This document shows positions 1-64,000 of a stretch of 64,000 nucleotides of DNA, in pieces. This DNA is from Poriferisphaera corsica (GTDB lineage: Bacteria; Planctomycetota; Phycisphaerae; Phycisphaerales; Phycisphaeraceae), in contig NZ_CP036425.1 of the NCBI RefSeq assembly GCF_007747445.1, positions 3,394,175-3,458,174 of the forward strand, read 5' to 3'. The number at the start of each line of letters is the position of its first letter. Positions within the stretch are counted from its first letter, which is position 1. Both the position numbers and the translations under genes were made by a program. The notes below the pieces were generated by a model. It saw only the letters and a list, made by a program, of their open reading frames with translations. It had not been told where the DNA came from and did not search any database.

Positions 1-1
1 A

Positions 2-391
2 ATATCCCGCGGCTACGTCATCCTTCTCGGTATCGGACACGCCGACACAAAGCAAACCGCTGACAAAATGGCGGACAAGATCATAAACCTCCGAATCTTC
101 AATAACGACGACGGCAAGTTCGATCTCTCCCTCCTCGATATCAACGGCGAAGCGCTCGTTGTCTCGCAGTTCACCCTATTCGCCGACTGCAAGAAAGGGC
201 GCCGGCCCAACTTCACCAATGCCGGCAAACCCGATGAAGCCTCTCCACTCTGCGACTACTTCATGGATAAACTTAAAACACTCGGCATCAAAAACGTTCA
301 GGGCGGTATCTTCGGCGCACACATGGATGTCGACATCCACAACGACGGCCCCGTCACCATCATCCTTGACTCTGAACAATTCGGGTTTTAA
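2..391 (+). CDS. dtd: D-aminoacyl-tRNA deacylase, 3' part
   Basis: Partial gene; the 5' end lies before the window and the frame is open from base 2. The protein removes D-amino acids wrongly attached to tRNA in the cytoplasm. The visible part carries the two family signatures: SQFTLFAD with the following KKGRRP segment in the middle, and NDGPVTIILD near the C-terminus, which holds the conserved GPVT motif. Both motifs form the active site in the known dimer. About 129 residues remain of a family length near 145-150, so only the first 15-25 residues are missing. A strong bidirectional terminator follows 30 bases downstream. Confidence 0.93.
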   Translation: MSRGYVILLGIGHADTKQTADKMADKIINLRIFNNDDGKFDLSLLDINGEALVVSQFTLFADCKKGRRPNFTNAGKPDEASPLCDYFMDKLKTLGIKNVQGGIFGAHMDVDIHNDGPVTIILDSEQFGF

Positions 392-414
392 GCAATCCAC
401 CACCTTCCATAACA

Positions 415-449
415 ATAAAAAAACGGTGCATAATCGCACCGTTTTTTTA
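415..449. terminator. Bidirectional intrinsic terminator
   Basis: The stem AAACGGTGC / GCACCGTTT has a 6-base loop and is flanked by A-runs on the left and T-runs on the right. It sits between the convergent dtd gene and the PEP-CTERM gene and can serve both strands. Confidence 0.85.
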
Positions 450-472
450 TTGAAACTTCACATTGAAGTATT

Positions 473-1204
473 TTAGACACGGCGTTGAACAAGCAATAAC
501 GAACCAACGCAAAGTAAAACAGAAAACAACGCAGGTTCCGGTACAATCATAAAGTCTGGCGATGTCTGAAATACAACATGATCAATCATCATCGACCCTG
601 TTCCTGAGATCATTGAACCTGAGCCATCACCGATCACCAGGGTATTACTGAACGTCGTAGGATACGCATCCCCATGATATAAAACCGTCGAACCATCTAA
701 TCGATACGTCACCAATCCATCCTTCAACAACAGTTCGTACTGATGATATTCTGTCGTATCAACCGCAATAAGCTGCGTTTCAAGATTCCCTGTGGGCGTA
801 TGATATTTTGTAATTTCAATCGTATGATTGTCAATCAACCCAAGCCCAGCAAAATGCGCACCATCATAAAAATACATACTCCATTCCGTCGCCAACGGCG
901 CGAGTTTTGCGGTCACACTTAAATAATTACCATCACTACTCGGAGCCAAATTCCAAGGTACAGCAAAACTAGGATGGTTATATTTACCAAACCATATTCC
1001 TTCAGCCGGCGCTGTCGTTAATGTAAGTTCGCCACCACTTACGCTCCCACTTGTACTACTAAATTCAACATATGAAAACGGATCCGTATGATTGTTCGGC
1101 ATCACCGATGCGTCATAATCAATGTATATCGCATTCACAGGCGTAGCACTACAACATAAAACCAATGCAAAGCAATGGTACAACACATATCTGATATGTC
1201 TCAT
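473..1204 (-). CDS. PEP-CTERM secreted protein, lectin-like fold possible
   Basis: This 243-residue protein has an N-terminal signal peptide (hydrophobic residues about 6-25). It ends in VPEP, a hydrophobic helix and a basic QRRV tail, which is the PEP-CTERM sorting signal read by exosortase/archaeosortase systems. The central part is rich in beta-strand-like stretches (LSVTAKLAPLATEWSMYFYD, TTEYHQYELLLKDGLVTYRL), a pattern seen in concanavalin-A/LamG-like domains of secreted planctomycete proteins. That fold assignment is inference. It stands alone and converges on dtd. Substrate and function are unknown. Confidence 0.75.
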   Translation of the reverse strand: MRHIRYVLYHCFALVLCCSATPVNAIYIDYDASVMPNNHTDPFSYVEFSSTSGSVSGGELTLTTAPAEGIWFGKYNHPSFAVPWNLAPSSDGNYLSVTAKLAPLATEWSMYFYDGAHFAGLGLIDNHTIEITKYHTPTGNLETQLIAVDTTEYHQYELLLKDGLVTYRLDGSTVLYHGDAYPTTFSNTLVIGDGSGSMISGTGSMMIDHVVFQTSPDFMIVPEPALFSVLLCVGSLLLVQRRV

Positions 1205-1322
1205 AATCTCCTCCTATCGAGATAATGACATGAATATTCGCACGCATTCTAACGTGAACATTAAACACTCATAACAGGAGATACCCGCGATAACAATCGG
1301 GGTTACAGTCGAGAATGCGCAT

Positions 1323-1357
1323 AAAAAATTGGCAGTATCTGTTGTGATGCTGCCAAT
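1323..1357 (-). terminator. Intrinsic terminator of ftsY
   Basis: On the minus strand a stem of about 12 bp (ATTGGCAGCATC / GATACTGCCAAT, with one G-T pair) is followed directly by six T. It lies about 35 bases after the ftsY stop codon. Confidence 0.8.
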
Positions 1358-1393
1358 GAAATAATTCTATTTAATGTTGAGCAATGAAGACAA

Positions 1394-2320
1394 TCACTCA
1401 ACAAACATGGCTTCGACAAATGACGGTGGATCGAACGGTTGCACATCATCCGGCGTCTCGCCCACACCAATAAACTTCACCGGTAAATTCAGTTCCTCAC
1501 GAATCGCAATCACGATACCACCGCGAGCGGAGCCGTCGAGTTTCGAGAGGAAGATGCCAGACACATCGGATGCTTGCGTGAAAATTTTCGCTTGGTTGAT
1601 TCCGTTTTGACCTGTGGTCGCATCGATCACAAGAATCGTTTCATGCGGCGCTCCCGGAATTTTTTTGCCGACGACGTTTTTGATTTTCGTGAGTTGGCGC
1701 ATCAGGTGTTCTTGTGTGTGCAAACGGCCTGCGGTATCGATCACCAAACAGTCAACACCACGAGCAACAGCGGCGTCGGCTGCATCAAATGCAACGGCAG
1801 CGGGATCCCCGCCCTGCTTACCTTTTACGACTTCAACACCGAGACGGTCGGACCAGATTTCGAGTTGTTCAACAGCAGCAGCGCGGAATGTGTCACAGGC
1901 AGCGAGCAGAACAGTTTTGCCTTCATCTCGGAGTGATTTGGTGATCTTAGCAATGGAGGTGGTTTTGCCTGCACCGTTGATGCCGGCAACAAGAATGACT
2001 GTTGGGCCGGATTCAGCGAAATGGATCTGCCGATCTTCATCGGGGAAATAAGCGATGAGCTGGGATTTAAGGAATTCCCACGCGTCGGTGCCTGTGGTGA
2101 TTTCTGAGCGCTCCCAGCCGGCTTGGATGTCCTTACGGAGTTCGATAGCGGTTTTGACGCCGACGTCGGCTTGGATGAGGAGTTTTTCGATTTCACGGAT
2201 AAGTTCAGCGGAAAGTGCCTTGCCGACAAGGATATTGCGCAATTGCGCGGTGGGGCCTGCCTCACGGGTTTTGGAGAGGCCGTCTTTGATTTTGGTGAAT
2301 ACGGATTTAAATAATCCCAT
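1394..2320 (-). CDS. ftsY: Signal recognition particle receptor FtsY
   Basis: This GTPase receives ribosome-nascent-chain complexes bound to SRP at the inner membrane. The 308-residue protein has an N-domain helical bundle (residues 1-90), then the G-domain with Walker A GINGAGKTTSIAKI, the DTAGR motif and the SKLDGSARGG motif close to the C-terminus. The open frame extends upstream to 2449, but those 43 residues are proline-rich and unlike FtsY. The start at 2320 gives MGLFKSVFTKIKDGL, which matches the typical amphipathic beginning. No clear Shine-Dalgarno is seen before it. The acidic A-domain of the E. coli protein is absent, as is common. It is followed by its own terminator. Confidence 0.95.
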   Translation of the reverse strand: MGLFKSVFTKIKDGLSKTREAGPTAQLRNILVGKALSAELIREIEKLLIQADVGVKTAIELRKDIQAGWERSEITTGTDAWEFLKSQLIAYFPDEDRQIHFAESGPTVILVAGINGAGKTTSIAKITKSLRDEGKTVLLAACDTFRAAAVEQLEIWSDRLGVEVVKGKQGGDPAAVAFDAADAAVARGVDCLVIDTAGRLHTQEHLMRQLTKIKNVVGKKIPGAPHETILVIDATTGQNGINQAKIFTQASDVSGIFLSKLDGSARGGIVIAIREELNLPVKFIGVGETPDDVQPFDPPSFVEAMFVE

Positions 2321-3011
2321 GCTGGTTTGACCGTTGGGTTGGGGGTTTGGGGTGTTGAATGTTAAGTCGCTTGGTGAGCCATGATAGCAGGTTGGGCGGG
2401 TGTGGGCATGTTTGAGCGGGATGGGATTTGGGAGGCCCGGCGCGCACAAAAATACTGGAAATCAGATTTTAAAGGGTTTGAAAATGGCTGATTTCAGAAA
2501 GTCCAGTTGCGCGTTATTGTTTAATTTTCGATCGGTAATGCTTAATTCCATTTATAGAACACGGTTATACGGGCCAGAAGCCGGGTTGAGTTCATGAGGT
2601 GGCTGAATTCGGGCGGTTTTTTGCGCCTAATGTGCGCGATGAGGGTGGTTATCCAGAATTTTTGATGCGAAACGAGCCATTTTCGAGTCTTTTTGGGTCA
2701 TTTTTGGCCATAAATGAGGCAAAACCGATAGTTTTCGGGTCGTTTTTGGATGTGAACTACGCTTTTGTGCGCGCAGATTGTTGAAACATCGGATGCGATA
2801 GCTATTACGTACGTGCAACCGGGCAGCCATAATCAGAGGTATCAAGTAAGAATGGATAGCGGGGGAGAAGGATGCAAGGCTATAAGGCGTAAGATGACCG
2901 GGGAGAGGATGGGGGAGAGGATTGGGGGGAGGGATGGGGATATTTTAGGCAATGGATGTTGTACAACAAAAAAGGAACGAAGAAAGGGATGAGAGAGGAG
3001 AGGAGGGAGGA
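2321..3011. other. Intergenic region, no supported gene
   Basis: About 690 bases with only short frames of 61-75 codons that overlap each other and show no family features. The right part (about 2860-3005) is purine-rich on the plus strand with repeated GGGGGA and GAGGA blocks. The ftsY promoter is expected at the left end, but no clear promoter motif is visible. Confidence 0.5.
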
Positions 3012-3968
3012 TTAGTTGTTGATGTGGGAGAGGGAAGGCGGCGCGGCGTGATTGAGTGTGTTGCGCTGCTTGCGGAAAACAATCGCGAGTAGGCAGCTAG
3101 AGATGGTGAGCAAAAGTGCGTAGATACTGTAGAGGACATAGGTGATGATAAAGAAGAACGTATAGATCATATAGGCACGCAATGATTGAACCTGCCAAAT
3201 AGAGGAGCCACACCAGAAGAGAACGGTTACCAACGTGTATAGCAATGCGGCCAAGGCGGTGATCTGAAAAGCTGATTTGAGTTTTGGAGCATGAGTGATG
3301 CTGGCTAATCGACGGCCCCACCATGCAGTCGCGAACGGGATCAAAAGTGATGGGAACGCGGCAACGTAATAGATTGCTGTGATGATTTGATGGATATTAA
3401 AAGACCCGAATGATAAATTCGGATACGAACGGGATATCCAGAATCGAAAGAGCATAAAAATCATTGCGACATAAATGAGGGGGATGGCGATGGCCATGAT
3501 TATGCTATAAACACGTCTATCTCGTGAATAGTGGTCAAATCTTTGTATCTTTGGTGTATAGAGGAAGAATGCGATTGCGATGAGAAGATAATTAATGAAG
3601 TTACTTCCCTCTAGTACATACTGATAAGCTTTAAGGAATGGATCTAAATTACGATTATACTGTTCCGTCATGGCATAAGAGATCATGCTGGCAGCTTGCA
3701 CCAAGATGAAAGGCAACAGAACGATAAGGCAGATGGTGTTTGTGATTGCGTTGAGGATGAGGCCAGAGAAGAATCGTTTGTTTAAGCGGGAGTTTTTGAG
3801 GGGGTACGTAGCGATATCGAGTGATTGTTCGACGGGCGTGCCGCACTCGGGACAAGCGGCGTCGATATGGGCGGAGTAGAGGTTGTAGCCACAATGATGG
3901 CATGGAATTTCGGAGTCAACTTCACGATCGGACGTGAGCTGAGTGGTCGGAATGGTTGGATTATTCAT
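3012..3968 (-). CDS. Zinc-ribbon multi-pass membrane protein
   Basis: This is a 318-residue protein of unknown function. Residues about 22-46 form a four-cysteine zinc ribbon (CHHCGYNLYS, then CPECGTPV) of the type that recurs in planctomycete small membrane proteins. Six or so hydrophobic segments follow (for example LILNAITNTICLIVLLPFIL and YLLIAIAFFLY). The frame extends to 4022, but the ATG at 3968 (MNNPTIPTT) puts the zinc ribbon close to the N-terminus as in relatives, so I chose it. Two smaller genes with the same ribbon type lie at 9949 and 10372. No catalytic motif is visible. Confidence 0.7.
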   Translation of the reverse strand: MNNPTIPTTQLTSDREVDSEIPCHHCGYNLYSAHIDAACPECGTPVEQSLDIATYPLKNSRLNKRFFSGLILNAITNTICLIVLLPFILVQAASMISYAMTEQYNRNLDPFLKAYQYVLEGSNFINYLLIAIAFFLYTPKIQRFDHYSRDRRVYSIIMAIAIPLIYVAMIFMLFRFWISRSYPNLSFGSFNIHQIITAIYYVAAFPSLLIPFATAWWGRRLASITHAPKLKSAFQITALAALLYTLVTVLFWCGSSIWQVQSLRAYMIYTFFFIITYVLYSIYALLLTISSCLLAIVFRKQRNTLNHAAPPSLSHINN

Positions 3969-4380
3969 GGGTATTGGACGTTTGTGAAAATATTCGAGCA
4001 TGAGACGTAGGCCATCGTACAACTTGCATATTTATATGATAAGTGAGTTTTGCGTGATAAGACAAGGTTATTATTGCGGCGTGGGTGCGAGCTTAGCAGA
4101 AGAATTTGGGAGTGATACCAAACTTGTACGCGGCTATGGTACGGAGCTTTAAAGATCATTGAGAGGCTACAGCGTCAATTGCTTACGGGCATGAGGGGAT
4201 CGCGTTAACGATGCAGGATTTAATCTGTGCGATTGTTCCATGTCAGCACATACGATGATCAGCAGAATATTGGCGCGATGTTTTTTGAACAATAAAGAAG
4301 TAGGGAGATCAAATTATTGAATAGATGATATGACTAGGATTGAGGCATATGATGTATTGCAAGTATTATGGAAAGGACAA
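3969..4380. other. Intergenic region, nothing recognised
   Basis: About 410 bases between divergent genes. It must hold the promoters of both neighbours, but I see no convincing -35/-10 pair, hairpin or repeat. Confidence 0.4.
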
Positions 4381-4704
4381 ATGATGTTGAGATATCATCA
4401 CCTAGGATTACCTACGGATGAGAAGAAGGACGGGATGCGACGACTGGATGATTTGAAGATGTGGGTGTGCGGTTATGAGGAAAGTGAGTACAAGATCGAA
4501 TGGATGTATTTCGAGGAGGAGTGTGAGTTGCCTGAGTTGGTGAAGAGTGTGCCACACGTTGCGTTTGAGGTTGAGAGTGTGGCGGAGGCGATACAGGGGA
4601 AGCATGTGATTATCGAGCCGACGTCGCCGAGCGATGGATTGATAGTCGCTTTTATCGAAGAGAATGGGGCACCGATCGAGTTTATCGAAACGCGATCGTA
4701 TTAA
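4381..4704 (+). CDS. VOC (glyoxalase-fold) family protein
   Basis: About 107 residues with the opening MMLRYHHLGLPT that is typical of small vicinal-oxygen-chelate proteins, where the His-His pair begins the first metal-binding strand. A second beta-alpha-beta unit (VPHVAFEVESVAEAI) and a closing GAPIEFIE strand also fit the fold, including a terminal Glu that could be a metal ligand. The open frame begins at 4330, but AAAGGA just before the twin ATGs at 4381/4384 and the homology pattern favour the later start. Substrate is unknown; the gene stands alone. Confidence 0.65.
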   Translation: MMLRYHHLGLPTDEKKDGMRRLDDLKMWVCGYEESEYKIEWMYFEEECELPELVKSVPHVAFEVESVAEAIQGKHVIIEPTSPSDGLIVAFIEENGAPIEFIETRSY

Positions 4705-4848
4705 GGGAATTCGCGAGTGGAAATGTAATGAATATCTGAAAATCATCCGATATTGGAAATGATTTAGATCAAACTAAAAAGCTAAGCGTCTTAACGATCG
4801 AATCACTTTCATTGGATCATCTCTCTTATACGATTTCGGAAGACTATT

Positions 4849-5514
4849 ATGAAATTCAAACTGTCATTATTTTTAATGATTACGCTTATGCTTTTAACTG
4901 GGATGGCTGATCGGGCTGATGCTGCGGTCATTCATTATCGTGCGCAGGGGCATTTCATTTCATCATTCAATCCTCACGGGATGTTGGATCACATCTTGCC
5001 GTTGGTTTCGTTTGATACGAATGATGCGAACAACAAAGTAACCGTAGATATTATGGTTGATTACGAGGGGGTTTCACCTGAGCAAGGGGCGTCGCCAGGC
5101 ACGGGGTGGTTTTATAAGGACGTGGTGGAGAGCTATGTGTATACGATTGATGGGACGCAGTATCAGTTTAACACGAATTACACGACTACGATGATCAATG
5201 TGAAAGATGGCGGCTCGCCTACAGAGATAGATATCTGGTCGGTGTCGCTGTTGAATGAGGCAACGCTGCAAACAGATGCGATTGGGTTTGGGTTTGAGCC
5301 ATCGACGTATACGTCTGATATTAACCCGGCGGATTTTCCGAGCGGCGCGACGATGACGAACGCTGAGGGCGGGATCGCGTATTTCAGTACGGCGTTTAAT
5401 ACGTTGGTGTATGCGATTGATTCGTGGGAGATTGTAGAAGTACCTGAGCCGGGGAGTGTTGCGATGGTAGCGATGGGGTTGGTTCTACTACGAAAACGAC
5501 GATCCACACGATAA
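4849..5514 (+). CDS. PEP-CTERM secreted protein
   Basis: This 221-residue protein has an N-terminal signal peptide (MKFKLSLFLMITLMLLTGM, ending ADAA). The C-terminus is VPEPG, a short hydrophobic helix and RKRRSTR, the PEP-CTERM signal. The middle is acidic and beta-rich, with no domain I recognise. It is likely exported and processed at the C-terminus by an exosortase, which is not encoded in this window. A strong terminator follows. Confidence 0.75.
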   Translation: MKFKLSLFLMITLMLLTGMADRADAAVIHYRAQGHFISSFNPHGMLDHILPLVSFDTNDANNKVTVDIMVDYEGVSPEQGASPGTGWFYKDVVESYVYTIDGTQYQFNTNYTTTMINVKDGGSPTEIDIWSVSLLNEATLQTDAIGFGFEPSTYTSDINPADFPSGATMTNAEGGIAYFSTAFNTLVYAIDSWEIVEVPEPGSVAMVAMGLVLLRKRRSTR

Positions 5515-5543
5515 GTGATAAGAAAACTGAATGAAATGAATAG

Positions 5544-5578
5544 TAAAAAAGCCTCGCGTTGTACGAGGCTTTTTGTTT
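5544..5578. terminator. Intrinsic terminator
   Basis: The stem AGCCTCG / CGAGGCT with a 7-base loop is preceded by six A and followed by a T-rich run. It lies between the PEP-CTERM gene and the convergent bioB and can act in both directions. Nearly the same GCCTCGCG stem is reused at 13,405 and 44,875. Confidence 0.85.
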
Positions 5579-5601
5579 GGTTGTTTATGTGTGTTGGCTG
5601 A

Positions 5602-6843
5602 TTATGAGCAGCAACCAGTACCGCCGATGCCCTGCCCTGATGCGGCAGCTGCGGCGGCGAGGCCTGCAGCGGATCGGTTGATGGGCTCTTTGGGCATTTC
5701 GCCGGAGTTTAGGACAGAGAGGGCCATAATGGAACCGTCACGGCGTGACATCATTTCGGGCTTGCCGGGTGCAGAATCTGCACCGGGGGCAAGAACTGTG
5801 GCGTTAATGGGGTCTGGTTCGTAGACGTTGCCTGTGTCGTCGGTGTATTTGAGGCCGAGATCTTTGAGGAGTTGGTGGTCGGCTTGTGGGGTGCGGCCGA
5901 AGGTCGTGAGGTAGTTACCGATGAGGAATGACGAGGCGCCGCAGAAGAATGCGAGTGCTTGTGTGTCGCGAAGGATTTTTTCGCGGCCGCCAGCGAGCTT
6001 GATGGAAGCGTCGTGGAGGAGGAAGCGATAGATGGCGATGATCTTGAGACACTCCATGGGCGGAAGTTCTTCGATTGTGCCGTGGAGCTTTGTGCCGGGG
6101 ATTGCGTAGAGGAAGTTGACGGGGACGGTGTCGACTTTGAGGTCACGGAGTTCGATGGCCATGTCGATGCGGTCTTCCCACTGCTCGCCCATGCCGAAGA
6201 TGCCGCCGGCACAGATGTGCATGCCAGCGTCTTTGTAGGTTTTGATGGCGTCAACACGGTCTTGGTAAGAGTGGGTTGAGGTGACTTTGTGGAACTGGCG
6301 ACGAGAGGTTTCGAGATTGTGATTGATGCGTTTTACGCCCATGTCGTGAAGGCGTTCGGCTTGTTCTTTGGTGGCGATGCCAAGGGTTGCACAAGGGTTG
6401 ATCTTGCCGTTCTTGCCTTCTGATGTATTGCGGAAGAAGGGTTCCATCCAATCGAGTTCGGCGTCGGTTGGACCACGACCGGAGTTGACGATGCCGAATG
6501 CGTTGGCGCCGTTCTTGGCGGCTTCGCGGGCAGCCTCTTCCATATCCTCGACGGACATTTTGTCGGGCGTTACGTGTGTTTGATAAAGCTTGGATTGTGA
6601 GCAGTAGGTGCAGTCTTCAGGGCAGGCGCCAACTTTGCCTGCAACGATGGAGCAGAATTTGACGTGCGGGCCGACGAATTTCTGTTTGATCTTGTTTGCC
6701 CAGAAGAAGAGATCGTGGAGATCTGTATCAGGGATTTGTGTGAGTTGCATGGCTTGTTCTCTGGTGGCGGGTGTGCCGGAGAGGACTTGCAATGCGGTGT
6801 CCATGATGAATTGATTGAGACCCGTATCTGATTGGCGAATCAT
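5602..6843 (-). CDS. bioB: Biotin synthase (radical SAM)
   Basis: BioB inserts sulfur into dethiobiotin, the last step of biotin synthesis. The radical-SAM motif CPEDCTYCSQS (Cys 74, 78 and 81 counted from this start) binds the 4Fe-4S cluster. The AGGREK segment carries the Arg that ligates the 2Fe-2S cluster in the E. coli enzyme, and CGASSFLIGNYLTT matches the family C-terminus. I chose the ATG at 6843 (MIRQSDTGLNQF). An in-frame ATG at 6942 would add 33 residues with no family resemblance. Neither start has a good ribosome site. After the family end there is an unusual tail of Ala/Gly-rich sequence ending GTGCCS. No other bio genes are nearby. Confidence 0.94.
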   Translation of the reverse strand: MIRQSDTGLNQFIMDTALQVLSGTPATREQAMQLTQIPDTDLHDLFFWANKIKQKFVGPHVKFCSIVAGKVGACPEDCTYCSQSKLYQTHVTPDKMSVEDMEEAAREAAKNGANAFGIVNSGRGPTDAELDWMEPFFRNTSEGKNGKINPCATLGIATKEQAERLHDMGVKRINHNLETSRRQFHKVTSTHSYQDRVDAIKTYKDAGMHICAGGIFGMGEQWEDRIDMAIELRDLKVDTVPVNFLYAIPGTKLHGTIEELPPMECLKIIAIYRFLLHDASIKLAGGREKILRDTQALAFFCGASSFLIGNYLTTFGRTPQADHQLLKDLGLKYTDDTGNVYEPDPINATVLAPGADSAPGKPEMMSRRDGSIMALSVLNSGEMPKEPINRSAAGLAAAAAASGQGIGGTGCCS

Positions 6844-7137
6844 TGTGGGTGGCTCGCTTTCTTTGGTAATAAAAAAGGGTTTGTGTTGAGGTTCAGTCGG
6901 CGCGGCTGCATCACTAATGCGGCGGCGAAACAAGCGGGGCATGAGTTATTGAGCGATGAGAGGTGTGAGCGGGGTGCGTGCTTGCTTGGAATCTGAAACT
7001 ATCAAACAAAACCCGGGGGATTTATAGATTGTTCGTGCATGGGGCATGAAGCGTAGGTACAGCGATGGATACCGATGCTGTTCCAATAGATTCATGCGAT
7101 GCAAGACAACACAGGACGAATGATTCGGCGAATAATC

Positions 7138-7491
7138 TTAGCGTGAACGACGACGACGTGGGGTGTCGGCATCATCGGTAGACTCGCGGCCTTGCATGGC
7201 TTGTGCGAAGAGTTCGTTGACGTCTTCACGGTGCAAGAGCTCGATGTTTTTACGTTGCGAATCGGTGCGGTAGATGGCGAGTTTACCGGTGGGCCCGTCG
7301 AGGACAAAAAGGCCGTCTTCACCGTTGCGGATTTGAGCGGTGAGGTATGTGACGTTGCGCTTGGTGATTGAGACATCTGCTTCGGCTGTGTTTTGGAAAG
7401 CTGAAGAATTGGTGAGCACAACGACGAGGATCGCGGTGAGGATGAATGTGGAGGCGAGGAGTGTGTAGCATGCAAGTTGCGTGCGGTTCAT
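7138..7491 (-). CDS. Small membrane-anchored protein, paralogue of next gene
   Basis: This 117-residue protein has one N-terminal membrane segment (YTLLASTFILTAILVVVLT), a periplasmic-type beta-rich domain and a basic tail (RRRRSR). The stretch DGLFVLDGPTGKLAIY aligns in pattern with DGIYIIDVQKGNVIAAY of the upstream gene at 7530, so the two look like a duplicated pair. GGGAG lies seven bases before the start. It is 38 bases downstream of its partner on the same strand, so they are probably co-transcribed. Function is unknown. Confidence 0.7.
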   Translation of the reverse strand: MNRTQLACYTLLASTFILTAILVVVLTNSSAFQNTAEADVSITKRNVTYLTAQIRNGEDGLFVLDGPTGKLAIYRTDSQRKNIELLHREDVNELFAQAMQGRESTDDADTPRRRRSR

Positions 7492-7529
7492 ATTGAATCT
7501 CCCATGAAGGGGTTATATTTTTTAAATAA

Positions 7530-7829
7530 TTAGCGGCGAGTTTCTTCTTTTCGAAGGTCAGCAGGAACGTTGGTGCCCTTGATGACGACGAATTTCTTGC
7601 TTGAACCGTCGAAGTAAGCGGCGATGACGTTGCCTTTTTGAACGTCGATAATGTAGATACCGTCGTTTTGTGAGCGGCCTTGAATGGGTCCTGAAAGCAT
7701 GGTGTAGTTTTCGCCGTCAGATCCAAAGGATTGGGCAACGGTTGGTTGAGCGGTGAACGAAGCCATGACGATGGCGACGATGAGTAGTGTGTTCAGGATG
7801 ATCAGGGCAGCCAAAGATCGTCTATTCAT
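7530..7829 (-). CDS. Small exported protein, paralogue of next gene
   Basis: This 99-residue protein begins with an N-terminal membrane or signal segment (LAALIILNTLLIVAIVMASF). A short beta-rich domain follows (NDGIYIIDVQKGNVIAAYFDG, KKFVVIKGTNVPADL) that parallels the protein at 7138. GGGAGAG precedes the ATG. The shared shape, a single anchor plus a domain of about 60 residues, suggests a conserved planctomycete pair of unknown role. Confidence 0.7.
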   Translation of the reverse strand: MNRRSLAALIILNTLLIVAIVMASFTAQPTVAQSFGSDGENYTMLSGPIQGRSQNDGIYIIDVQKGNVIAAYFDGSSKKFVVIKGTNVPADLRKEETRR

Positions 7830-7983
7830 CAGACTCTCCCTTGGTAATGAAGTTAGGGATTCGGACAGGCATGGCCGATCCGGATTTCGTTAATGTATGT
7901 CTTATCGGTCAGCGGCGAGGGATTGCGGTAGGTGGAGTTGTGGTGCGCGTGTGGGTTGCTGAGGGGGTAGTGAGGGGGGGGGA

Positions 7984-8184
7984 TTAATCGTGGTGACCGC
8001 GTTTTGACCAGAGGAAGGATCCCGCGACGATGAGGCCGGTCATGAAGAGGGCGATGAGGATGTAGAGCCACATCTGTCCTTGCGGGGCTTTGCCGAGCTT
8101 AACGCTTTGAGCGAGCGCGGGTGAGGCGGTCATGAAAAGTGCGGCAAACAACGTCATGATTTTAGTGAGATTCATAGGTGCCAT
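7984..8184 (-). CDS. Small membrane protein with signal peptide
   Basis: 66 residues: a cleavable signal (LFAALFMTASPALAQ), a short polar stretch, a membrane helix (MWLYILIALFMTGLIVAGSFLW) and a basic/His tail SKRGHHD. An alternative start lies at 8175. It is upstream of, and on the same strand as, the small-protein pair at 7530 and 7138. Function is unknown. Confidence 0.6.
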   Translation of the reverse strand: MAPMNLTKIMTLFAALFMTASPALAQSVKLGKAPQGQMWLYILIALFMTGLIVAGSFLWSKRGHHD

Positions 8185-8372
8185 GATAAAGTTTGAGAGG
8201 GGCTGTGTAAACGCAAGATGGGGTACAAGTGGCGGAAAGATTGCGTGAGCGAGGGGGCGATGAGACGAATGGGGGTTAAAGCGCGTTAAGAATAGGTCAA
8301 GAAGGGGGATATGAGGGCGTGAGAGGGGATTGCGGGCTATCGGGTTCGCTAGAAAGGGGGTAGGATGTGGGG

Positions 8373-9074
8373 ATGATGAGTGAAGAAACGATGTACTGGA
8401 TTATTTGGCTGATCGGCGGTTATTTGTGCGGCTCTGTGCCGTTTGGGCTGCTGATTGGGCGGCTGAAGGGTGTGGACGTGCGCGAGCATGGGTCGAAGAA
8501 CATTGGCGCGACAAATACAGGACGGGTGCTGGGTAAAAAATGGGGGATTCTATGTTTTCTGCTGGATGTGCTGAAGGGGTGCGTTCCGGTGCTGGGCTAT
8601 GGCATTTGGAGTGGATTGAGCGGCGGTGAGGATTTGAGTGTGTTAGCACAGCTGATGTGGCTTGGCATCGCGGTCGTGGCGGTATGCGGACATATGTTCC
8701 CGGTGTGGCTTCGATTCAAAGGCGGCAAGGGCGTGGCAACGGGCTTGGGCGTGCTATTGGGATTCTGGCCGATACTCACAGTGGCTGGTCTGATTGCTGC
8801 AATCACGTGGTTAGTTGTGGTGAATATGACGGCGTATGTCTCACTTGCCTCTGTGTTGGCTGCGGGTCTACTGCCTGCGGTGAGTATTGGGCTGACCTTT
8901 GCGTTTGGTGGCAGTTGGCAAAACGCGATGGTGTTCGGGTTGCTGACTGGCGCGTTGGCAGGGGCAGTGATCATCAAGCATCGAAGCAACATCACGCGAC
9001 TCAAAGCGGGGGAAGAGAACAAAGTGGGCTGGGGACTGAAGGGGAAGAAATTAAAAACTCTCTCCGACAATTAG
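8373..9074 (+). CDS. plsY: Glycerol-3-phosphate acyltransferase PlsY
   Basis: PlsY moves an acyl group from acyl-phosphate to glycerol-3-phosphate, the first step of phospholipid synthesis, in the inner membrane. Family motifs are GSVPFGLLIGRL and HGSKNIGATNTGRVLGKKWG in motif 1, FKGGKGVATGLGVLLG in motif 2, and IIKHRSNITRLKAGEENK at the C-terminus. Five hydrophobic segments are present. Length is about 233 residues, slightly above the usual 200-210. The ATG at 8373 is preceded by AGGA and GGGG; GTG at 8367 and ATG at 8376 are alternatives. A terminator follows. Confidence 0.95.
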   Translation: MMSEETMYWIIWLIGGYLCGSVPFGLLIGRLKGVDVREHGSKNIGATNTGRVLGKKWGILCFLLDVLKGCVPVLGYGIWSGLSGGEDLSVLAQLMWLGIAVVAVCGHMFPVWLRFKGGKGVATGLGVLLGFWPILTVAGLIAAITWLVVVNMTAYVSLASVLAAGLLPAVSIGLTFAFGGSWQNAMVFGLLTGALAGAVIIKHRSNITRLKAGEENKVGWGLKGKKLKTLSDN

Positions 9075-9092
9075 TCTGGTTTTAAATGACCA

Positions 9093-9130
9093 TAAAAAAG
9101 GCAACCGTCATTTGCGGCTGCTTTTTTTGT
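9093..9130 (+). terminator. Intrinsic terminator of plsY
   Basis: The stem GCAACCG / CGGCTGC (one mismatch) is flanked by AAAAAAG and CTTTTTTT, about 30 bases after the plsY stop. Confidence 0.75.
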
Positions 9131-9184
9131 TGATGATATTGCGCGCCGGCTCAAGGGCTGGTTTGAATGTGCAACCTTACGAAT

Positions 9185-9222
9185 TAAAAATGCCCTGCCC
9201 GAGTGTTAACTCAGACAGGGCG
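9185..9222 (-). terminator. Intrinsic terminator of the 9401 lipoprotein gene
   Basis: On the minus strand GCCCTGTCTGAGT pairs with ACTCGGGCAGGGC (13 bp with two G-U pairs, 4-base loop) and is followed by ATTTTTAATT. It lies 180 bases after the lipoprotein stop; the bases between hold no gene I can see. Confidence 0.7.
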
Positions 9223-9400
9223 TGGAGCATGGCACGGTGTCTTCCCGAAAAAATTGTTCATCCGTGAACGAGGGTGCAAACAGAGCAAGCCTTGGATCTG
9301 TTTGCGTATCTGTCGTTGCTCCCGAGCTGCATTCCTTAATCCGTTAAGTCAAGCAACTCGTGACAGACAGGCCACCTTTCCCGCACTAAATTCATAGTGA

Positions 9401-9772
9401 TTACATCGATTTTTGGATTGTGTCGTAGAGTTCGATGCTTTTCGTTTCGTTACCAAACGCGCCGTAATGGATCTCAAGTTTGGAAACGTTGTTACCATGT
9501 TTGGTAATTGTAATATCGATCTTGGTATCGTCTTGGTTGCGTGCAACCATGCGGACAGCGTTATCTGTTTCTGTCTTCTTGATTTCGCTGTAACCCTTTT
9601 CCTGTAAGGCTTTGGTGGTTGCGTCTGCGACATCGCTTGGGTCGGCATCTACGAAACCAGAAATTGTGCCAAAGGAATTAGTGACATTGGGTTGTTCGGT
9701 CTGACATGCGACCAACGCTGAGAACAAACCAACGACGAGTGTGAGATAGAATGCTGTTCTAATTGTTTTCAT
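9401..9772 (-). CDS. DUF3568-like lipoprotein
   Basis: This 123-residue protein begins with a lipoprotein signal (LTLVVGLFSALVAC, lipobox Ala-Leu-Val-Ala-Cys) and should be lipid-anchored in the envelope. The body (SDVADATTKALQEKGYSEIKKTE, DDTKIDITITKHGNNVSKLEIHYGAFGNETKS) follows the DUF3568 pattern, a two-layer alpha/beta domain of unknown function. The frame opens at 9838, but AAAGGAG seven bases before the ATG at 9772 fixes the start. Confidence 0.75.
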   Translation of the reverse strand: MKTIRTAFYLTLVVGLFSALVACQTEQPNVTNSFGTISGFVDADPSDVADATTKALQEKGYSEIKKTETDNAVRMVARNQDDTKIDITITKHGNNVSKLEIHYGAFGNETKSIELYDTIQKSM

Positions 9773-9948
9773 ATTGATTACTCCTTTAAAAACAGCTCGG
9801 CTTTTTGATACATATTCCAGCCAACTCACAGGGATCATATCGACCTGAAGTGAGGTGTCCTGTACCTAATGTTGAAAAAAATTTTCCATCTTTTCCGCAT
9901 TGCCTAAAAAGCGGGAGTCGAATAGTTGCGGCCAGATAGAAGGTCCGA

Positions 9949-10290
9949 TTATTTCGCTGTTTTTTCGCTCAGAAATGAGAGTACCGTCGCGAGCAGAAAG
10001 ACGAATGCGATGATACCGGACACGAACAAGGGAATGCCCGGGGTAGGGGAATTAAAGGAGAGGATGACCCCGATAAGCATGATGATAACTGCGATGGACG
10101 CGAGCGCGATGGTGCGAGCGCGGAGCATGAGCCGGTCGAATTTTTGCACGCTATTGCGTTTGGAATTTGCGATACCTTTGCCTGTGAGTTTGTTATAGAA
10201 GTGGCCACATTCAGGACAAGAGCCCTGAGCGGGGAGGCCTAGTAATTCGTAATCGCAGTTTTCACAGTTTTCCGTAGAGCTGTCAGTCAT
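9949..10290 (-). CDS. Zinc-ribbon small membrane protein
   Basis: 113 residues: an N-terminal ribbon (CENCDYELLGLPAQGSCPECG) followed by two membrane helices (IALASIAVIIMLIGVILSF and GIPLFVSGIIAFVFLLATVL). It resembles its neighbour at 10372 and the larger protein at 3012. Such proteins are frequent in planctomycetes and have no established role. Confidence 0.7.
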   Translation of the reverse strand: MTDSSTENCENCDYELLGLPAQGSCPECGHFYNKLTGKGIANSKRNSVQKFDRLMLRARTIALASIAVIIMLIGVILSFNSPTPGIPLFVSGIIAFVFLLATVLSFLSEKTAK

Positions 10291-10371
10291 GGCATAAACA
10301 AAGGAAAAAGGTTAAGGATGTCTAAGAGGTTAGACGGTGTGGATCGGGAAAAATTTCAAAATGGCGAGGGA

Positions 10372-10623
10372 TTAAGCGAAAGCATAGTAGAGAAACATGA
10401 AGACCAAGACGATCAAGAAGAGCGCAAGGATACAGAATGTGGCGATGCGATCGATCCGGTTGAGTTTGGTGCGAGTTTCAGAACGCTCATCGTTTTCATA
10501 GCCAACGAACAGGTCGTTAGTGAAAGGTTTACCACACTCGGGGCACTTGCCGGGGAAAGCGAGGCCTCTGAGGCGATATTTGCACTGGGGGCAACTGGCA
10601 TTTACAGGGAGGGGCTTGGACAT
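10372..10623 (-). CDS. Zinc-ribbon small membrane protein
   Basis: 83 residues from MSKPLPVNASC. The ribbon CPQCKYRLRGLAFPGKCPECG is followed by a polar linker and one membrane helix (IATFCILALFLIVLVFMFLYY). The frame opens at 10731, but the 36 upstream residues are unlike the family, so the ATG at 10623 is chosen. It is 81 bases upstream of the similar gene at 9949, and the two may be co-transcribed. Confidence 0.65.
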   Translation of the reverse strand: MSKPLPVNASCPQCKYRLRGLAFPGKCPECGKPFTNDLFVGYENDERSETRTKLNRIDRIATFCILALFLIVLVFMFLYYAFA

Positions 10624-10888
10624 AGACAGAATCGTAAATGGAGGCGAGAACAGGTACAAGTGGAAAGTGCGGATGTGGAGGCGTGAGGGATAGGACGAAA
10701 CATAGCAGTGGGTATGACAGTACCAGTTCAATCAACTACAATATTTGCGGTCAGAGTTGTCCTTTTAGGGCGATTTTGAACGGTGAGCCCGCATAAAATG
10801 TGTCGATCAATAGTTTGATAAACCCAATCACTCATATGGTTTATGACAGCATTGATCTGTATTGCAACCCCGTAAAAATGGCAAAAAA

Positions 10889-10931
10889 TATAATTTACAG
10901 CTGGGCGATTATCGCCCTGTGAGAAAGGAAT
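10889..10931 (+). promoter_or_regulatory. Candidate -10 box and leader hairpin of gpmI
   Basis: TATAAT at 10889-10894 is a perfect -10 match, without a good -35 at 17 bases. A small hairpin GGGCGA/TCGCCC at about 10903-10917 follows, then AAAGGA seven bases before the GTG start of gpmI. The region 10624-10888 shows nothing else. Confidence 0.35.
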
Positions 10932-10937
10932 AAAACC

Positions 10938-12563
10938 GTGTCAGATAGTCCGAAACCGGTTGTGGTAATTGTTCGTGATGGCTGGGGAGACAACCCAAAT
11001 CCTGAGCATGATGCATTTAATGCGATCAAGCTAGCGAAGACGCCGCGTGGTGCTGAGCTTTTGAACAAGTATCCGTGGACGCTAATTCATACGAGCGGCG
11101 AGATGGTCGGGCTAAACGACGGCACCATGGGCAACAGTGAAGTCGGGCATCAAAATATTGGTGCTGGACGCATTGTGAACCAAGAGAGTGTGCGAATCAC
11201 AAAGTCGATCCGTGACGGTGATTTCTTTGATAACGAAGCGATGGTGAAGGCGGTTAAATCTGCTAAAGCTAAGGGCGGCTATGTTCACCTGCTCGGCATT
11301 GCATCAGATGCTGGTGTTCACGGCATGCTGACTCACCTGTACGCTTGCATTGAACTTTGTAAAAAACTTGGGCAAGAGAAAGTTGCGATCCACCTCTTCT
11401 GTGATGGCCGCGACACTGGTCCGTACACTGGCAAGGGCTACATTGAACAGATTGTTGCAAAATGTGCGGAGCTTGGTGTCGGCAGCATCGCCAGCATCAT
11501 TGGCCGCTACTATGCGATGGATAGAGATAATCGCTGGGAACGTGTCAAAATGGCTTACGATCTGCTGACAACCGGCGAGGTTGACGGCAAGGTTGTGCCT
11601 AACTTTGATGATGCCATCTCTGCTGCTCAAAACTACTACGACAATCCAACGAACGACTCACAGAATGGTGATGAATTCATCATGCCTCGCACCGTAGGCG
11701 ATGCGTCTGCAACACGTATCAAAGACGGCGATAGCGTGATCTTCTACAACTATCGTGGCGATAGACCTCGTGAAATCACACGAGCATTCATGCAACCAGA
11801 CTTCTTTGGTAACGTATTGCCTTCACCTGAAAGTGGAGCAAAAGGTTTCGAACGCAAGCAACTGGATATTCAGTATGTTTGCATGACTGCTTACGACGAA
11901 AGCTTCATTGGATGGCCTAACCTAGGTGTCGCTTACCTGAAGCCACCAAAGATGATCAACATCGGCGGCGAATACTTGTCGAAACTCGGCAAAACTCAGT
12001 TCCGCTGCGCTGAAACTGAAAAATTCCCACACGTCACGTTCTTCGCAAATGATTACCGCGAAGAGCCATTCCCCGGCGAGGGCCGCCAGATGGCACAATC
12101 TCCAAAGGTTGCAACCTATGACTTGCAGCCTGAGATGTCAGCCTATGAAATCAGGGACATCGTGCTCGGCCGTGTGAATGCTGAAGACTGTGAAGACTTT
12201 ATCCTCGTAAACTTTGCGAACGGTGATATGGTCGGCCACACCGGCAAGCTTGATGCAGCAATCAAAGCTGTTGAAACTGTTGATCAATGTGTCGGCGAGA
12301 TTGTTGATGCGGTCCTCGCACGCGGTGGCAAGCTGATCGTCACTGCTGACCACGGAAATGCTGAGCAAATGTTCAACCCTGATACCGATGCTCCGCACAC
12401 AGCTCACACGCTATATGACGTTGAGTGTATCTTGGTTGATCCAGACTTAACCAAAAACACGAAACTTGTTGACGATGGCAAACTCGCTGACATCTTCCCG
12501 ACTGTACTGAAGATGATGAAGCTTGATCAGCCAGCCGAGATGACGGGCGTAAGTTTGTTCTAA
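10938..12563 (+). CDS. gpmI: 2,3-bisphosphoglycerate-independent phosphoglycerate mutase
   Basis: The glycolytic enzyme that interconverts 3- and 2-phosphoglycerate. The 541-residue protein has the alkaline-phosphatase-superfamily metal site: the opening VVVIVRDGWG, then MGNSEVGHQNIGAGR with the catalytic Ser, FCDGRDTGP, FYNYRGDRPREI with its conserved Arg pair, NGDMVGHTG and ADHGNAEQM near the end. The start codon is GTG, supported by AAAGGA upstream. It is single-gene, with a terminator after it. Confidence 0.96.
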   Translation: MSDSPKPVVVIVRDGWGDNPNPEHDAFNAIKLAKTPRGAELLNKYPWTLIHTSGEMVGLNDGTMGNSEVGHQNIGAGRIVNQESVRITKSIRDGDFFDNEAMVKAVKSAKAKGGYVHLLGIASDAGVHGMLTHLYACIELCKKLGQEKVAIHLFCDGRDTGPYTGKGYIEQIVAKCAELGVGSIASIIGRYYAMDRDNRWERVKMAYDLLTTGEVDGKVVPNFDDAISAAQNYYDNPTNDSQNGDEFIMPRTVGDASATRIKDGDSVIFYNYRGDRPREITRAFMQPDFFGNVLPSPESGAKGFERKQLDIQYVCMTAYDESFIGWPNLGVAYLKPPKMINIGGEYLSKLGKTQFRCAETEKFPHVTFFANDYREEPFPGEGRQMAQSPKVATYDLQPEMSAYEIRDIVLGRVNAEDCEDFILVNFANGDMVGHTGKLDAAIKAVETVDQCVGEIVDAVLARGGKLIVTADHGNAEQMFNPDTDAPHTAHTLYDVECILVDPDLTKNTKLVDDGKLADIFPTVLKMMKLDQPAEMTGVSLF

Positions 12564-12585
12564 TTTGGCAATAGAATCGAATATC

Positions 12586-12617
12586 AAAGCCCATGCTTCA
12601 TGTGTGGGCTTTTTTTA
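12586..12617 (+). terminator. Intrinsic terminator of gpmI
   Basis: AGCCCATGC pairs with GTGTGGGCT (two wobble pairs) and is followed by seven T, 25 bases after the stop codon. Confidence 0.8.
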
Positions 12618-12633
12618 TTACATGAGAATCAAA

Positions 12634-13212
12634 CTAGCTGCGTGTAGGAAAATCGTCATCAAGATCATCAGTTGGCGGCAGCTCTGTCGAAGATGATGGA
12701 GAGTCGGGCGTATCATCGGTCGTGTTTTGGGATGCGTTCTCGCCTAAATCGTTTTCGCCTAGCAGCGTGAACAAACGTTTGCGAAGAAAGTGTGTTGCGA
12801 AAGTGATGTCATCGGTATGGATCACGATCGCAGGGCAATTGCGAGGACGCACGAGAAGCGGGTAAGCATATTGAATATTGACCTCAGCAGTAAGCAATGC
12901 GTTACAAATATCCTGTAGTGTCGTATTATTTGAAAGCTCAACAACAAGAACATCATGATGTGAAAATGCGAGATCATTCTGTTCAAGGATGCGTTTTGCG
13001 AGAGTTGCTCGTGAGGTCAAGATTCGGACAACCGCATGATCCGCCGCATCAACCACTGAAAAACCAGCAAGCGTGAGAGCCGGGGCTTTCATAATACCTA
13101 TAAGATGATTGAGCTTGCCGACTTTGTTGTCGAGAAAGACGGAGAACTGCGTATTTTGTGGGGGCTCATAATTCTGAGCTGATTGTGTGGAGGTCGGTGT
13201 TGAAGCCATCAT
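12634..13212 (-). CDS. ACT-domain protein
   Basis: 192 residues. Residues about 22-90 (FSVFLDNKVGKLNHLIGIMKAP through HDVLVVEL) and about 97-145 (TTLQDICNALLTAEVNIQYAYPLLVR) read as two ACT-like ligand-binding units of the kind that sense amino acids. A long acidic, Ser/Thr-rich tail follows (TDDTPDSPSSSTELPPTDD). Small stand-alone ACT proteins of this type are conserved in planctomycetes. No catalytic domain is attached, so a regulatory role is inferred. Confidence 0.8.
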   Translation of the reverse strand: MMASTPTSTQSAQNYEPPQNTQFSVFLDNKVGKLNHLIGIMKAPALTLAGFSVVDAADHAVVRILTSRATLAKRILEQNDLAFSHHDVLVVELSNNTTLQDICNALLTAEVNIQYAYPLLVRPRNCPAIVIHTDDITFATHFLRKRLFTLLGENDLGENASQNTTDDTPDSPSSSTELPPTDDLDDDFPTRS

Positions 13213-13396
13213 TGAATGATATGCCTTTTAGGTGCAAAGAAAAGCATAGCAAGGGTTTACGCATAGTCCTTGAGCGATGTTAAGTATCGGATGGTTATTG
13301 CTCACCGTACAGCAAAAGCTGCAATTTGGCGAGGATAATGACGAATTGAATAACCTCACAGTGGGTCTGTAGGGGTTATGTAAGTGGGAAACATAC

Positions 13397-13424
13397 ATAA
13401 AAAAGCCTCGCGATACGCGAGGCT
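13397..13424 (-). terminator. Intrinsic terminator of the epimerase gene
   Basis: A perfect 8-bp stem GCCTCGCG / CGCGAGGC with a 3-base loop is followed on the minus strand by six T. Confidence 0.85.
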
Positions 13425-13449
13425 TGATAAGTCATTCTATGTATTACTC

Positions 13450-14463
13450 TCAGACCGCTGATTGAGTGAGGTCTTCGATATACCAATCAACCGTGGGCTT
13501 AAGGCCGGTCTCAAAATCGATGAGCGACGTATAGTTGATCGCGTCCTCAATCGCTGTGAGATCAGCGAGCGAATGCTTCACATCACCAGCTCTTTCGGGA
13601 AGATGCTCAGGTGTCAGATTCGGCTTACCCATCATCTCAGCCATGTGTACTGCAAGCTCATTGACTGTAATACGCTTACCACATGCCACGTTAAAGACTT
13701 TACCACCGACCGTTTTCTCTGAACGAGCAGCAAGCAGGTTGGCATGAACCGCGTTGTCAACAAAAGTAAAGTCGCGTGACTGTTCGCCATCGCCGAAGAT
13801 TTTAGGCGTTTCGTTTGCGATGATTGATTTTGCGAATGCAGCAATAACAGCAGCGTACGCAGAGTTCGCATTCTGGCGTGGGCCGAAGATATTGAAGTAG
13901 CGTAATGATGCGGTATCGAGGCCGTAGGAATCGGCATAGGCCCGCATCAATGCTTCACAAGCCGCCTTATTCGCTGCATAAGGTGATTTTGCCCAGACAG
14001 GCATCGATTCGATTTTCGGCAAAGTTTCAGAGTCACCGTAAGCAGATGATGATGCCGCAAAGGTTACACGTTCAACACCTGCATGGCGTGCCGCTTCAAG
14101 CACGTTCAACGTGCCTGTCGTATTGACCTGGTGATAGAGAACAGGTTGTTCAATTGATCGTGGTACAGATCCAAGCGCAGCCTGGTGCATCACATAACGA
14201 GCTCCATCAACCGCTTTAGTAAGTGCGTCATTGTCGAGAATAGACGCTTCCACAAAGGTGAGCCGAGTCCCAGCACGATCTTTGAATGTATCAAAGTTAG
14301 CAACATCACCACCCGAGAGATCGTCAATAACGGTGACGCTTGCGCCCAGGTCAATCAGCGCCTCAGTAATATGCGAGCCAATAAACCCTGCCCCGCCTGT
14401 CACGACGACTTTTGAACCTTTAAAGAAATCGCCGTGCTGTTCCTGCCAGTTGATGATTGCCAT
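13450..14463 (-). CDS. NAD-dependent nucleotide-sugar epimerase/dehydratase
   Basis: This 337-residue extended short-chain dehydrogenase has the NAD-binding GGAGFIGSHI at residues 20-29, the DDLSGG segment, AASSSAYGD holding the catalytic Ser, and YAANKAACE holding the Tyr-x3-Lys pair. RYFNIFGPRQ and the GDGEQSRDFTFVDN signature mark the UDP-glucose/UDP-GlcNAc 4-epimerase branch (GalE/WbpP-like). It would supply sugar precursors for polysaccharide or O-antigen. The exact substrate cannot be read from the sequence. Confidence 0.9.
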   Translation of the reverse strand: MAIINWQEQHGDFFKGSKVVVTGGAGFIGSHITEALIDLGASVTVIDDLSGGDVANFDTFKDRAGTRLTFVEASILDNDALTKAVDGARYVMHQAALGSVPRSIEQPVLYHQVNTTGTLNVLEAARHAGVERVTFAASSSAYGDSETLPKIESMPVWAKSPYAANKAACEALMRAYADSYGLDTASLRYFNIFGPRQNANSAYAAVIAAFAKSIIANETPKIFGDGEQSRDFTFVDNAVHANLLAARSEKTVGGKVFNVACGKRITVNELAVHMAEMMGKPNLTPEHLPERAGDVKHSLADLTAIEDAINYTSLIDFETGLKPTVDWYIEDLTQSAV

Positions 14464-14608
14464 ACGTGGATCGCTCCGTGTGTTGTTTGATCTTGAAGCC
14501 TATATGATCGCACATCACCGAAATATGTCCAATGAAGCCGCATGCAAGTCAAAACTGAATGGTTATAAGGACGTCATAATCGTTAAAAACGGCAAAAAAG
14601 TCGCATTC

Positions 14609-15301
14609 TCATGAGCCTTCGGTTAACTGCGAACGCAACGGACGCTCCGGGGCAGCAATCAGATCCACCACCATGTATTCCAACGCCTCACTCGCCGTCA
14701 TCGTATGAAAGACTTGCCCCTGCAGAGGAAACCATTCCCGAGGTAGATTCATCGTAGTAAGCATTTCACGTTCATAAATCGCAAGCGCTTTTTGCTTGTA
14801 CTGGAGTGGCGTGCCAGAAGAAGCAACGCCTCCATGAACGGTAAAGAGCGAAGACGGATAGGCGATACGCCTGCCTGTCCCCGCCGCCACAAGCAACACA
14901 CCACCCGACTTCACATCCACTAACGCATGCGTATTCACCGGAGCCTTAATTTGTCGATAGGTCTGAATAATCGCAAGCGCAACATCAAGATCCCCACCGT
15001 TGGTGTTGATAAAAAAATCGATAGGTTTCGATGAATCCAACTGATCAAGATAAATCAGCTTCGTGATAACATCACGTGCCGATGTCGCATTAAGATCGGT
15101 CGTTAAGATGATCTTTCTGTTTTTCAGCAGCGGTGAATTCAGGTCGACATCAACATTGGGATAACCTGCCTCAATCATCTGATCAATGTTCGAGTAGTTA
15201 ACAGCTCGTGAGGTTGTTTCACACCCCAAGGCCAATAACAATCCCACAATCACAACGATAACACGTATAAAACCTGACAAGGCGGATGTAAACAACTGCA
15301 T
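14609..15301 (-). CDS. ClpP-fold serine protease-like lipoprotein
   Basis: 230 residues. A signal segment ends in the lipobox LLALGC (Cys27), so the protein is probably a lipoprotein outside the cytoplasm. Residues 65-215 show the ClpP/crotonase fold: FFINTNGGDLDVALAIIQT parallels the ClpP strand with its oxyanion glycines. VDVKSGGVLLVAAG places Ser132 at the catalytic Ser position, and YPSSLFTVHGG places His156 at the catalytic His, 24 residues on as in ClpP. Both residues are kept, so activity is plausible. Cytosolic ClpP has no lipobox; the substrate and any partner are unknown. Confidence 0.75.
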   Translation of the reverse strand: MQLFTSALSGFIRVIVVIVGLLLALGCETTSRAVNYSNIDQMIEAGYPNVDVDLNSPLLKNRKIILTTDLNATSARDVITKLIYLDQLDSSKPIDFFINTNGGDLDVALAIIQTYRQIKAPVNTHALVDVKSGGVLLVAAGTGRRIAYPSSLFTVHGGVASSGTPLQYKQKALAIYEREMLTTMNLPREWFPLQGQVFHTMTASEALEYMVVDLIAAPERPLRSQLTEGS

Positions 15302-15405
15302 ATCCCCAAGACGTTGTTATCAGCCAAATCAAATACCAACCACCATAGCAGGTATTTGGGCATATAGACGCAACACAACATATACGCGCCTATAAACACT
15401 GATCG

Positions 15406-15711
15406 TTAATCAAGCACAAGGTACTTGAGGTTCTGCATCGGAATAATCACGGCCGCACTTTTATTCGGGCTCTTTGTGATCTTCACAAAATCCTTATACA
15501 CCGCAACCCGCCAAGCCCCGCCAAAATCGCCCGGCCGATACTCCTTGTCATCAATCACCAAATACTCCAACTCACCCGTCGTGATCGTGTCTGCATCTAC
15601 CGACCGTCGATCCACTTTTTCTTTATCAAAATCGCCCCATTGAGCGACTGAAACCGCGGTTAAAACTAATACAATCGCAGATGCGAGCAGACTGATGCTT
15701 ATTTTTTGCAT
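15406..15711 (-). CDS. Small exported protein
   Basis: 101 residues with a signal peptide (ISLLASAIVLVLTAVSVAQ) and a short domain with two similar strands, ELEYLVIDDKEYRPGD and NLKYLVLD. No family is recognised. It is isolated on the minus strand between the ClpP-like gene and the rhodanese. Confidence 0.65.
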   Translation of the reverse strand: MQKISISLLASAIVLVLTAVSVAQWGDFDKEKVDRRSVDADTITTGELEYLVIDDKEYRPGDFGGAWRVAVYKDFVKITKSPNKSAAVIIPMQNLKYLVLD

Positions 15712-15805
15712 GGTATTTCGTCCTGATAAATATTTGCCACTTGCTGATTATTGAGACGTCAATCAGCCAGGAAAGATTTATCTGATTGTAATTGATTTGA
15801 GACGA

Positions 15806-16228
15806 TCAGTAACGAGGAATTGATGGATCAATTGCAAGCGACCAAAGATCAATCCCACCAGCCAGAGATTTCACATCCTCAAAACCCTGCTGACGAAGGT
15901 AATCTGTCACCATCAATGATCGTTGGCCCGCATGACACATAACCACAACACACGCATCTTCGTAGTCTCGAATTTCTTCGACCCGAGCCGCCAACTCTTG
16001 CATCGGAATAAGCGTTGTGTTCAGTACATGCGCCGCTTCATATTCATGCGGCAATCGGCAATCAAGAAACAAAAACTCTGCTGCCCCATCAATCATCTCC
16101 TTCACCGCGCGCGGCGTCACTTCCCATTCACTCTGAAATGGGTAGCCAATTGGCAAACCATCATTATCTAGCTCAATTGATCGCGACATAACACAGGCAA
16201 CACGATGATCATCCCCTCGTTCATTCAT
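15806..16228 (-). CDS. Rhodanese-like domain protein
   Basis: 140 residues, one rhodanese domain. LFLDCRLPHEYEAAHVLNTTLIPMQEL is the typical entry with a conserved Asp and Glu, and VVMCHAGQRS contains the active-site loop with its Cys, so sulfur transfer is chemically possible. The C-terminal GFEDVKSLAGGIDLW is also standard. Start choice is open between 16228 and the ATG at 16189 (MSRSIELDNDG); neither has a good ribosome site. The physiological sulfur acceptor is unknown. Confidence 0.85.
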   Translation of the reverse strand: MNERGDDHRVACVMSRSIELDNDGLPIGYPFQSEWEVTPRAVKEMIDGAAEFLFLDCRLPHEYEAAHVLNTTLIPMQELAARVEEIRDYEDACVVVMCHAGQRSLMVTDYLRQQGFEDVKSLAGGIDLWSLAIDPSIPRY

Positions 16229-16273
16229 TTCTGAGGGTGTGGGATGGGAGGGGAGGGAAAGAGGGATTCGATT

Positions 16274-16525
16274 TTATTTAACTTCGACACGCGTGAACTG
16301 ATCAAGATTACAGACCACAATTTCACCATCATCTTTACGAATCACCAGACGATCCAACCAAAGCCTATCATCCTTCGCACCTGCATACCATGACCCGGTC
16401 TTGCGCTGCTCGAAACTCTCAACAGTCCCTTCTACGGTCGTATTCCAAGTTGCCTGCAGACGTGGGATCTGCTGGGTAACTGCGACACGTTGGCCGACTT
16501 TGTATGCGGTAGCGGTTTGACTCAT
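16274..16525 (-). CDS. Conserved small hypothetical protein
   Basis: 83 residues from MSQTATAYKVGQRVAVTQQIP. It has a beta-rich, SH3-like pattern (VGQRVAVTQQ, VEGTVESFEQR, DDRLWLDRLVIRKDDGE) without cysteines or membrane segments. GGAG eight bases before the ATG supports this start over the open frame to 16570. Function is unknown. Confidence 0.65.
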   Translation of the reverse strand: MSQTATAYKVGQRVAVTQQIPRLQATWNTTVEGTVESFEQRKTGSWYAGAKDDRLWLDRLVIRKDDGEIVVCNLDQFTRVEVK

Positions 16526-16714
16526 GGTGCAGCTCCGATGTCTTGGAAGGGGAAAGAATTGGCTTAACATAGCTGAAAAATGAGGGGTTGGAAAGTTAAC
16601 ACTAGCCAGATATGGCGAATTAGCCCGTTAATCCCCAATCACAGCGTTTGGCAGCGGATTGAGTTGCCTGACCAAGGGGAATAATCTACACTCAAAGGCT
16701 ACAAATTGGCTGAT

Positions 16715-18253
16715 TTAGCCGCAGGAGAGGTGACCGAGCGGCTGAAGGTGCTGGTTTCGAAAACCAGTGTAGGACTTGTGCCTACCGAGGGTTCGAATCC
16801 CTCCCTCTCCGCTTCCCAAGCTCGTAAGTTCTTGATCTGCAAGACTTAAACGGGCTTTTTTAATGCGCGGTTCAGGCTCCTCACTGGAACCTGATTTTCG
16901 CATATTATCGCCAGAATGGTCATGTTTTCGTACCGATTCCGGACAACTAGGCGGACAACAGATTTGTTGTCCGTCGAGCGGCCTGTTTTGCGGCACTGGT
17001 TTTACGCTCTCAAACTGCAGATCCGGAAATGCTCGAATCGCAGACATTTGATCCTCTGAAAAGCCAGTTGTGTACTTACCTGTTAAGGTTGGTGTTGAAT
17101 GCCTCGCAAGATCTTGCGTTGTTTTCAGATGTGCGCCACCTCGTCCGACATGCGTGATAAACGAATACCGAAGCGCATGAAAATCTGCGTATCTGCCTTG
17201 CGCGTCTTTGTATTCAATCCCCGCCGCTTTAAGATCTGGCTTCAACAGGAAACGAACCACATGTTCGGATCTCGGCATATCAAACAACGGTTCATCGTCT
17301 AATCGTGTACTCGCATACTCACGAAGTAACCCCGCAGTTTCCGGTTTTAGAGGCTGGCGATCTTCTCGCCTTCGCTTACTGTAACCAGCTTCTACAACCA
17401 CATGAGCTTCATCGTCATCGAAAACAATCGAATTCTTCGTCAGACTACGTAACTCCGATGAACGAAAACCCGTTTCCATCGCTAAGCGGTATAGAATTGC
17501 ACGCTCTACGCCTGTCATTCTCCAAGCTGGCCTTCCTCTAAACATTCGGCCTTGCTTTGTTTCACCTCTTAGTGTTGCATTCAGTAAGTTCTGCATTTCC
17601 TCAACACTCAATGCACGCCGTTTACGCCTGCAATCGATATCTGCATTCAGCGTGGCTAGATGCTCAACCGGCGATTGATTTGCTCGGTTATTCTGCGCCA
17701 TCCAATTACAAAATTGCTTGATAGCTTGCACGTAAAAATTTGAAGTTCGAATGCTTATCCCTTGCCTCTTATTTTTACCTTGCCGCTGCTCATATAAAAA
17801 GGCTTCGATCTTCGTCGCTGAAATATCACCCCATGTCGTGAACCTGCAACCTCGAACCAAAATCTTTATCCGATTTACTTTCGTCACAACATAATCTTCA
17901 GTGTTACCCTTTGCTTTCAACGAAGTCTCAAAGTCATCAACATGATTGAGAAGTAAATCTGTATGAGCCATATATTTCGACTCAAGTAGATCTAGCTCCA
18001 TCATCTTCTCACGCAATGGCTTCGGAGCAGTTTCCAACCATTCATGCAAAGTCGGATCTAACGGCATACCCGTTATCCTGCAATTAATAATCTTCTGCAG
18101 CTTACGCATGATCTCATTTGCAACCGCTTTATCTGAATCAACCGCCCATCGCCTCACGATCTGATTATGATCGTTGAACTCCACATACCACTTACGGGTT
18201 TCTTGAGTTTCACCCGTTACTTTATCTTTATACTTACGTTTAAATAATCTCAT
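16715..18253 (-). CDS. Tyrosine recombinase (integrase)
   Basis: 512 residues as integrated. The N-terminal part holds a SAM-like core-binding domain (about residues 90-200). The catalytic domain shows the first Arg in ETGFRSSELRSLT, then HALRYSFITH, the later His in DLARHSTPTLTGKYT and the nucleophilic Tyr in that same motif. Catalysis is thus complete by about residue 400. The last part runs antisense through tRNA-Ser (GEGGIRTLGRHKSYTGFRN) and stops just left of it. The excised element would give a different tail (see 25521-25778). It belongs to the island in tRNA-Ser, and its ATG is followed upstream by the repeat cluster at 18.3-18.5 kb. Confidence 0.93.
   Translation of the reverse strand: MRLFKRKYKDKVTGETQETRKWYVEFNDHNQIVRRWAVDSDKAVANEIMRKLQKIINCRITGMPLDPTLHEWLETAPKPLREKMMELDLLESKYMAHTDLLLNHVDDFETSLKAKGNTEDYVVTKVNRIKILVRGCRFTTWGDISATKIEAFLYEQRQGKNKRQGISIRTSNFYVQAIKQFCNWMAQNNRANQSPVEHLATLNADIDCRRKRRALSVEEMQNLLNATLRGETKQGRMFRGRPAWRMTGVERAILYRLAMETGFRSSELRSLTKNSIVFDDDEAHVVVEAGYSKRRREDRQPLKPETAGLLREYASTRLDDEPLFDMPRSEHVVRFLLKPDLKAAGIEYKDAQGRYADFHALRYSFITHVGRGGAHLKTTQDLARHSTPTLTGKYTTGFSEDQMSAIRAFPDLQFESVKPVPQNRPLDGQQICCPPSCPESVRKHDHSGDNMRKSGSSEEPEPRIKKARLSLADQELTSLGSGEGGIRTLGRHKSYTGFRNQHLQPLGHLSCG
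16724..16811 (+). tRNA. tRNA-Ser (anticodon CGA)
   Basis: A complete 88-base cloverleaf. The acceptor stem is GGAGAGG / CCTCTCC with discriminator G. The anticodon stem CTGGT / ACCAG closes the loop TTCGAAA, giving anticodon CGA. A long class II variable arm and the T arm GAGGG TTCGAAT CCCTC follow. CCA is not encoded. Its 3' half is the integration site of the element to its right. Confidence 0.96.
16753..16830. other. attL: direct repeat within tRNA-Ser 3' end
   Basis: This 78-base stretch matches 25724-25801 with three mismatches (at 16774, 16810 and about 16815) and no gap. The longest identical block is 35 bases (16775-16809) covering the variable arm and T arm of the tRNA, the usual place for tyrosine-recombinase crossover. 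Confidence 0.9.
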
Positions 18254-18284
18254 CTAAATCCACTAAACCCTTTTCCGGAAATAC

Positions 18285-18521
18285 TAAAAACCAGTTTTCT
18301 CGAAACCGAAACCGGTTTCTAAAACACTTTCTATTTCCTGTTTTGCTTTACTGTTTACTTAAAACCGGTTTTAGAAACTGGTTTAAGGGTTTTAAAAGGG
18401 GTATTAACTAGTATTTCAGCTTAATAACCCGTTTCTAAACCTGTTTATTATCCCAGAAACCGAAACTATCAGCCAGTATTTACTAACCGTATTTCGAAAC
18501 TGTTTCTGGTTTAAAACCGCC
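18285..18521. repeat. Iteron-like cluster of AAACCGGTTT-type repeats
   Basis: AT-rich, gene-free stretch with many copies of AAAC(C/T)GGTTT and its halves. Perfect palindromes AAACCGGTTT lie at 18309 and 18362, and AAACTGGTTT at 18375. Degenerate copies occur at about 18285, 18427, 18455, 18485, 18497 and 18505. It lies between the integrase and the replication-like genes. Candidate replication origin or recombinase arm sites; which one cannot be told from sequence. Confidence 0.6.
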
Positions 18522-18613
18522 TAAACTAACTCTAAAACCTACAAACTTACGCCTTAACCTCTACTGACACTGACACAACCTATCCCCCCTCCCCCGGAAC
18601 TAAATTATTGGTG

Positions 18614-20056
18614 TTATTCACGCTGGACCTCACCCGTTTCGTCAGTGTCAGTATCGCCTTTCAACACGAATTGCTGTGTCGGTCTGCCGCCTTGCTGGGT
18701 GGTGGGTGAACTCGCCCATTCACCGATTCCAGCTAATACCAACGCATCAAGTTTCTGCTTGGCTTCGTCCACACTTTTGTAACAAGGCCCCGACCGCATT
18801 AGATCGCGCGGCGTTATTCTGCCGCCTTTCTTCTGCACCAACTCGATAATCTGCCGATACTCGCGGCTCGATTCATCCTCTCGCAACATGCCATAAACAC
18901 GCTTTGTTTCTTCGCAGAACCAACCAATCAACTCAATCGCCTGAATCATACTGAGCGAGTCAATACATTCCGGATTTGCAGAGCAATCACCATCAGTAAG
19001 ACGGATCATATGAACCAATAAAGCCAACCTCGCCGCATATGCTTCGAGTTTCGACCATGCAGCAGCAAGATCACCCGCCAAGTTTGCTTGTTGCTGATTG
19101 TGATCGTTGTAGAAGTTAATCCAGATCTGCTGCGTTTCAGCATCTAATGGCCAATTGATCGGTTCATCATCTGCAGCAAACTGCAAACTAAGTAATCCCT
19201 CAAAGATCCGATCTATACGCTGCTGCAATATTGGATCTACATTTGTATCTGTCCAACTCTTCGCTTTACGTGGCGGGTTCGCCATCAAAAATCTTGCCGC
19301 TAAGCCGTTCTCGATATTCTTTCTACCTAATGCACGACGCATTGCATCGGGTTGAATCCCGCCTGTAATACAGATCGAAGCTCTGGGGACATAAACCACT
19401 GGCGTGTTGCCTGATTTACGATCCACCTGCAAAGGATTCCCTTGAAACATCTCAAGATATTGCGCAACATCGCCGCTACCCTGTTTATACGCATTCATGG
19501 ATTCAAAGAACCCTGCAAGCTCATCGCGCGTAACTAAAATCCCGCGTGGGTTGTCTTGCAACCTGCTTGCCAATGCTTCAATTGTGATATCGTTACACAA
19601 GAAGCGGCGCAGTTGCGGAGCTTGCGGCTTTGTAGGCTGCTCACTGTTCTTGCTTTTGCGCCACGCTTTATAACGATCTTCATAATCAAGCAGCTCCGCT
19701 TCATGTGTTTCCTGCTGGATCTCGAATTCTTCGTTAGCTGTGCGCTGCATCTTTTGCAGGTATTGCAGCGCGATACGCTGCGCTGGCGTTTTATGCGTAC
19801 CTGATTCGCCAATCACTGCCGTCCAGATAATGCAAGGCTCACGCCAATCGCTTTTTAGCTGTATACGCTGCGTATTACCGACAGCAGCAGCCAAAGCGCT
19901 GATTAGAGGCATGGCTACGTAAGCATCATCACAGCCTATAGACTGCGCCGCTTGCTCTACGTACTGCGCTACAGATTCAGACAGCGCGTAGGTAGGAAAC
20001 GCCTTGTACTGTTGCGGTATTGCTACGCTTACGCTAGGTAAATACAGCTGGCTCAT
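18614..20056 (-). CDS. DUF3987 (YfjI-type) replication-associated protein
   Basis: 480 residues. The N-terminal part fits DUF3987: DDAYVAMPLISALAAAVGNTQRI, then a P-loop-like IGESGTHKTPAQRIAL near residue 80. Then LVTRDELAGFFESMNAYKQG, a Walker-B-like strand, and ICITGGIQPDAMRR with NGLAARFLMANPP. A winged-helix-like end follows (GGRITPRDLMRSGPCYKSVDEAKQKLDAL). Such proteins accompany Toprim primases in phages, plasmids and islands and are thought to act as helicase-like replication proteins. Its start overlaps the primase stop by four bases (ATGA), which indicates translational coupling. Confidence 0.85.
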   Translation of the reverse strand: MSQLYLPSVSVAIPQQYKAFPTYALSESVAQYVEQAAQSIGCDDAYVAMPLISALAAAVGNTQRIQLKSDWREPCIIWTAVIGESGTHKTPAQRIALQYLQKMQRTANEEFEIQQETHEAELLDYEDRYKAWRKSKNSEQPTKPQAPQLRRFLCNDITIEALASRLQDNPRGILVTRDELAGFFESMNAYKQGSGDVAQYLEMFQGNPLQVDRKSGNTPVVYVPRASICITGGIQPDAMRRALGRKNIENGLAARFLMANPPRKAKSWTDTNVDPILQQRIDRIFEGLLSLQFAADDEPINWPLDAETQQIWINFYNDHNQQQANLAGDLAAAWSKLEAYAARLALLVHMIRLTDGDCSANPECIDSLSMIQAIELIGWFCEETKRVYGMLREDESSREYRQIIELVQKKGGRITPRDLMRSGPCYKSVDEAKQKLDALVLAGIGEWASSPTTQQGGRPTQQFVLKGDTDTDETGEVQRE

Positions 20057-20976
20057 GCTGCACCACCTAGCGCTACAGCAACGCGCTGCATAGGCTTAAC
20101 GCTGATTAGATTAGCTAAATCGCTAGCTGCAGCCCCCGCGCGTAGCCATGCACGCATATCTTTATGCCCTGCTGGCGGCTGAATCACAAGTGTAGCATAG
20201 CCATGGCTAGCTAGTTGCTTAGCTAGGGCTGCTGCCCCTAGCTGCCCCGGCTCATCCTGATCACTCGCAATCACAAGCTGAGCTGGCTTTAGCTCCTTTA
20301 TATAAGTAAAAAGCTGCTTTTCGCAGCCACGGCAGCTTGGCCTGCCTATTGCGTTAGCCCCCATATCAAGCAATGCGGCGGTATCGCTTGGCCCCTCAGC
20401 TATAAGCAGCGTTTGCACTGGCTCTTCTGCACTGCGTAGCTGCTTAGGAATAAACAATCCCTGCTTGCTGCCTTTGATAGCCCATTTTTTACCGTGATCG
20501 TTACGCAGCCGAATACCACTATATGAAGCTGAATCGTGCATCATCGGAAACGTCCACGCTACCTGCTTAGTGTTCCAGCCAGCTTCTAGCTGCTCCAAGC
20601 TCTGTACGCTTACGCCTAGATTATCGCTCAACTTATAAAGCCCGATCTCTTTGGCTTTTAGGTGATAAAGCTGAGTGAAGTTTTTCCATTGAATCGGATC
20701 AATCTCAGATATAGGCTCAACGTATGGCTTCACATATCGCCGACTTGCAAAGCTACAGGAGGGGGTTGTGTCAGTGTCAGTGCGGGGGGTGAGCTTATGT
20801 AGGAAACCGTTGTTTCTTGTTTCCAGCACGCAGCCTTCACTAACACGCATGCAAATACAAACTTGCCCATCATTGCTAACGCTACACCAATCCGGCTTGC
20901 CGCAGATCGGGCAAGGATGACCTCGCCCAACCCGCACCAGATCCGATCCACTTGAAGGGAATTGCTGATAACTCAC
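20053..20976 (-). CDS. Toprim-domain primase-like protein with zinc ribbon
   Basis: About 307 residues. An N-terminal zinc ribbon (CPICGKPDWCSVSNDGQVCICMR) is of the phage primase type. The Toprim domain has the Glu in LLIAEGPSDTAALLDMGANAIGRP and the acidic pair in LVIASDQDEPGQLGAAALAKQL. This is the architecture of a DNA primase lacking the large polymerase core. I chose a GTG start at 20976, because GTGA overlaps the stop of the AlpA-type gene and the ribbon then lies near the N-terminus. The open frame reaches 21036. With the DUF3987 gene it forms a two-part replication module. Confidence 0.85.
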   Translation of the reverse strand: MSYQQFPSSGSDLVRVGRGHPCPICGKPDWCSVSNDGQVCICMRVSEGCVLETRNNGFLHKLTPRTDTDTTPSCSFASRRYVKPYVEPISEIDPIQWKNFTQLYHLKAKEIGLYKLSDNLGVSVQSLEQLEAGWNTKQVAWTFPMMHDSASYSGIRLRNDHGKKWAIKGSKQGLFIPKQLRSAEEPVQTLLIAEGPSDTAALLDMGANAIGRPSCRGCEKQLFTYIKELKPAQLVIASDQDEPGQLGAAALAKQLASHGYATLVIQPPAGHKDMRAWLRAGAAASDLANLISVKPMQRVAVALGGAA

Positions 20977-21287
20977 GCAGCACCTCCCCGCATCTGATTC
21001 CAACGAAGCATGTTTGGCATACCTGCCGCAACCCATTGCTTCAACTCATCTAGCCGCCAACGTACAACACCCCCCAACTTAACAGGCTTCGGTAACTTGC
21101 CAGCATTACGCATGCGATAAACATGCGCCACACTGATATTCAGAAATTCAGCCACCTGCTCTGCCCTAAGAAGTAAAGCAAGTGATTTTGAAGTGTTTTG
21201 AGAACCATTTCCAGTGGAGTAAACATCGCGGTTCTCAACCGATGCTTCACCCTCTACGTTATTACATGAAGTACTATTATCTTTCAT
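20973..21287 (-). CDS. AlpA/excisionase-type helix-turn-helix protein
   Basis: 104 residues. After a polar N-terminus of about 35 residues, LLRAEQVAEFLNISVAHVYRMRNAGKLPKPVKLGGVVRWRLDELKQWV is a MerR-like winged HTH of the AlpA/excisionase class. It would control integrase or replication genes or assist excision. It heads the minus-strand run AlpA-primase-DUF3987 with overlapping codons. Palindromic sites lie upstream (21326-21422). Confidence 0.85.
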   Translation of the reverse strand: MKDNSTSCNNVEGEASVENRDVYSTGNGSQNTSKSLALLLRAEQVAEFLNISVAHVYRMRNAGKLPKPVKLGGVVRWRLDELKQWVAAGMPNMLRWNQMRGGAA

Positions 21288-21325
21288 GTACTAACGCGAA
21301 ATCGGTGTATCTGCGCAAGTTAAAC

Positions 21326-21422
21326 TACCCCCTCAAAACTCATATACACCTACTAAATAAACACTTATACTTACATAAGAAAAGTATGGGGGTACCCCGT
21401 TTACTACCACCACGCTACCCCC
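21326..21422. promoter_or_regulatory. Possible operator repeats upstream of the AlpA-type gene
   Basis: A perfect palindrome GGGGTACCCC at 21389-21398 is flanked by TACCCCC copies at 21326-21332 and 21416-21422. The array lies in the leader of the AlpA-primase operon. The binding protein is unknown; the AlpA-type protein or the 21438 HTH protein are candidates. Confidence 0.4.
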
Positions 21423-21437
21423 GAAAAACACCCCTTT

Positions 21438-22325
21438 TTAATCCCAATCTTCACTAGTATCCGAATCCCAATCAGAATCTGATTCTGAATCAGGTGATCG
21501 TTCGTCTCTATATGCACCAATATTATTCTTAGGCCCTGTATAGGCTGGCCCCAAATCATTAGAGGCAATCATTGCTTGCCCTCTTTGATCATGCGGCAAA
21601 TTTTGCTTCTCTATATGGCTGACGGCCTTCTTACCTAATATCTCACATGCTCTCTTGTAATGCTGTTCAATCGTTTTTCGATCTTTACCTAATCTTCTTG
21701 CTGCTTCGGCAATATTTCCATTGCAGTCCTGAACCATCCAAAATGCTTCTGCTTGTTTTTCTGTAAGATTAGCGTCAACAACCCCTTTACGCTGGCTGCG
21801 TTTCCTACGTTTCTTTGGTTTTGTTTCTTCACATTCTGCGTGTAGTTGTTGTAGTAACCACTTCGAAGCAAGCAACGGCATTTTGACAACACCCGTTGCA
21901 TAACCACCATATTTACTAGGTTCTACAACAATCATTGGACTGTTACGTTCCATCAATTCAGATATCAAGAATGTAGTCCACAGCACAACTACAGGCGGCT
22001 CCTCGACATACCGAACTGAATCTACCTCTACATCACCAACCGCTTTCACAGCCTTCGCACTCAATGCGATATACTGCTCCCAGAAATTTGGTGATTTCCC
22101 GCTTAATCTAAACCTGCAGTAACTTGTTTTACCAACGCCATCACGCCCTTCAAACGGCTCGATATGATGCGAAAACAATTTATGTTCTTCCATCAATCGC
22201 ATTTCATAGTAGATATTGAATTTTTCATCTAATGAGCCTGTAAAAATGAAACCTAACTCGGTTTCACGCCCACCCCATATGCGATCTGCATCATCAAATG
22301 CACCGATCATTTCACTTAAATCCAT
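21438..22325 (-). CDS. Island protein with C-terminal HTH, unknown role
   Basis: 295 residues. The first 170 residues are not recognised. A Lys/Arg patch (KPKKRRKRSQRKG) precedes a sigma-region-4-like HTH: LTEKQAEAFWMVQDCNGNIAEAARRLGKDRKTIEQHYKRACEIL. The end is very acidic (DSESDSDWDSD). The HTH suggests a DNA-binding or regulatory role within the element. It is divergent from the KAP gene; the 212 bases between them should hold both promoters. Confidence 0.6.
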   Translation of the reverse strand: MDLSEMIGAFDDADRIWGGRETELGFIFTGSLDEKFNIYYEMRLMEEHKLFSHHIEPFEGRDGVGKTSYCRFRLSGKSPNFWEQYIALSAKAVKAVGDVEVDSVRYVEEPPVVVLWTTFLISELMERNSPMIVVEPSKYGGYATGVVKMPLLASKWLLQQLHAECEETKPKKRRKRSQRKGVVDANLTEKQAEAFWMVQDCNGNIAEAARRLGKDRKTIEQHYKRACEILGKKAVSHIEKQNLPHDQRGQAMIASNDLGPAYTGPKNNIGAYRDERSPDSESDSDWDSDTSEDWD

Positions 22326-22537
22326 CTCACTGCCTTACATCTATAGAGTTGATATATTTCACCGTTGTATCTCTAATGTACACATTTGTTTACCGCTTTG
22401 CTCGGCTTATCCACTTATTACTCCGCATTAACTGGTGATTCATTTTCAACTTCCCGCTCAGCTAATTGCCTGCTATTTTATAAACCTACACGGTTCATCC
22501 AAACTGTATATCTATACATTCCGCAGGCAATTTTCAT

Positions 22538-25507
22538 ATGAATCATTTGACCTTGGCTACTAAATATGCAATGCATGGCAACGCTGCTCTGATATTTGGC
22601 ATGCTCACAGTCATAGCAACAACTTGGGCAATGACCATGACTTACCACAAAGAAACACTTAAAGAAAATCGCCAACACAGACGTTACGTTCACCGCTGGG
22701 TAGATATCTTTCTTCTGAGTTGCGTCGCAGCAAGCATTTGCATCTTTACGCTCCCGCATCTTGAACGGCTTTCTGTTGGTTTCATATTGCACACTCAATT
22801 TTTGCACCACGCCATTGGCATTAGCATCCTTACATGGGCAGATATTTTCGCAATACCAATCATTACACTAGCAATTCTCTATCTACATCATCACGGTGCA
22901 TTTCGTAAGTTTGGTAATTTCGGCCAGTATCCCAGTATAATATTTGCAATCATTTTGGTTCTCATTGTCGTGTTAATCGCCCGGCAATCCCGACTAGCCG
23001 GCCCTCAGTATCACGCATTCGTGCATATTGATTGGATTGTTCTTTCCATATTAATTGCACTACCAGCTACTTTCATGGCAGGTATTTGGCACAACCGTTA
23101 CCTACATTCAAAAAACAACGAAGATCCACATGATCAGGATCATGATTTAACTAACATCTCGCCACACGAACTACTCGCCCAACTCACAGTTAACGATAAG
23201 GCATGGCAAGAAATGAAATCGTGGTTCAATGATACTCGTCCCATCACAATACCCGAAAACGACAAATTCGGTGCACGACGTACTGCCAAACAAATAGCCA
23301 ATGTATTCGCTCAACCAATTAATCTCTCAAACAAACAAGGAGCAGCTATCGGCCTCATTGGCCCTTTTGGTTCTGGCAAAAGTTCGGTAATCGAAATGGC
23401 GAAAAATGTTTACAAACGTAAATACGACAAACTCAAGGATACGGAACAATACACTGATAACCCTACACATTATCCTCTCGCATTTTATATTCCAATTAAA
23501 ACATGGGGTATTGAGCCTGAAACTCTCACGCATCACATGCTTGATGCGGCAATAAGCAAACTTCGAATGCATATGGATACGATTGGATTTTCACGTTTAG
23601 CAGAGCATTACGTCCAAGCTGTCAACGCTACTAGTGTTAGCTGGCTACAATCGCTCGCGGCATTGCTTCGCACTCACAAAGATCCTGAAAATATATTAAA
23701 AAACATCAATCATGCATTACAAGCAATTAACCGACAAATTATCTTTGTCATTGAAGATATTGATCGCGCCGAATTATCTGATTCACAACTCAGAAAACAG
23801 CATCTTGACTTACAAGCTATGATGGATCATCTAAACGAATGCTCTCATTTCAATTTTATTATATCAATCAGTCAGTCTGCATTTGATGTAAATCGCCTTT
23901 GTAAAACAAGAATCAAGCTATTGAGTATTGATGCTGAATTAACTGGAGCCATATTGCAAGCATTTCGTTATCGTTGCCTGCAAACTGCATTAACAAACAA
24001 TATCCTGTTTCCAGATATAACGGAAAATGAAATCAACAGAATAAAGAATCTAGTCCCATCTCAATCCCATCACATGACAGAAGAAAATTCTAGCAAATAC
24101 GATTATGATTCCGTATGGACGCATGTAATCCCCTTACTATGCAATCCAAGACGACTTACAAATACGCTCAACCAAACACTCTCTGCTTGGGGGAAAGACA
24201 AAGAGTTAAAGAAACTACGCGGTGAAGTTAATTTTGATGAATTACTTATAGTAGAAACCTTGCGAACTACTTATCCGCAAGCCGTAGATTTTATTGATCG
24301 TATAAAATGTAATAATTATTCGCCTGCGGAACACATGAAAAATAAAGAAGAAGAAAAAGAAACCTCTAACAAAATTAATAAAAGCAAGACTGAGCTTAAT
24401 CTTCTTTTAAAAACAATCGATCAAAATGACCGCACTCATGTAATTGAGATCATATCTCACTTTACTGGATTGTATAGCAATCGAGGGGAAATACGAAGTA
24501 ACGGATTAGATTCTACAGCGCAAAAAACTAAATGCGGACGACAAACTGATATCTATTGGCATCGCCTTTTTGAGTCATATCCAACACAAGATAAGCATCT
24601 AACAGATCAAGAGATTCTTCACGGCGTTTCAAACTGGCAAAACGACAAAGAACATCAAGAACTACCTGAAAAATTATTTAGCGACAACCATTATTTATCT
24701 AAATTCATACATCTGCACAAACATGCACATAATCCAAATCCTGAATGCATACTCGGGTGTAAAAAATTGCGTAAACTTCTAAAAAGTATCTACAAATATG
24801 CACTGACAAAGAAAGATCATGGCATACACTTCAATCAATCTACTAGCATTTATCAAATCCTTGAAATTGCTTTGAAGGATAAACAACGATCTGTAGATGA
24901 TGTATTCACCTGGTATATTACCTCTGTAAATAAAGAAAAGAGCAGCAACTTATCACTTGCAGTACACCTATTATGGATCAATGAGCATGAGGATATTTTA
25001 AATCCAACAGATGTTGATTCTGTTGTCAACACCGCCATCAATTCATGGGCATCCAGTATGCTTACCGACGGTAAGCATGGTTACGACATACTATTCGATG
25101 CTCTACCGAAGAATACTCTGATAAATATTTTTTGTCTAAAAAGCTTTGTTCAATATTCTCAAACCATTAATTACTCTGAACTATATCAAGCCCTTCAATT
25201 GCTTATCGACAATCATCCAAAAGAATCGGCACCATATATAGCAGCGATGTTATTCGATACAAAAACTGCTGAGCATAATATGTACAACCGCGGGATACAT
25301 GATAACTATTTAAGTTACACAATTGACTTTAACTTTGTCACACAATTAATACCGCAAGTAAATGACCGTTTAGCAATTCTCGATATAATTATTGCCAGAT
25401 TAAATTATCAACTCACTCATACTCAGTTTAGTGACAAAGAACTGAAGCGTTTTTATGAGAATGCGATATCTGAGCTTAGCCTATGGCGAAGCAAGGGTGC
25501 GTTATAA
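22538..25507 (+). CDS. Membrane-anchored KAP family P-loop NTPase
   Basis: 989 residues. The N-terminal 190 residues hold about five membrane helices (for example IIFAIILVLIVVLIA and IVLSILIALPATFMAGIW). The KAP NTPase domain follows: AIGLIGPFGSGKSSVIEMA (Walker A, about residue 275) and IIFVIEDIDRAEL (Walker B, about residue 405), then FIISISQSAFDVNRL. The C-terminal 450 residues are helical without known motifs. KAP proteins are tied to phage exclusion (F-plasmid PifA) and membrane signalling, so as the only large cargo of an integrated element it is a candidate defence gene; that role is inference. Codon use is more AT-rich than the neighbours'. Confidence 0.82.
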   Translation: MNHLTLATKYAMHGNAALIFGMLTVIATTWAMTMTYHKETLKENRQHRRYVHRWVDIFLLSCVAASICIFTLPHLERLSVGFILHTQFLHHAIGISILTWADIFAIPIITLAILYLHHHGAFRKFGNFGQYPSIIFAIILVLIVVLIARQSRLAGPQYHAFVHIDWIVLSILIALPATFMAGIWHNRYLHSKNNEDPHDQDHDLTNISPHELLAQLTVNDKAWQEMKSWFNDTRPITIPENDKFGARRTAKQIANVFAQPINLSNKQGAAIGLIGPFGSGKSSVIEMAKNVYKRKYDKLKDTEQYTDNPTHYPLAFYIPIKTWGIEPETLTHHMLDAAISKLRMHMDTIGFSRLAEHYVQAVNATSVSWLQSLAALLRTHKDPENILKNINHALQAINRQIIFVIEDIDRAELSDSQLRKQHLDLQAMMDHLNECSHFNFIISISQSAFDVNRLCKTRIKLLSIDAELTGAILQAFRYRCLQTALTNNILFPDITENEINRIKNLVPSQSHHMTEENSSKYDYDSVWTHVIPLLCNPRRLTNTLNQTLSAWGKDKELKKLRGEVNFDELLIVETLRTTYPQAVDFIDRIKCNNYSPAEHMKNKEEEKETSNKINKSKTELNLLLKTIDQNDRTHVIEIISHFTGLYSNRGEIRSNGLDSTAQKTKCGRQTDIYWHRLFESYPTQDKHLTDQEILHGVSNWQNDKEHQELPEKLFSDNHYLSKFIHLHKHAHNPNPECILGCKKLRKLLKSIYKYALTKKDHGIHFNQSTSIYQILEIALKDKQRSVDDVFTWYITSVNKEKSSNLSLAVHLLWINEHEDILNPTDVDSVVNTAINSWASSMLTDGKHGYDILFDALPKNTLINIFCLKSFVQYSQTINYSELYQALQLLIDNHPKESAPYIAAMLFDTKTAEHNMYNRGIHDNYLSYTIDFNFVTQLIPQVNDRLAILDIIIARLNYQLTHTQFSDKELKRFYENAISELSLWRSKGAL

Positions 25508-25520
25508 TTTTCCGATTCAA

Positions 25521-25778
25521 TCACTCTCGATTATTTACACCCTCAATAATTGCCAATACCCCCATCCTCACACTTGGCGGCAACTCATCCCACTTCTCCG
25601 CAATCCTCGCTAAATCTGGGTGTTCGAAAAGCGCACAAATAGCCTCCGGACAAACATCCGGACAACCGTTATCGTCATTGCTTTTATCTTCTGCTAATAA
25701 AGCACTTACGATTTTTGGTTCGAGGTTTCGAAAACCAGTGTAGGTCTTGTGCCTACCGAGGGTTCGAATCCCTCCCTC
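25521..25778 (-). pseudogene. Displaced C-terminal tail of the integrase
   Basis: This open frame of 85 codons has no start. It begins in the att repeat with EGGIRTLGRHKTYTGFRN, the same peptide in the same frame as the integrase at attL, then continues LEPKIVSALLAEDKSNDDNG and HPDLARIAEKWDELPPSVRM to a stop at 25521. The HPDLA..W..LP...R.G...II pattern is one I recall as common at the C-terminus of planctomycete integrases. In the circular element the integrase would read on into this tail. In the integrated form it is separated from its gene. It converges on the KAP gene with 13 bases between. Confidence 0.8.
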
Positions 25779-25801
25779 TCAGCTTTCCAAGCTCGTAAGT
25801 T
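25724..25801. other. attR: displaced copy of tRNA-Ser 3' end
   Basis: A partner of the repeat at 16753-16830 (75 of 78 bases equal). The 5' half of the tRNA is absent, so this is not a functional tRNA gene. Similarity continues weakly to the right (GAGCTTTTCTAATTCACG against GGGCTTTTTTAATGCGCG). The region from here to 26121 has no recognised gene. Confidence 0.9.
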
Positions 25802-26121
25802 TTTAACCACAAAACTGAAGCGAGCTTTTCTAATTCACGTAACGGTCAAGAAACGGCAAGTTGGATTGTCAAAAATGAGGACTTATGAGCCTTCGAACAG
25901 TTTTGTGCGTGCAACACCAAAACACGGTCATCACCTAATCTTTTTAATGCAATTTGCTTACATGTCAGTCAACTAACTCGCATAGTATTCTTTGATCAAA
26001 CGAATTGCCTCACACAGTTACCGCCACTCACTGCCAAACTTATGATCCCTGCCCCTTCTCTTAAAATGATTTTATGTAATCCCCGAAAAAAGTTCCCAAC
26101 ACCATTTCTTCTCCTTCTCCT

Positions 26122-26319
26122 TCATCCCCTCTTCCTCTTTTTTTTACTTCGTATCATTTGTATTAAACCAACTAATGTAATAATGCATCCTGATATTAAA
26201 ATTGGTGTTAAAAAATATGTAGAAGCAAGATTATTTGCCTTTTCATCTACATACAGAATCAAAAAACAACCAATTATTAATAATACAATTCCACATATTG
26301 TTGTTTTTATGCCTGCCAT
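26122..26319 (-). CDS. Small two-helix membrane protein
   Basis: 65 residues with two membrane helices (TICGIVLLIIGCFLILYV and FLTPILISGCIITLVGLIQMI) and a basic tail SKKKRKRG. It starts 23 bases after the stop of the decayed immunity-like gene and so belongs to the Rhs module. It could be a second immunity or membrane protein of that module; no family is recognised. Confidence 0.5.
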   Translation of the reverse strand: MAGIKTTICGIVLLIIGCFLILYVDEKANNLASTYFLTPILISGCIITLVGLIQMIRSKKKRKRG

Positions 26320-26341
26320 CTATGCTAACCCTTATTTTGAT

Positions 26342-26729
26342 CTACCAACCATCTTTTGCGTATTCTTGTAAATTTTTCAGCTGTTCTAAGTGTTGCATGT
26401 ACCATCCCGAAACCTTCGCATCTGAAGTTGTTCCTAAATCAACCGCATGCATCTCTCTAATATGTGCATAGCTAACATGCGGTCACTATGATCGTACGTC
26501 CATATTGATCTCTCACCATCAAGATCACCACCAGGTATAAAAAGTTTGCAAAAAATGTCCGTTGGGTGAGCTATTCCCAATAGGCTCAATATTTTTGTTT
26601 TTTGACACCCATTCCCCTCCAAGCCATATAGATCTATTAAATACTTGTTACAACTTCACGTGGATTATTTAAAGTAAAATCATTAATCACTGCCCCGGCG
26701 GTAAACTCTCTATTAATAACCCATGGCAT
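26342..26729 (-). pseudogene. Frameshifted remnant, probable Rhs immunity gene
   Basis: The ATG overlaps the toxin stop (TAATG) and gives MPWVINREFTAGAVINDFTL. Meaningful sequence then continues only by changing frame four times: KYLIDLYGLEG, then EWVSKNKNIEPIGNSSPNGH, then PGGDLDGERSIWTYDHSDRM, then IREMHAVDLGTTSDAKVSGW and LKNLQEYAKDGW with a stop at 26342. Restored length would be about 129 residues of hydrophilic protein. Position directly after an Rhs toxin domain is that of an immunity gene. The family is not recognised. Confidence 0.65.
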
Positions 26730-27850
26730 TACCGATTTAAATAATTACCATTAGCACCTATAATTCCTTTAAAACTTGCCCAAAAATCGTCTTTAGACCG
26801 GTAGTTATATACATTTCCTCTAACATCTGACTGTATAGAAGATAGTTTGTTGAACTTTTTATATTTACCGAAATGAGTAATATCATATGGACTACCCATC
26901 ATTATAAAGTTATCGATTTTAGCCTTCGTTGGCGTCGCAGGTACTATCGAATTATTATTAATGCCATATTCTGGTATATAGCTACTATCCATCGCAAACA
27001 TCGCAATTTCAGTACCTTGGCTATGGGCCATAATAGATATATTTTCTTCGCTGCCTGTGCGTTTTTTTAAACCATCAAGTTCCGCGATTAAAATAGATAA
27101 TCTTTCTGCTGCCGCCTTATTGTAACCATGAAATTTCGTTGTATCATCGGTTGCCTTCAAAGAGCTGCCTCCTTGGACCCCATCCTCATCCCACCATTTA
27201 AACTCGATAATTTCTTCTTCCGGCATACCGTGAGCTTTCCAATATGCTCTTAGACCTGCTTTCGCATGCTCAAACCAAGCGGCATCAGTATTAACACCAT
27301 GAATTAGAATCATTACCAGTCCTAACGGATCTACCCCATCGACACCCTTGTATGCGCCGTAGAGGTTTAGGCCGTCTTTGTAACCGGCGGAGTCGGGGCT
27401 TAGCCAACGGTCGTGGACTGGGTCGAAATCACGGTAGTGGGTATGGTGGAAGCCAGTGAAACGGTCACGGTACATGCCGGTCCAGCTGAAGGGGATGAGT
27501 TTGGATTGAGCGACATTTGCTATCTCATGCGTTATGCTGTCACCGTGGGTAATCTCGTTGCCGTTCGCATCGTAAACCTTGGTGAGGTCTGAGATGTCGT
27601 GTTTGAGTTATTCGAGGACGTTGCCATTTTCGCCAGTAACACCCATGAGCGTGCCACGATCGTTGATCGCAGCAACATAGGCTTCGGGGCCGTCGTTGCC
27701 GGTGCAATCTTCGACGGGGGCGATGCGGTTGATGGCACTCTGAATAGGTGTAGCGCCGGAGGAGCTTGCCGTTGTCAGGGTCATTCTGATCGGAGCTTTG
27801 GCGTTCTTCGATTTAACCGGTGAATGGCCAATCGAGATTATTATGACCAT
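26729..27850 (-). pseudogene. Orphan Rhs tip with lipase-like toxin domain, broken
   Basis: Reading from the left boundary of recognisable sequence, the Rhs core part NDGPEAYVAAINDRGTLMGV and GENGNVLE is followed by an in-frame TAA at 27608. The same frame then goes on to YRDRFTGFHHTHYRDFDPVH, SPDSAGYKDGLNLYGAYKGV and DGVDPLG. After that conserved DPLG boundary comes a variable C-terminal domain: MILIHGVNTDAAWFEHAKAG and IMAHSQGTEIAMFA, an alpha/beta-hydrolase with the nucleophile-elbow Ser (AHSQG). This is the form of a polymorphic toxin with a lipase/esterase effector. The large upstream Rhs barrel is missing. An ORF of 248 codons from 27475 remains intact after the stop. Confidence 0.75.
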
Positions 27851-28220
27851 GCGTAATTATCATTCCCCGCATGTAAACCTACTCAAGAACCGCACGCTGC
27901 TCACCGTCACGGGAAACCACACGCGACATTCATACCTTCCCCCTTCCACGCACCAAATACACGCCCATCACATATCCGCCACTTCACAGCAACCCACCCC
28001 GAACATAAACCATACTTTCATCAGATCGAAATATCTCAATTCAGAACCGCAAACGATCTGTATATGAAAGTGATTTTCTGTTAAACTGATGCCATCTCTC
28101 GTGTATGCCGCTGACGGGTGGGCTGTCTCGGCAAGTGGTATTTTTACGTTTTTACAACGTTTTCAGTTAGGTTCCCAAGTGATATCCGAATCAATCGGAT
28201 GGTAGCGAAAGGTGTGCACA
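27851..28220. other. Intergenic region before the ABC ATPase gene
   Basis: No gene seen. A 19-base stretch at 28091-28109 (GCCATCTCTCGTGTATGCC) recurs with one change at 31276-31294, and the similarity continues loosely (ACGGGTGGGCTGT against ACGGCATGGTGGGTTGT). The promoter of the ATPase gene must lie here; AAAGG at about 28208-28212 is its ribosome site. Confidence 0.45.
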
Positions 28221-29357
28221 TTGGCAGAGGTCATTATTAAAGATGTAGAGAAGGTCTATCCCGGCGGCTTCAAAGCGGTTAAGGGTATCAATCTCGACAT
28301 TCATGATTCAGAATTTATCGTGCTTGTCGGGCCTTCAGGCTGCGGCAAGTCGACAACACTCCGCATGGTGGCGGGTCTGGAAGAGATCAGCGGCGGAACC
28401 GTTTCGATCGGCGATCGCGTCGTCAATGACGTCCCACCAAAAGATCGCGATATCGCGATGGTGTTCCAGAACTACGCGTTGTATCCGCATATGTCGGTTT
28501 ACAAAAACATGGCTTTCGGCCTGAAACTGCGTGGTATGAAGAAACCTGATATTGATGAGCGTGTCCGTTGGGCATCATCCATTCTTGGCTTGGACACATT
28601 ACTCGAACGTAAACCCAAAGCACTCTCAGGTGGTCAAAGACAGCGTGTCGCTGTCGGCCGTGCGATTGTTCGCCAACCGGCTGCATTCCTGTTCGACGAA
28701 CCCCTGTCGAACCTTGATGCAAAGCTGCGTGTTGAAACGCGTGCAGAGCTCAAGCGTTTGCACCACAAATTGCAAACAACCACGATTTACGTGACCCACG
28801 ACCAGGAAGAAGCGATGACACTTGGTGACCGCGTTGTGGTCATGAGTGAAGGGCTGATCCAGCAAGTCGATGCACCTTTAACCGTATACGAACGACCTGT
28901 GAACCGCTTTGTGGCAGGTTTCCTCGGCACGCCGCCGATGAACTTCCTCAGCGGCGCACTGACCAGCAAAAATGGTGGTGTGTTCTTTGAAGGTGAAGGC
29001 GTTTCGCTGAAGCTGAATGAAGAGCAGGCAGACAATGTTGCGAGCCATATCGGTCAAGATGTTACTTTGGGTTTGCGTCCTGAAGGTGTTTACATGCACG
29101 CGAATGAGCATGCGAACGACGAAGACCGTACGGCAGAATTGGAAGTAAACGTCATCGAGCCGTTGGGCGACACGATGGACTTGTTCCTGGATACCAGCAC
29201 GGGTGCGAGATTGGTTGCCCGCGTGAAAGCTGAGCATCTGGATCTCGGCACGAAGGTTAAGATGTATGTTGACCCCACGAAGATTCATATTTTCGAACCG
29301 GGCGAGTATGGCAACAACATCAGCTTGACGGAAGTTAAAGAAGCTGTCACGGCATAA
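28221..29357 (+). CDS. Carbohydrate ABC transporter ATP-binding protein (MalK/UgpC type)
   Basis: 378 residues. The ABC domain has Walker [12 protein letters not shown]-loop [12 protein letters not shown], signature [10 protein letters not shown], Walker [12 protein letters not shown] and the switch His in [14 protein letters not shown]-terminal regulatory TOBE/MalK-type domain begins near residue 240 ([15 protein letters not shown]). TTG at 28221 gives [16 protein letters not shown], the usual start, eight bases after AAAGG; an upstream GTG at 28212 is possible. It is the likely energy unit for the permeases at 31.5-34.8 kb, although it lies on the other strand across a 2-kb spacer. Such ATPases often serve several sugar importers. 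Confidence 0.92.
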
Positions 29358-29386
29358 GGCCAATTCAAATTGTATAGCACACAAAA

Positions 29387-29416
29387 ACCTCACGATTTTC
29401 GTGAGGTTTTTTTTGT
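29387..29416 (+). terminator. Intrinsic terminator of the ATPase gene
   Basis: A perfect 9-bp stem ACCTCACGA / TCGTGAGGT with a TTT loop is followed by a run of T, 30 bases after the stop. Confidence 0.88.
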
Positions 29417-30424
29417 TTGATTAGATGAATGGCCACAACGTGAAGTAATGTGTTTTGGTTTGGTGCGCACGTTTTGATCTGAAGTTGGTTTTGTAATGCA
29501 TATAAATGGATGGATTTTAAAAGCGGCTGTGCGTGTATTTGATCAATCTATGATTGCTATTGAACAATTAAAATGAAAACAAAGGGGTTATGTGATTTTC
29601 TCTGCGCGATTGTGCGCACACTTGTCGTGGATGATGTGTTTTCGATGACTTTCCCTTAGTCGAAAGTAGCCAAGAATGCTTTCTAAAAGCTTAAAACAAC
29701 GTGAAAAGGGTGAGAAATCGTTAGAAATGATCTGTGTTTTTGAGCGTCAATGCGCTTCCGTGCGCGCGATTTGATACGGGAGTTGGTGTGGCATGCGATT
29801 TGCGTCAGAGTGAAATACAGGTCGGTATGCGTGAGCGTAAATGAACAGATACGCGTGTGTGCGGAGGGGGAGGTGTGTGCGTGGGGGGGGATGGTGTTTA
29901 TTAAAAAAGAGAGTTGCACAGACATGGTGCGACTCCCTCTATTCCCTCGCACTCCCCGAGTCCTCGCGAAGTTTTGGGATAGCCTGCATGCTATTGATGA
30001 GATGAGCAGGCAATTAATTTCTGTGATGCTTTCGCAGCCAATCGACAACACATTTCTGACATGCACACTTATTGGCCGAATAAACCTAATTGATAATTGC
30101 ATACAACTCGCAATTATTCCTCCAGACAATACGTTTTTAGTAAATTATTTAATTTTAATTGCTCGTATTAGTATTATTGCCGATGTGGCTATTGTTAAGA
30201 CTGTTTTCTTTTATATATCGAATAAATGTATTGTTTTATGGTAACGGTGCGCGAAGAAGTGGGAAATGAGAAATTGGCGGCCCATGAAGAAAAAGACTCG
30301 AAAAGAATGACCAAATACTGATTTTTAGCTATGCCTTTAGCGGTTCGAAGAATTTTGATGTGCATGCGTACAGAAAAAAGAGATATGGAAACGGACTGGC
30401 GTGGTGCGTGCGAAGAGTGTTTAG

Positions 30425-30491
<67 letters not shown>

Positions 30492-30580
30492 AGCGGGATG
30501 GCGATTTGTTTGGGAGTTGCATCGCAGCGCATTTTTGCAAAGGTGATTGATCTTCAGCGACAAATACTTCCGCATCAACA

Positions 30581-31080
30581 CGTTGACCAATAGATCGTTG
30601 AGGTAAATTGACTTCATATCAAGCATCTGCTGATGAACGGTCTCATTGAGACTGTCCAAGTCATGATGCAACTTGCTTTAGCGCGTCTTTCGAAATTACT
30701 TGCTTCGTTGACCAATAGGTCGTTACGTAAAAATGGTTTCCCATATGAGCCTGCTTCCGATTGTTTCGCTGAACATATGGCACGTAAGGATGCAACCTGC
30801 TCTAGAGCGTCTTTCGAAGTTATTTACTACAAATCTTAAATAAGCTGGATTAAGCATTTTACACATTTACAGGTTTGCTGTGAGCTTATTGGCTCGCCGC
30901 GAGGTGTCGCGGCGGCTAGAGCAGTTTGCATCAATATTTGTCGAATAAGCAGAAGCATCATCGGCAGTAGGTTCACGTAAAAAAGCATTCAAAGCGTAAC
31001 GACCAATTGGTCAACACGGAAAATATTTACACAAGACGCCCTAGTGATTGTTGTAAGTAATGATGCAAATTGCTCTAGTG
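30581..31080. repeat. Two interleaved families of short interspersed repeats
   Basis: Family A, TGATGCAA(C/A)(C/T)TGCT(C/T)TAG(A/C)GCGTC-like, occurs at 30664, 30788 and 31061, inverted at 30916-30933, with a half copy at 31033. Family B, CGTTGACCAATAGGTCGTT(ACG), occurs at 30581 and 30706 and inverted at 30994-31015, where the core is the perfect palindrome GACCAATTGGTC. Copies of both orientations suggest a decayed mobile repeat or a cluster of protein-binding sites. Confidence 0.6.
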
Positions 31081-31122
31081 TTGAGTTTTACAGGAACGTT
31101 GGATCTCATCTTGCGCAATTGC

Positions 31123-31157
31123 TTCAAATACCCCCGCACCGGCGGTGCGGGGCTTGA
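31123..31157. repeat. Hairpin repeat, copy 1
   Basis: CTTCAAATAC, then stem CCCCGCACC / GGTGCGGGG with loop GGC, then CTTG. It shares flanks, loop and stem length with copy 2 at 31366-31400 but has a different, still perfectly paired stem. Confidence 0.7.
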
Positions 31158-31190
31158 TTCTGTGTGTGCGGCTGAGTGGGAGAGGGGGAT

Positions 31191-31240
31191 GGTGGAGGGG
31201 GGAGGGGGGAGGGGGGAGGGGGGAGGGGGGAGGAGGAGGA
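31191..31240. repeat. GGGGGGA tract (G-quadruplex-prone)
   Basis: Five or six successive units of six G and one A, followed by AGGAGGAGG. The four or more G runs on the plus strand could fold into a G-quadruplex. Confidence 0.85.
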
Positions 31241-31246
31241 TGGGAT

Positions 31247-31279
31247 AAAAGAAAACCCCGCGTGTGTAACGTGGGGCTA
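31247..31279 (-). terminator. Probable terminator of the permease operon
   Basis: On the minus strand CCCCACGT / ACGCGGGG (one mismatch) is followed by TTTTCTTTT. It lies 180 bases after the MalG-type stop. A second hairpin ATGCC/GGCAT lies just before it (31290-31305). Confidence 0.6.
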
Positions 31280-31365
31280 TCTCTCGTGTATGCCATAAAC
31301 GGCATGGTGGGTTGTTAAATTATGTGAGAGAATTGAAATGCTAATCAATCATCGTTCGCTACTTC

Positions 31366-31400
31366 TTCAAACACCCCACCACCGGCGGTGGTGGGCTTGT
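31366..31400. repeat. Hairpin repeat, copy 2
   Basis: CTTCAAACAC, then stem CCCACCACC / GGTGGTGGG with loop GGC, then CTTG. Both stem arms differ from copy 1 in a compensatory way. It lies 60 bases downstream of the MalG-type gene. Confidence 0.7.
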
Positions 31401-31458
31401 GGGGATTGAGGGGGCGAGGGAAATAACGGTGTGTGTGCGGGGGAATGGGGGGAGGATT

Positions 31459-32394
31459 TTATCCCTTCATGCCGGAGGAGGCTGCGTTATCCATGAAGTA
31501 TCTCTGGGCAGCGAAGAAGAGGACGATACATGGGAGCATGGTGAGGAAAGAGGCGGCCATGAGAAGTTCACGGTTTTGAACGCCGTATTGGCCGTTGAAG
31601 GTGTTGAGTTCGAGGGCGAGGGTTCGCATCTCGGGTGAGTTGAGGTAGATGAGGGGCGACATGAAGTCGTTCCATGCGAACATGAAGGTGTAGATGGCAA
31701 CGATGGCGATGACGGGGGCTGAGAGCGGGAGCATGATGGTGAAGTAGATGCGGAGGTTGGAGGCGCCGTCGATGCGTGCGGCTTCGAGGAGGGATTCGGG
31801 GATTTGCGAGAAGAACTGCCGGAACATGAAGATGAAGAATGGTGTTCCGAACCATGCGGGGATGATGAGTGGGAGGAGTGAGTCGATCCAGCCAACGGAG
31901 CGGAAGAGGAGGAAGACGGGGATCATGGTGACCTGTGCGGGGAGCATCATGGTTGAGAGCATGATCATGAAGAGGATGTTGCGGCCTCGGAAGTTGTAAC
32001 GGGCGAAGCCGTAACCGACGAGTGACGAAGAGAGGACTTGGCCGATGACACAGAGGACTGTGATGACGGTGGTGTTGGCGAGGGCTGGGAAGCGGGGGAT
32101 GCCGTTCTCGACGACCATGCCCATTTTTGCGAGGGCTTTGGGGTAGTTTTCCCATTGGATGACCTTTGGGAAGAACTGGTTGATGATGCTGATTTCCTGA
32201 TCGGTTTTCAGTGAGTTACTGACGAGCCAAAGGAAAGGGAGCATGAGGAGGGTTGCGCCGCCGATGAGGAGTGTGTAGATGAAGATGTTGTAGAAGAGCT
32301 TTTGGCGCTTCAAGGATTTGGCGCTGAGAATGAGCGCGGGCTTTTGGGTTGGTTTTTGTTTTAGTTCGGGTTGTGGTGTGGTGAGTGTGCTCAT
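31459..32394 (-). CDS. Sugar ABC transporter permease, MalG type
   Basis: 311 residues with six membrane helices after a cytoplasmic N-terminus rich in Lys and Gln. The ATPase-contacting EAA loop is SLLEAARIDGASNLRIYFTI. The C-terminus (QRYFMDNAASSGMKG) matches the MalG/UgpE class of carbohydrate permeases. Its ATG overlaps the stop of the upstream fusion gene by four bases (ATGA), so the two are translationally coupled and probably form the channel heterodimer. Likely substrate is a maltodextrin, inferred from the GH13 genes beside it. Confidence 0.93.
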   Translation of the reverse strand: MSTLTTPQPELKQKPTQKPALILSAKSLKRQKLFYNIFIYTLLIGGATLLMLPFLWLVSNSLKTDQEISIINQFFPKVIQWENYPKALAKMGMVVENGIPRFPALANTTVITVLCVIGQVLSSSLVGYGFARYNFRGRNILFMIMLSTMMLPAQVTMIPVFLLFRSVGWIDSLLPLIIPAWFGTPFFIFMFRQFFSQIPESLLEAARIDGASNLRIYFTIMLPLSAPVIAIVAIYTFMFAWNDFMSPLIYLNSPEMRTLALELNTFNGQYGVQNRELLMAASFLTMLPCIVLFFAAQRYFMDNAASSGMKG

Positions 32395-34781
32395 GATTTA
32401 AGGCCTTCGTAATGCACCATGTTCTTCGAGCCGCGGAAGACGAGGAGGGTCATGACTAGGATGATGATGAAAAGGATCCAAGCGAGAGCGCTTGCGTAAC
32501 CCATACGGTGTTGGTTGAATGCGGCGTCGTAGAGATTGAGGACGTAGAACATGAGGTTCTCGTTTGTGCCACCGGATGAGCCGCGGATGACGTAGGCTTG
32601 TGTGAAGATTTGGAATGAGCCGATGATGCCCATGACGAGGTTGAAGAAGATGAGTGGTGAGAGCATGGGCATGGTGACAGCGAAGAATTTCTTCACGGGC
32701 CCTGCCCCGTCGATGGTCGCGGCTTCGTAGAGAGATTGTGGGATGCCTTTGAGGCCTGCGAGGTAGATGACCATGCCGCCGCCGACGCCCCAGAGGGACA
32801 TGATGACGAGTGCGGGCATGGCGAACCATTTGGCATCTTCGCCGAACCAGTCGGGTGCTTCGAGGCCGAGAGGGATGAGGATTTTGTTGAGGTATGCGTT
32901 GAGCATGCCTGAATCGTTGTTGAAGATGGTGATCCAGAGTGTGACGAGCGCGACGCCGGTAACGACTGAGGGGACAAAGTAGGCGGTGCGGAAGAAGGCG
33001 ATGCCTTTCGCGGAGACGTTCATGAGCAGCGCAACGAGGAGTGCTGCGACTTGGATAACGGGGACACAGATGATTGTGAAGTAGGCTGTGACCCAGAGTG
33101 ATTGGGTGAAGTCTTTGTCGAAGTTGAAGATGTGGACGAAGTTGTCGAAGCCAACGAACTTAGCGCTGGATAGAGGTGACATGGCGGACCACTGGGTGAA
33201 GGCGAGTATGAAAGAGAGGATCATCGGGCCGAGGACTAGGAGGACGAAGCCAAGCACCCAAGGCGAGACGAAGAGGTAGCCGGTACGTTCTTGGGCGTGG
33301 TCGAGTGAGCCGAGCTTTTCTTTGCGTGCAATCCACCAGAGAACGGCGATGGCAGCGGCGATGAGAATGGCGGCGGTGGTCACAACGGGCATCCACGGCA
33401 TGCGTGAGTATTGTTTATTGTTGAGTGGTGATGCAAGTTCCTTTCGCCAATTTTCGCTGACATCATTGGCGGCTTGCATGGGTGTTTTTTCGTTGAGTTG
33501 TAGTGTTTTTTGGAGTTCACGGTCAACGATGGTGGTGAACTTTTTAATGCGCGGGTTTTGAGGGAGCTTACTCTTGGCGATCATGTCGATGAAGAGTTGA
33601 GCGTTCTTTGGTTTCTGGCCGGGCGAGAGGAAAGCGTCGGATTCGGCGACGGCTTTCATACAGGGCATGGCAAGGCCGAGCTCGGATGTGAGCGTTTGAC
33701 CTTTTTTGCCGGTGAGGAATTTGAGGAGTGTGTAGGCTTTGTCGGGGTTTTGCGTTGCAGAAGCCATGGCCCATGAGACGGTTGCGATATCGCTGACGGG
33801 CTTGGTTTTGTAGGGCATGGGGACGATGTCCCAGTCGAACTCGGTAATCTTGCGGTATTGCGGAGTCATCCAGCGGCCTAATGGACCGATAGACCCGATC
33901 TTGCCGCGACGGAACATGTCGTCTTCAGACTGAGAGATGCCGGTGGGGTTGTAGACGCTGTCGTCATCCATACGCATGGTGCGGATGAGGTTGAGCATGT
34001 GCTGAGCGTTGGGCTGATCGAGTGTGACGAGGTTGAAGTCGTTGTTGTTTTCGCCGCCGAAGTAGTCAGCATCGTTTGTCCAGAGGATGTTGCGGACGAC
34101 GGTAGGCCAGGTTTTGAGGACGCCGCCGAAGTATTGCTTGTTGGGGTCTTGTGGGTCGGAGAGTGCGCGGATCTTTTTCATAGCTGCGCGGTATTCATCC
34201 CATGTCCAGCCGTCGTATGGGATTTCGATGCCTGCTTGTTTGAAGAGGTCAAGGTTGACGTACATGATCCATGTGGTGAAGTCTTTGGCGATGCCGTAGA
34301 GATCGCCTTGGCCTTGGACTTGCTTGTCTTTATCGAATCGGAAGGCATCGATGAGGATGGGGTAGAACTCATCGGTCATGGCGTAGCCGTTGTTATTGGC
34401 GCGGTCCTTGGCGATGAAGGGTTCGAGATTTTTGATCATCTCGGTGTCGGCGAAGTCGATCACGTCTTCGTATCGGAGATAGAAGAGATCGGGGGGCGTG
34501 CCGGCGGCGAGCATGGTTTTGAGTTTGGTGTCGTAGTCGTTGGCGTGAAGCCTGTTGACTTTGATGTCGGGGTTCTCGGCTTCGAACTCGCGGACGAGTT
34601 CTTTAACGATATCGGTTTCCTCTGTATTACCCCAATGGAGGATGGTGAGCACGGTTTTACCGGGCTGATTGAGTTTCGCGTTCTTGTTGACGATTCGAAC
34701 ACCGACGTCGATGAAGGCCCATATCACGATGAGGATCGTGGCCAAAACGAGTAGTGAACGAAGTGCTTTTCCCACAGTCAT
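32391..34781 (-). CDS. Fused solute-binding protein and MalF-type permease
   Basis: 796 residues. After one N-terminal membrane anchor (LRSLLVLATILIVIWAFIDVG), residues about 40-430 form a family 1 sugar-binding protein (TILHWGNTEETDIVKELVRE, FEAENPDIKVNRL, AGTPPDLFYL, DLYGIAKDFTTWIMYVNLDL). A second membrane segment near residue 465 leads into a complete MalF-like permease (TGYLFVSPWVLGFVLL onward) with EAA loop SLYEAATIDGAGPVKKFFAV. These are normally separate proteins. GAGGTG precedes the ATG at 34781; an upstream start at 34811 is less likely. Tethering the binding protein to its own channel would replace a free periplasmic receptor. Confidence 0.92.
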   Translation of the reverse strand: MTVGKALRSLLVLATILIVIWAFIDVGVRIVNKNAKLNQPGKTVLTILHWGNTEETDIVKELVREFEAENPDIKVNRLHANDYDTKLKTMLAAGTPPDLFYLRYEDVIDFADTEMIKNLEPFIAKDRANNNGYAMTDEFYPILIDAFRFDKDKQVQGQGDLYGIAKDFTTWIMYVNLDLFKQAGIEIPYDGWTWDEYRAAMKKIRALSDPQDPNKQYFGGVLKTWPTVVRNILWTNDADYFGGENNNDFNLVTLDQPNAQHMLNLIRTMRMDDDSVYNPTGISQSEDDMFRRGKIGSIGPLGRWMTPQYRKITEFDWDIVPMPYKTKPVSDIATVSWAMASATQNPDKAYTLLKFLTGKKGQTLTSELGLAMPCMKAVAESDAFLSPGQKPKNAQLFIDMIAKSKLPQNPRIKKFTTIVDRELQKTLQLNEKTPMQAANDVSENWRKELASPLNNKQYSRMPWMPVVTTAAILIAAAIAVLWWIARKEKLGSLDHAQERTGYLFVSPWVLGFVLLVLGPMILSFILAFTQWSAMSPLSSAKFVGFDNFVHIFNFDKDFTQSLWVTAYFTIICVPVIQVAALLVALLMNVSAKGIAFFRTAYFVPSVVTGVALVTLWITIFNNDSGMLNAYLNKILIPLGLEAPDWFGEDAKWFAMPALVIMSLWGVGGGMVIYLAGLKGIPQSLYEAATIDGAGPVKKFFAVTMPMLSPLIFFNLVMGIIGSFQIFTQAYVIRGSSGGTNENLMFYVLNLYDAAFNQHRMGYASALAWILFIIILVMTLLVFRGSKNMVHYEGLKS

Positions 34782-34850
34782 CTGCACCTCTTTTCTTGAG
34801 TGAACCACCACGCCAGAAAAACTAAAATACCTGAATCTATTAGTCCAACT

Positions 34851-34881
34851 AACTAGCGATTAGATTTTAAATCGCTGCTAG
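34851..34881. promoter_or_regulatory. Hairpin/operator-like element between GH13 and transporter genes
   Basis: ACTAG...AGCGATT pairs with AATCGCT...CTAGT, giving an interrupted palindrome in the 110-base gap between the GH13 stop and the fusion gene start. There is no T run, so it may be an operator or an RNA processing/attenuation hairpin rather than a terminator. Confidence 0.4.
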
Positions 34882-34889
34882 TCGTGTGA

Positions 34890-37745
34890 TTATTTCATAT
34901 TGTTGATGTCAACGAGTACTGCAGTTTCATATGCGGGGACTGAGATGATGAGGGAGCCGTTAGTCGGTTTTTGAGATTTGGCTGCTTTAGTGAGTGCTAA
35001 CTCGGGGCGAGCGTCGGGGGTGTTACCGGTGGTAAGTGTTGTTTGGTTTTGGCCTAGAACGTTGACGAAATTAATGTTTGCATCGCGTAAGTCGACGGGG
35101 ACCTCGATGGTGTAATCGGTGTTGCTGCGGTTGATGAGGATATAGACGCGGCCTTGCTCGTTTTCACGGATGAAGCTGAAGATGTTGCGATCGTCATCGG
35201 CGATGAGTTGGCGGTAGAGGCCGGTTTGCAAAGCTGGGAGTTTGCGACGGACAGCGATGAGTTTTTGTGTTGATGCGAAGATTTCGGGGTTGAAGCCGAC
35301 TTCGGGGTCATCGAACTTCATGCCAGGCCAAGTCATGGGTTGACGGTTTGATGGGTCGTCAGGTGAGTACATGCCGGCTTCGTTGCCGTAGTAGATCATG
35401 GGTGCGCCGACGAAGGTCATCTGGAAGGCAAAGGCCTGGATCATGCGTTTGTATTCGAGGGCGCTAGGTTTGCGTGGATTGTAGTCGGGGCCGTTATCCT
35501 GGAGGCGGTTTGCGCCGTCGTAGGAGATGTCAGGGTTGACGAACATGGATGAGAAACGATCGGTGTCGTGTGAATCGAAAAGGTTTTGCTGTGCGAGTGA
35601 GACCTGGAGAGGGTAGTTGTAGATGATGCGGTTAAGGCGAGTTGCGAGCTCGGTGGGTTTGATTTGTGTTTCAACGTCAACGAAGAAATCTTGTGCGGCT
35701 TGCGCGAATAGATAGTTCATGACGGCGTCGAATTCGTCGCCTTGAAGATAGTCTTGTGCCCAATGCCAGATCTCGCCGGAGATGTAGGCATCGGGATTGA
35801 TGTCTTTAACGACCTTGCGCCAGCGTTTCCAGAAAGCGTGGGGGACGTCGTTTGGTGCATCGAGTCGCCAGCCGTCGATGCCTCGAGAGACGTCGCCGTT
35901 GGGTGCCATCCAGCGACGGGTGATGTCGAAGATGTGTTGCGACGGCGCATCGGCGAGGCCGAGGACGGGATCTTTTTTCCATGCGGGTAGGCCGGAGTTT
36001 TTGCCGCCCCAGCCGTTCCATTGAAGACCGCCGGGTTTGCCGGGTTCGCCGCCTGTCCCCCAGTCGGTGATGTCGAACCATTCGGCGTATATAGAGTCTT
36101 TACCGTTCTTGAGGACGTCTTGGAAGGCGAAGTGTTTGGGGCCAACGTGGTTGAAAACGCCATCGATGATGACCTTGAAGCCTTGCTTGTGGGCTTCGTC
36201 GATGAATTCGAGGAACATTTTGTCGGTTTCAGACCATTGCCATGTGGATGGCTCGAGTGACTCGCCTTTGAGTTTTTCGATATCACCTTTGACGCCGAAG
36301 TTATCGTCGATGTGACGGTAATCGGTGGCGTCGTACTTGTGCATGGATTCGGCTTCGAAGACGGGGTTGAGGTAGATGGCGTTCACGCCGAGTTTGCGGA
36401 GGTATGGGAGTGCTTCGCGGAGGCCTTGGATGTCGCCGCCGTATTTGCGCCACCAGACATTTCCGACGCCGGTGTAGAAATCGTCCATCGTTCCTTTTTC
36501 ACCGGGAAGCATGGAGAACCATTCGGACGTCCAGCGTTTAGTGAGCTTAGGATCGTTTGAGGGGTCGCCGTTACGGAAGCGTTCAGGGAAGATCTGGTAC
36601 CAGATGGCTTTGTGCGTCCATTCGGGAACGAAAAAATCGAACGCCATGCTGCGTTTGAAGGCAGCGGCTTTTGCCTTGACAAGCGATTGATGAATACCAC
36701 TATTCGAGAGATAGATGGATTGGTTGCCATCAATAATTTCGAAGATGAATTGGATTTCATCGGATGCACTGTCAGCATCGACGCTGTAGACATCGAAGCC
36801 CATTGCACTTTCGGAGAGGTTCATGGGGAGGGATTGCCACACGTCGTTGAATTGCGCAGGTGCGTAGTACAGATTTGCGGCGGTTGCGTCTTTGGCTTGC
36901 ACACGGATACGGATGAGCGCGTGATTGGATCTGAAGATGCTGAAGCCATCGATGGCAACTGCTGCGGTGTTGATGTGGTTAGGTTTTGGTTTAGAGAGTT
37001 TACGGCCATCTGGTCCGATGAAGACAGCGCTGTTGACGCCTGTATTGCCGTCGGACATTTCAAATTCTTTGTCACTGGCAGGGTCGTTCATCCAACGGTT
37101 GTTGTTGACGACGAATTTGTAGAAGTGGACGCCTTTTTCGAGTGGCAATTCGATCTGGTAGACGCCGTTACCGATGTCTTGCATGGGGGTTTTGTCTTTG
37201 CTCCAGCCGTTCATTGAACCGGCGAGTACGACGGTGTTGATTTTCTCTTTGATGAATTTGCTGGGGATGTAGACGAATTTGTGAAGATATTTGCCGTCTG
37301 GGAGGAGAATATCCTTGCCGGTGAGTGCGGAAACTTCGCCAAGGACGTTTTCGAATTGCGAATCGGAGAGTTGTACTTTTTCAGCGGCGATGCCGATGGC
37401 GATACCGGAGTTGCGGCCGCCGTGGCCGTCTCCTTCGGTTAGCTTCGCGTCGGCGGTTGGGTCTTCGAAGTATTTGGTGTTATTGACAACGAATTTGTAG
37501 TGATGAACACCTTCGGAGACTGGGAGGGTCACTGACCAGATATCCTGCCCTTCGTCGATCATGACGCCGGCGTCGGGATCCCAGTTGTTAAATGAGCCAA
37601 TGACAGAAACGACTTGAGCGTCATGTGGAGCTACAAATCGAAACGTGTGCTGGACGACATTTTGCGCTGCAGATGCAAGTGAAGCGATACTAAAAAGTAC
37701 AGCTAAGAACACGACACATCTGACTTGATCTCTACCTAGATGCAT
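34890..37745 (-). CDS. Secreted GH13 alpha-glucan hydrolase with two starch-binding E-set modules
   Basis: 951 residues with a signal peptide (VVFLAVLFSIASLASA). Residues about 30-115 and 165-250 are two CBM48/AMPK-type modules (VIGSFNNWDPDAG and LAGSMNGWSKDKTP, each ending in HHYKF/HFYKF). The GH13 catalytic domain starts near residue 380 (HKAIWYQIFPERFRNGDPSN). It shows IDGVFNHVG, the nucleophile Asp in GIDGWRLDAPND (about residue 626), the acid Glu in SGEIWHW (about 657) and the Asp in FDSHDTDRF (about 727). The pattern is that of neopullulanase/cyclomaltodextrinase. It shares strand and order with the transporter genes and the LacI gene, so it should generate or trim maltodextrins outside the cytoplasm. 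Confidence 0.92.
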   Translation of the reverse strand: MHLGRDQVRCVVFLAVLFSIASLASAAQNVVQHTFRFVAPHDAQVVSVIGSFNNWDPDAGVMIDEGQDIWSVTLPVSEGVHHYKFVVNNTKYFEDPTADAKLTEGDGHGGRNSGIAIGIAAEKVQLSDSQFENVLGEVSALTGKDILLPDGKYLHKFVYIPSKFIKEKINTVVLAGSMNGWSKDKTPMQDIGNGVYQIELPLEKGVHFYKFVVNNNRWMNDPASDKEFEMSDGNTGVNSAVFIGPDGRKLSKPKPNHINTAAVAIDGFSIFRSNHALIRIRVQAKDATAANLYYAPAQFNDVWQSLPMNLSESAMGFDVYSVDADSASDEIQFIFEIIDGNQSIYLSNSGIHQSLVKAKAAAFKRSMAFDFFVPEWTHKAIWYQIFPERFRNGDPSNDPKLTKRWTSEWFSMLPGEKGTMDDFYTGVGNVWWRKYGGDIQGLREALPYLRKLGVNAIYLNPVFEAESMHKYDATDYRHIDDNFGVKGDIEKLKGESLEPSTWQWSETDKMFLEFIDEAHKQGFKVIIDGVFNHVGPKHFAFQDVLKNGKDSIYAEWFDITDWGTGGEPGKPGGLQWNGWGGKNSGLPAWKKDPVLGLADAPSQHIFDITRRWMAPNGDVSRGIDGWRLDAPNDVPHAFWKRWRKVVKDINPDAYISGEIWHWAQDYLQGDEFDAVMNYLFAQAAQDFFVDVETQIKPTELATRLNRIIYNYPLQVSLAQQNLFDSHDTDRFSSMFVNPDISYDGANRLQDNGPDYNPRKPSALEYKRMIQAFAFQMTFVGAPMIYYGNEAGMYSPDDPSNRQPMTWPGMKFDDPEVGFNPEIFASTQKLIAVRRKLPALQTGLYRQLIADDDRNIFSFIRENEQGRVYILINRSNTDYTIEVPVDLRDANINFVNVLGQNQTTLTTGNTPDARPELALTKAAKSQKPTNGSLIISVPAYETAVLVDINNMK

Positions 37746-37893
37746 AAGCTTGGGAACCCTGTCTGATTATCAACACTGTGACAACTAACACTTTTACTAA
37801 TATCTAAAGATACATTTAGTGCTATGTATTAGTTAGAGACTTAATCACACCAATTAAGCCTTGCAGGCAACTGCCTGCTTATTCAAGCTCAAC

Positions 37894-39117
37894 TCAACCC
37901 ACACCTGGCGAGAAACTTGCTGCGAGGGAAGTGGATTCACGCAACACAAGGTGTGTTGGTAAAACTTCTCGAACGCGTTCTGATTTACCACGGATACGTT
38001 CAACGAGTCGTTCACAAGCGAGTACGCCCAGCTCATAGAGGGGCAGATGGACGGTTGTGAGCGTTGGGTTGACGAACGCGGTGTATTGAATGTCATCAAA
38101 GCCAACAATAGAGAGGTCATTGGGGACGGATCTGCCGTGCCTGTTGGCGTAGTGGATGGCACCCAAAGCCATTTTGTCGTTGCTGGCAAAGATTGCGGTC
38201 ATGTCTGGATGTGCTTCAAGTAATTTCGCGGTCGCTTCGGCACCGTGTTCTTCGGTGAAGCGGCCGTCAGCCATCCAGGAGTCTTCGAATTCGTTTGAGG
38301 CGATAGACATTCGTCGCTTAAAGACCTCAATGATCTCGCGGGCTGTGTAGACTTCGGGCGCACCGTGGACGAGGCCGATTTTGCGGTGGCCGAGCTGCTG
38401 AAGGTAGGTCATGACCTGTTCAGCGCCGGATCTATAGTCACAGACAACGTGATCGAGTCCCCATTGAGGGAACATATTATTTACGACGACCATGGGGTGA
38501 TCGTTCTCGACAAAATCCTTCATAAAGGCATGTCGATCATTAAAACCGATGCAAAGTACGCCATCGACGAAGCGGCGTTCGAAAAGTTCGATATGCCGAC
38601 GTTCACGGATGAAGTCTGGTTTGGCGTGCTCGAGCATGACTTTGTGGCCTAGTCGAGCGGCTCGGTCGCAGATGCCACTGATGAGTTCGCCGAAATAGGG
38701 GTCGGCCATTGCGTGGCGAAGCGTAGGCATGAGGATACTGATAACGCGTGTATAGCGGCCTGAGAGGCTTTGTGCGAGCCTGTTTGGGCGATATCCAACG
38801 CGTTCGATGACTTTATTCACTTTTTGACGGGTTGCTTCGGTGATCTTGGGGTTGTTGTTTAACACCATAGATACAGTTGCGACGGAAACGCCGGCTTGCC
38901 GTGCGATTTCGCGAATTCCCACCCGCTTCCCGGACCCGGTTGTGCCCTTATTACTCACAGAAACCCCTTTTTTACGTTTAGAGCGTTTCTTTTTTGCCTG
39001 ACGCACAGTCGCTGTACCGACATCTGTCGATTTACCCGATTGGTCAGCCATGATCTGAGCCATGATCTCAGATCCAGCCTTTACTTTTACCACATATTCG
39101 TTTGATGCGTCCGACAT
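37894..39117 (-). CDS. LacI family transcriptional regulator
   Basis: 407 residues from MSDASNEYVVKVK. An unusual N-terminal extension of about 50 residues, with a Lys/Arg-rich stretch (KKKRSKRKK), precedes the LacI HTH (VGIREIARQAGVSVATVSMVLNNNP). The periplasmic-binding-protein-like sensor domain follows (SILMPTLRHAMADPYFGELI, AIFASNDKMALGAI, VGFDDIQYTAFVNPTLTTV). The start at 39117 is chosen over 39180 because an operator palindrome lies directly upstream of it. It likely senses a sugar and controls the alpha-glucan genes around it. The sequence shows auto-repression sites (39121-39178). Confidence 0.92.
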   Translation of the reverse strand: MSDASNEYVVKVKAGSEIMAQIMADQSGKSTDVGTATVRQAKKKRSKRKKGVSVSNKGTTGSGKRVGIREIARQAGVSVATVSMVLNNNPKITEATRQKVNKVIERVGYRPNRLAQSLSGRYTRVISILMPTLRHAMADPYFGELISGICDRAARLGHKVMLEHAKPDFIRERRHIELFERRFVDGVLCIGFNDRHAFMKDFVENDHPMVVVNNMFPQWGLDHVVCDYRSGAEQVMTYLQQLGHRKIGLVHGAPEVYTAREIIEVFKRRMSIASNEFEDSWMADGRFTEEHGAEATAKLLEAHPDMTAIFASNDKMALGAIHYANRHGRSVPNDLSIVGFDDIQYTAFVNPTLTTVHLPLYELGVLACERLVERIRGKSERVREVLPTHLVLRESTSLAASFSPGVG

Positions 39118-39120
39118 TAT

Positions 39121-39178
39121 GGTTAAACAGTTTACCACAGCATTTAACATCTTCAAGTAATCGTTAAACAATTTTACC
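39121..39178. promoter_or_regulatory. Two LacI-type operators before the regulator gene
   Basis: GGTTAAACAGTTTACC at 39121-39136 and CGTTAAACAATTTTACC at 39162-39178. They have the size and symmetry of LacI-family sites. The first is three bases from the regulator's ATG, so binding would block its own expression. Confidence 0.7.
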
Positions 39179-39385
39179 AAACATTTTGGATATTTTGGTC
39201 GTTTAGTAGAAATAGCAGGAAAGTCTTATGGCTGTGAGAACAAATTTACGAGCTAAAATACAATCGGTAAACCCCAGTCAAATCGGTGTATTTACTTATA
39301 TATGATTCGCTATAAGAAAAGTGAATGCATGTGTGTGCTGAGCATCCGGATGAACAAAATATCTCAAAATACCAAAAAAAAACCG

Positions 39386-39413
39386 TTGACTCGTGTTAAT
39401 TAGCAGTTATATT
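39386..39413 (+). promoter_or_regulatory. Candidate sigma-70 promoter of the pseudopilin gene
   Basis: TTGACT, 16 bases, TATATT. This would give a leader of about 190 bases that contains the operator at 39553. Confidence 0.4.
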
Positions 39414-39552
39414 TGGGATCAATGGGTCTTCGTTGTCTGGCAATCATTTGCACTTTTTCAGGCATTTCTTTCGGGTTCTGTTTTTAAGCACAACGGAATT
39501 TTGAAAAATTTAAGCATGTTGCGTAGTTCGCAACTCCTTTCAACGAAACAAC

Positions 39553-39568
39553 GGTAAACCGTTTAACC
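39553..39568. promoter_or_regulatory. LacI-type operator before the pseudopilin gene
   Basis: GGTAAACCGTTTAACC, a perfect 7+7 inverted repeat apart from the centre, matches the two sites at the regulator gene. It lies 38 bases before the pseudopilin ATG and downstream of the promoter candidate, in a position to act as a block. Confidence 0.7.
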
Positions 39569-39606
39569 CGCTAAGGCAGCTAAGTCAAGAAAACTTGGAG
39601 GTTCCC

Positions 39607-40572
39607 ATGACTAAAGCAGACTTTAATTTAACCAGGATGGCACGCCGAGGCGCGTTCACCCTTATTGAGCTTCTTGTCGTTATCAGCATCATTGCATTGC
39701 TGATTGGCATCCTTCTTCCAGCCTTGGGTGCTGCTCGACGCACCGCTCAGAATATCAAATGCTTGTCTAATATTCGCTCGATGGGTATTGCGGCATTTAC
39801 GTCTTCGGCAGACTTCGATGGGTTCATCCAGACCACATCGTCTGATAGTGGTTGGCCAAACAAAACCCCACCAGTGAATGCAGACAAATATCAGTATTTC
39901 ACTGATTCGGGCCAGAAGCGTACGAAGGACTGGGTTTCTTCTCTGGTTCCATACATGAGTGGCGGAAATGATGCAGCTTTTGATCAAGCAGATCCGCAGG
40001 TTACAGAAGCATTTATGTGCCCAAGCGATCCATCAATCGATGCGCAAGATCCAGGCTGGCTGATCTATAACAACGTGAGTTCACAAAGCTTCAGAAACCC
40101 TGTTTCATACGCAACCAATGCTGACCTGACGGCCCTACCCAATCCATCGAACGATCCACAGGGTGCGGCAAAAGGTGGTTCTTGGGCAGACAACTGGGGC
40201 GGCGATAATGTATGCCCAATGTATGGTCCAGCACTTGGCGGTTTTCTTGAAGGTGTAAAGTCACCGTCTAACACTGCGATGATGCTTGAAGGCGGCACAG
40301 AGCTCAATCCGACAGGCAATCCGAACAACAACTCTCTTGTACTGATGTACACGGGCTCATGGTATGTCGGTAATGGGGAAGGGACATTAAAAGATGTTTA
40401 CACATCTGGTTGGGCAAATGTCAAAATGCCAATCACACAAGAGTGGAATGGCACCGAAGATTCGAGCGGTGATCGTCATAACAGTGCTGTAAATGTTGCA
40501 TTCTCTGACGGTCACGGTGCGTCAACGAACGAAGGCAACTGGGAAGACGTTTACCTGAGCCCACATAAATAA
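39607..40572 (+). CDS. Type II secretion pseudopilin-like protein (H-x9-DG type)
   Basis: 321 residues. The prepilin signal [20 protein letters not shown] (cleavage before Phe, Glu at +5) comes near residue 15 and is followed by the [15 protein letters not shown] segment of planctomycete pseudopilins. The C-terminus carries [14 protein letters not shown], the H-x9-DG signature. GGAGG six bases before the ATG at 39607 sets the start. It stands first in the plus-strand run with the starch-binding PEP-CTERM protein and the amylase, and it carries a LacI operator. It may be a surface or secretion component for glucan use. Confidence 0.85.
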
Positions 40573-40584
40573 ACAACAATCGTT

Positions 40585-40616
40585 ATCTGATGTTTAACGG
40601 CATCAGATAGCTTTTA
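40585..40616 (+). terminator. Weak hairpin after the pseudopilin gene
   Basis: An 8-bp stem ATCTGATG / CATCAGAT is followed by AGCTTTTAG. The short T run makes it a weak terminator or processing site, which would lower rather than stop read-through. Confidence 0.45.
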
Positions 40617-40687
40617 GATTCATATTTAATATCTAGTTTTAGTTCTTAACGACAATACAACTCTCTATTTCATATTTGGAGGAACTT

Positions 40688-41482
40688 ATGAAGACGCTTT
40701 CACTAACCGCATTGACTGCTGCCGCATTGATTGGTTTCAGCACATCAGCAAACGCTGATTTTAATATCGCTGGTGCAATGCAAGGCTGGAATCCCGCTGC
40801 TGGCGACACGATGACGGACGTAGATGGCGATGGTACCTATGAGTACACATTTGTCGGTTTAAATGCAGGAGAAACATACAATTTTAAGATTATCGACGGA
40901 GACGCTTGGGGCGACCCTGAGATCACACCAAGCGATACGCCTGCAATCGCTGATGCAAGTGGTGAGATCACGATTTCATACAACACCAGCTTGGTACAGC
41001 CATTTGTACAGCCATTTGCAGGCTGGGATTCAGGCTACACCGACGAAAGCACTCCAGTGATCCTCTATACAGGTCAAATACTTGATTGGACAGCTCCAGA
41101 ATTGCTAGCTGCTCCAGATACGCTTCCAACAACTTGGAATGTTGCAGGTAGCTTCGAAGGCTGGAACAACGCAGATGCTGAAACTGAAATGACGGATGTC
41201 GGTGGTGGCATCTTCGAATTCAGCACAACTTTGGCTGCTGGCGATTACGAGTGGAAAGCTGCTGCTGATGGCGCATGGGATACAAACATCGGCGCATTCG
41301 GATACAAGATTGACGACTCAACAGAATACGGCAATCTTAAGTTCTCCGTTGCTGAAGATAATACGGATGTAACGTTCCGCATCGATGCAAACACTGGCAC
41401 TGCAGTTGCTGTTATTCCAGAACCAGCAAGCTTGGCATTGCTCAGTCTTGGTGGTCTTGCGATGCTTCGTCGCCGCAAATAA
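40688..41482 (+). CDS. PEP-CTERM protein with two starch-binding-like modules
   Basis: 264 residues. A signal peptide (LSLTALTAAALIGFSTSANA) is followed by two E-set modules of similar pattern: FNIAGAMQGWNPAAGDTMTD with YNFKIIDGDAWGD, and WNVAGSFEGWNNADAETEMT with YEWKAAADGAWD. These resemble the starch-binding modules of SusE/F and CBM48-like proteins. The end is IPEPAS, a helix and LRRRK, a PEP-CTERM signal. GGAGG precedes the ATG at 40688. Its role as an exported glucan-binding protein is inferred from the modules and from the amylase gene next to it. Confidence 0.82.
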   Translation: MKTLSLTALTAAALIGFSTSANADFNIAGAMQGWNPAAGDTMTDVDGDGTYEYTFVGLNAGETYNFKIIDGDAWGDPEITPSDTPAIADASGEITISYNTSLVQPFVQPFAGWDSGYTDESTPVILYTGQILDWTAPELLAAPDTLPTTWNVAGSFEGWNNADAETEMTDVGGGIFEFSTTLAAGDYEWKAAADGAWDTNIGAFGYKIDDSTEYGNLKFSVAEDNTDVTFRIDANTGTAVAVIPEPASLALLSLGGLAMLRRRK

Positions 41483-41528
41483 TAGATCTGCTTGACGCGG
41501 AAGCTAATACTTAATTAGACCCCGGTAG

Positions 41529-41572
41529 CGGGACGCGTCGGCAAACTTGCTGACGCGTCCCGTATTTTATTA
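41529..41572 (+). terminator. Long hairpin terminator
   Basis: An 11-bp perfect stem CGGGACGCGTC / GACGCGTCCCG is extended inside by five more pairs, and followed by TATTTTATTA. The 360 bases after it up to the amylase gene hold no recognised feature. Confidence 0.75.
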
Positions 41573-41932
41573 CCCACTTATTTTTTATAAGCAATGCACA
41601 CATCCCGCCTTGTCATCACGACACCTACGCATTGCCGAGCTTAACATCAATAACCACGTCATTTAACGATGTCGTCTTGCAAAAGGGCTTTTGCCGGTTA
41701 CTTTTAACTCATACAACTCACTTATGGCTTGTTGATAAAAAGCGTTCCCAAATACCGAGGTTATGTTTGCCAATGCATTGATATGCGGAGGTGAATAAAA
41801 CAACGCAATTCTAGATTCAACGTCATTCCCTCAATTAGCTTCACGGCTAACAGCGAAGTACTACTGCACTTTGCTCTACACACGTTTTGAAAATTTAATA
41901 ACCTCAGTTTTTACTTTTGGGAGAAAAGGACG

Positions 41933-44743
41933 ATGACTCGATTTATGAAGTCAGGCAGCAAGCTCACACGGACAATCTGTCCGATGCTAGCAGCATCCGG
42001 AATGCTGGCGTGCGCAAACTCTGCCTTTGCTTACGATGACGTCTCTGCTCCAACCATTTTACAATGGTTTGATGGTTCTTATGACTCTATGGAGAGACGC
42101 GCTAGTGACATCTTCATGGCAGGGTATGGCAATCTCTGGACACCGCCGCCAGGACGCGCGGACAGTGGCAATCATTCCGTGGGCTACGATCAATACAACC
42201 GATTTGATTTAGGTTCTGCAGGCAACTACACGCTTTATGGTTCTGAGACAGGACTTAAAAAGCTGGCAAGCACGTTGGATATGATTGGTGCCAACCTTCA
42301 TATCGACTTAGTTTGGAACCACAACGGTTTTTCAGACCGCAGCAATAATGATTTCATCAAATCTGGTGGCTATCCTGGTTTTTGGATGGGCGAAGGTAGT
42401 AATGATGGCGATTTTCACGGGCCATATGAAGGTGGCGATCTAAACGGACGGCTATCCGGCTTGATTGATATCAATCATGAAGTGTCGAATTGGTATGTCC
42501 GTAATCCAGTCCCGGGTTACAACAACCTTCCCAATGCTGGAACGCAAGATTACTGGGGCAAACTGGCGAATGTTCCGACCGAAGAAAACCGCCGCTTCTA
42601 CATGGATACGGGGACAACGAAAAAAACTTTCTATGAACCACGCACTGGATTAACGTTTGAATTCTATGAATTCAATTCTGACGACCCCACTGCTGGTGAT
42701 CCTATTGAGGAAGATGCTCGCGGCTATTTGATGCGAAACGCAAGATGGCTCGTTGAGGAAATCGGTGTCGATGGTTTCCGAATTGATGCGGCTAAGCATT
42801 TCCAAGGTCAAAATCTTGATTACTTCGATGCTGCTGTATTTGATGCGAATCCACGTAAGCTGCTTGATGGTTCAACTCAAGATGTCTTCAGCTATCTCGA
42901 GGTCTTTGATTACAACCCATATACGTTGGGTGGCTATGTCCGCAAGGATATTGATCCTAACAATCGTGGCACTGCTGGCGGCAACCGTGACGTACTGGAC
43001 TTCTCGTTGTTTGGTGCGATGAGAGGTAATCTCAGCAAGAACGGATACAACAACAGCTTCTACAATATGGTCTATGAAAGCATGGACTATATTGATGACC
43101 ACATGATGAACGGGTCATCTGGTGTTAAATTTGTAAACAGTCACGATGAACATGGGGCGGAGCTAAATAATGTTGCGCATGCATACACACTGATGATGCC
43201 TGGCAATTCGATTGTTTACTTTAATGCGAAAGAATTCGGTGATGGTCGCGATTTCCCGAAGGATGGCCGCGGTGATGCACTTGGTGGTGTATGGGGCAAC
43301 ACGATCACAACACTGAATAACATTCGTAACACCCATGGACGTGGTGATTATCGCGAACGCTGGATTGAAAAAGAACTGTTTGCTTTTGAACGTGCTGGCT
43401 CATCTGTTGTTTTGCTGAGCAACCGCATGGATGAGGGTGTTGATGCTCGAACACTTCGTGTTGACTTTAAGCCAGGGACACGGCTTGTAGAACTCACGGG
43501 GAACCATGACAAAAACGGTAATGTGCAGGAAGTTGTCACCGTACGTAAAGGTGATGATGGCAATTCATACATCGACATTAACTTCCTACGTAATGATGGC
43601 GACGACCAAGGCTATCTGATCTACGGCTTGGCGAAACCAAAATCTGAAAATGGTGTTGAGTTATCGAACGTCGCAAGTGTGCTTGAAGGCGGTAACGACG
43701 TCGAAAAGAATTGGGAAAACGCAACCAAGCGTTTGACTGACCTGAACGTTATTACGGCTGATAATTTCGAGCTTTCAATCAATACTCAAAAGGTTGTTCT
43801 GGCTGATGGTTTTCATGATAAGGATGCTGACAGCGATTATTCTATCTTCAAGTTTGATGGCGGCCTCGACATGAACGGCAACGGTAAAGTCGATTATGTT
43901 ACACCTAACTCGACTTCATATGGTTTTGAAGAATTCGACGTCAAGAATGACGGCTACAGTGCGGCTGATGGCAATGGTCACTACTCACAAGATATCGATG
44001 CAACCAAGCTGTCTGAAGGTGAGCACTTCATTACGATTCGTTCATATCGTCATAACGATGATGCGAACTCTCCTGAGATCTACGAAGACTTCAAGAAGGT
44101 TATCTATATTGACCGTCTCCCACCTGAATCCAAGATTGAATCGTTTGCACCTGTCACTGAAGGTGCAAATGAAAACCGCAAGCTTGTTATGAAATCCGTT
44201 GATATGACGGCTGACAATATGCATATCTTCATGGATATTGGCGCAAACATGACGGATTCTGAAATTCTCGCAATGCTTGATGGCAACTCACAGACCAATG
44301 GCACAGACCGCGACCAATGGGAGAAGAGCTTCAACAGTGTGAGCAAGGGCAATCATGCATTTACGCTTGTCACTTTTGAGCAAACAGGTAACTACAACAT
44401 CCAGCGTTTCTCCGGCTTCTTCACTGATTCATACATTGGTGCTGGCCTTGGCGATCTTGATCTAGACAAGAGCTATGATGTTGACGATGTGAATGCTTTC
44501 ATCGCTTTATACAACGCTGATAACACACTGTTCAATGCTGCAGCAGACTTTAATGCTGATGGCTTGATCGACCTTGCAGACGTTACACTTTTTGGCGACA
44601 AGCTTGATGAAGTGAATGCTGACGTGGTTACGATCAGTGCGTATGACGATTTTGCTTCGACATTGATACCTGAACCTTCAGCATTGCTGATCTTGACCGG
44701 ATCGCTTTCGATACTCGGTCTTCGACGCCGCAAGGCATGTTAA
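41933..44743 (+). CDS. Secreted GH13 alpha-amylase with dockerin-like repeats and PEP-CTERM
   Basis: 936 residues. A signal peptide (ICPMLAASGMLACANSAFA) leads into a GH13 barrel: IDLVWNHNGFSD in region I, DGFRIDAAKH with the nucleophile Asp (about residue 283), SYLEVFDYN with the acid Glu (about 321) and FVNSHDEHG with the third Asp (about 404). A beta-rich segment follows to about residue 830. Then come two EF-hand/dockerin-like calcium loops, GDLDLDKSYDVDDVNAFIAL and ADFNADGLIDLADVTLFGDK. The end is IPEPS, a helix and LRRRKAC. No cohesin is seen in the window, so the dockerin-like part is probably a calcium-binding spacer. A LacI-type operator was not found directly before it. Confidence 0.92.
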   Translation: MTRFMKSGSKLTRTICPMLAASGMLACANSAFAYDDVSAPTILQWFDGSYDSMERRASDIFMAGYGNLWTPPPGRADSGNHSVGYDQYNRFDLGSAGNYTLYGSETGLKKLASTLDMIGANLHIDLVWNHNGFSDRSNNDFIKSGGYPGFWMGEGSNDGDFHGPYEGGDLNGRLSGLIDINHEVSNWYVRNPVPGYNNLPNAGTQDYWGKLANVPTEENRRFYMDTGTTKKTFYEPRTGLTFEFYEFNSDDPTAGDPIEEDARGYLMRNARWLVEEIGVDGFRIDAAKHFQGQNLDYFDAAVFDANPRKLLDGSTQDVFSYLEVFDYNPYTLGGYVRKDIDPNNRGTAGGNRDVLDFSLFGAMRGNLSKNGYNNSFYNMVYESMDYIDDHMMNGSSGVKFVNSHDEHGAELNNVAHAYTLMMPGNSIVYFNAKEFGDGRDFPKDGRGDALGGVWGNTITTLNNIRNTHGRGDYRERWIEKELFAFERAGSSVVLLSNRMDEGVDARTLRVDFKPGTRLVELTGNHDKNGNVQEVVTVRKGDDGNSYIDINFLRNDGDDQGYLIYGLAKPKSENGVELSNVASVLEGGNDVEKNWENATKRLTDLNVITADNFELSINTQKVVLADGFHDKDADSDYSIFKFDGGLDMNGNGKVDYVTPNSTSYGFEEFDVKNDGYSAADGNGHYSQDIDATKLSEGEHFITIRSYRHNDDANSPEIYEDFKKVIYIDRLPPESKIESFAPVTEGANENRKLVMKSVDMTADNMHIFMDIGANMTDSEILAMLDGNSQTNGTDRDQWEKSFNSVSKGNHAFTLVTFEQTGNYNIQRFSGFFTDSYIGAGLGDLDLDKSYDVDDVNAFIALYNADNTLFNAAADFNADGLIDLADVTLFGDKLDEVNADVVTISAYDDFASTLIPEPSALLILTGSLSILGLRRRKAC

Positions 44744-44871
44744 TGCGTCATGTGTTTTATGTTCTTGGTGATCTGTTAGCCGTTGCATTGGATCAACGAT
44801 GACGTACCGTAAGCATAAGTTAAAGCACATGAAACGCTTAAATTTTTGACAACACTTATTCCACTATTAGT

Positions 44872-44908
44872 AAGGCCTCGCAGATCATTGATCCGCGAGG
44901 CCTTCTTT
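44872..44908 (+). terminator. Intrinsic terminator between amylase and lpdA
   Basis: The stem AAGGCCTCGC / GCGAGGCCTT is followed on the plus strand by CTTTGTTTT. It can also serve the convergent lpdA weakly. Confidence 0.75.
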
Positions 44909-44928
44909 GTTTTACATCTGTTGATTGT

Positions 44929-46344
44929 TTACATGTGAATGGCGCGATCTTCGACAGCTAAGGCTGCTTCCTTGACCGCTTCACTCAAAGTTGGGTGGGC
45001 GTGACAAGTTCTCGCGATGTCTTCGGCACTTGCCCCGAACTCCATGGCAGCTGTACATTCAGCGATCAGATCACCGGCATGCGGGCCAATGATGTGAACG
45101 CCTAAAACGCGATCAGTTTTGGCATGTGTCAAGATCTTCACAAACCCTTCTGCGTATTCGATGGCCTTAGCGCGGCCGTTGGCGATAAAGGGGAACTTGC
45201 CTTTGCGGTATTCAACCGCTTCATCTTTCAGTTCATCTTCTGTTTTACCAACGGCTGCGATTTCAGGGTGCGTATACACAACGGCTGGTATTGCTTTGTA
45301 GTTCACGTGGCCGAAACCAGTTACGATCTTTTCAACACATGCCATGCCTTCTTCTTCAGCTTTGTGAGCTAGCATTGGGCCGGGGATAACATCACCGATT
45401 GCATAGACGCCCTCGATGTTGGTTTTGTAATCGTCATCGACAATGATCCAACCACGATCATCACGTTTCACGCCAACATCCTCTAACCCAAGGTTAGCAG
45501 TAAACGGAGCGCGACCGACCGCAACGAGAACACGGTCGGCTTCGATTGGATCGCCATTGCGTCTTTCAATGGTGATCTTGTTATTTTCAATATTTGCGCC
45601 CTGCACGCGGCTACGAAGCTCAAACTTCATACCCTGTTTTTCAAGCAGTTTATGCGCTTCTTTCGCAACTTCAGAGTCAATTCCGGGCAGAATACGGTCA
45701 AGGTATTCGACAATGGTTACTTCTGCACCGAGGCGGCGCCAAACAGAACCGAGTTCAATACCAATGTACCCTCCACCGATGACAGCTAAATGCTTGGGAA
45801 CTTCTTTGTAATTCAATGCTTCGGTTGAGGTGTCGACACGTTCACTATCAAGTTCAACGCCAGCGATGGTCGCGGAGCGTGAACCTGTTGCGATAATGAT
45901 GTTGTCAGCTTCAAGTTCTTCAACCTGAACACCACCCGATTCAACGATCACTGTGCGGTCTTTCGTAAACTTGGCATTGCCTTCATATCGTGTGATTTTG
46001 TTTTTCTTAAGTAATGCTTCAATCCCCTTGGTCAGCCCTTGAACGATTTTGTCTTTTCGTTTAAGCATTTTTCCAAGATCTAGCGAAACACCTTTTACAT
46101 TGATGCCATGCACACCGATCTGCTTTTTGATCTCTTCGTACTTTTCAGACGATTCGAGCAATGCTTTTGATGGGATACAGCCAACACGTAAGCAGGTACC
46201 GCCCATTACCTTGTTTTTGTCCACTATCGCAACGTCTAATCCAAGTTGTGCAGCACGGATCGCTGCAACATATCCCCCGGGGCCTGCACCAATCACAATC
46301 ATCTGATGTTTCTTCGTACTCATATCACTTCCATTCTCAGTCAT
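44929..46344 (-). CDS. lpdA: Dihydrolipoyl dehydrogenase (E3)
   Basis: 471 residues. The flavoprotein reoxidises the lipoyl groups of the 2-oxoglutarate dehydrogenase complex with NAD. It has the FAD motif GAGPGGYVAAIRAAQLG, the redox disulfide GGTCLRVGCIPSK, the NAD motif GGGYIGIELGSVWRRLG and the C-terminal active-site His-Glu pair in HAHPTLSEAVKEA. GGAAGAG precedes the ATG at 46344; an alternative ATG is at 46323. It is the last gene of the sucA-sucB-lpdA run, 93 bases after sucB. Confidence 0.96.
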   Translation of the reverse strand: MTENGSDMSTKKHQMIVIGAGPGGYVAAIRAAQLGLDVAIVDKNKVMGGTCLRVGCIPSKALLESSEKYEEIKKQIGVHGINVKGVSLDLGKMLKRKDKIVQGLTKGIEALLKKNKITRYEGNAKFTKDRTVIVESGGVQVEELEADNIIIATGSRSATIAGVELDSERVDTSTEALNYKEVPKHLAVIGGGYIGIELGSVWRRLGAEVTIVEYLDRILPGIDSEVAKEAHKLLEKQGMKFELRSRVQGANIENNKITIERRNGDPIEADRVLVAVGRAPFTANLGLEDVGVKRDDRGWIIVDDDYKTNIEGVYAIGDVIPGPMLAHKAEEEGMACVEKIVTGFGHVNYKAIPAVVYTHPEIAAVGKTEDELKDEAVEYRKGKFPFIANGRAKAIEYAEGFVKILTHAKTDRVLGVHIIGPHAGDLIAECTAAMEFGASAEDIARTCHAHPTLSEAVKEAALAVEDRAIHM

Positions 46345-46437
46345 GAAATCTCTTCCGCCGCCCTGAATCGATGCCCAATAACCTGTATGCTGCGCATGAT
46401 TTGATCATTTTATTTCATACGCATTACTAATTTATAA

Positions 46438-47799
46438 TTAGATTTCCATCAGCATGCGAGAGGGATCTTCGAGTGCATCTTTAATGCGGATTAAGAAACT
46501 GACCGCTTCACGACCATCAACGATGCGATGATCATATGTCAGGGCGATATACATCATGGGTCGTACTTCAACCGTTTCCTTACCGGGCTGACCGACAGCG
46601 ATTGGACGACGAATGATGTTGTGCATCCCCAAAACCCCCGATTGCGGCGGGTTGATAATCGGCGTGGACATCATTGAGCCGTAGACACCCCCATTGGTGA
46701 TGGTGAAAGTGCCGCCGGTTAATTCTTCGAGTTTGATTTTATTATCCCGCGCCGCTTTGCCGTATTGAGTGATTGCTTGTTCAATCTCAGCGAAGCTAAG
46801 TCGCTCTGCATTACGGATGATTGGCACAACCAAACCCTTGCCGCCGCCAACAGCGATGCCGATGTCGTAGTAGTTTTTGTAAAGAACATCGGTGCCAACA
46901 ATTTCAGCATTAATTGCAGGGAATTGCTTCAATGCATCGACAACTGCTTTAACAAAGAATGACATAAAACCAAGCTTGATATCGTAGCGTTTGAGGAAAG
47001 CGTCTTTGTACTTGCTTCTGATTGCCATGACGTTGGTCATGTCGATTTCGTTGAAGGTCGTGAGCAATGCTGCTGAGTGCTGCGCTTGCACTAACCGTTC
47101 TGCAATTCGGCGACGCATTGGCGTCATTGGCACGAGTTCTTCTTCTCGACCGGGTTCAGTGCTGACTTCACGTTTTTCCGCTGCAGGTTGCAAGGTTGGA
47201 GCAGGAGCACTCGGCTGTGGGATAATTTGAGTTGCACCGTTACCTTGCATGGGGCGTTTCCACGCAACATGTCGCTCTACATCTTCTTTTAGCAATCTGC
47301 CCCCGGGGCCACTGGCTTCAACATCAGCCGCCTGTATGCCATAGAGATCTAACAGACGCTGGGCGGCGGGCATGACTCGTGGGTCCTGCCGACCTGGTAT
47401 CTGTTTGGAGACGCCAACCGGTGATGGCTTGGCATCATCAGTTTCTGTCTCCTGTTTTTTCTCAGCAATTGCAGCAACTTTCTCGGCAACTGCTTCTGTT
47501 GCCTCTTCTTTTTCCTCAACAACAGGACTTGTCTCAGGTGATGTTTTAACTGCAGCAACCTCACCCTCCTCCATATATCCAATCACATCCCCAACTTTCG
47601 CCTCTGCGCCCTGCTCAAGCAATAGCTTCGTGATCGTACCTGATGCTGGTGCGGGCAACTCAAGTGTCACCTTATCGGTTTCGATTTCCACAATAGGATC
47701 ATCTTTTTGAACACCGTCACCGGTTTTCTTGATCCATTGACCGATCTGCACTTCCGTGATCGATTCACCTACCTCAGGTACGATTAATTCGACTGCCAT
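46438..47799 (-). CDS. sucB: 2-oxoglutarate dehydrogenase E2 (dihydrolipoyl succinyltransferase)
   Basis: 453 residues. The N-terminal lipoyl domain has the lipoylated Lys in [14 protein letters not shown]. An Ala/Glu-rich linker and a peripheral subunit-binding domain ([16 protein letters not shown] with [17 protein letters not shown]) follow. The catalytic domain ends in [16 protein letters not shown] with the active-site His and Asp. It transfers succinyl from E1 to CoA and forms the core of the complex. It lies between sucA and lpdA on one strand. Confidence 0.96.
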
Positions 47800-47917
47800 C
47801 TCGTTTACCTGCTTTCCATGACTTCCTTCAAAGCCATTGATCTCGTTAACGCGAGCTTCACATTAGCTCGCACGTTCTCTCCCACGTTTGCTCCATCCCA
47901 CTGAAACAAAGCATATT

Positions 47918-50788
47918 TTAGTGCAGCCCTTTACAGAACGCTTCACTAATCAATTCATCTTGTTCGAGCAGATGAGCTGCGCGTGAACCCGTTGCAGGGC
48001 TTGCCGATGCAGCTCGTGTTGACGCAAGGAATCGCTGACGATCATAAATCCGATCGCCGAACTTCATCCTTAAAAACGGCCATGCGCCCATATTTTCTGG
48101 CTCATCCTGTACCCAGATAACGGGTACATCATCTGAGTGCCGCATCAACAACATTCGCAATTCATCATCGGGGAATGGATAAAACTGTTCAATCCTTGCA
48201 ATCGCAATATCATCACGACCCAACTGTTCTCTACGTTCAATCAGGTCATAATAAACGCGACCAGAACAAAGCAACACACGTGTCACCTTCTTCGTATCCG
48301 CTTTCTCATCACGGATCACACGTTTAAAAGTACCTGTGGTCAGATCATCTAGATCCGAGACGCATTTGGGATTACGTAGCAAGCTTTTTGGTGTCATGAC
48401 GACTAAAGGCTTTCGCCACCTTCTCACCATCTGCCTCCTCAGCAGGTGGAACACCTGAGCTGGGGTGCTGGGCTGAACAACTTGGAAGTTATCTTGCGCG
48501 GCAAGCGCCAAGAATCTTTCCAATCTTGCTGATGAGTGTTCGGGCCCCTGCCCTTCAAAACCGTGCGGCAATAACATCACCAAACCGCTCAACCTGCGCC
48601 ATTTATCTTCTGCACTGGCAATAAACTGGTCGATAATCACCTGTGCGACATTCGCAAAATCGCCGAACTGGGCTTCCCAAATCACTAATGAATTAGGTGT
48701 TTCCAAACTGTAGCCATAATCAAAACCCAGCACACCTGATTCCGACAACGGGCTATTGTAAACTTCCACGGTTGCTTGCTCTTCCGCAACATGCTGCAAC
48801 ACGTTATATTCATGACCATCACTGTAGTCACTTAACACCGCATGCCTATGGCTAAACGTACCTCGTTGCGCATCTTGGCCTGAAATTCTGATCCGATGAC
48901 CCGCAACCGCCAGTGCGGCATAAGCAAGCGACTCGCCGGCTGACCAATCTAATGGGCGTTTACCTTCTGCCATCTCCAAACGATTATTCATAAACCGCTT
49001 CAGTTTCGGATGTAGCTTGAAAGTATCAGGCGTCTGCGTCATGCGTGTCAGGTATTTGCAGAGTGTTTCTTTTTCAATCCCCGTCATGACTTCATCAGCG
49101 TCATGTTCAGATCCGCCATAATAGCCCGACCACTTACCTTCAAGAACCCACATTTTATCGTGCACAAAATGATCACTGCGTGCAGCAGTCAGGTCCTTCT
49201 CAAGGAGCTCTGTTCTTCGCAGGGCAATTCGGTCAGCATCACCGCGAGTCACACCACCAAGCTTCAACAGATGATCGAGATAGTTCTCGCGCACCGGTTT
49301 ACGTTTGGCAATCTTGCTGTACATGTATGGCTGTGTGTATGACGGTTCATCACTTTCGTTGTGTCCACGCTTGCGGTAACAATACATGTCGATCACAACA
49401 TCACGCTTGAATTCCATGCGGAATTCCATTGCTAATCGCACAACCTGTGCGACCGCTTCAGGTTCTTCACCGTTTACATGGAAAATCGGAATTTGCAGCA
49501 TCTTTGCGACGTCAGTCGCGTAACGACAGCTTCTAGCCTGCTTTGCACCAGTCGTGAAACCGATCTGGTTATTGACCACGATATGTAGCGTACCGCCAAC
49601 CGTGTAACCGGGCAGGTTAGATAAGTTCAATGTTTCTTGGATGATCCCTTCGCCGGCAAAAGCAGCATCCCCGTGAATGAGCATCACCATGCCCTTTTCA
49701 CCGCGTGTACCTAAACCGCTCTTATCCTGCTTCGCTCGCATACGGCCCATTGCCACCGTGTTGACATATTCGAGGTGACTTGGATTAAAGCAAAGCGAAA
49801 GGTGCAAATTGTGGCCATGCCTTGTCCGCCAATCGCTGGAATAACCCAAATGATACTTCACATCCCCGCCGCCCCAATATCGCCGCGGATCGACATCTTC
49901 AAACTCACGGAAGATTTTTTGTGGGCTTTTACCCATGATATTCGCAAGCACATTCAATCGACCGCGGTGTGCCATGCCAATGACAATCTCACGCACACCT
50001 TGATCGCCTGCAGTCTCAAGCGCCAAGTCAAGCAGCGGGATAACACTTTCCGCGCCTTCAAGACTAAAGCTTTTCGCTCCGATGAATTTACGTTGAATAA
50101 ATTCTTCGAAAATAACCGCATCGGTTAAGCGAGTCAGAATACGAATCTGCTCTTTACGCGTGAGCTTTGTCCTGTTCCGCGTTGACTCCATCTTTCGTTG
50201 CAGCCATTCACGAACCTGCAGATTATCAATGTGCATAAACTGCACACCAATATTTCGACAGTAAGTCTCTTCAAGGTTGGAGATCACTTCGCTCAATGTC
50301 TCACCTGGTACGTTCGTCGTGAACACCGGACAGTTCATGTCCTCAGGCGTAAATCCATAATATCGTGGCTCCAACTCCGTCGGCGATTCGTTCACAATCC
50401 CAAGCGGATCAATATTGGCAACAATATGACCACGCACGCGATAGTTTCTGATGAGTTGATCAAGTCTGTGCTGCAACGACGACATATCGCTGATGGAGAC
50501 ATGTCCACTCGGCACCGGCACTGAGCCAGGCGGCATCGCACCATTGCCATTTGCAATGACAGCATGACCGTTTCCATTACCATTCGTTGGCACCGGATTA
50601 AACAAACTCCTCGCCTTAAAGCGAGGGCCCAGACGCTCATTCACCTGTAGTCGCGGCCCCCCCTGCCATTGCTCAAACTGTTTCCGCCACCCCTCATCAA
50701 CAGCATGAGGGTCGTTCAGATACAACTCGTAGAGGTGCTCAACGTAGGCAAGGTTCGTTCCGTTCGGCCAGTTAGGTTGCCCAGCCAT
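47918..50788 (-). CDS. sucA: 2-oxoglutarate dehydrogenase E1
   Basis: 956 residues, the thiamine-diphosphate decarboxylase of the TCA-cycle complex. The N-terminus (NLAYVEHLYELYLNDPHAVD) is the E2-contacting segment. The TPP site includes HRGRLNVLANIMGK and IHGDAAFAGEGIIQETLNLS, with HIVVNNQIGFTT and SDEPSYTQPYMY in the middle and QDEPENMGAWPFLR near the end. Length is typical of bacterial SucA. The first gene of the operon; its promoter must lie in 50789-51139. Confidence 0.97.
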   Translation of the reverse strand: MAGQPNWPNGTNLAYVEHLYELYLNDPHAVDEGWRKQFEQWQGGPRLQVNERLGPRFKARSLFNPVPTNGNGNGHAVIANGNGAMPPGSVPVPSGHVSISDMSSLQHRLDQLIRNYRVRGHIVANIDPLGIVNESPTELEPRYYGFTPEDMNCPVFTTNVPGETLSEVISNLEETYCRNIGVQFMHIDNLQVREWLQRKMESTRNRTKLTRKEQIRILTRLTDAVIFEEFIQRKFIGAKSFSLEGAESVIPLLDLALETAGDQGVREIVIGMAHRGRLNVLANIMGKSPQKIFREFEDVDPRRYWGGGDVKYHLGYSSDWRTRHGHNLHLSLCFNPSHLEYVNTVAMGRMRAKQDKSGLGTRGEKGMVMLIHGDAAFAGEGIIQETLNLSNLPGYTVGGTLHIVVNNQIGFTTGAKQARSCRYATDVAKMLQIPIFHVNGEEPEAVAQVVRLAMEFRMEFKRDVVIDMYCYRKRGHNESDEPSYTQPYMYSKIAKRKPVRENYLDHLLKLGGVTRGDADRIALRRTELLEKDLTAARSDHFVHDKMWVLEGKWSGYYGGSEHDADEVMTGIEKETLCKYLTRMTQTPDTFKLHPKLKRFMNNRLEMAEGKRPLDWSAGESLAYAALAVAGHRIRISGQDAQRGTFSHRHAVLSDYSDGHEYNVLQHVAEEQATVEVYNSPLSESGVLGFDYGYSLETPNSLVIWEAQFGDFANVAQVIIDQFIASAEDKWRRLSGLVMLLPHGFEGQGPEHSSARLERFLALAAQDNFQVVQPSTPAQVFHLLRRQMVRRWRKPLVVMTPKSLLRNPKCVSDLDDLTTGTFKRVIRDEKADTKKVTRVLLCSGRVYYDLIERREQLGRDDIAIARIEQFYPFPDDELRMLLMRHSDDVPVIWVQDEPENMGAWPFLRMKFGDRIYDRQRFLASTRAASASPATGSRAAHLLEQDELISEAFCKGLH

Positions 50789-51139
50789 GATGTGTTTCCA
50801 AGTTGCGAACCATAAATCTATTTTCTATCCGCCGCAGCAGATTTCACTGAAGGATCAATCCCATCAATCTCGTTATCAAGGCTTACTCGCACTCGATCAC
50901 AAAAGTTCCAAAACTGATCCGAAACTTGGCGGAAGAGCATACCAGATAATCACTCGTTATCCAGACACTTATCCACCACCAAGTCATTTAATTTTTCCAC
51001 GCATAGCGCGGCCGCAAAACTGCCACACCTCCCGGCCAATTTCGGCAAGGATAACTAACACACTATAATCCGTAAACATTATCGGGTCGCTTTTCGCAAC
51101 CTTTTTTATATTCACTGACCAACATACGAATTTCGCATC
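50789..51139. other. Divergent intergenic region
   Basis: About 350 bases between sucA and the TSUP gene. A short frame in it has no family features. No clear promoter or hairpin was recognised. Confidence 0.4.
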
Positions 51140-51976
51140 ATGATTGACCAGCTCTTCCAACCCACCTCTCTCATCGCAATCGCACTCATAGGCTCCCTTG
51201 CTGGAATTTTAGGCGGACTTCTCGGTGTCGGCGGCTCAGTGATCATCATCCCAAGTCTCTATTTCGTACTTGGCTCGGAACAGCAACTTTTCCAGGCCGC
51301 TGCCATGATTGTTAACGTTTTTATCGCCATCCCCGCCGCTTATAAACACTACAAGAAGCATGGCATGGTTCCGCGGTACATCGCTTGGATGCTCCCAGCA
51401 TCAATTACCTTCATCGTCATCGGCGTCAGCATTTCCAACCTTTTTACAGGACAAGCTGGGAATATCCTCCTAGGCCGCATACTCGCTGCATTCCTTGCCT
51501 ACGTCCTCGCAATAAACATCAAAAGACTTTTGACTCCCCGCAAAATCCCGCATCCAGACGACCCAGAGACGCCTGACCCCACCAAGCATATCCTCAAAAC
51601 ACGAGCCATTTCTGTTGGCTCGCTGCACGGCTTCACGGCCGGTCTCATGGGTATCGGCGGCGGAGCCGTCACAGTCCCGATGCAACAAATCATGCTCAAA
51701 CTCCCACTTAAAAACTGCATCGCCAACTCATCTGCACTCATCATTATCTCTTCAATCGTCGGCGCTGCTTACAAAAACCTTTCGCTTCCATCACTTGGCT
51801 ACAAAATTCAAGATTCCATCACCATTGCCGCGGTACTAATCCCAACAGCCTTTATTGCCTCCCGAATGGGCGCTCAACTCACACACATCCTTCCGACAAA
51901 AGTCATACGTATCCTTTTTATGATTCTCATCACAATTGCTGCGATTAAACTCGCGAATCTCCCTTCCCCCTTCTAA
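51140..51976 (+). CDS. TSUP (TauE/SafE) family transporter
   Basis: 278 residues with about eight membrane helices in two repeats. Each repeat starts with the family Gly-rich motif (GSLAGILGGLLGVGGSVIIIP and GSLHGFTAGLMGIGGGAVTVP). The family exports or imports small organic or sulfur anions such as sulfite or sulfoacetate. The substrate cannot be read from the sequence, and no sulfur-metabolism gene is beside it. Confidence 0.9.
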   Translation: MIDQLFQPTSLIAIALIGSLAGILGGLLGVGGSVIIIPSLYFVLGSEQQLFQAAAMIVNVFIAIPAAYKHYKKHGMVPRYIAWMLPASITFIVIGVSISNLFTGQAGNILLGRILAAFLAYVLAINIKRLLTPRKIPHPDDPETPDPTKHILKTRAISVGSLHGFTAGLMGIGGGAVTVPMQQIMLKLPLKNCIANSSALIIISSIVGAAYKNLSLPSLGYKIQDSITIAAVLIPTAFIASRMGAQLTHILPTKVIRILFMILITIAAIKLANLPSPF

Positions 51977-52151
51977 ATCATTCCCACACGCCTTCAATTC
52001 TGCGAATACCAGGCAGCAGATCCTCAACTCTGCAAAATATCGAAAGATAAAATCGCATCTCGGAAACAATTCATCCGAAATGCGCGTATATCATTCATGC
52101 GTAACTACTGAGCCAAATCGCTCATGACCTAAGTTTTTCAGGACATAAACA

Positions 52152-52985
52152 ATGACTGCCTTTTGGAACAACACGAAAACCGCCATCCTCCTAGGAGCTA
52201 TGTTTGCCCTCATTTTGGGGATTGGTGCCATCCTAGGCCAAGGCTCTGCCGGTGGGTTGATTATCGCCTTTATTATCGCACTGATCATGAACGTGGGAGC
52301 CTTCTTTTTCTCCGATAAGATCGCTATCGCTTCCATGCGAGGCAAGCCCGCTGATCCAACCCAAGATGCCGACTTGATCACGATGGTCGAGCGACTCGCA
52401 AAAAATGCCGGGCTCCCCAAAACCCCTGATATATACGTCTGCCCGCAACAAGCACCCAATGCTTTCGCCACCGGACGTTCACCCGCTAAAGCTGCAGTTG
52501 CCGTCACCCAAGGCGCTCGCCAACTGCTCACTTTCGACGAGCTCGAAGGCGTCATGGCTCACGAACTCGCACACGTCAAAAACCGAGACACATTGACTTC
52601 CACCATCGCAGCCACCATCGCAGGTGCCATCTCCTTTCTTTCTTGGATGATTATCTGGGATCGTGATATACACCCACTCGTAAAGATCGGACTATGGCTC
52701 CTCGCCCCCATTGCTGCTGGAATCATCCAGATGGCCATCTCACGCTCTCGCGAGTTCGTTGCCGATCATGACGGCGCCCTCATCGCAGGCTCCCCACACG
52801 GCCTCATCTCCGCATTACGCAAGCTTGAAGCCACCGCCAAACGAATCCCTCTCGAAAACGAAACCCCAGCTCAAAACCACATGTTCATCATCCAACCGCT
52901 TTCACCCTCCAAAGCACTCGCATCACTTTTCTCTACACACCCCTCGACTGATGACCGCATTGCCAAACTCTCTCAGATGGCATAA
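52152..52985 (+). CDS. htpX: M48 family membrane metalloprotease (HtpX-like)
   Basis: 277 residues. Two N-terminal membrane helices (AILLGAMFALILGIGAIL and GLIIAFIIALIMNVGAF) are followed by the zinc site GVMAHELAHVKNRD (HExxH) and the downstream Glu in SRSREFVADHDGALI. Two more helices lie between. The C-terminus ends STHPSTDDRIAKL, as in HtpX. It cleaves misfolded membrane proteins with its active site in the cytoplasm. A terminator follows. Confidence 0.94.
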   Translation: MTAFWNNTKTAILLGAMFALILGIGAILGQGSAGGLIIAFIIALIMNVGAFFFSDKIAIASMRGKPADPTQDADLITMVERLAKNAGLPKTPDIYVCPQQAPNAFATGRSPAKAAVAVTQGARQLLTFDELEGVMAHELAHVKNRDTLTSTIAATIAGAISFLSWMIIWDRDIHPLVKIGLWLLAPIAAGIIQMAISRSREFVADHDGALIAGSPHGLISALRKLEATAKRIPLENETPAQNHMFIIQPLSPSKALASLFSTHPSTDDRIAKLSQMA

Positions 52986-53018
52986 CTATCAACCACCCAC
53001 CAATCAATAAACACCCAC

Positions 53019-53046
53019 ACAGACTCCGTAACGAGTCTGTTTTTAC
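53019..53046 (+). terminator. Intrinsic terminator of htpX
   Basis: The stem ACAGACTC / GAGTCTGT is followed by TTTTTA, 35 bases after the stop. Confidence 0.75.
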
Positions 53047-53203
53047 ATGACATTTACTTAAGTCCGAATAATAACGCTATCCTCAATATCCAAACTGTTA
53101 CCCGCATACATTGCCCACCTCACATTCATTCAGCCGATCTAACGCATATTATTGTTCATCGCATCATGCCAGCATCACGACATCCATACTGATCAGCAAC
53201 AAC

Positions 53204-54091
53204 ATGAATCCCGGTGATCTCTTCCTACTATTCTGGCTTCTCATCTCAATACTCATCGCAGTATGGGTTTATCAGGATCTAGGTAAACGCTCACCCACAC
53301 TCAACCTCATGAAGCCAGCCTGGATCCTCATCTGCATCTACACCGGTCTTTTCGGCCTGCTCATCTACGAACTTACCTGCCGCTCGACCAAACCCCTCAT
53401 CCCACATTCCACGCGCTATTCAGCATCCTCGTACCGCAAAGCCTCCTCTTCAACCGTCCAAAGCACCGCCGGAGCCGCCACCGGCATCATTATCGCCGCT
53501 TCACTTTCTTCAATCCTCAACCTTCCAACGATGATCGAGTATCTCCTCGAATACCTCCTAGCCTACATCTTCGCCATCTTTGTCTTTCATGGCCTATACC
53601 ACGCCAACACCTATTACTCATACCCAAATGCCATCAAAGAAATAATCCTACCCGAAACCATCTCTATCAATTTTATTCTCGCCGCAATCTTTCCCACCAA
53701 TGCACTCTGTTTCCAATATATCCCTATGGCCGACCACCCTACACTCATTCGATTCTGGTTTGTCATGCAGCTTGCCACAATCGTTGGTTTCGGAATCGCA
53801 TACCCCCTGATCCATTGGTTGATCCTCAACAACTTAAAACCCTGCTACATCATCATTCAGCCAAAAAGAAATGCGTACCCCACGCCCAAACATATGAAAC
53901 CTATTAAAGAAATTGCATCCAATTCAAAAACCAATGATCCCACCCCCGAAGCGATATATAAAAGTAAAATCAAAACACAACTGATCATCGCCCTTCTTCT
54001 ATCATTCCTTCTTCTAGCTGCCGGCTTCACACTCGCTATCTACATCACGCCAATCTTACCTCACATTGACCTTAGCCACTTCATCTATTGA
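53204..54091 (+). CDS. DUF4396-like membrane protein
   Basis: 295 residues from MNPGDLFLLFWLL. About seven membrane helices. SSYRKASSSTVQSTAGAATG and the later LPETISINFILAAIFPT resemble the conserved parts of DUF4396, where a histidine-containing GSTxHCxAGDATG motif is usual. Here the His/Cys and Asp are replaced (STVQSTAGAATG), so any metal or copper role suggested for relatives may be lost. The open frame starts at 53111; the later ATG puts the first helix at the N-terminus as in relatives. Confidence 0.65.
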   Translation: MNPGDLFLLFWLLISILIAVWVYQDLGKRSPTLNLMKPAWILICIYTGLFGLLIYELTCRSTKPLIPHSTRYSASSYRKASSSTVQSTAGAATGIIIAASLSSILNLPTMIEYLLEYLLAYIFAIFVFHGLYHANTYYSYPNAIKEIILPETISINFILAAIFPTNALCFQYIPMADHPTLIRFWFVMQLATIVGFGIAYPLIHWLILNNLKPCYIIIQPKRNAYPTPKHMKPIKEIASNSKTNDPTPEAIYKSKIKTQLIIALLLSFLLLAAGFTLAIYITPILPHIDLSHFIY

Positions 54092-54343
54092 TCTCATACA
54101 GCCCCCTGTTATTAACTTGGTTCAATATCAAAAACCGTTGCCTTTTCATATCGCATCTCGTAAGATGTTTCCTGTAAATACATGTCGAACGATGACATGA
54201 ACCGGGCATGCAGATCAATGTATTAACAGAATTTCCGGGCGGTCTTTCTTTCCTATCACACACATTTATCACATAAAATCCAACCGCTCCTTTCTTGTTA
54301 CGATCCGACATGCAACTTAGAACTATCTCCAGGGAGCTTTAAC

Positions 54344-55084
54344 ATGCGCTATACTCTCGCCAGTCTTTTGGCCGCCACGACAATATGCACAGCGGTACAC
54401 GCTCAATCCGACTTTCTTTCCGACTACACCAATGCCTATAAAACGAAACCCAAATCAGCCATAGATGATGTCGACTATAAAAACTACCAAGAAAAAGACG
54501 ACTTCAAGATTACACCTTACATCCAAGGTTTTGGAACATTCGCACTCACCAACGAAACAGACTATGTCGGCAACGGCTCCACCATTGCCGAAGATATAGA
54601 ACAAGATAACGCCTTCGGCGCAGGCGTCGCACTCGGTTTCGAAACCGGCAATTGGCGTACCGAAGCTGAATTCTCATACCAGCGTTTCGGCTTCTCAGAA
54701 ACCATCAACAACGGTTCAAACATACTCGGCTACGACACCGAAATCTCCAACTACAACATTTTCATCAACGGTTACTACGACATCCCCGTCCAAGACAAAC
54801 TTGAATTCTTTCTCGGCGGCGGCGCAGGCATCTCTATCTACCGCGGCAATTTTGACCTCTCAGCAACAGCACCCCTCGGCGACCAAAACGACGTCACACA
54901 TGACGTTGTCTTCGGTTATCACTTTGACGCAGGCATAAACTATCTCGTAGATGATCATTTGGAAGTCTTCTCAGCCTACCGCATATTCTCTTCTGAAGGG
55001 CCTTCCTTCGAAGATCATGGTGAAATCGAAATCGACAGCCCCATCTTCCACACCATCATGCTCGGCATGAGATATAAATTCTAA
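54344..55084 (+). CDS. Outer-membrane beta-barrel protein
   Basis: 246 residues. A signal peptide (ASLLAATTICTAVHAQ) is followed by alternating amphipathic strands (FKITPYIQGFGTFALTNETD, GAGVALGFETGNWRTEAEFS, NIFINGYYDIPVQDKLEFFL) and a C-terminal strand ending in Phe (TIMLGMRYKF). This is the 8-strand barrel pattern of OmpW/Opa/P25-type porin-like proteins. AGGGAG precedes the ATG. It indicates an outer membrane. Ligand unknown. Confidence 0.82.
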   Translation: MRYTLASLLAATTICTAVHAQSDFLSDYTNAYKTKPKSAIDDVDYKNYQEKDDFKITPYIQGFGTFALTNETDYVGNGSTIAEDIEQDNAFGAGVALGFETGNWRTEAEFSYQRFGFSETINNGSNILGYDTEISNYNIFINGYYDIPVQDKLEFFLGGGAGISIYRGNFDLSATAPLGDQNDVTHDVVFGYHFDAGINYLVDDHLEVFSAYRIFSSEGPSFEDHGEIEIDSPIFHTIMLGMRYKF

Positions 55085-55107
55085 GCCCACACCCAATCAT
55101 TCAGCAT

Positions 55108-55139
55108 ATAAAAAGGCAGCACATGCTGCCTTTTTATAT
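55108..55139. terminator. Bidirectional intrinsic terminator
   Basis: AAAAAGGCAGCA / TGCTGCCTTTTT with a 2-base loop lies between the barrel gene and the convergent murD. Confidence 0.85.
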
Positions 55140-56482
55140 TACAACCCCATGAGCCGTATGAACGCTTCACCACGCTCCTCATAATTCAAATACTGATCCC
55201 ACGACGCGCATCCCGGCGACAATAGGACAACATCACCATCTCTAACATGCGATTTGATCGCCAGCGCCGCTTGCTCCATCTCGCCCCAATCTTTCACTTC
55301 ACAACCTTCCGCAACACCATTCGCTCCGCTGACAATACGCTCTGCGACATCGCCAATCGCATAAACTTCCGAACACCAACGCGCAGCCTCTTGACCTAAA
55401 GCGCCATAATCATCGCCTTTGTCATACCCGCCGCACACCAAATGCACCCGCCCTTTTTCAAAACTTTTCATCCCCATCAGAGCGCCCCCAACCGTTGTAC
55501 ACTTTGAATCATTGTAAACCCGCGCAACCCCTGCCTTTGATTCTGCCTCCCCCTGCTCTTGCCTGCACGTCAACGTCCCGACATATTGCATCCGATGCGG
55601 CAACCCACCAAAACCCTCCACTCGCCGTCTAGCCTCATCACACCAAACCCCCAACTCCTCACATACCGTTTTCACAATCGCCCCATTCATCGCATGATGC
55701 TCCCCAGGCAACGCCATCACCAATCCTCCCCCATCTCCCACTTCAACACACCTAACCCCTGCCCTCATTTCAAAACCAGCATCGCCAACCCCTTTCCCCA
55801 TTACCACCACTCCACCCTCACAAACACCATCTAACAACACCCGTTTTGCATCACGATAAGCATCAACACAACCGTGCCAATCTAAATGGTTCTCACTAAA
55901 ATTTGTCACCACCGCAACACGCTGACCGCCCCACTCATGCTCTTTCCCTTGCATCCCCGCCAGCATAAAACTCGAAAGCTCTAGCACCACCCAATCATCT
56001 TCACCAATCTCATCCAAGCACCCAAGCAGCGATCCTCCAATATTTCCACCCACCCAAACACAATCACCTTTCGCCTGCATCGCCTCGCCCAACATCGCAC
56101 ACACGGTCGATTTCCCAGCCGTCCCAGTCACCCCGATCACACGATCATGTCGGGGCAGCGCCTCAAGTAAAATCTCAATCTCACTCGTTAGCTCCACACC
56201 ACCCGCCTCTGCAGCCCTTAGATAACGATTCCCCTCACGCTTGACTGCCGGATTCACAACAACCATATCCGCCTTTGTAAAATCGCTCACATTATGCTCG
56301 CCCAAACGATAGGCAATCTCCAACCCTTTCAAAGCCATTAAACTTTTTTGCAAATCTTCCTCTCGCCCCATATCCGTCACCATCACATCCGCACCCCGCT
56401 CAACCAGCCATCGGCTCACACCCACGCCACCACCAAATCGCCCCAAACCCATGACAAGTACTTTTTTCCCTGCATATTCCAT
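55139..56482 (-). CDS. murD: UDP-N-acetylmuramoylalanine-D-glutamate ligase
   Basis: 447 residues from MEYAGKKVLVMGLGRFG. It adds D-Glu to the peptidoglycan precursor in the cytoplasm. The ATP motif is GVTGTAGKSTV. Further family signatures are LELSSFML, TNFSENHLDWHG with its conserved His, and YNDSKCTTVGGALMGM, then LVCGGYDKG and LLSPGCASWDQYLNYEERG at the end. The frame extends to 56560 with an acidic unrelated stretch, so the ATG at 56482 is chosen. Its presence supports a peptidoglycan-containing wall. No other mur gene is adjacent. Confidence 0.94.
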   Translation of the reverse strand: MEYAGKKVLVMGLGRFGGGVGVSRWLVERGADVMVTDMGREEDLQKSLMALKGLEIAYRLGEHNVSDFTKADMVVVNPAVKREGNRYLRAAEAGGVELTSEIEILLEALPRHDRVIGVTGTAGKSTVCAMLGEAMQAKGDCVWVGGNIGGSLLGCLDEIGEDDWVVLELSSFMLAGMQGKEHEWGGQRVAVVTNFSENHLDWHGCVDAYRDAKRVLLDGVCEGGVVVMGKGVGDAGFEMRAGVRCVEVGDGGGLVMALPGEHHAMNGAIVKTVCEELGVWCDEARRRVEGFGGLPHRMQYVGTLTCRQEQGEAESKAGVARVYNDSKCTTVGGALMGMKSFEKGRVHLVCGGYDKGDDYGALGQEAARWCSEVYAIGDVAERIVSGANGVAEGCEVKDWGEMEQAALAIKSHVRDGDVVLLSPGCASWDQYLNYEERGEAFIRLMGL

Positions 56483-56540
56483 TACAACAGCATACCACTC
56501 ACCATCACCTTCTTCATCCCCATCCACCTCAACATGCGCA

Positions 56541-56575
56541 CAAAAAAAGTGGCGACTCAAGCCGCCACTTTTATC
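56541..56575 (-). terminator. Intrinsic terminator of the CvpA-like gene
   Basis: The stem AGTGGCG / CGCCACT is followed on the minus strand by seven T, 20 bases after the stop. It separates that gene from murD. Confidence 0.85.
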
Positions 56576-56596
56576 ATTCTCATTTTAAACAGTCAC

Positions 56597-58270
56597 TTAT
56601 TTACCTGATGCCGGTATCACAACATTCATATCCTGTGAAGATCCACCCACGATCAATTCCTTAATCGTACGGTCACGATTCACTTTAAAGTAAACATAAA
56701 GCTTATCGCCTTCTTCCATCTGATTCACCGGCAGCTCTTTCGCAGAACGAATTCGCTTCGCCGCGATCGTCACATGACTGCCTCTTTGCAGCACAAAACC
56801 AACTGCGGGCATCGTACTACCCTTATCATCCTTCACCCCAACCATACCCAATGCACTCGCTGACGCCATGGCCTGACCAAAGAATGAATTCGCTCGATCT
56901 GGTGTCATCTCGATTCGAATCATCGCCTGATGGCTTGGCACATAGAAGGTGTCAATCTTGGTTCGTGAACTAACTGAACCCTTCTGATCAACCTCTGCAT
57001 ACCCACTGGTAATCGCACTGCCCTGTACAGATAAGTTACGAGCAAAATTCTTACTCACAGATCTTGGCAACTTGTTCGTCACCTCAACCCAATTACCTGA
57101 CGCATTCGAACGAGTACCTTCACGGTCACCAACTTCGTTACTGCTCTCCTCTGCAGCGGCATCCGCAGCAGCCTTCGCATCCGCCTCAGACAACACGCCA
57201 ACCGCCTCAGCGACCACATCCACATCCTCTTCCCATGCGTTCTGTTTAGGCAATTCAAAACGCAGATTTCTAACCTGCATAAACTTCACCGCTTCATTCG
57301 TCGGCACAACAAACACCCAAGCAATCGTGTCCTCAGCATCTGAGCCCCATGCCTGGTCAGTACGACGTGCAAACTTCGTCATGATCCGCTGATCGCCCTG
57401 AGCTTTCGAAAACGCCTTCGGCCCATACAAGCCCTTCGACGTGATCAATCTCACCTGCGACGCAGACACGCGGAACGTATCGTCACCATCATAAGCACCA
57501 CCCGACCTCTCTTGTGTCCATTTCGTATCCACCACAACCAAACGATGACCCGTTGCATTCAACGATTCACCAATCGCCAACTCAACAGCCGTGCTCAGCC
57601 CGGTATTGTCTGCCGGACGTTCATAAACCTTACCAACTCGAACTTCCTGTGGCCTAGCAACCAATGACGCACGCTCATCAGCACTCTGACGATTGATAAC
57701 AATCATCTTCGGCAACTCTGGCCGTGCAGTCGACAAGTTCACACCACGATTAAGCGTCGGTGCAAACGAACCGCGTGACAAAAAGCTAAATACGTTATAC
57801 GCATATTCGTCTACCCCAACCCACAACTTCGCATCATCTTCGACAACCTTACCGCCACTCGTAGCCGTCCAAGCCTGGTATCCCAGCGTTGTATAGCCCG
57901 TTGGCAACAACCCCAAGCCCATGACCAAAATACCTGCAGTCAAAACGCCACTCACCAAACCACATGCTCCACCACCTATACCACTTATCATCTGCTGAAA
58001 CTGCATGTTTTTCTTGATCAGTTTATCCATCACCATTCGCAGCACGAGCAGCAGCACACCAAACGGCACCAGCAAGCCCACACTCATCGCAATCGCAGGC
58101 TTCCACGCCATCAGCAATCCCGACACCGGCTCCCACATCGCAAATGCCAGCGTTCCCGCCACAATCGTCACACTCAAGTGGATCAACGCTGAGAAAAATC
58201 CCTGCACAGCCCACATATAAACCATCCCGATGATAAAGATGATCAAAAGTATGTTCAATACAAGTAGCAT
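56597..58270 (-). CDS. CvpA-like membrane protein with large C-terminal domain
   Basis: 557 residues. The first 130 residues hold four membrane helices in the CvpA (colicin V production) pattern: ILLIIFIIGMVYMWAVQGFF, then FGVLLLVLRMVMDKLIK and ISGIGGGACGLVSGVLTAGI. The remaining 420 residues are soluble and beta-rich with an Ala/Glu-rich stretch (DAKAAADAAAEESSNE). CvpA proteins alone are about 160-190 residues, so the C-terminal part is an addition of unknown function. It lies downstream of the GspE-like gene on the same strand with 98 bases between. Confidence 0.75.
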   Translation of the reverse strand: MLLVLNILLIIFIIGMVYMWAVQGFFSALIHLSVTIVAGTLAFAMWEPVSGLLMAWKPAIAMSVGLLVPFGVLLLVLRMVMDKLIKKNMQFQQMISGIGGGACGLVSGVLTAGILVMGLGLLPTGYTTLGYQAWTATSGGKVVEDDAKLWVGVDEYAYNVFSFLSRGSFAPTLNRGVNLSTARPELPKMIVINRQSADERASLVARPQEVRVGKVYERPADNTGLSTAVELAIGESLNATGHRLVVVDTKWTQERSGGAYDGDDTFRVSASQVRLITSKGLYGPKAFSKAQGDQRIMTKFARRTDQAWGSDAEDTIAWVFVVPTNEAVKFMQVRNLRFELPKQNAWEEDVDVVAEAVGVLSEADAKAAADAAAEESSNEVGDREGTRSNASGNWVEVTNKLPRSVSKNFARNLSVQGSAITSGYAEVDQKGSVSSRTKIDTFYVPSHQAMIRIEMTPDRANSFFGQAMASASALGMVGVKDDKGSTMPAVGFVLQRGSHVTIAAKRIRSAKELPVNQMEEGDKLYVYFKVNRDRTIKELIVGGSSQDMNVVIPASGK

Positions 58271-58368
58271 AGTCTATTCACCAATTAGAGGTTCTTATGC
58301 CGCTCTCGTCTGAGCAGCCTCTTTGTTCAATTCACTCGTTTCACAAATCCTGTCAATCCTCAGATCGA

Positions 58369-60039
58369 TCAGCCACTCACTTTTGCCTTCGCTCGTGCCG
58401 CACGTTTCACGCCGCCACTCTTTTCAGACAACGCTCGCGTCACTTCCTTAATGTCTGTCACGCCTTCAACAACCTTCGCCAATGCCGCTTCTTGCAGATA
58501 CAGCATCTTCTGTTTACGCAAATGGCTCTTCAGCTTGTCCATCTCGCCCTTCGCGATATGGTGCCTCGCAACATCATCAATCGGCATCACTTCAAACACA
58601 GCAATCCGACCACGATAACCAATACCGTGACACATTGGACATGTCTGCGCTTTATCCTTGATCACAACCTGACCAGATGCTTTATACAATTTACCAACGC
58701 GATTCGATGGCAAATTCATCTTCTTAAGAACCGCCGGATCCGGCGTGTACGCCGTCCGACATGTTTCACACAACTTACGCATCAAACGCTGCGTCACCAC
58801 ACCACCAATCGCATCCGCCGCTTTACGCTTGTTGCCAACCTGATCAATCCAGCTATTCAGTGACGAGAACGTATCCGTCCCAGCCATGCCCAGATAGAAC
58901 CGAATATCTTCTGTCAGATCGACAATCTCGCCCAATGTTGATGCCGCAGGAATACGGTTGATCATCACAACATTCGGGTCACTACGCAGAATCGCACGCA
59001 GCTTGTGGTTGAATTCTTCAACCGTCATCTCTGCCGGAATCTCCGTATGTGACACACCTTCCATCTCGTAGATCTCTTGATCCTCCATCGTCACAACCAT
59101 CTGGATGTACGGATCGTGTATCTGAGTCAAGCTGTAAAGAGTCGTCGTCGATCCCATCTTCGGCGGCGTTGACACCACGATCACGCGACCTTCCTGGTCA
59201 ATCGCATCATGCAACTGCTTCGCCTGCGTGTCGATCAAGCCCAGTTCATCCAACGGCAACGTCGCCCGGCTATCGTCCAACGTCATCGTCAAACTCACAC
59301 CACGCGTCGAACCCATCGTCAGCAGCTGAACTTCATGCATGCCGCTATCTTCTAAACTAAACCGCAAAGTTCCCTGCTGTTTCTTACGACGTTCTTCAAC
59401 GTCCATGCCAGCAGCTTCCTTCACATAATCAATCAATTTCAACGCCACCTGTGGCTCAAGCGCCGGCTGCGGATACTTCACGCCGTCAATCCGCGCCACC
59501 ATCGCAGCTTTATTCGCATCAACCACCAAATCAACCTGCGTCGCACGACGTGGCACCGCAAAATCCAACACATTCTCAAGCGCCTCATGCGCCTCAAGCC
59601 TCGGATCACTACGGCTCGGCACTTCAATATGCCCCCCGTCCTTTTCAATTAGTGACAACGTCGCAGACTTCTGTGCCTTCGCATGCGCCCGCTCTTCAAA
59701 ATGCATCCGGATCGTATCCATCGACAACGACCACTTATCCTTCTCAGGCACCTTGGTGTTGCGGTAATACGCATAACCCATAACCCCGCCAGCCATCGGG
59801 CAAAGACCTAAAATAAAGCCCAAAATAAAGAACGGAATCAGCAGCATTAAGCCAAGACCAATCGCACCTGTCACTATCAAAAACAGGTTCGTCCAAGGCC
59901 GTGGCAAGTAATAAAACTCCGCGTCCTTATCCAAGCTTGATACGACCCACGCCCAGCAACCCAACGCCACTAAAAATAGCACCGGGTTCACCAAGCTCAT
60001 CAAAAAGACATTATCCGCTTGCAGTAATGTGTTGATCAT
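58369..60039 (-). CDS. GspE/PilB-family protein with degenerate ATPase motifs
   Basis: 556 residues. Three N-terminal membrane helices (residues about 15-92) are unlike normal soluble GspE. The fold continues through the N2 and ATPase domains. Where GspE has GPTGSGKTTTLY, this protein has TPPKMGSTTTLY (residues 291-302), losing the P-loop Lys. Where Walker B has VGEIRD, it has INRIPA (360-365). The His box LVLSTLHTN becomes TFSSLNSW. The Asp box TMED, the GTVVTQRL-like IGGVVTQRLMRKLC and the tetracysteine zinc site (CETC at 424-427, CPMC at 467-470) are kept. It is probably a non-hydrolysing membrane scaffold. pilT lies just upstream. Confidence 0.85.
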   Translation of the reverse strand: MINTLLQADNVFLMSLVNPVLFLVALGCWAWVVSSLDKDAEFYYLPRPWTNLFLIVTGAIGLGLMLLIPFFILGFILGLCPMAGGVMGYAYYRNTKVPEKDKWSLSMDTIRMHFEERAHAKAQKSATLSLIEKDGGHIEVPSRSDPRLEAHEALENVLDFAVPRRATQVDLVVDANKAAMVARIDGVKYPQPALEPQVALKLIDYVKEAAGMDVEERRKKQQGTLRFSLEDSGMHEVQLLTMGSTRGVSLTMTLDDSRATLPLDELGLIDTQAKQLHDAIDQEGRVIVVSTPPKMGSTTTLYSLTQIHDPYIQMVVTMEDQEIYEMEGVSHTEIPAEMTVEEFNHKLRAILRSDPNVVMINRIPAASTLGEIVDLTEDIRFYLGMAGTDTFSSLNSWIDQVGNKRKAADAIGGVVTQRLMRKLCETCRTAYTPDPAVLKKMNLPSNRVGKLYKASGQVVIKDKAQTCPMCHGIGYRGRIAVFEVMPIDDVARHHIAKGEMDKLKSHLRKQKMLYLQEAALAKVVEGVTDIKEVTRALSEKSGGVKRAARAKAKVSG

Positions 60040-60154
60040 CTGGTTTGTCTTCTTCTTTTACACAGTTAGTATTCGCCAGCCGTAGCTGCCTTCATCCCCT
60101 CACCACCAACAACACCCACATCACATCCCAGCCTATATTCCCACACCCCTTTTT

Positions 60155-61330
60155 TTATTTCGAGTTAATGCCACGCAAACGCATCTTCACCTCTTCCGGT
60201 GACGGTGCGACTTCCTGTGCCACACGTGGATGGATCTTTTCCATCTCAACAAGGTCAATCAAGCTGTCCGTAAACGTCTGCATACCCGCTTCACGGAACT
60301 CCTTCATCACCTGTGGCAACTCGTCTTCGCGGCCATCAATAATATACTTCCTCGTCGGCGGACTCTGCAGCAAAATCTCAACCGCCGGCACACGCTGCAC
60401 ATCTTCCAGCAACGTCGGCAACAGCTTCTGATAAATGAAGCCCTGCATCTGATAAGCCAACAAGTTTCGGATCGCCTCACGCTCTTCCTGTGGGAACAGG
60501 TCATAAATACGACCAAACGCTTGAGCTGCACTCGAAGCGTGAATCGTTCCAAACACCAAGTGACCCGTTTCAGCCGCACGTAACGCCGACTCAAACGTTT
60601 CTTTATCACGCATCTCACCGATCAGCACAACATCCGGATTCTCACGAACCAAAGCTCTCAGACCCGTATCAAAGTCCGGCAAGTCAATCCCAACTTCACG
60701 CTGGTTAACAATCGACTTCTTATCCGTAAACAAATACTCAATCGGGTCTTCGATCGTCAAGATGTGGCAAGAACGCTCTTTATTGATCTGATCCAACATC
60801 GCCGCAATCGTCGTACTCTTACCCGAACCCGTAACACCTGCAAGCAACACCAAACCTTGGTGCAACTTACACATATCACCAACTGATTCTGGCAAATGCA
60901 GCTCTTCGAAATTTAAAATCGTGTTATTCACGCGACGAGCAGCCAAACCGCTCAAGCCACGTGTTCTGAATATGTTGATTCGGAAACGGTGAACCTCAAA
61001 TTCACTCGTCTTCGGATTCTTAATATCAAAGTCAACACCAAGGTCAATCGAACCAGCATCAGCATAATGCTTCCATTGCTTCGCGCTCAAAGAAGCCTCA
61101 ACCTGTCGCTCAAAATCACCGATCGCGATTGGCGGAGAATCCAGATTCTTCAACGATCCTCTTAACCGCAGCTTGGGCACCTGCCCCGCGCGCATAATCA
61201 GGTCACTTGCTTCGAAGCGGACAGCCGCCTCAAAGAACTTAAAGAACTCTGTATCCGCCATCGAACGACGATCATCTACGTGATCCGCGCCCACCGCTTC
61301 TTCGGCATGCATGACTTCGCTCAAAAGCAT
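60155..61330 (-). CDS. pilT: Type IV pilus retraction ATPase PilT
   Basis: About 391 residues. The ATPase has intact motifs: Walker A GVTGSGKSTTIAAM, Asp box TIEDPIEYLF, Walker B VVLIGEMRD and His box TGHLVFGTIHASSA. The usual PilT motif AIRTQLA is AIRNLLA here. It drives pilus disassembly at the inner membrane. The N-terminus begins with about 24 variable residues before ADTEFFKFFEAAVRFEASDL. The start is uncertain: GTG 61333, ATG 61330, 61312 or 61261 are all open, and none has a well-spaced ribosome site. The degenerate GspE-like gene follows 115 bases downstream on the same strand. Confidence 0.9.
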   Translation of the reverse strand: MLLSEVMHAEEAVGADHVDDRRSMADTEFFKFFEAAVRFEASDLIMRAGQVPKLRLRGSLKNLDSPPIAIGDFERQVEASLSAKQWKHYADAGSIDLGVDFDIKNPKTSEFEVHRFRINIFRTRGLSGLAARRVNNTILNFEELHLPESVGDMCKLHQGLVLLAGVTGSGKSTTIAAMLDQINKERSCHILTIEDPIEYLFTDKKSIVNQREVGIDLPDFDTGLRALVRENPDVVLIGEMRDKETFESALRAAETGHLVFGTIHASSAAQAFGRIYDLFPQEEREAIRNLLAYQMQGFIYQKLLPTLLEDVQRVPAVEILLQSPPTRKYIIDGREDELPQVMKEFREAGMQTFTDSLIDLVEMEKIHPRVAQEVAPSPEEVKMRLRGINSK

Positions 61331-61333
61331 CAC

Positions 61334-61925
61334 CTCTCATCTACTTTGGTGTCTCATCAATTGTCAGGGCGATTGCAGCCCGATCGACTGACGCCGTCGG
61401 CTATACGCTGCGCTGTTTGCTCATCCCACTCCCCTAATGCCCCCTCATACGCAGTGGCCTGCGTTACGTTAGCTTACCATAACCTCCACTCATTGTTTAG
61501 CTTACTATTTAGAATCCCAACCTTTTTTTCTCTTCCTAACCCATATTTACACCCGATTTTCTCCGTCATCACACACCGAAGTTCATGATTTTAATGACTT
61601 AACAGCAATTTAACACTATTTTATCTTTTACCCTTGCCTTCCCGCCCATCAAACACCGCCAGCATTCCCGAAATCCCACCACACATCACCCATTCCCTCT
61701 ATCCACCCCACATTAAAATACCGCCACCTCACCACAACTAAAAAGCCTACAAAAATGCTCGATTTGCACCTAACGGTCTCGTAATCGCCTAATTAGCATG
61801 CTAAATTGACTAACGCAACAGCGATCTATCCAACTGCCACTGCCGCAAATTTCGATAAGGCAAGCAAGACGACCCTGTCGCTGTTAAACATAAATAATCA
61901 GTACCAATTCCATTCCGGAGGCAAA
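61334..61925. other. Divergent intergenic region
   Basis: About 590 bases between pilT and the large secreted protein. Short frames only, none convincing. CCGGAGG at about 61915 is the ribosome site of the plus-strand gene. No clear promoter or riboswitch was recognised. Confidence 0.4.
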
Positions 61926-64000
61926 ATGAATACCCATCCCAGCTATCGTACATCAACCCTTCTCGCAGCTTTTGCATCACTCACCCTCACAACCCCCTCA
62001 TTCGCCGGCTTCGATCAAATGCCCAACGGCCATCACGTCTTCTTCTACAACGACAACGGCTCAATGACCCTCAACCTCGACTCACCCGATGACCTACCCA
62101 CTATCGACATCCCTGTATACGCCAATTCAGCACCATTCGATATTGTCCTCCCAACCAACGCGACTTCTTGGATCAAATCCACCCATGCCACCACACTCAA
62201 CTTCGACGGCAAAATAAATACCCATGCAGGTAACGGAAACAGTGCCGACACCTGTAACGCCATCTCACTCGGCAACGCCAGCACCCACGCCACACATCAA
62301 CTCAATTTCTCTCATAACAGCTCACTCAAAGTCAACACGCAATCAAATAACAGCTACGCAATCCTTGGCATAAAAGACACGCTCGACTTCAACGACTTCC
62401 ACGGCCAAATCAGCCTGACAAACAGCCTCCCTAACAGCAACACCATACACAATGCTGCTATTGGTGGCCGGATCATCAAATTCAACACGATCAGTCAAGA
62501 TGCTTCAATAACAACTCAATCCATCAGTTCTCAACCCAGCACCTACTCCATCTTTGCCCAAGCAAATGCACAAACTGATGCCATCACCATCAACTCACTC
62601 GCTGGCACAATCAGCTCAACCTCAGTAAACACACAACAATTTGGCTACACACATGCTTTAGGCGCGGCGCAAGGCAATATCAAAATTCAATCCATCGAAG
62701 AAACTGGCAGCATTTCCGCATCTGGCTCGGGCGTCTCGACCTATACCATCCTCGCCTTCCACAACGATATCAACATCGACAACATTCACGGCCAAATAGC
62801 CGCCGAAAACACCAACCAAAGCCACCTCTCTAACACAACCGCAATTCACGCATCACGTGGCGGCATCAACATCGGCTCTATCTCACAAACAGCCGTCATT
62901 TCCGCCAATGCCAGCAACGCCATCCGCACCGCAGGCCTACGCACCGCAACCAGCTACACCAACGGCAGCATCAACATCAACAACAACTTCGCCGGCACAA
63001 TCAATGTCAACACCACACCAAACGATGGCAAAACCTCAATCGCATCTGCTATCGAATCTGTAAACAAGATCTACATCAACAAATTCGATTCCACCGGCTC
63101 CATCAACGTTGCAGGCAACAATCTCAATGCCTATGGCCTGCTTGCCGCTAATTCATTCGAATCCAATCAATTCGCCGGCACCATCAACACACTCGGACAA
63201 AACAACAGTATCGGCATCAAAGCCTCCCAGATTGACATGTTCAAAAACACCGGCACGATCGACGTTCAAGGCGATAACTTCGTCTGCGGAATCCTCGCCG
63301 ACACCGTTCAGCTCTGGGAAGTCTCCGGCATCATCTCCGCCACATCCACAAACCCCAATCTCCAAGCCGCCGCGATCTCAACCTCACAATGGGATTCCAA
63401 CACAAAAACATGGTCAAATGAAGACGATCTCAGCGATCTCGTCCACCTCCAAACCGGCGCCAACATCATCGGCGACATCCGCCTCGGCACACGCGGTCTA
63501 AACGACTACGGCCTCGATCAACTCATCCTCGAAGGCTCCGGCTCCTTCAACCATAACCTCTACGGCATAGACGAACTCCAAATCGAAAGCGATCCAAACA
63601 ATCCCGGCTCAATCCCTCGCTGGAATCTCGACCTCGCACTCACTCCCGACGCAGCTGATCAGCAACGCAACATTGTCAACATACTCTACATCGGCGGCAG
63701 CGCCTTCAGTGCCACCAACCTCACTGTCAACACACTCAAAATGAACACCTTCGGCGAACTCGCCATCGATCTCGACAACCTGTCCGCACTCACCATCAAA
63801 AACGCCGAACTTGATGGCATACTCACCCTCGATAACAAACCCACCGACTACCAGCTCGGCGACACCTTAACCGTCTTCACCGCCGACAGCATCACCGGCA
63901 AATTCGATCGTCACGATGCATGTCTCGACAGCAAACATTCTATCGCACTCGACTACACCTCAACCGAAATCATCGGCACCATCGCACTCAACGGCGACAC
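61926..64000 (+). CDS. Large secreted beta-helix-type repeat protein, 5' part
   Basis: The frame is open from ATG 61926, ten bases after GGAGG, to the window end; 691 codons are visible. A signal peptide (STLLAAFASLTLTTPSFAG) is followed by many irregular repeats of about 20-30 residues with the pattern (F/I)xGxIxVNxxxxNxxxI, for example DFNDFHGQISLTNSLPNS and NNFAGTINVNTTPNDGK. These are typical of parallel beta-helix passengers of autotransporter-like or PEP-CTERM adhesins. The composition is rich in Asn, Thr, Ser and Ile. The C-terminus, which would show a barrel or PEP-CTERM signal, lies outside. Confidence 0.8.
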   Translation, partial: MNTHPSYRTSTLLAAFASLTLTTPSFAGFDQMPNGHHVFFYNDNGSMTLNLDSPDDLPTIDIPVYANSAPFDIVLPTNATSWIKSTHATTLNFDGKINTHAGNGNSADTCNAISLGNASTHATHQLNFSHNSSLKVNTQSNNSYAILGIKDTLDFNDFHGQISLTNSLPNSNTIHNAAIGGRIIKFNTISQDASITTQSISSQPSTYSIFAQANAQTDAITINSLAGTISSTSVNTQQFGYTHALGAAQGNIKIQSIEETGSISASGSGVSTYTILAFHNDINIDNIHGQIAAENTNQSHLSNTTAIHASRGGINIGSISQTAVISANASNAIRTAGLRTATSYTNGSININNNFAGTINVNTTPNDGKTSIASAIESVNKIYINKFDSTGSINVAGNNLNAYGLLAANSFESNQFAGTINTLGQNNSIGIKASQIDMFKNTGTIDVQGDNFVCGILADTVQLWEVSGIISATSTNPNLQAAAISTSQWDSNTKTWSNEDDLSDLVHLQTGANIIGDIRLGTRGLNDYGLDQLILEGSGSFNHNLYGIDELQIESDPNNPGSIPRWNLDLALTPDAADQQRNIVNILYIGGSAFSATNLTVNTLKMNTFGELAIDLDNLSALTIKNAELDGILTLDNKPTDYQLGDTLTVFTADSITGKFDRHDACLDSKHSIALDYTSTEIIGTIALNGD

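Follow-up and report, generated by a model that had tools for sequence, protein, structure and literature searches.

The genome of Poriferisphaera corsica, a marine bacterium of the order Phycisphaerales, is a single contig of 4,291,168 bp. In the stretch of 64,000 nucleotides analyzed here, referred to as the window in the following, the gene for tRNA-Ser(CGA) hosts a mobile element of 8,971 bp (Table 1). It fulfils the criteria for an integrative element in a tRNA gene, namely a complete tRNA at one end, a displaced tRNA fragment at the other and an integrase inside. The direct repeats at its two ends are offset by 8,971 and align over 82 bp without a gap and with 5 mismatches; a preliminary description of the locus, made from sequence alone, had given their length as 78 bp, which is corrected to about 82 bp, while its ungapped alignment held. 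Since the block of identity between the repeats starts in the anticodon arm, we infer that the crossover probably takes place in the anticodon loop. As to the cargo, relatives of the AlpA, Toprim and DUF3987 proteins reappear in several of the paired elements described below, so that the element belongs to a larger family of integrative elements that are small and replicate. The KAP NTPase carries hydrophobic segments at its N-terminus. Just beyond attR, at positions 26729-27475 of the window, we observed a fragment that begins in an Rhs-like manner (DPLGL) and also matches the effector domain of Tle3.

Table 1. Features of the integrated element and its ends (positions refer to the window)
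Feature	Position	Strand	Remarks
Integrated element	16755..25725	none	8,971 bp, counted repeat start to repeat start
Tyrosine integrase of 512 aa, tailless as integrated	16715..18253	-	Phage_integrase domain at residues 248-396
tRNA-Ser(CGA), complete; target gene restored at attL	16724..16812	+	antisense to the 3' end of int
attL repeat	16753..16834	none	ungapped against 25724-25805, 5 mismatches
DUF3987/helicase-primase protein, replication module	18614..20056	-	domain matches
Toprim primase-like protein	20053..21036	-	domain matches
AlpA/HTH_17 protein, candidate excisionase/regulator	20973..21287	-	domain matches
HTH (sigma70 region 4-like) protein	21438..22325	-	domain match
KAP P-loop NTPase, in part similar to the PifA model; cargo with a candidate role in defence	22538..25507	+	
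Detached tail-coding segment, joined to int in the circle	25521..25724	-	stop codon at 25521, preceded by 67 codons (25524-25724)
Conserved core of the tail (HPDLxxxxxxWxxLPxxxRxGxxAxx), helical hairpin by prediction	25527..25637	-	profile and structure prediction
attR repeat (3' fragment displaced from tRNA-Ser)	25724..25805	none	repeat alignment

The integrase satisfies the membership threshold of PF00589 (E = 2.7e-16; 60.3 bits against a curated cut-off of 27.1). Its gene leaves the element through the antisense strand of the tRNA and continues for 12 more codons before a stop, so that the C-terminus of the integrated form reads ...EGGIRTLGRHKSYTGFRN-QHLQPLGHLSCG. When the two ends are joined in silico into a circle, the frame remains unbroken, and the resulting protein of 567 aa reads ...GFRN-LEPKIVSALLAEDK...IEGVNNRE. 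The attachment site attP is located within the integrase gene, and integration at tRNA-Ser exchanges the tail of the enzyme for 12 residues of antisense tRNA. In this respect the preliminary description, which had proposed an internal attP and a swapped C-terminus with in-frame products of 512 residues (integrated) and 567 residues (joined), held, as did its 12-residue ending and its 67-residue tail running to the stop. Upstream of the conserved core, the tail frame in the window contains no ATG, GTG or TTG; it can therefore not be an independent gene for the full tail, and we conclude that integration silences it.

Tails of this kind are widespread. When the 67-aa tail was used in a single-sequence search, homologs came up in 87 out of 400 genomes from the order, and a profile built on the core of the tail (40 aa) matched 91 of 392 Planctomycetota genomes at E<=1e-4. 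This profile comprises 51 rows, in which one W is invariant and L, LP and A are nearly so, and the tail has no relative in Pfam, PHROG or NCBIfam. Among 96 tails in the regions collected from the order, none shares an open reading frame with an integrase. Instead, an antisense T-arm motif precedes the tail in 79 of 95 cases, where 2.6 would be expected, and in only 2 cases is the motif on the same strand. Whenever a tail and its partner integrase are found in one region, they are linked by a shared repeat of 28-82 bp.

The joins between these partners preserve the reading frame. We assembled 26 tail-integrase pairs on the same contig, 22 from pairing (21 in frame) and four, in G057, G027, G005 and G021, that were read from the sequence and are all in frame. 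Taken together, 25 of the 26, at about 12 tRNA genes, join in frame, compared with one third expected by chance; the pairs are not all phylogenetically independent, but even allowing for some related pairs, this far exceeds chance. An out-of-frame join, which would have refuted the proposal, occurs in a single pair (L088). The targets are genes for tRNA-Ser (cga, gct, tga), Thr (tgt, cgt), Gly (gcc, tcc), Arg (tct), Leu (caa), Lys (ctt), Asp (gtc), Met (cat) and Ala (tgc), and all three antisense frames are used (GIRT, FEPT and DSNPR types), with the partners of a pair in agreement.

A similar picture is obtained from the integrases. Among the 30 best-related ones, 20 contain a complete tRNA gene within the 3' end of int, always in antisense orientation, and 4 more have a tRNA at most 300 bp downstream. 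It had also been argued that the proposal would fail if close relatives ended at the catalytic domain, and some integrases do indeed end soon after it. In the three examined, which belong to these 4 (L013, L024 and L026), the antisense tRNA lies just past a short tailless C-terminus. As the tRNA gene is thus outside the int frame, they use conventional attachment sites. A second integrase of the P. corsica genome (L071, about 4589-6300; 571 aa) crosses tRNA-Ser(gct), with neither a second att copy nor a tail in the 57 kb examined. In G001 (L072 and L282), of the same genus, an integrase with 68% identity has an in-frame TAG and an attR without a tail, and this element looks decayed. A scan of genome contigs with the window integrase returned just one distant match, from Verrucomicrobia, and the plasmid and phage record collections contain no close relative.

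Several further arrangements were observed in these regions. In L080 (10556-10831) and L082 (14410-14781), the tail of a second element overlaps the 3' end of the first integrase in another frame, leaving the tail unrestored; possibly, such a frame difference stops tandem neighbors from restoring each other's tails. Two unlike tails adjoin in L163 (positions 1362 and 1627), probably at a nested or tandem attachment site. In a rarer arrangement, the integrase 3' ends of L091 and L201 read the tRNA in sense, and the att fragment is its 5' part. In many related integrases, the linker that leads from the catalytic domain to att contains a conserved ATGT[DH] motif, which the window integrase lacks.

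The tail is conserved as a protein. Over the 30 codons of its core, the median pairwise omega is 0.37, compared with 1.43 and 2.70 in the shifted frames, and third codon positions are the most variable. The omega values are not independent, given that many pairs share common ancestry; with this reservation, purifying selection acts on the codons of the tail. The omega values, the shifted-frame controls and the variability of third positions together argue for selection on the protein rather than for conservation of attP as DNA. Tail and integrase show only weak co-inheritance (Mantel r 0.39, p 0.006), and without two close relatives their co-divergence is not significant (r 0.12, p 0.2).

If the tail is present only in the free element, unintegrated relatives should carry it fused to the integrase, after the segment corresponding to GGIRTLG. 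This prediction of the preliminary description held. A scan of IMG/VR with the integrase alignment A2 yielded 49 loci, of which three phage contigs (L197, L201 and L231) have a single open reading frame that comprises the catalytic domain, a fragment of a tRNA and the tail. The fragment corresponds to the 3' half of tRNA-Arg in L197 and to the 3' part of a tRNA in L231; in L201 it is the 5' part and is read in the sense direction. With ARAGORN, a complete tRNA was detected in none of the three. Each of them encodes a large terminase, and genes for portal and major head proteins are present in L201 as well. The tail junction of L197 recurs in L278, which stems from a different sample. The only match in a scan of viral contigs with L231 as query was L231 itself. 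By contrast, in the prophage-type loci L223 and L227, a complete tRNA is found in the int 3' end and the tail is absent. This pattern fits free versus integrated genomes, although it is a pattern only, without data on circularity. L077 was considered as a circularly closed contig, but is not proof of a circle: att repeats occur close to its two ends, which do not overlap exactly.

A fourth fused case, and further support for the same prediction, comes from a tandem array on the bacterial contig G689:C270 (L297-L299; stitched 27693-28862 and 35397-37148). There, the frame of a remnant integrase runs on without a break, by way of a fragment of tRNA-Ser, and enters the tail of the neighboring element, whose own integrase, at a complete tRNA-Ser(tga), is integrated and tailless. 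Recombination between the tandem att sites would, we infer, yield the same frame.

For structural considerations, we rely on models of the fused protein from L197. It is predicted to be an ordered integrase of the lambda type, with lambda integrase as its top fold match in the PDB, and with a disordered region at residues 422-534, the att-bearing linker. The tail is predicted as a hairpin of two helices (539-546 and 553-571; pLDDT ~76-87). With att in a disordered linker, the model assigns the site to the region of the protein that is under the least constraint, and we infer that such a linker suits a sequence that must double as tRNA antisense.

In summary, a detached tail occurs across Planctomycetota at many tRNA genes, in frame, under selection and fused to the integrase in phage contigs of the unintegrated type. 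The explanation that we consider likely for these observations as a whole is an attP within int and a detachable tail that registers the state of integration. The 'read-out of integration state' put forward in the preliminary description held as a matter of anatomy; a change in activity is only inferred, by analogy with Mx8, and no circle, transcript or assay is available. We propose that attP occupies the stretch coding for the linker between the catalytic domain and the C-terminal helical hairpin, and that the circle encodes the tailed enzyme of 567 aa. This enzyme would perform or favor integration, via tetramer assembly or attP-attB synapsis. Loss of the tail at integration would lower or alter activity, as published for Mx8, leaving a weaker or biased enzyme; the integrase would thereby register its own integration state, and the integrated form would be stabilized. 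Excision may be left to the tailless enzyme and a helper, for instance the AlpA-like protein. Since integration leaves the catalytic domain whole, which it does not in the suicidal integrases of archaea, excision need not rely on an outside integrase.

Four other explanations deserve consideration. The most serious, which remains possible, is that the tail only stabilizes or localizes the free-form integrase, as a protease, partner or oligomerization tag, without changing the direction of recombination. A small helical hairpin on a disordered tether, as predicted, would be compatible with this, and conventional relatives with the tRNA outside the frame manage without a tail. We have nothing decisive against it, but the integrase would be state-dependent in this case, too. 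Alternatively, the detached tail might be a separate small protein of the integrated state, such as an excision factor or inhibitor. Some ATG, GTG or TTG lies between the att motif and the core in 39 of 76 tails; yet 37 of the 76, including that of the window, have no start codon there, the open frame starts in the tRNA fragment, and the phages contain fused forms, which makes this very unlikely. It is likewise very unlikely that the segment is conserved as DNA, for the arm-binding sites of the integrase in attP. The attP arms of lambda-type systems do occupy this position, but the codon-position pattern and the shifted-frame controls speak against this explanation, and protein similarity survives where the DNA has diverged. 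Finally, an incidental overlap, in which int merely runs through att into a functionless tail without any state read-out, could be invoked as integrase genes often adjoin att and frequently end through antisense tRNA, but it is hardly credible in light of a core that is conserved phylum-wide with one invariant W, in-frame purifying selection, a frame kept in 25 of the 26 pairs and the fused tails of the phage contigs.

The detachable tail as a record of integration state remains the preferred reading. It can be extended to a bolder one, which we are inclined neither to endorse nor to dismiss: that elements and phages of Planctomycetota possess a class of self-tailing integrases, with the hairpin as a built-in directionality domain. 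The hairpin would be decoupled from the tRNA target and its frame and joined to the enzyme only when attP is whole, and one gene would give rise to different enzymes for integration and excision. The choice of tyrosine integrases between integration and excision is usually credited to separate directionality factors. Here, a DNA rearrangement edits the enzyme itself, and the conservation of the tail across a phylum implies selection on the edit. This raises the prospect of recombinases in which a detachable tail sets the direction, and the many natural tail-integrase pairs make the switch testable in any of them. On a practical level, antisense tRNA explains the recurring protein ends GGIRT, FEPT and DSNPR in planctomycete annotations, and a tail frame next to a tRNA fragment is a simple marker of element ends.

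The closest known systems are the Myxococcus phages Mx8 and Mx9, in which attP lies within int (Tojo 1996, Magrini 1999, Julien 2003, as cited in PMC6070905, PMC4701971, PMC4383910). According to papers citing the original work, integration of Mx8 trades 112 C-terminal residues for 13, and the integrated form is less active. Like the element described here, these phages use a tyrosine integrase with an in-frame exchange of its C-terminus on integration, and an antisense-tRNA-like stretch, STGLEP, is visible in Mx8 Int. The tails, however, are unrelated (the tail profile gave no match on Mx8 Int, with an i-Evalue of 0.07), the integrases are only marginally similar, and, in contrast to Mx8 and Mx9, the planctomycete tail forms one family over a phylum and many tRNA targets. 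In the suicidal integrases of archaea (SSV1, pTN3, pT26-2), integration cuts the gene into int(N) and int(C), whereby the catalytic part is split off, and excision presumably requires another integrase (PMC8371274). As in these, att lies within the integrase gene at a tRNA target and the gene is split by integration; the P. corsica integrase is nevertheless not a member of this group, as its catalytic domain remains in the frame of 512 aa. The parallel to SSV drawn in the preliminary description therefore held only in part, and Mx8 is closer, as only the tail departs and the catalytic half stays. According to the same review, recombinases that disrupt the gene encoding them are found in archaea only. 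Given Mx8 and the planctomycete family, this does not hold in a broad sense, with the qualification that here only the tail and not the catalytic part is removed, and our findings extend to bacteria what was termed an archaeal speciality. In streptococcal ICEs in rumA, att is likewise within the integrase gene, and the C-terminus differs between the integrated and excised forms (PMC4701971), but the enzyme is a serine integrase and the target is not a tRNA. The mycobacteriophages BPs and Brujita carry attP in the repressor gene, and integration alters the C-terminus of the repressor as a state switch; the likeness is this switch, the difference that a repressor and not the integrase is altered. 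We found no report of the planctomycete tail in the open-access literature searched. Thus, while an attachment site within an integrase gene is already known from Mx8, Mx9, the rumA ICEs and SSV, a detachable tail that is phylum-wide and under selection appears to be new.
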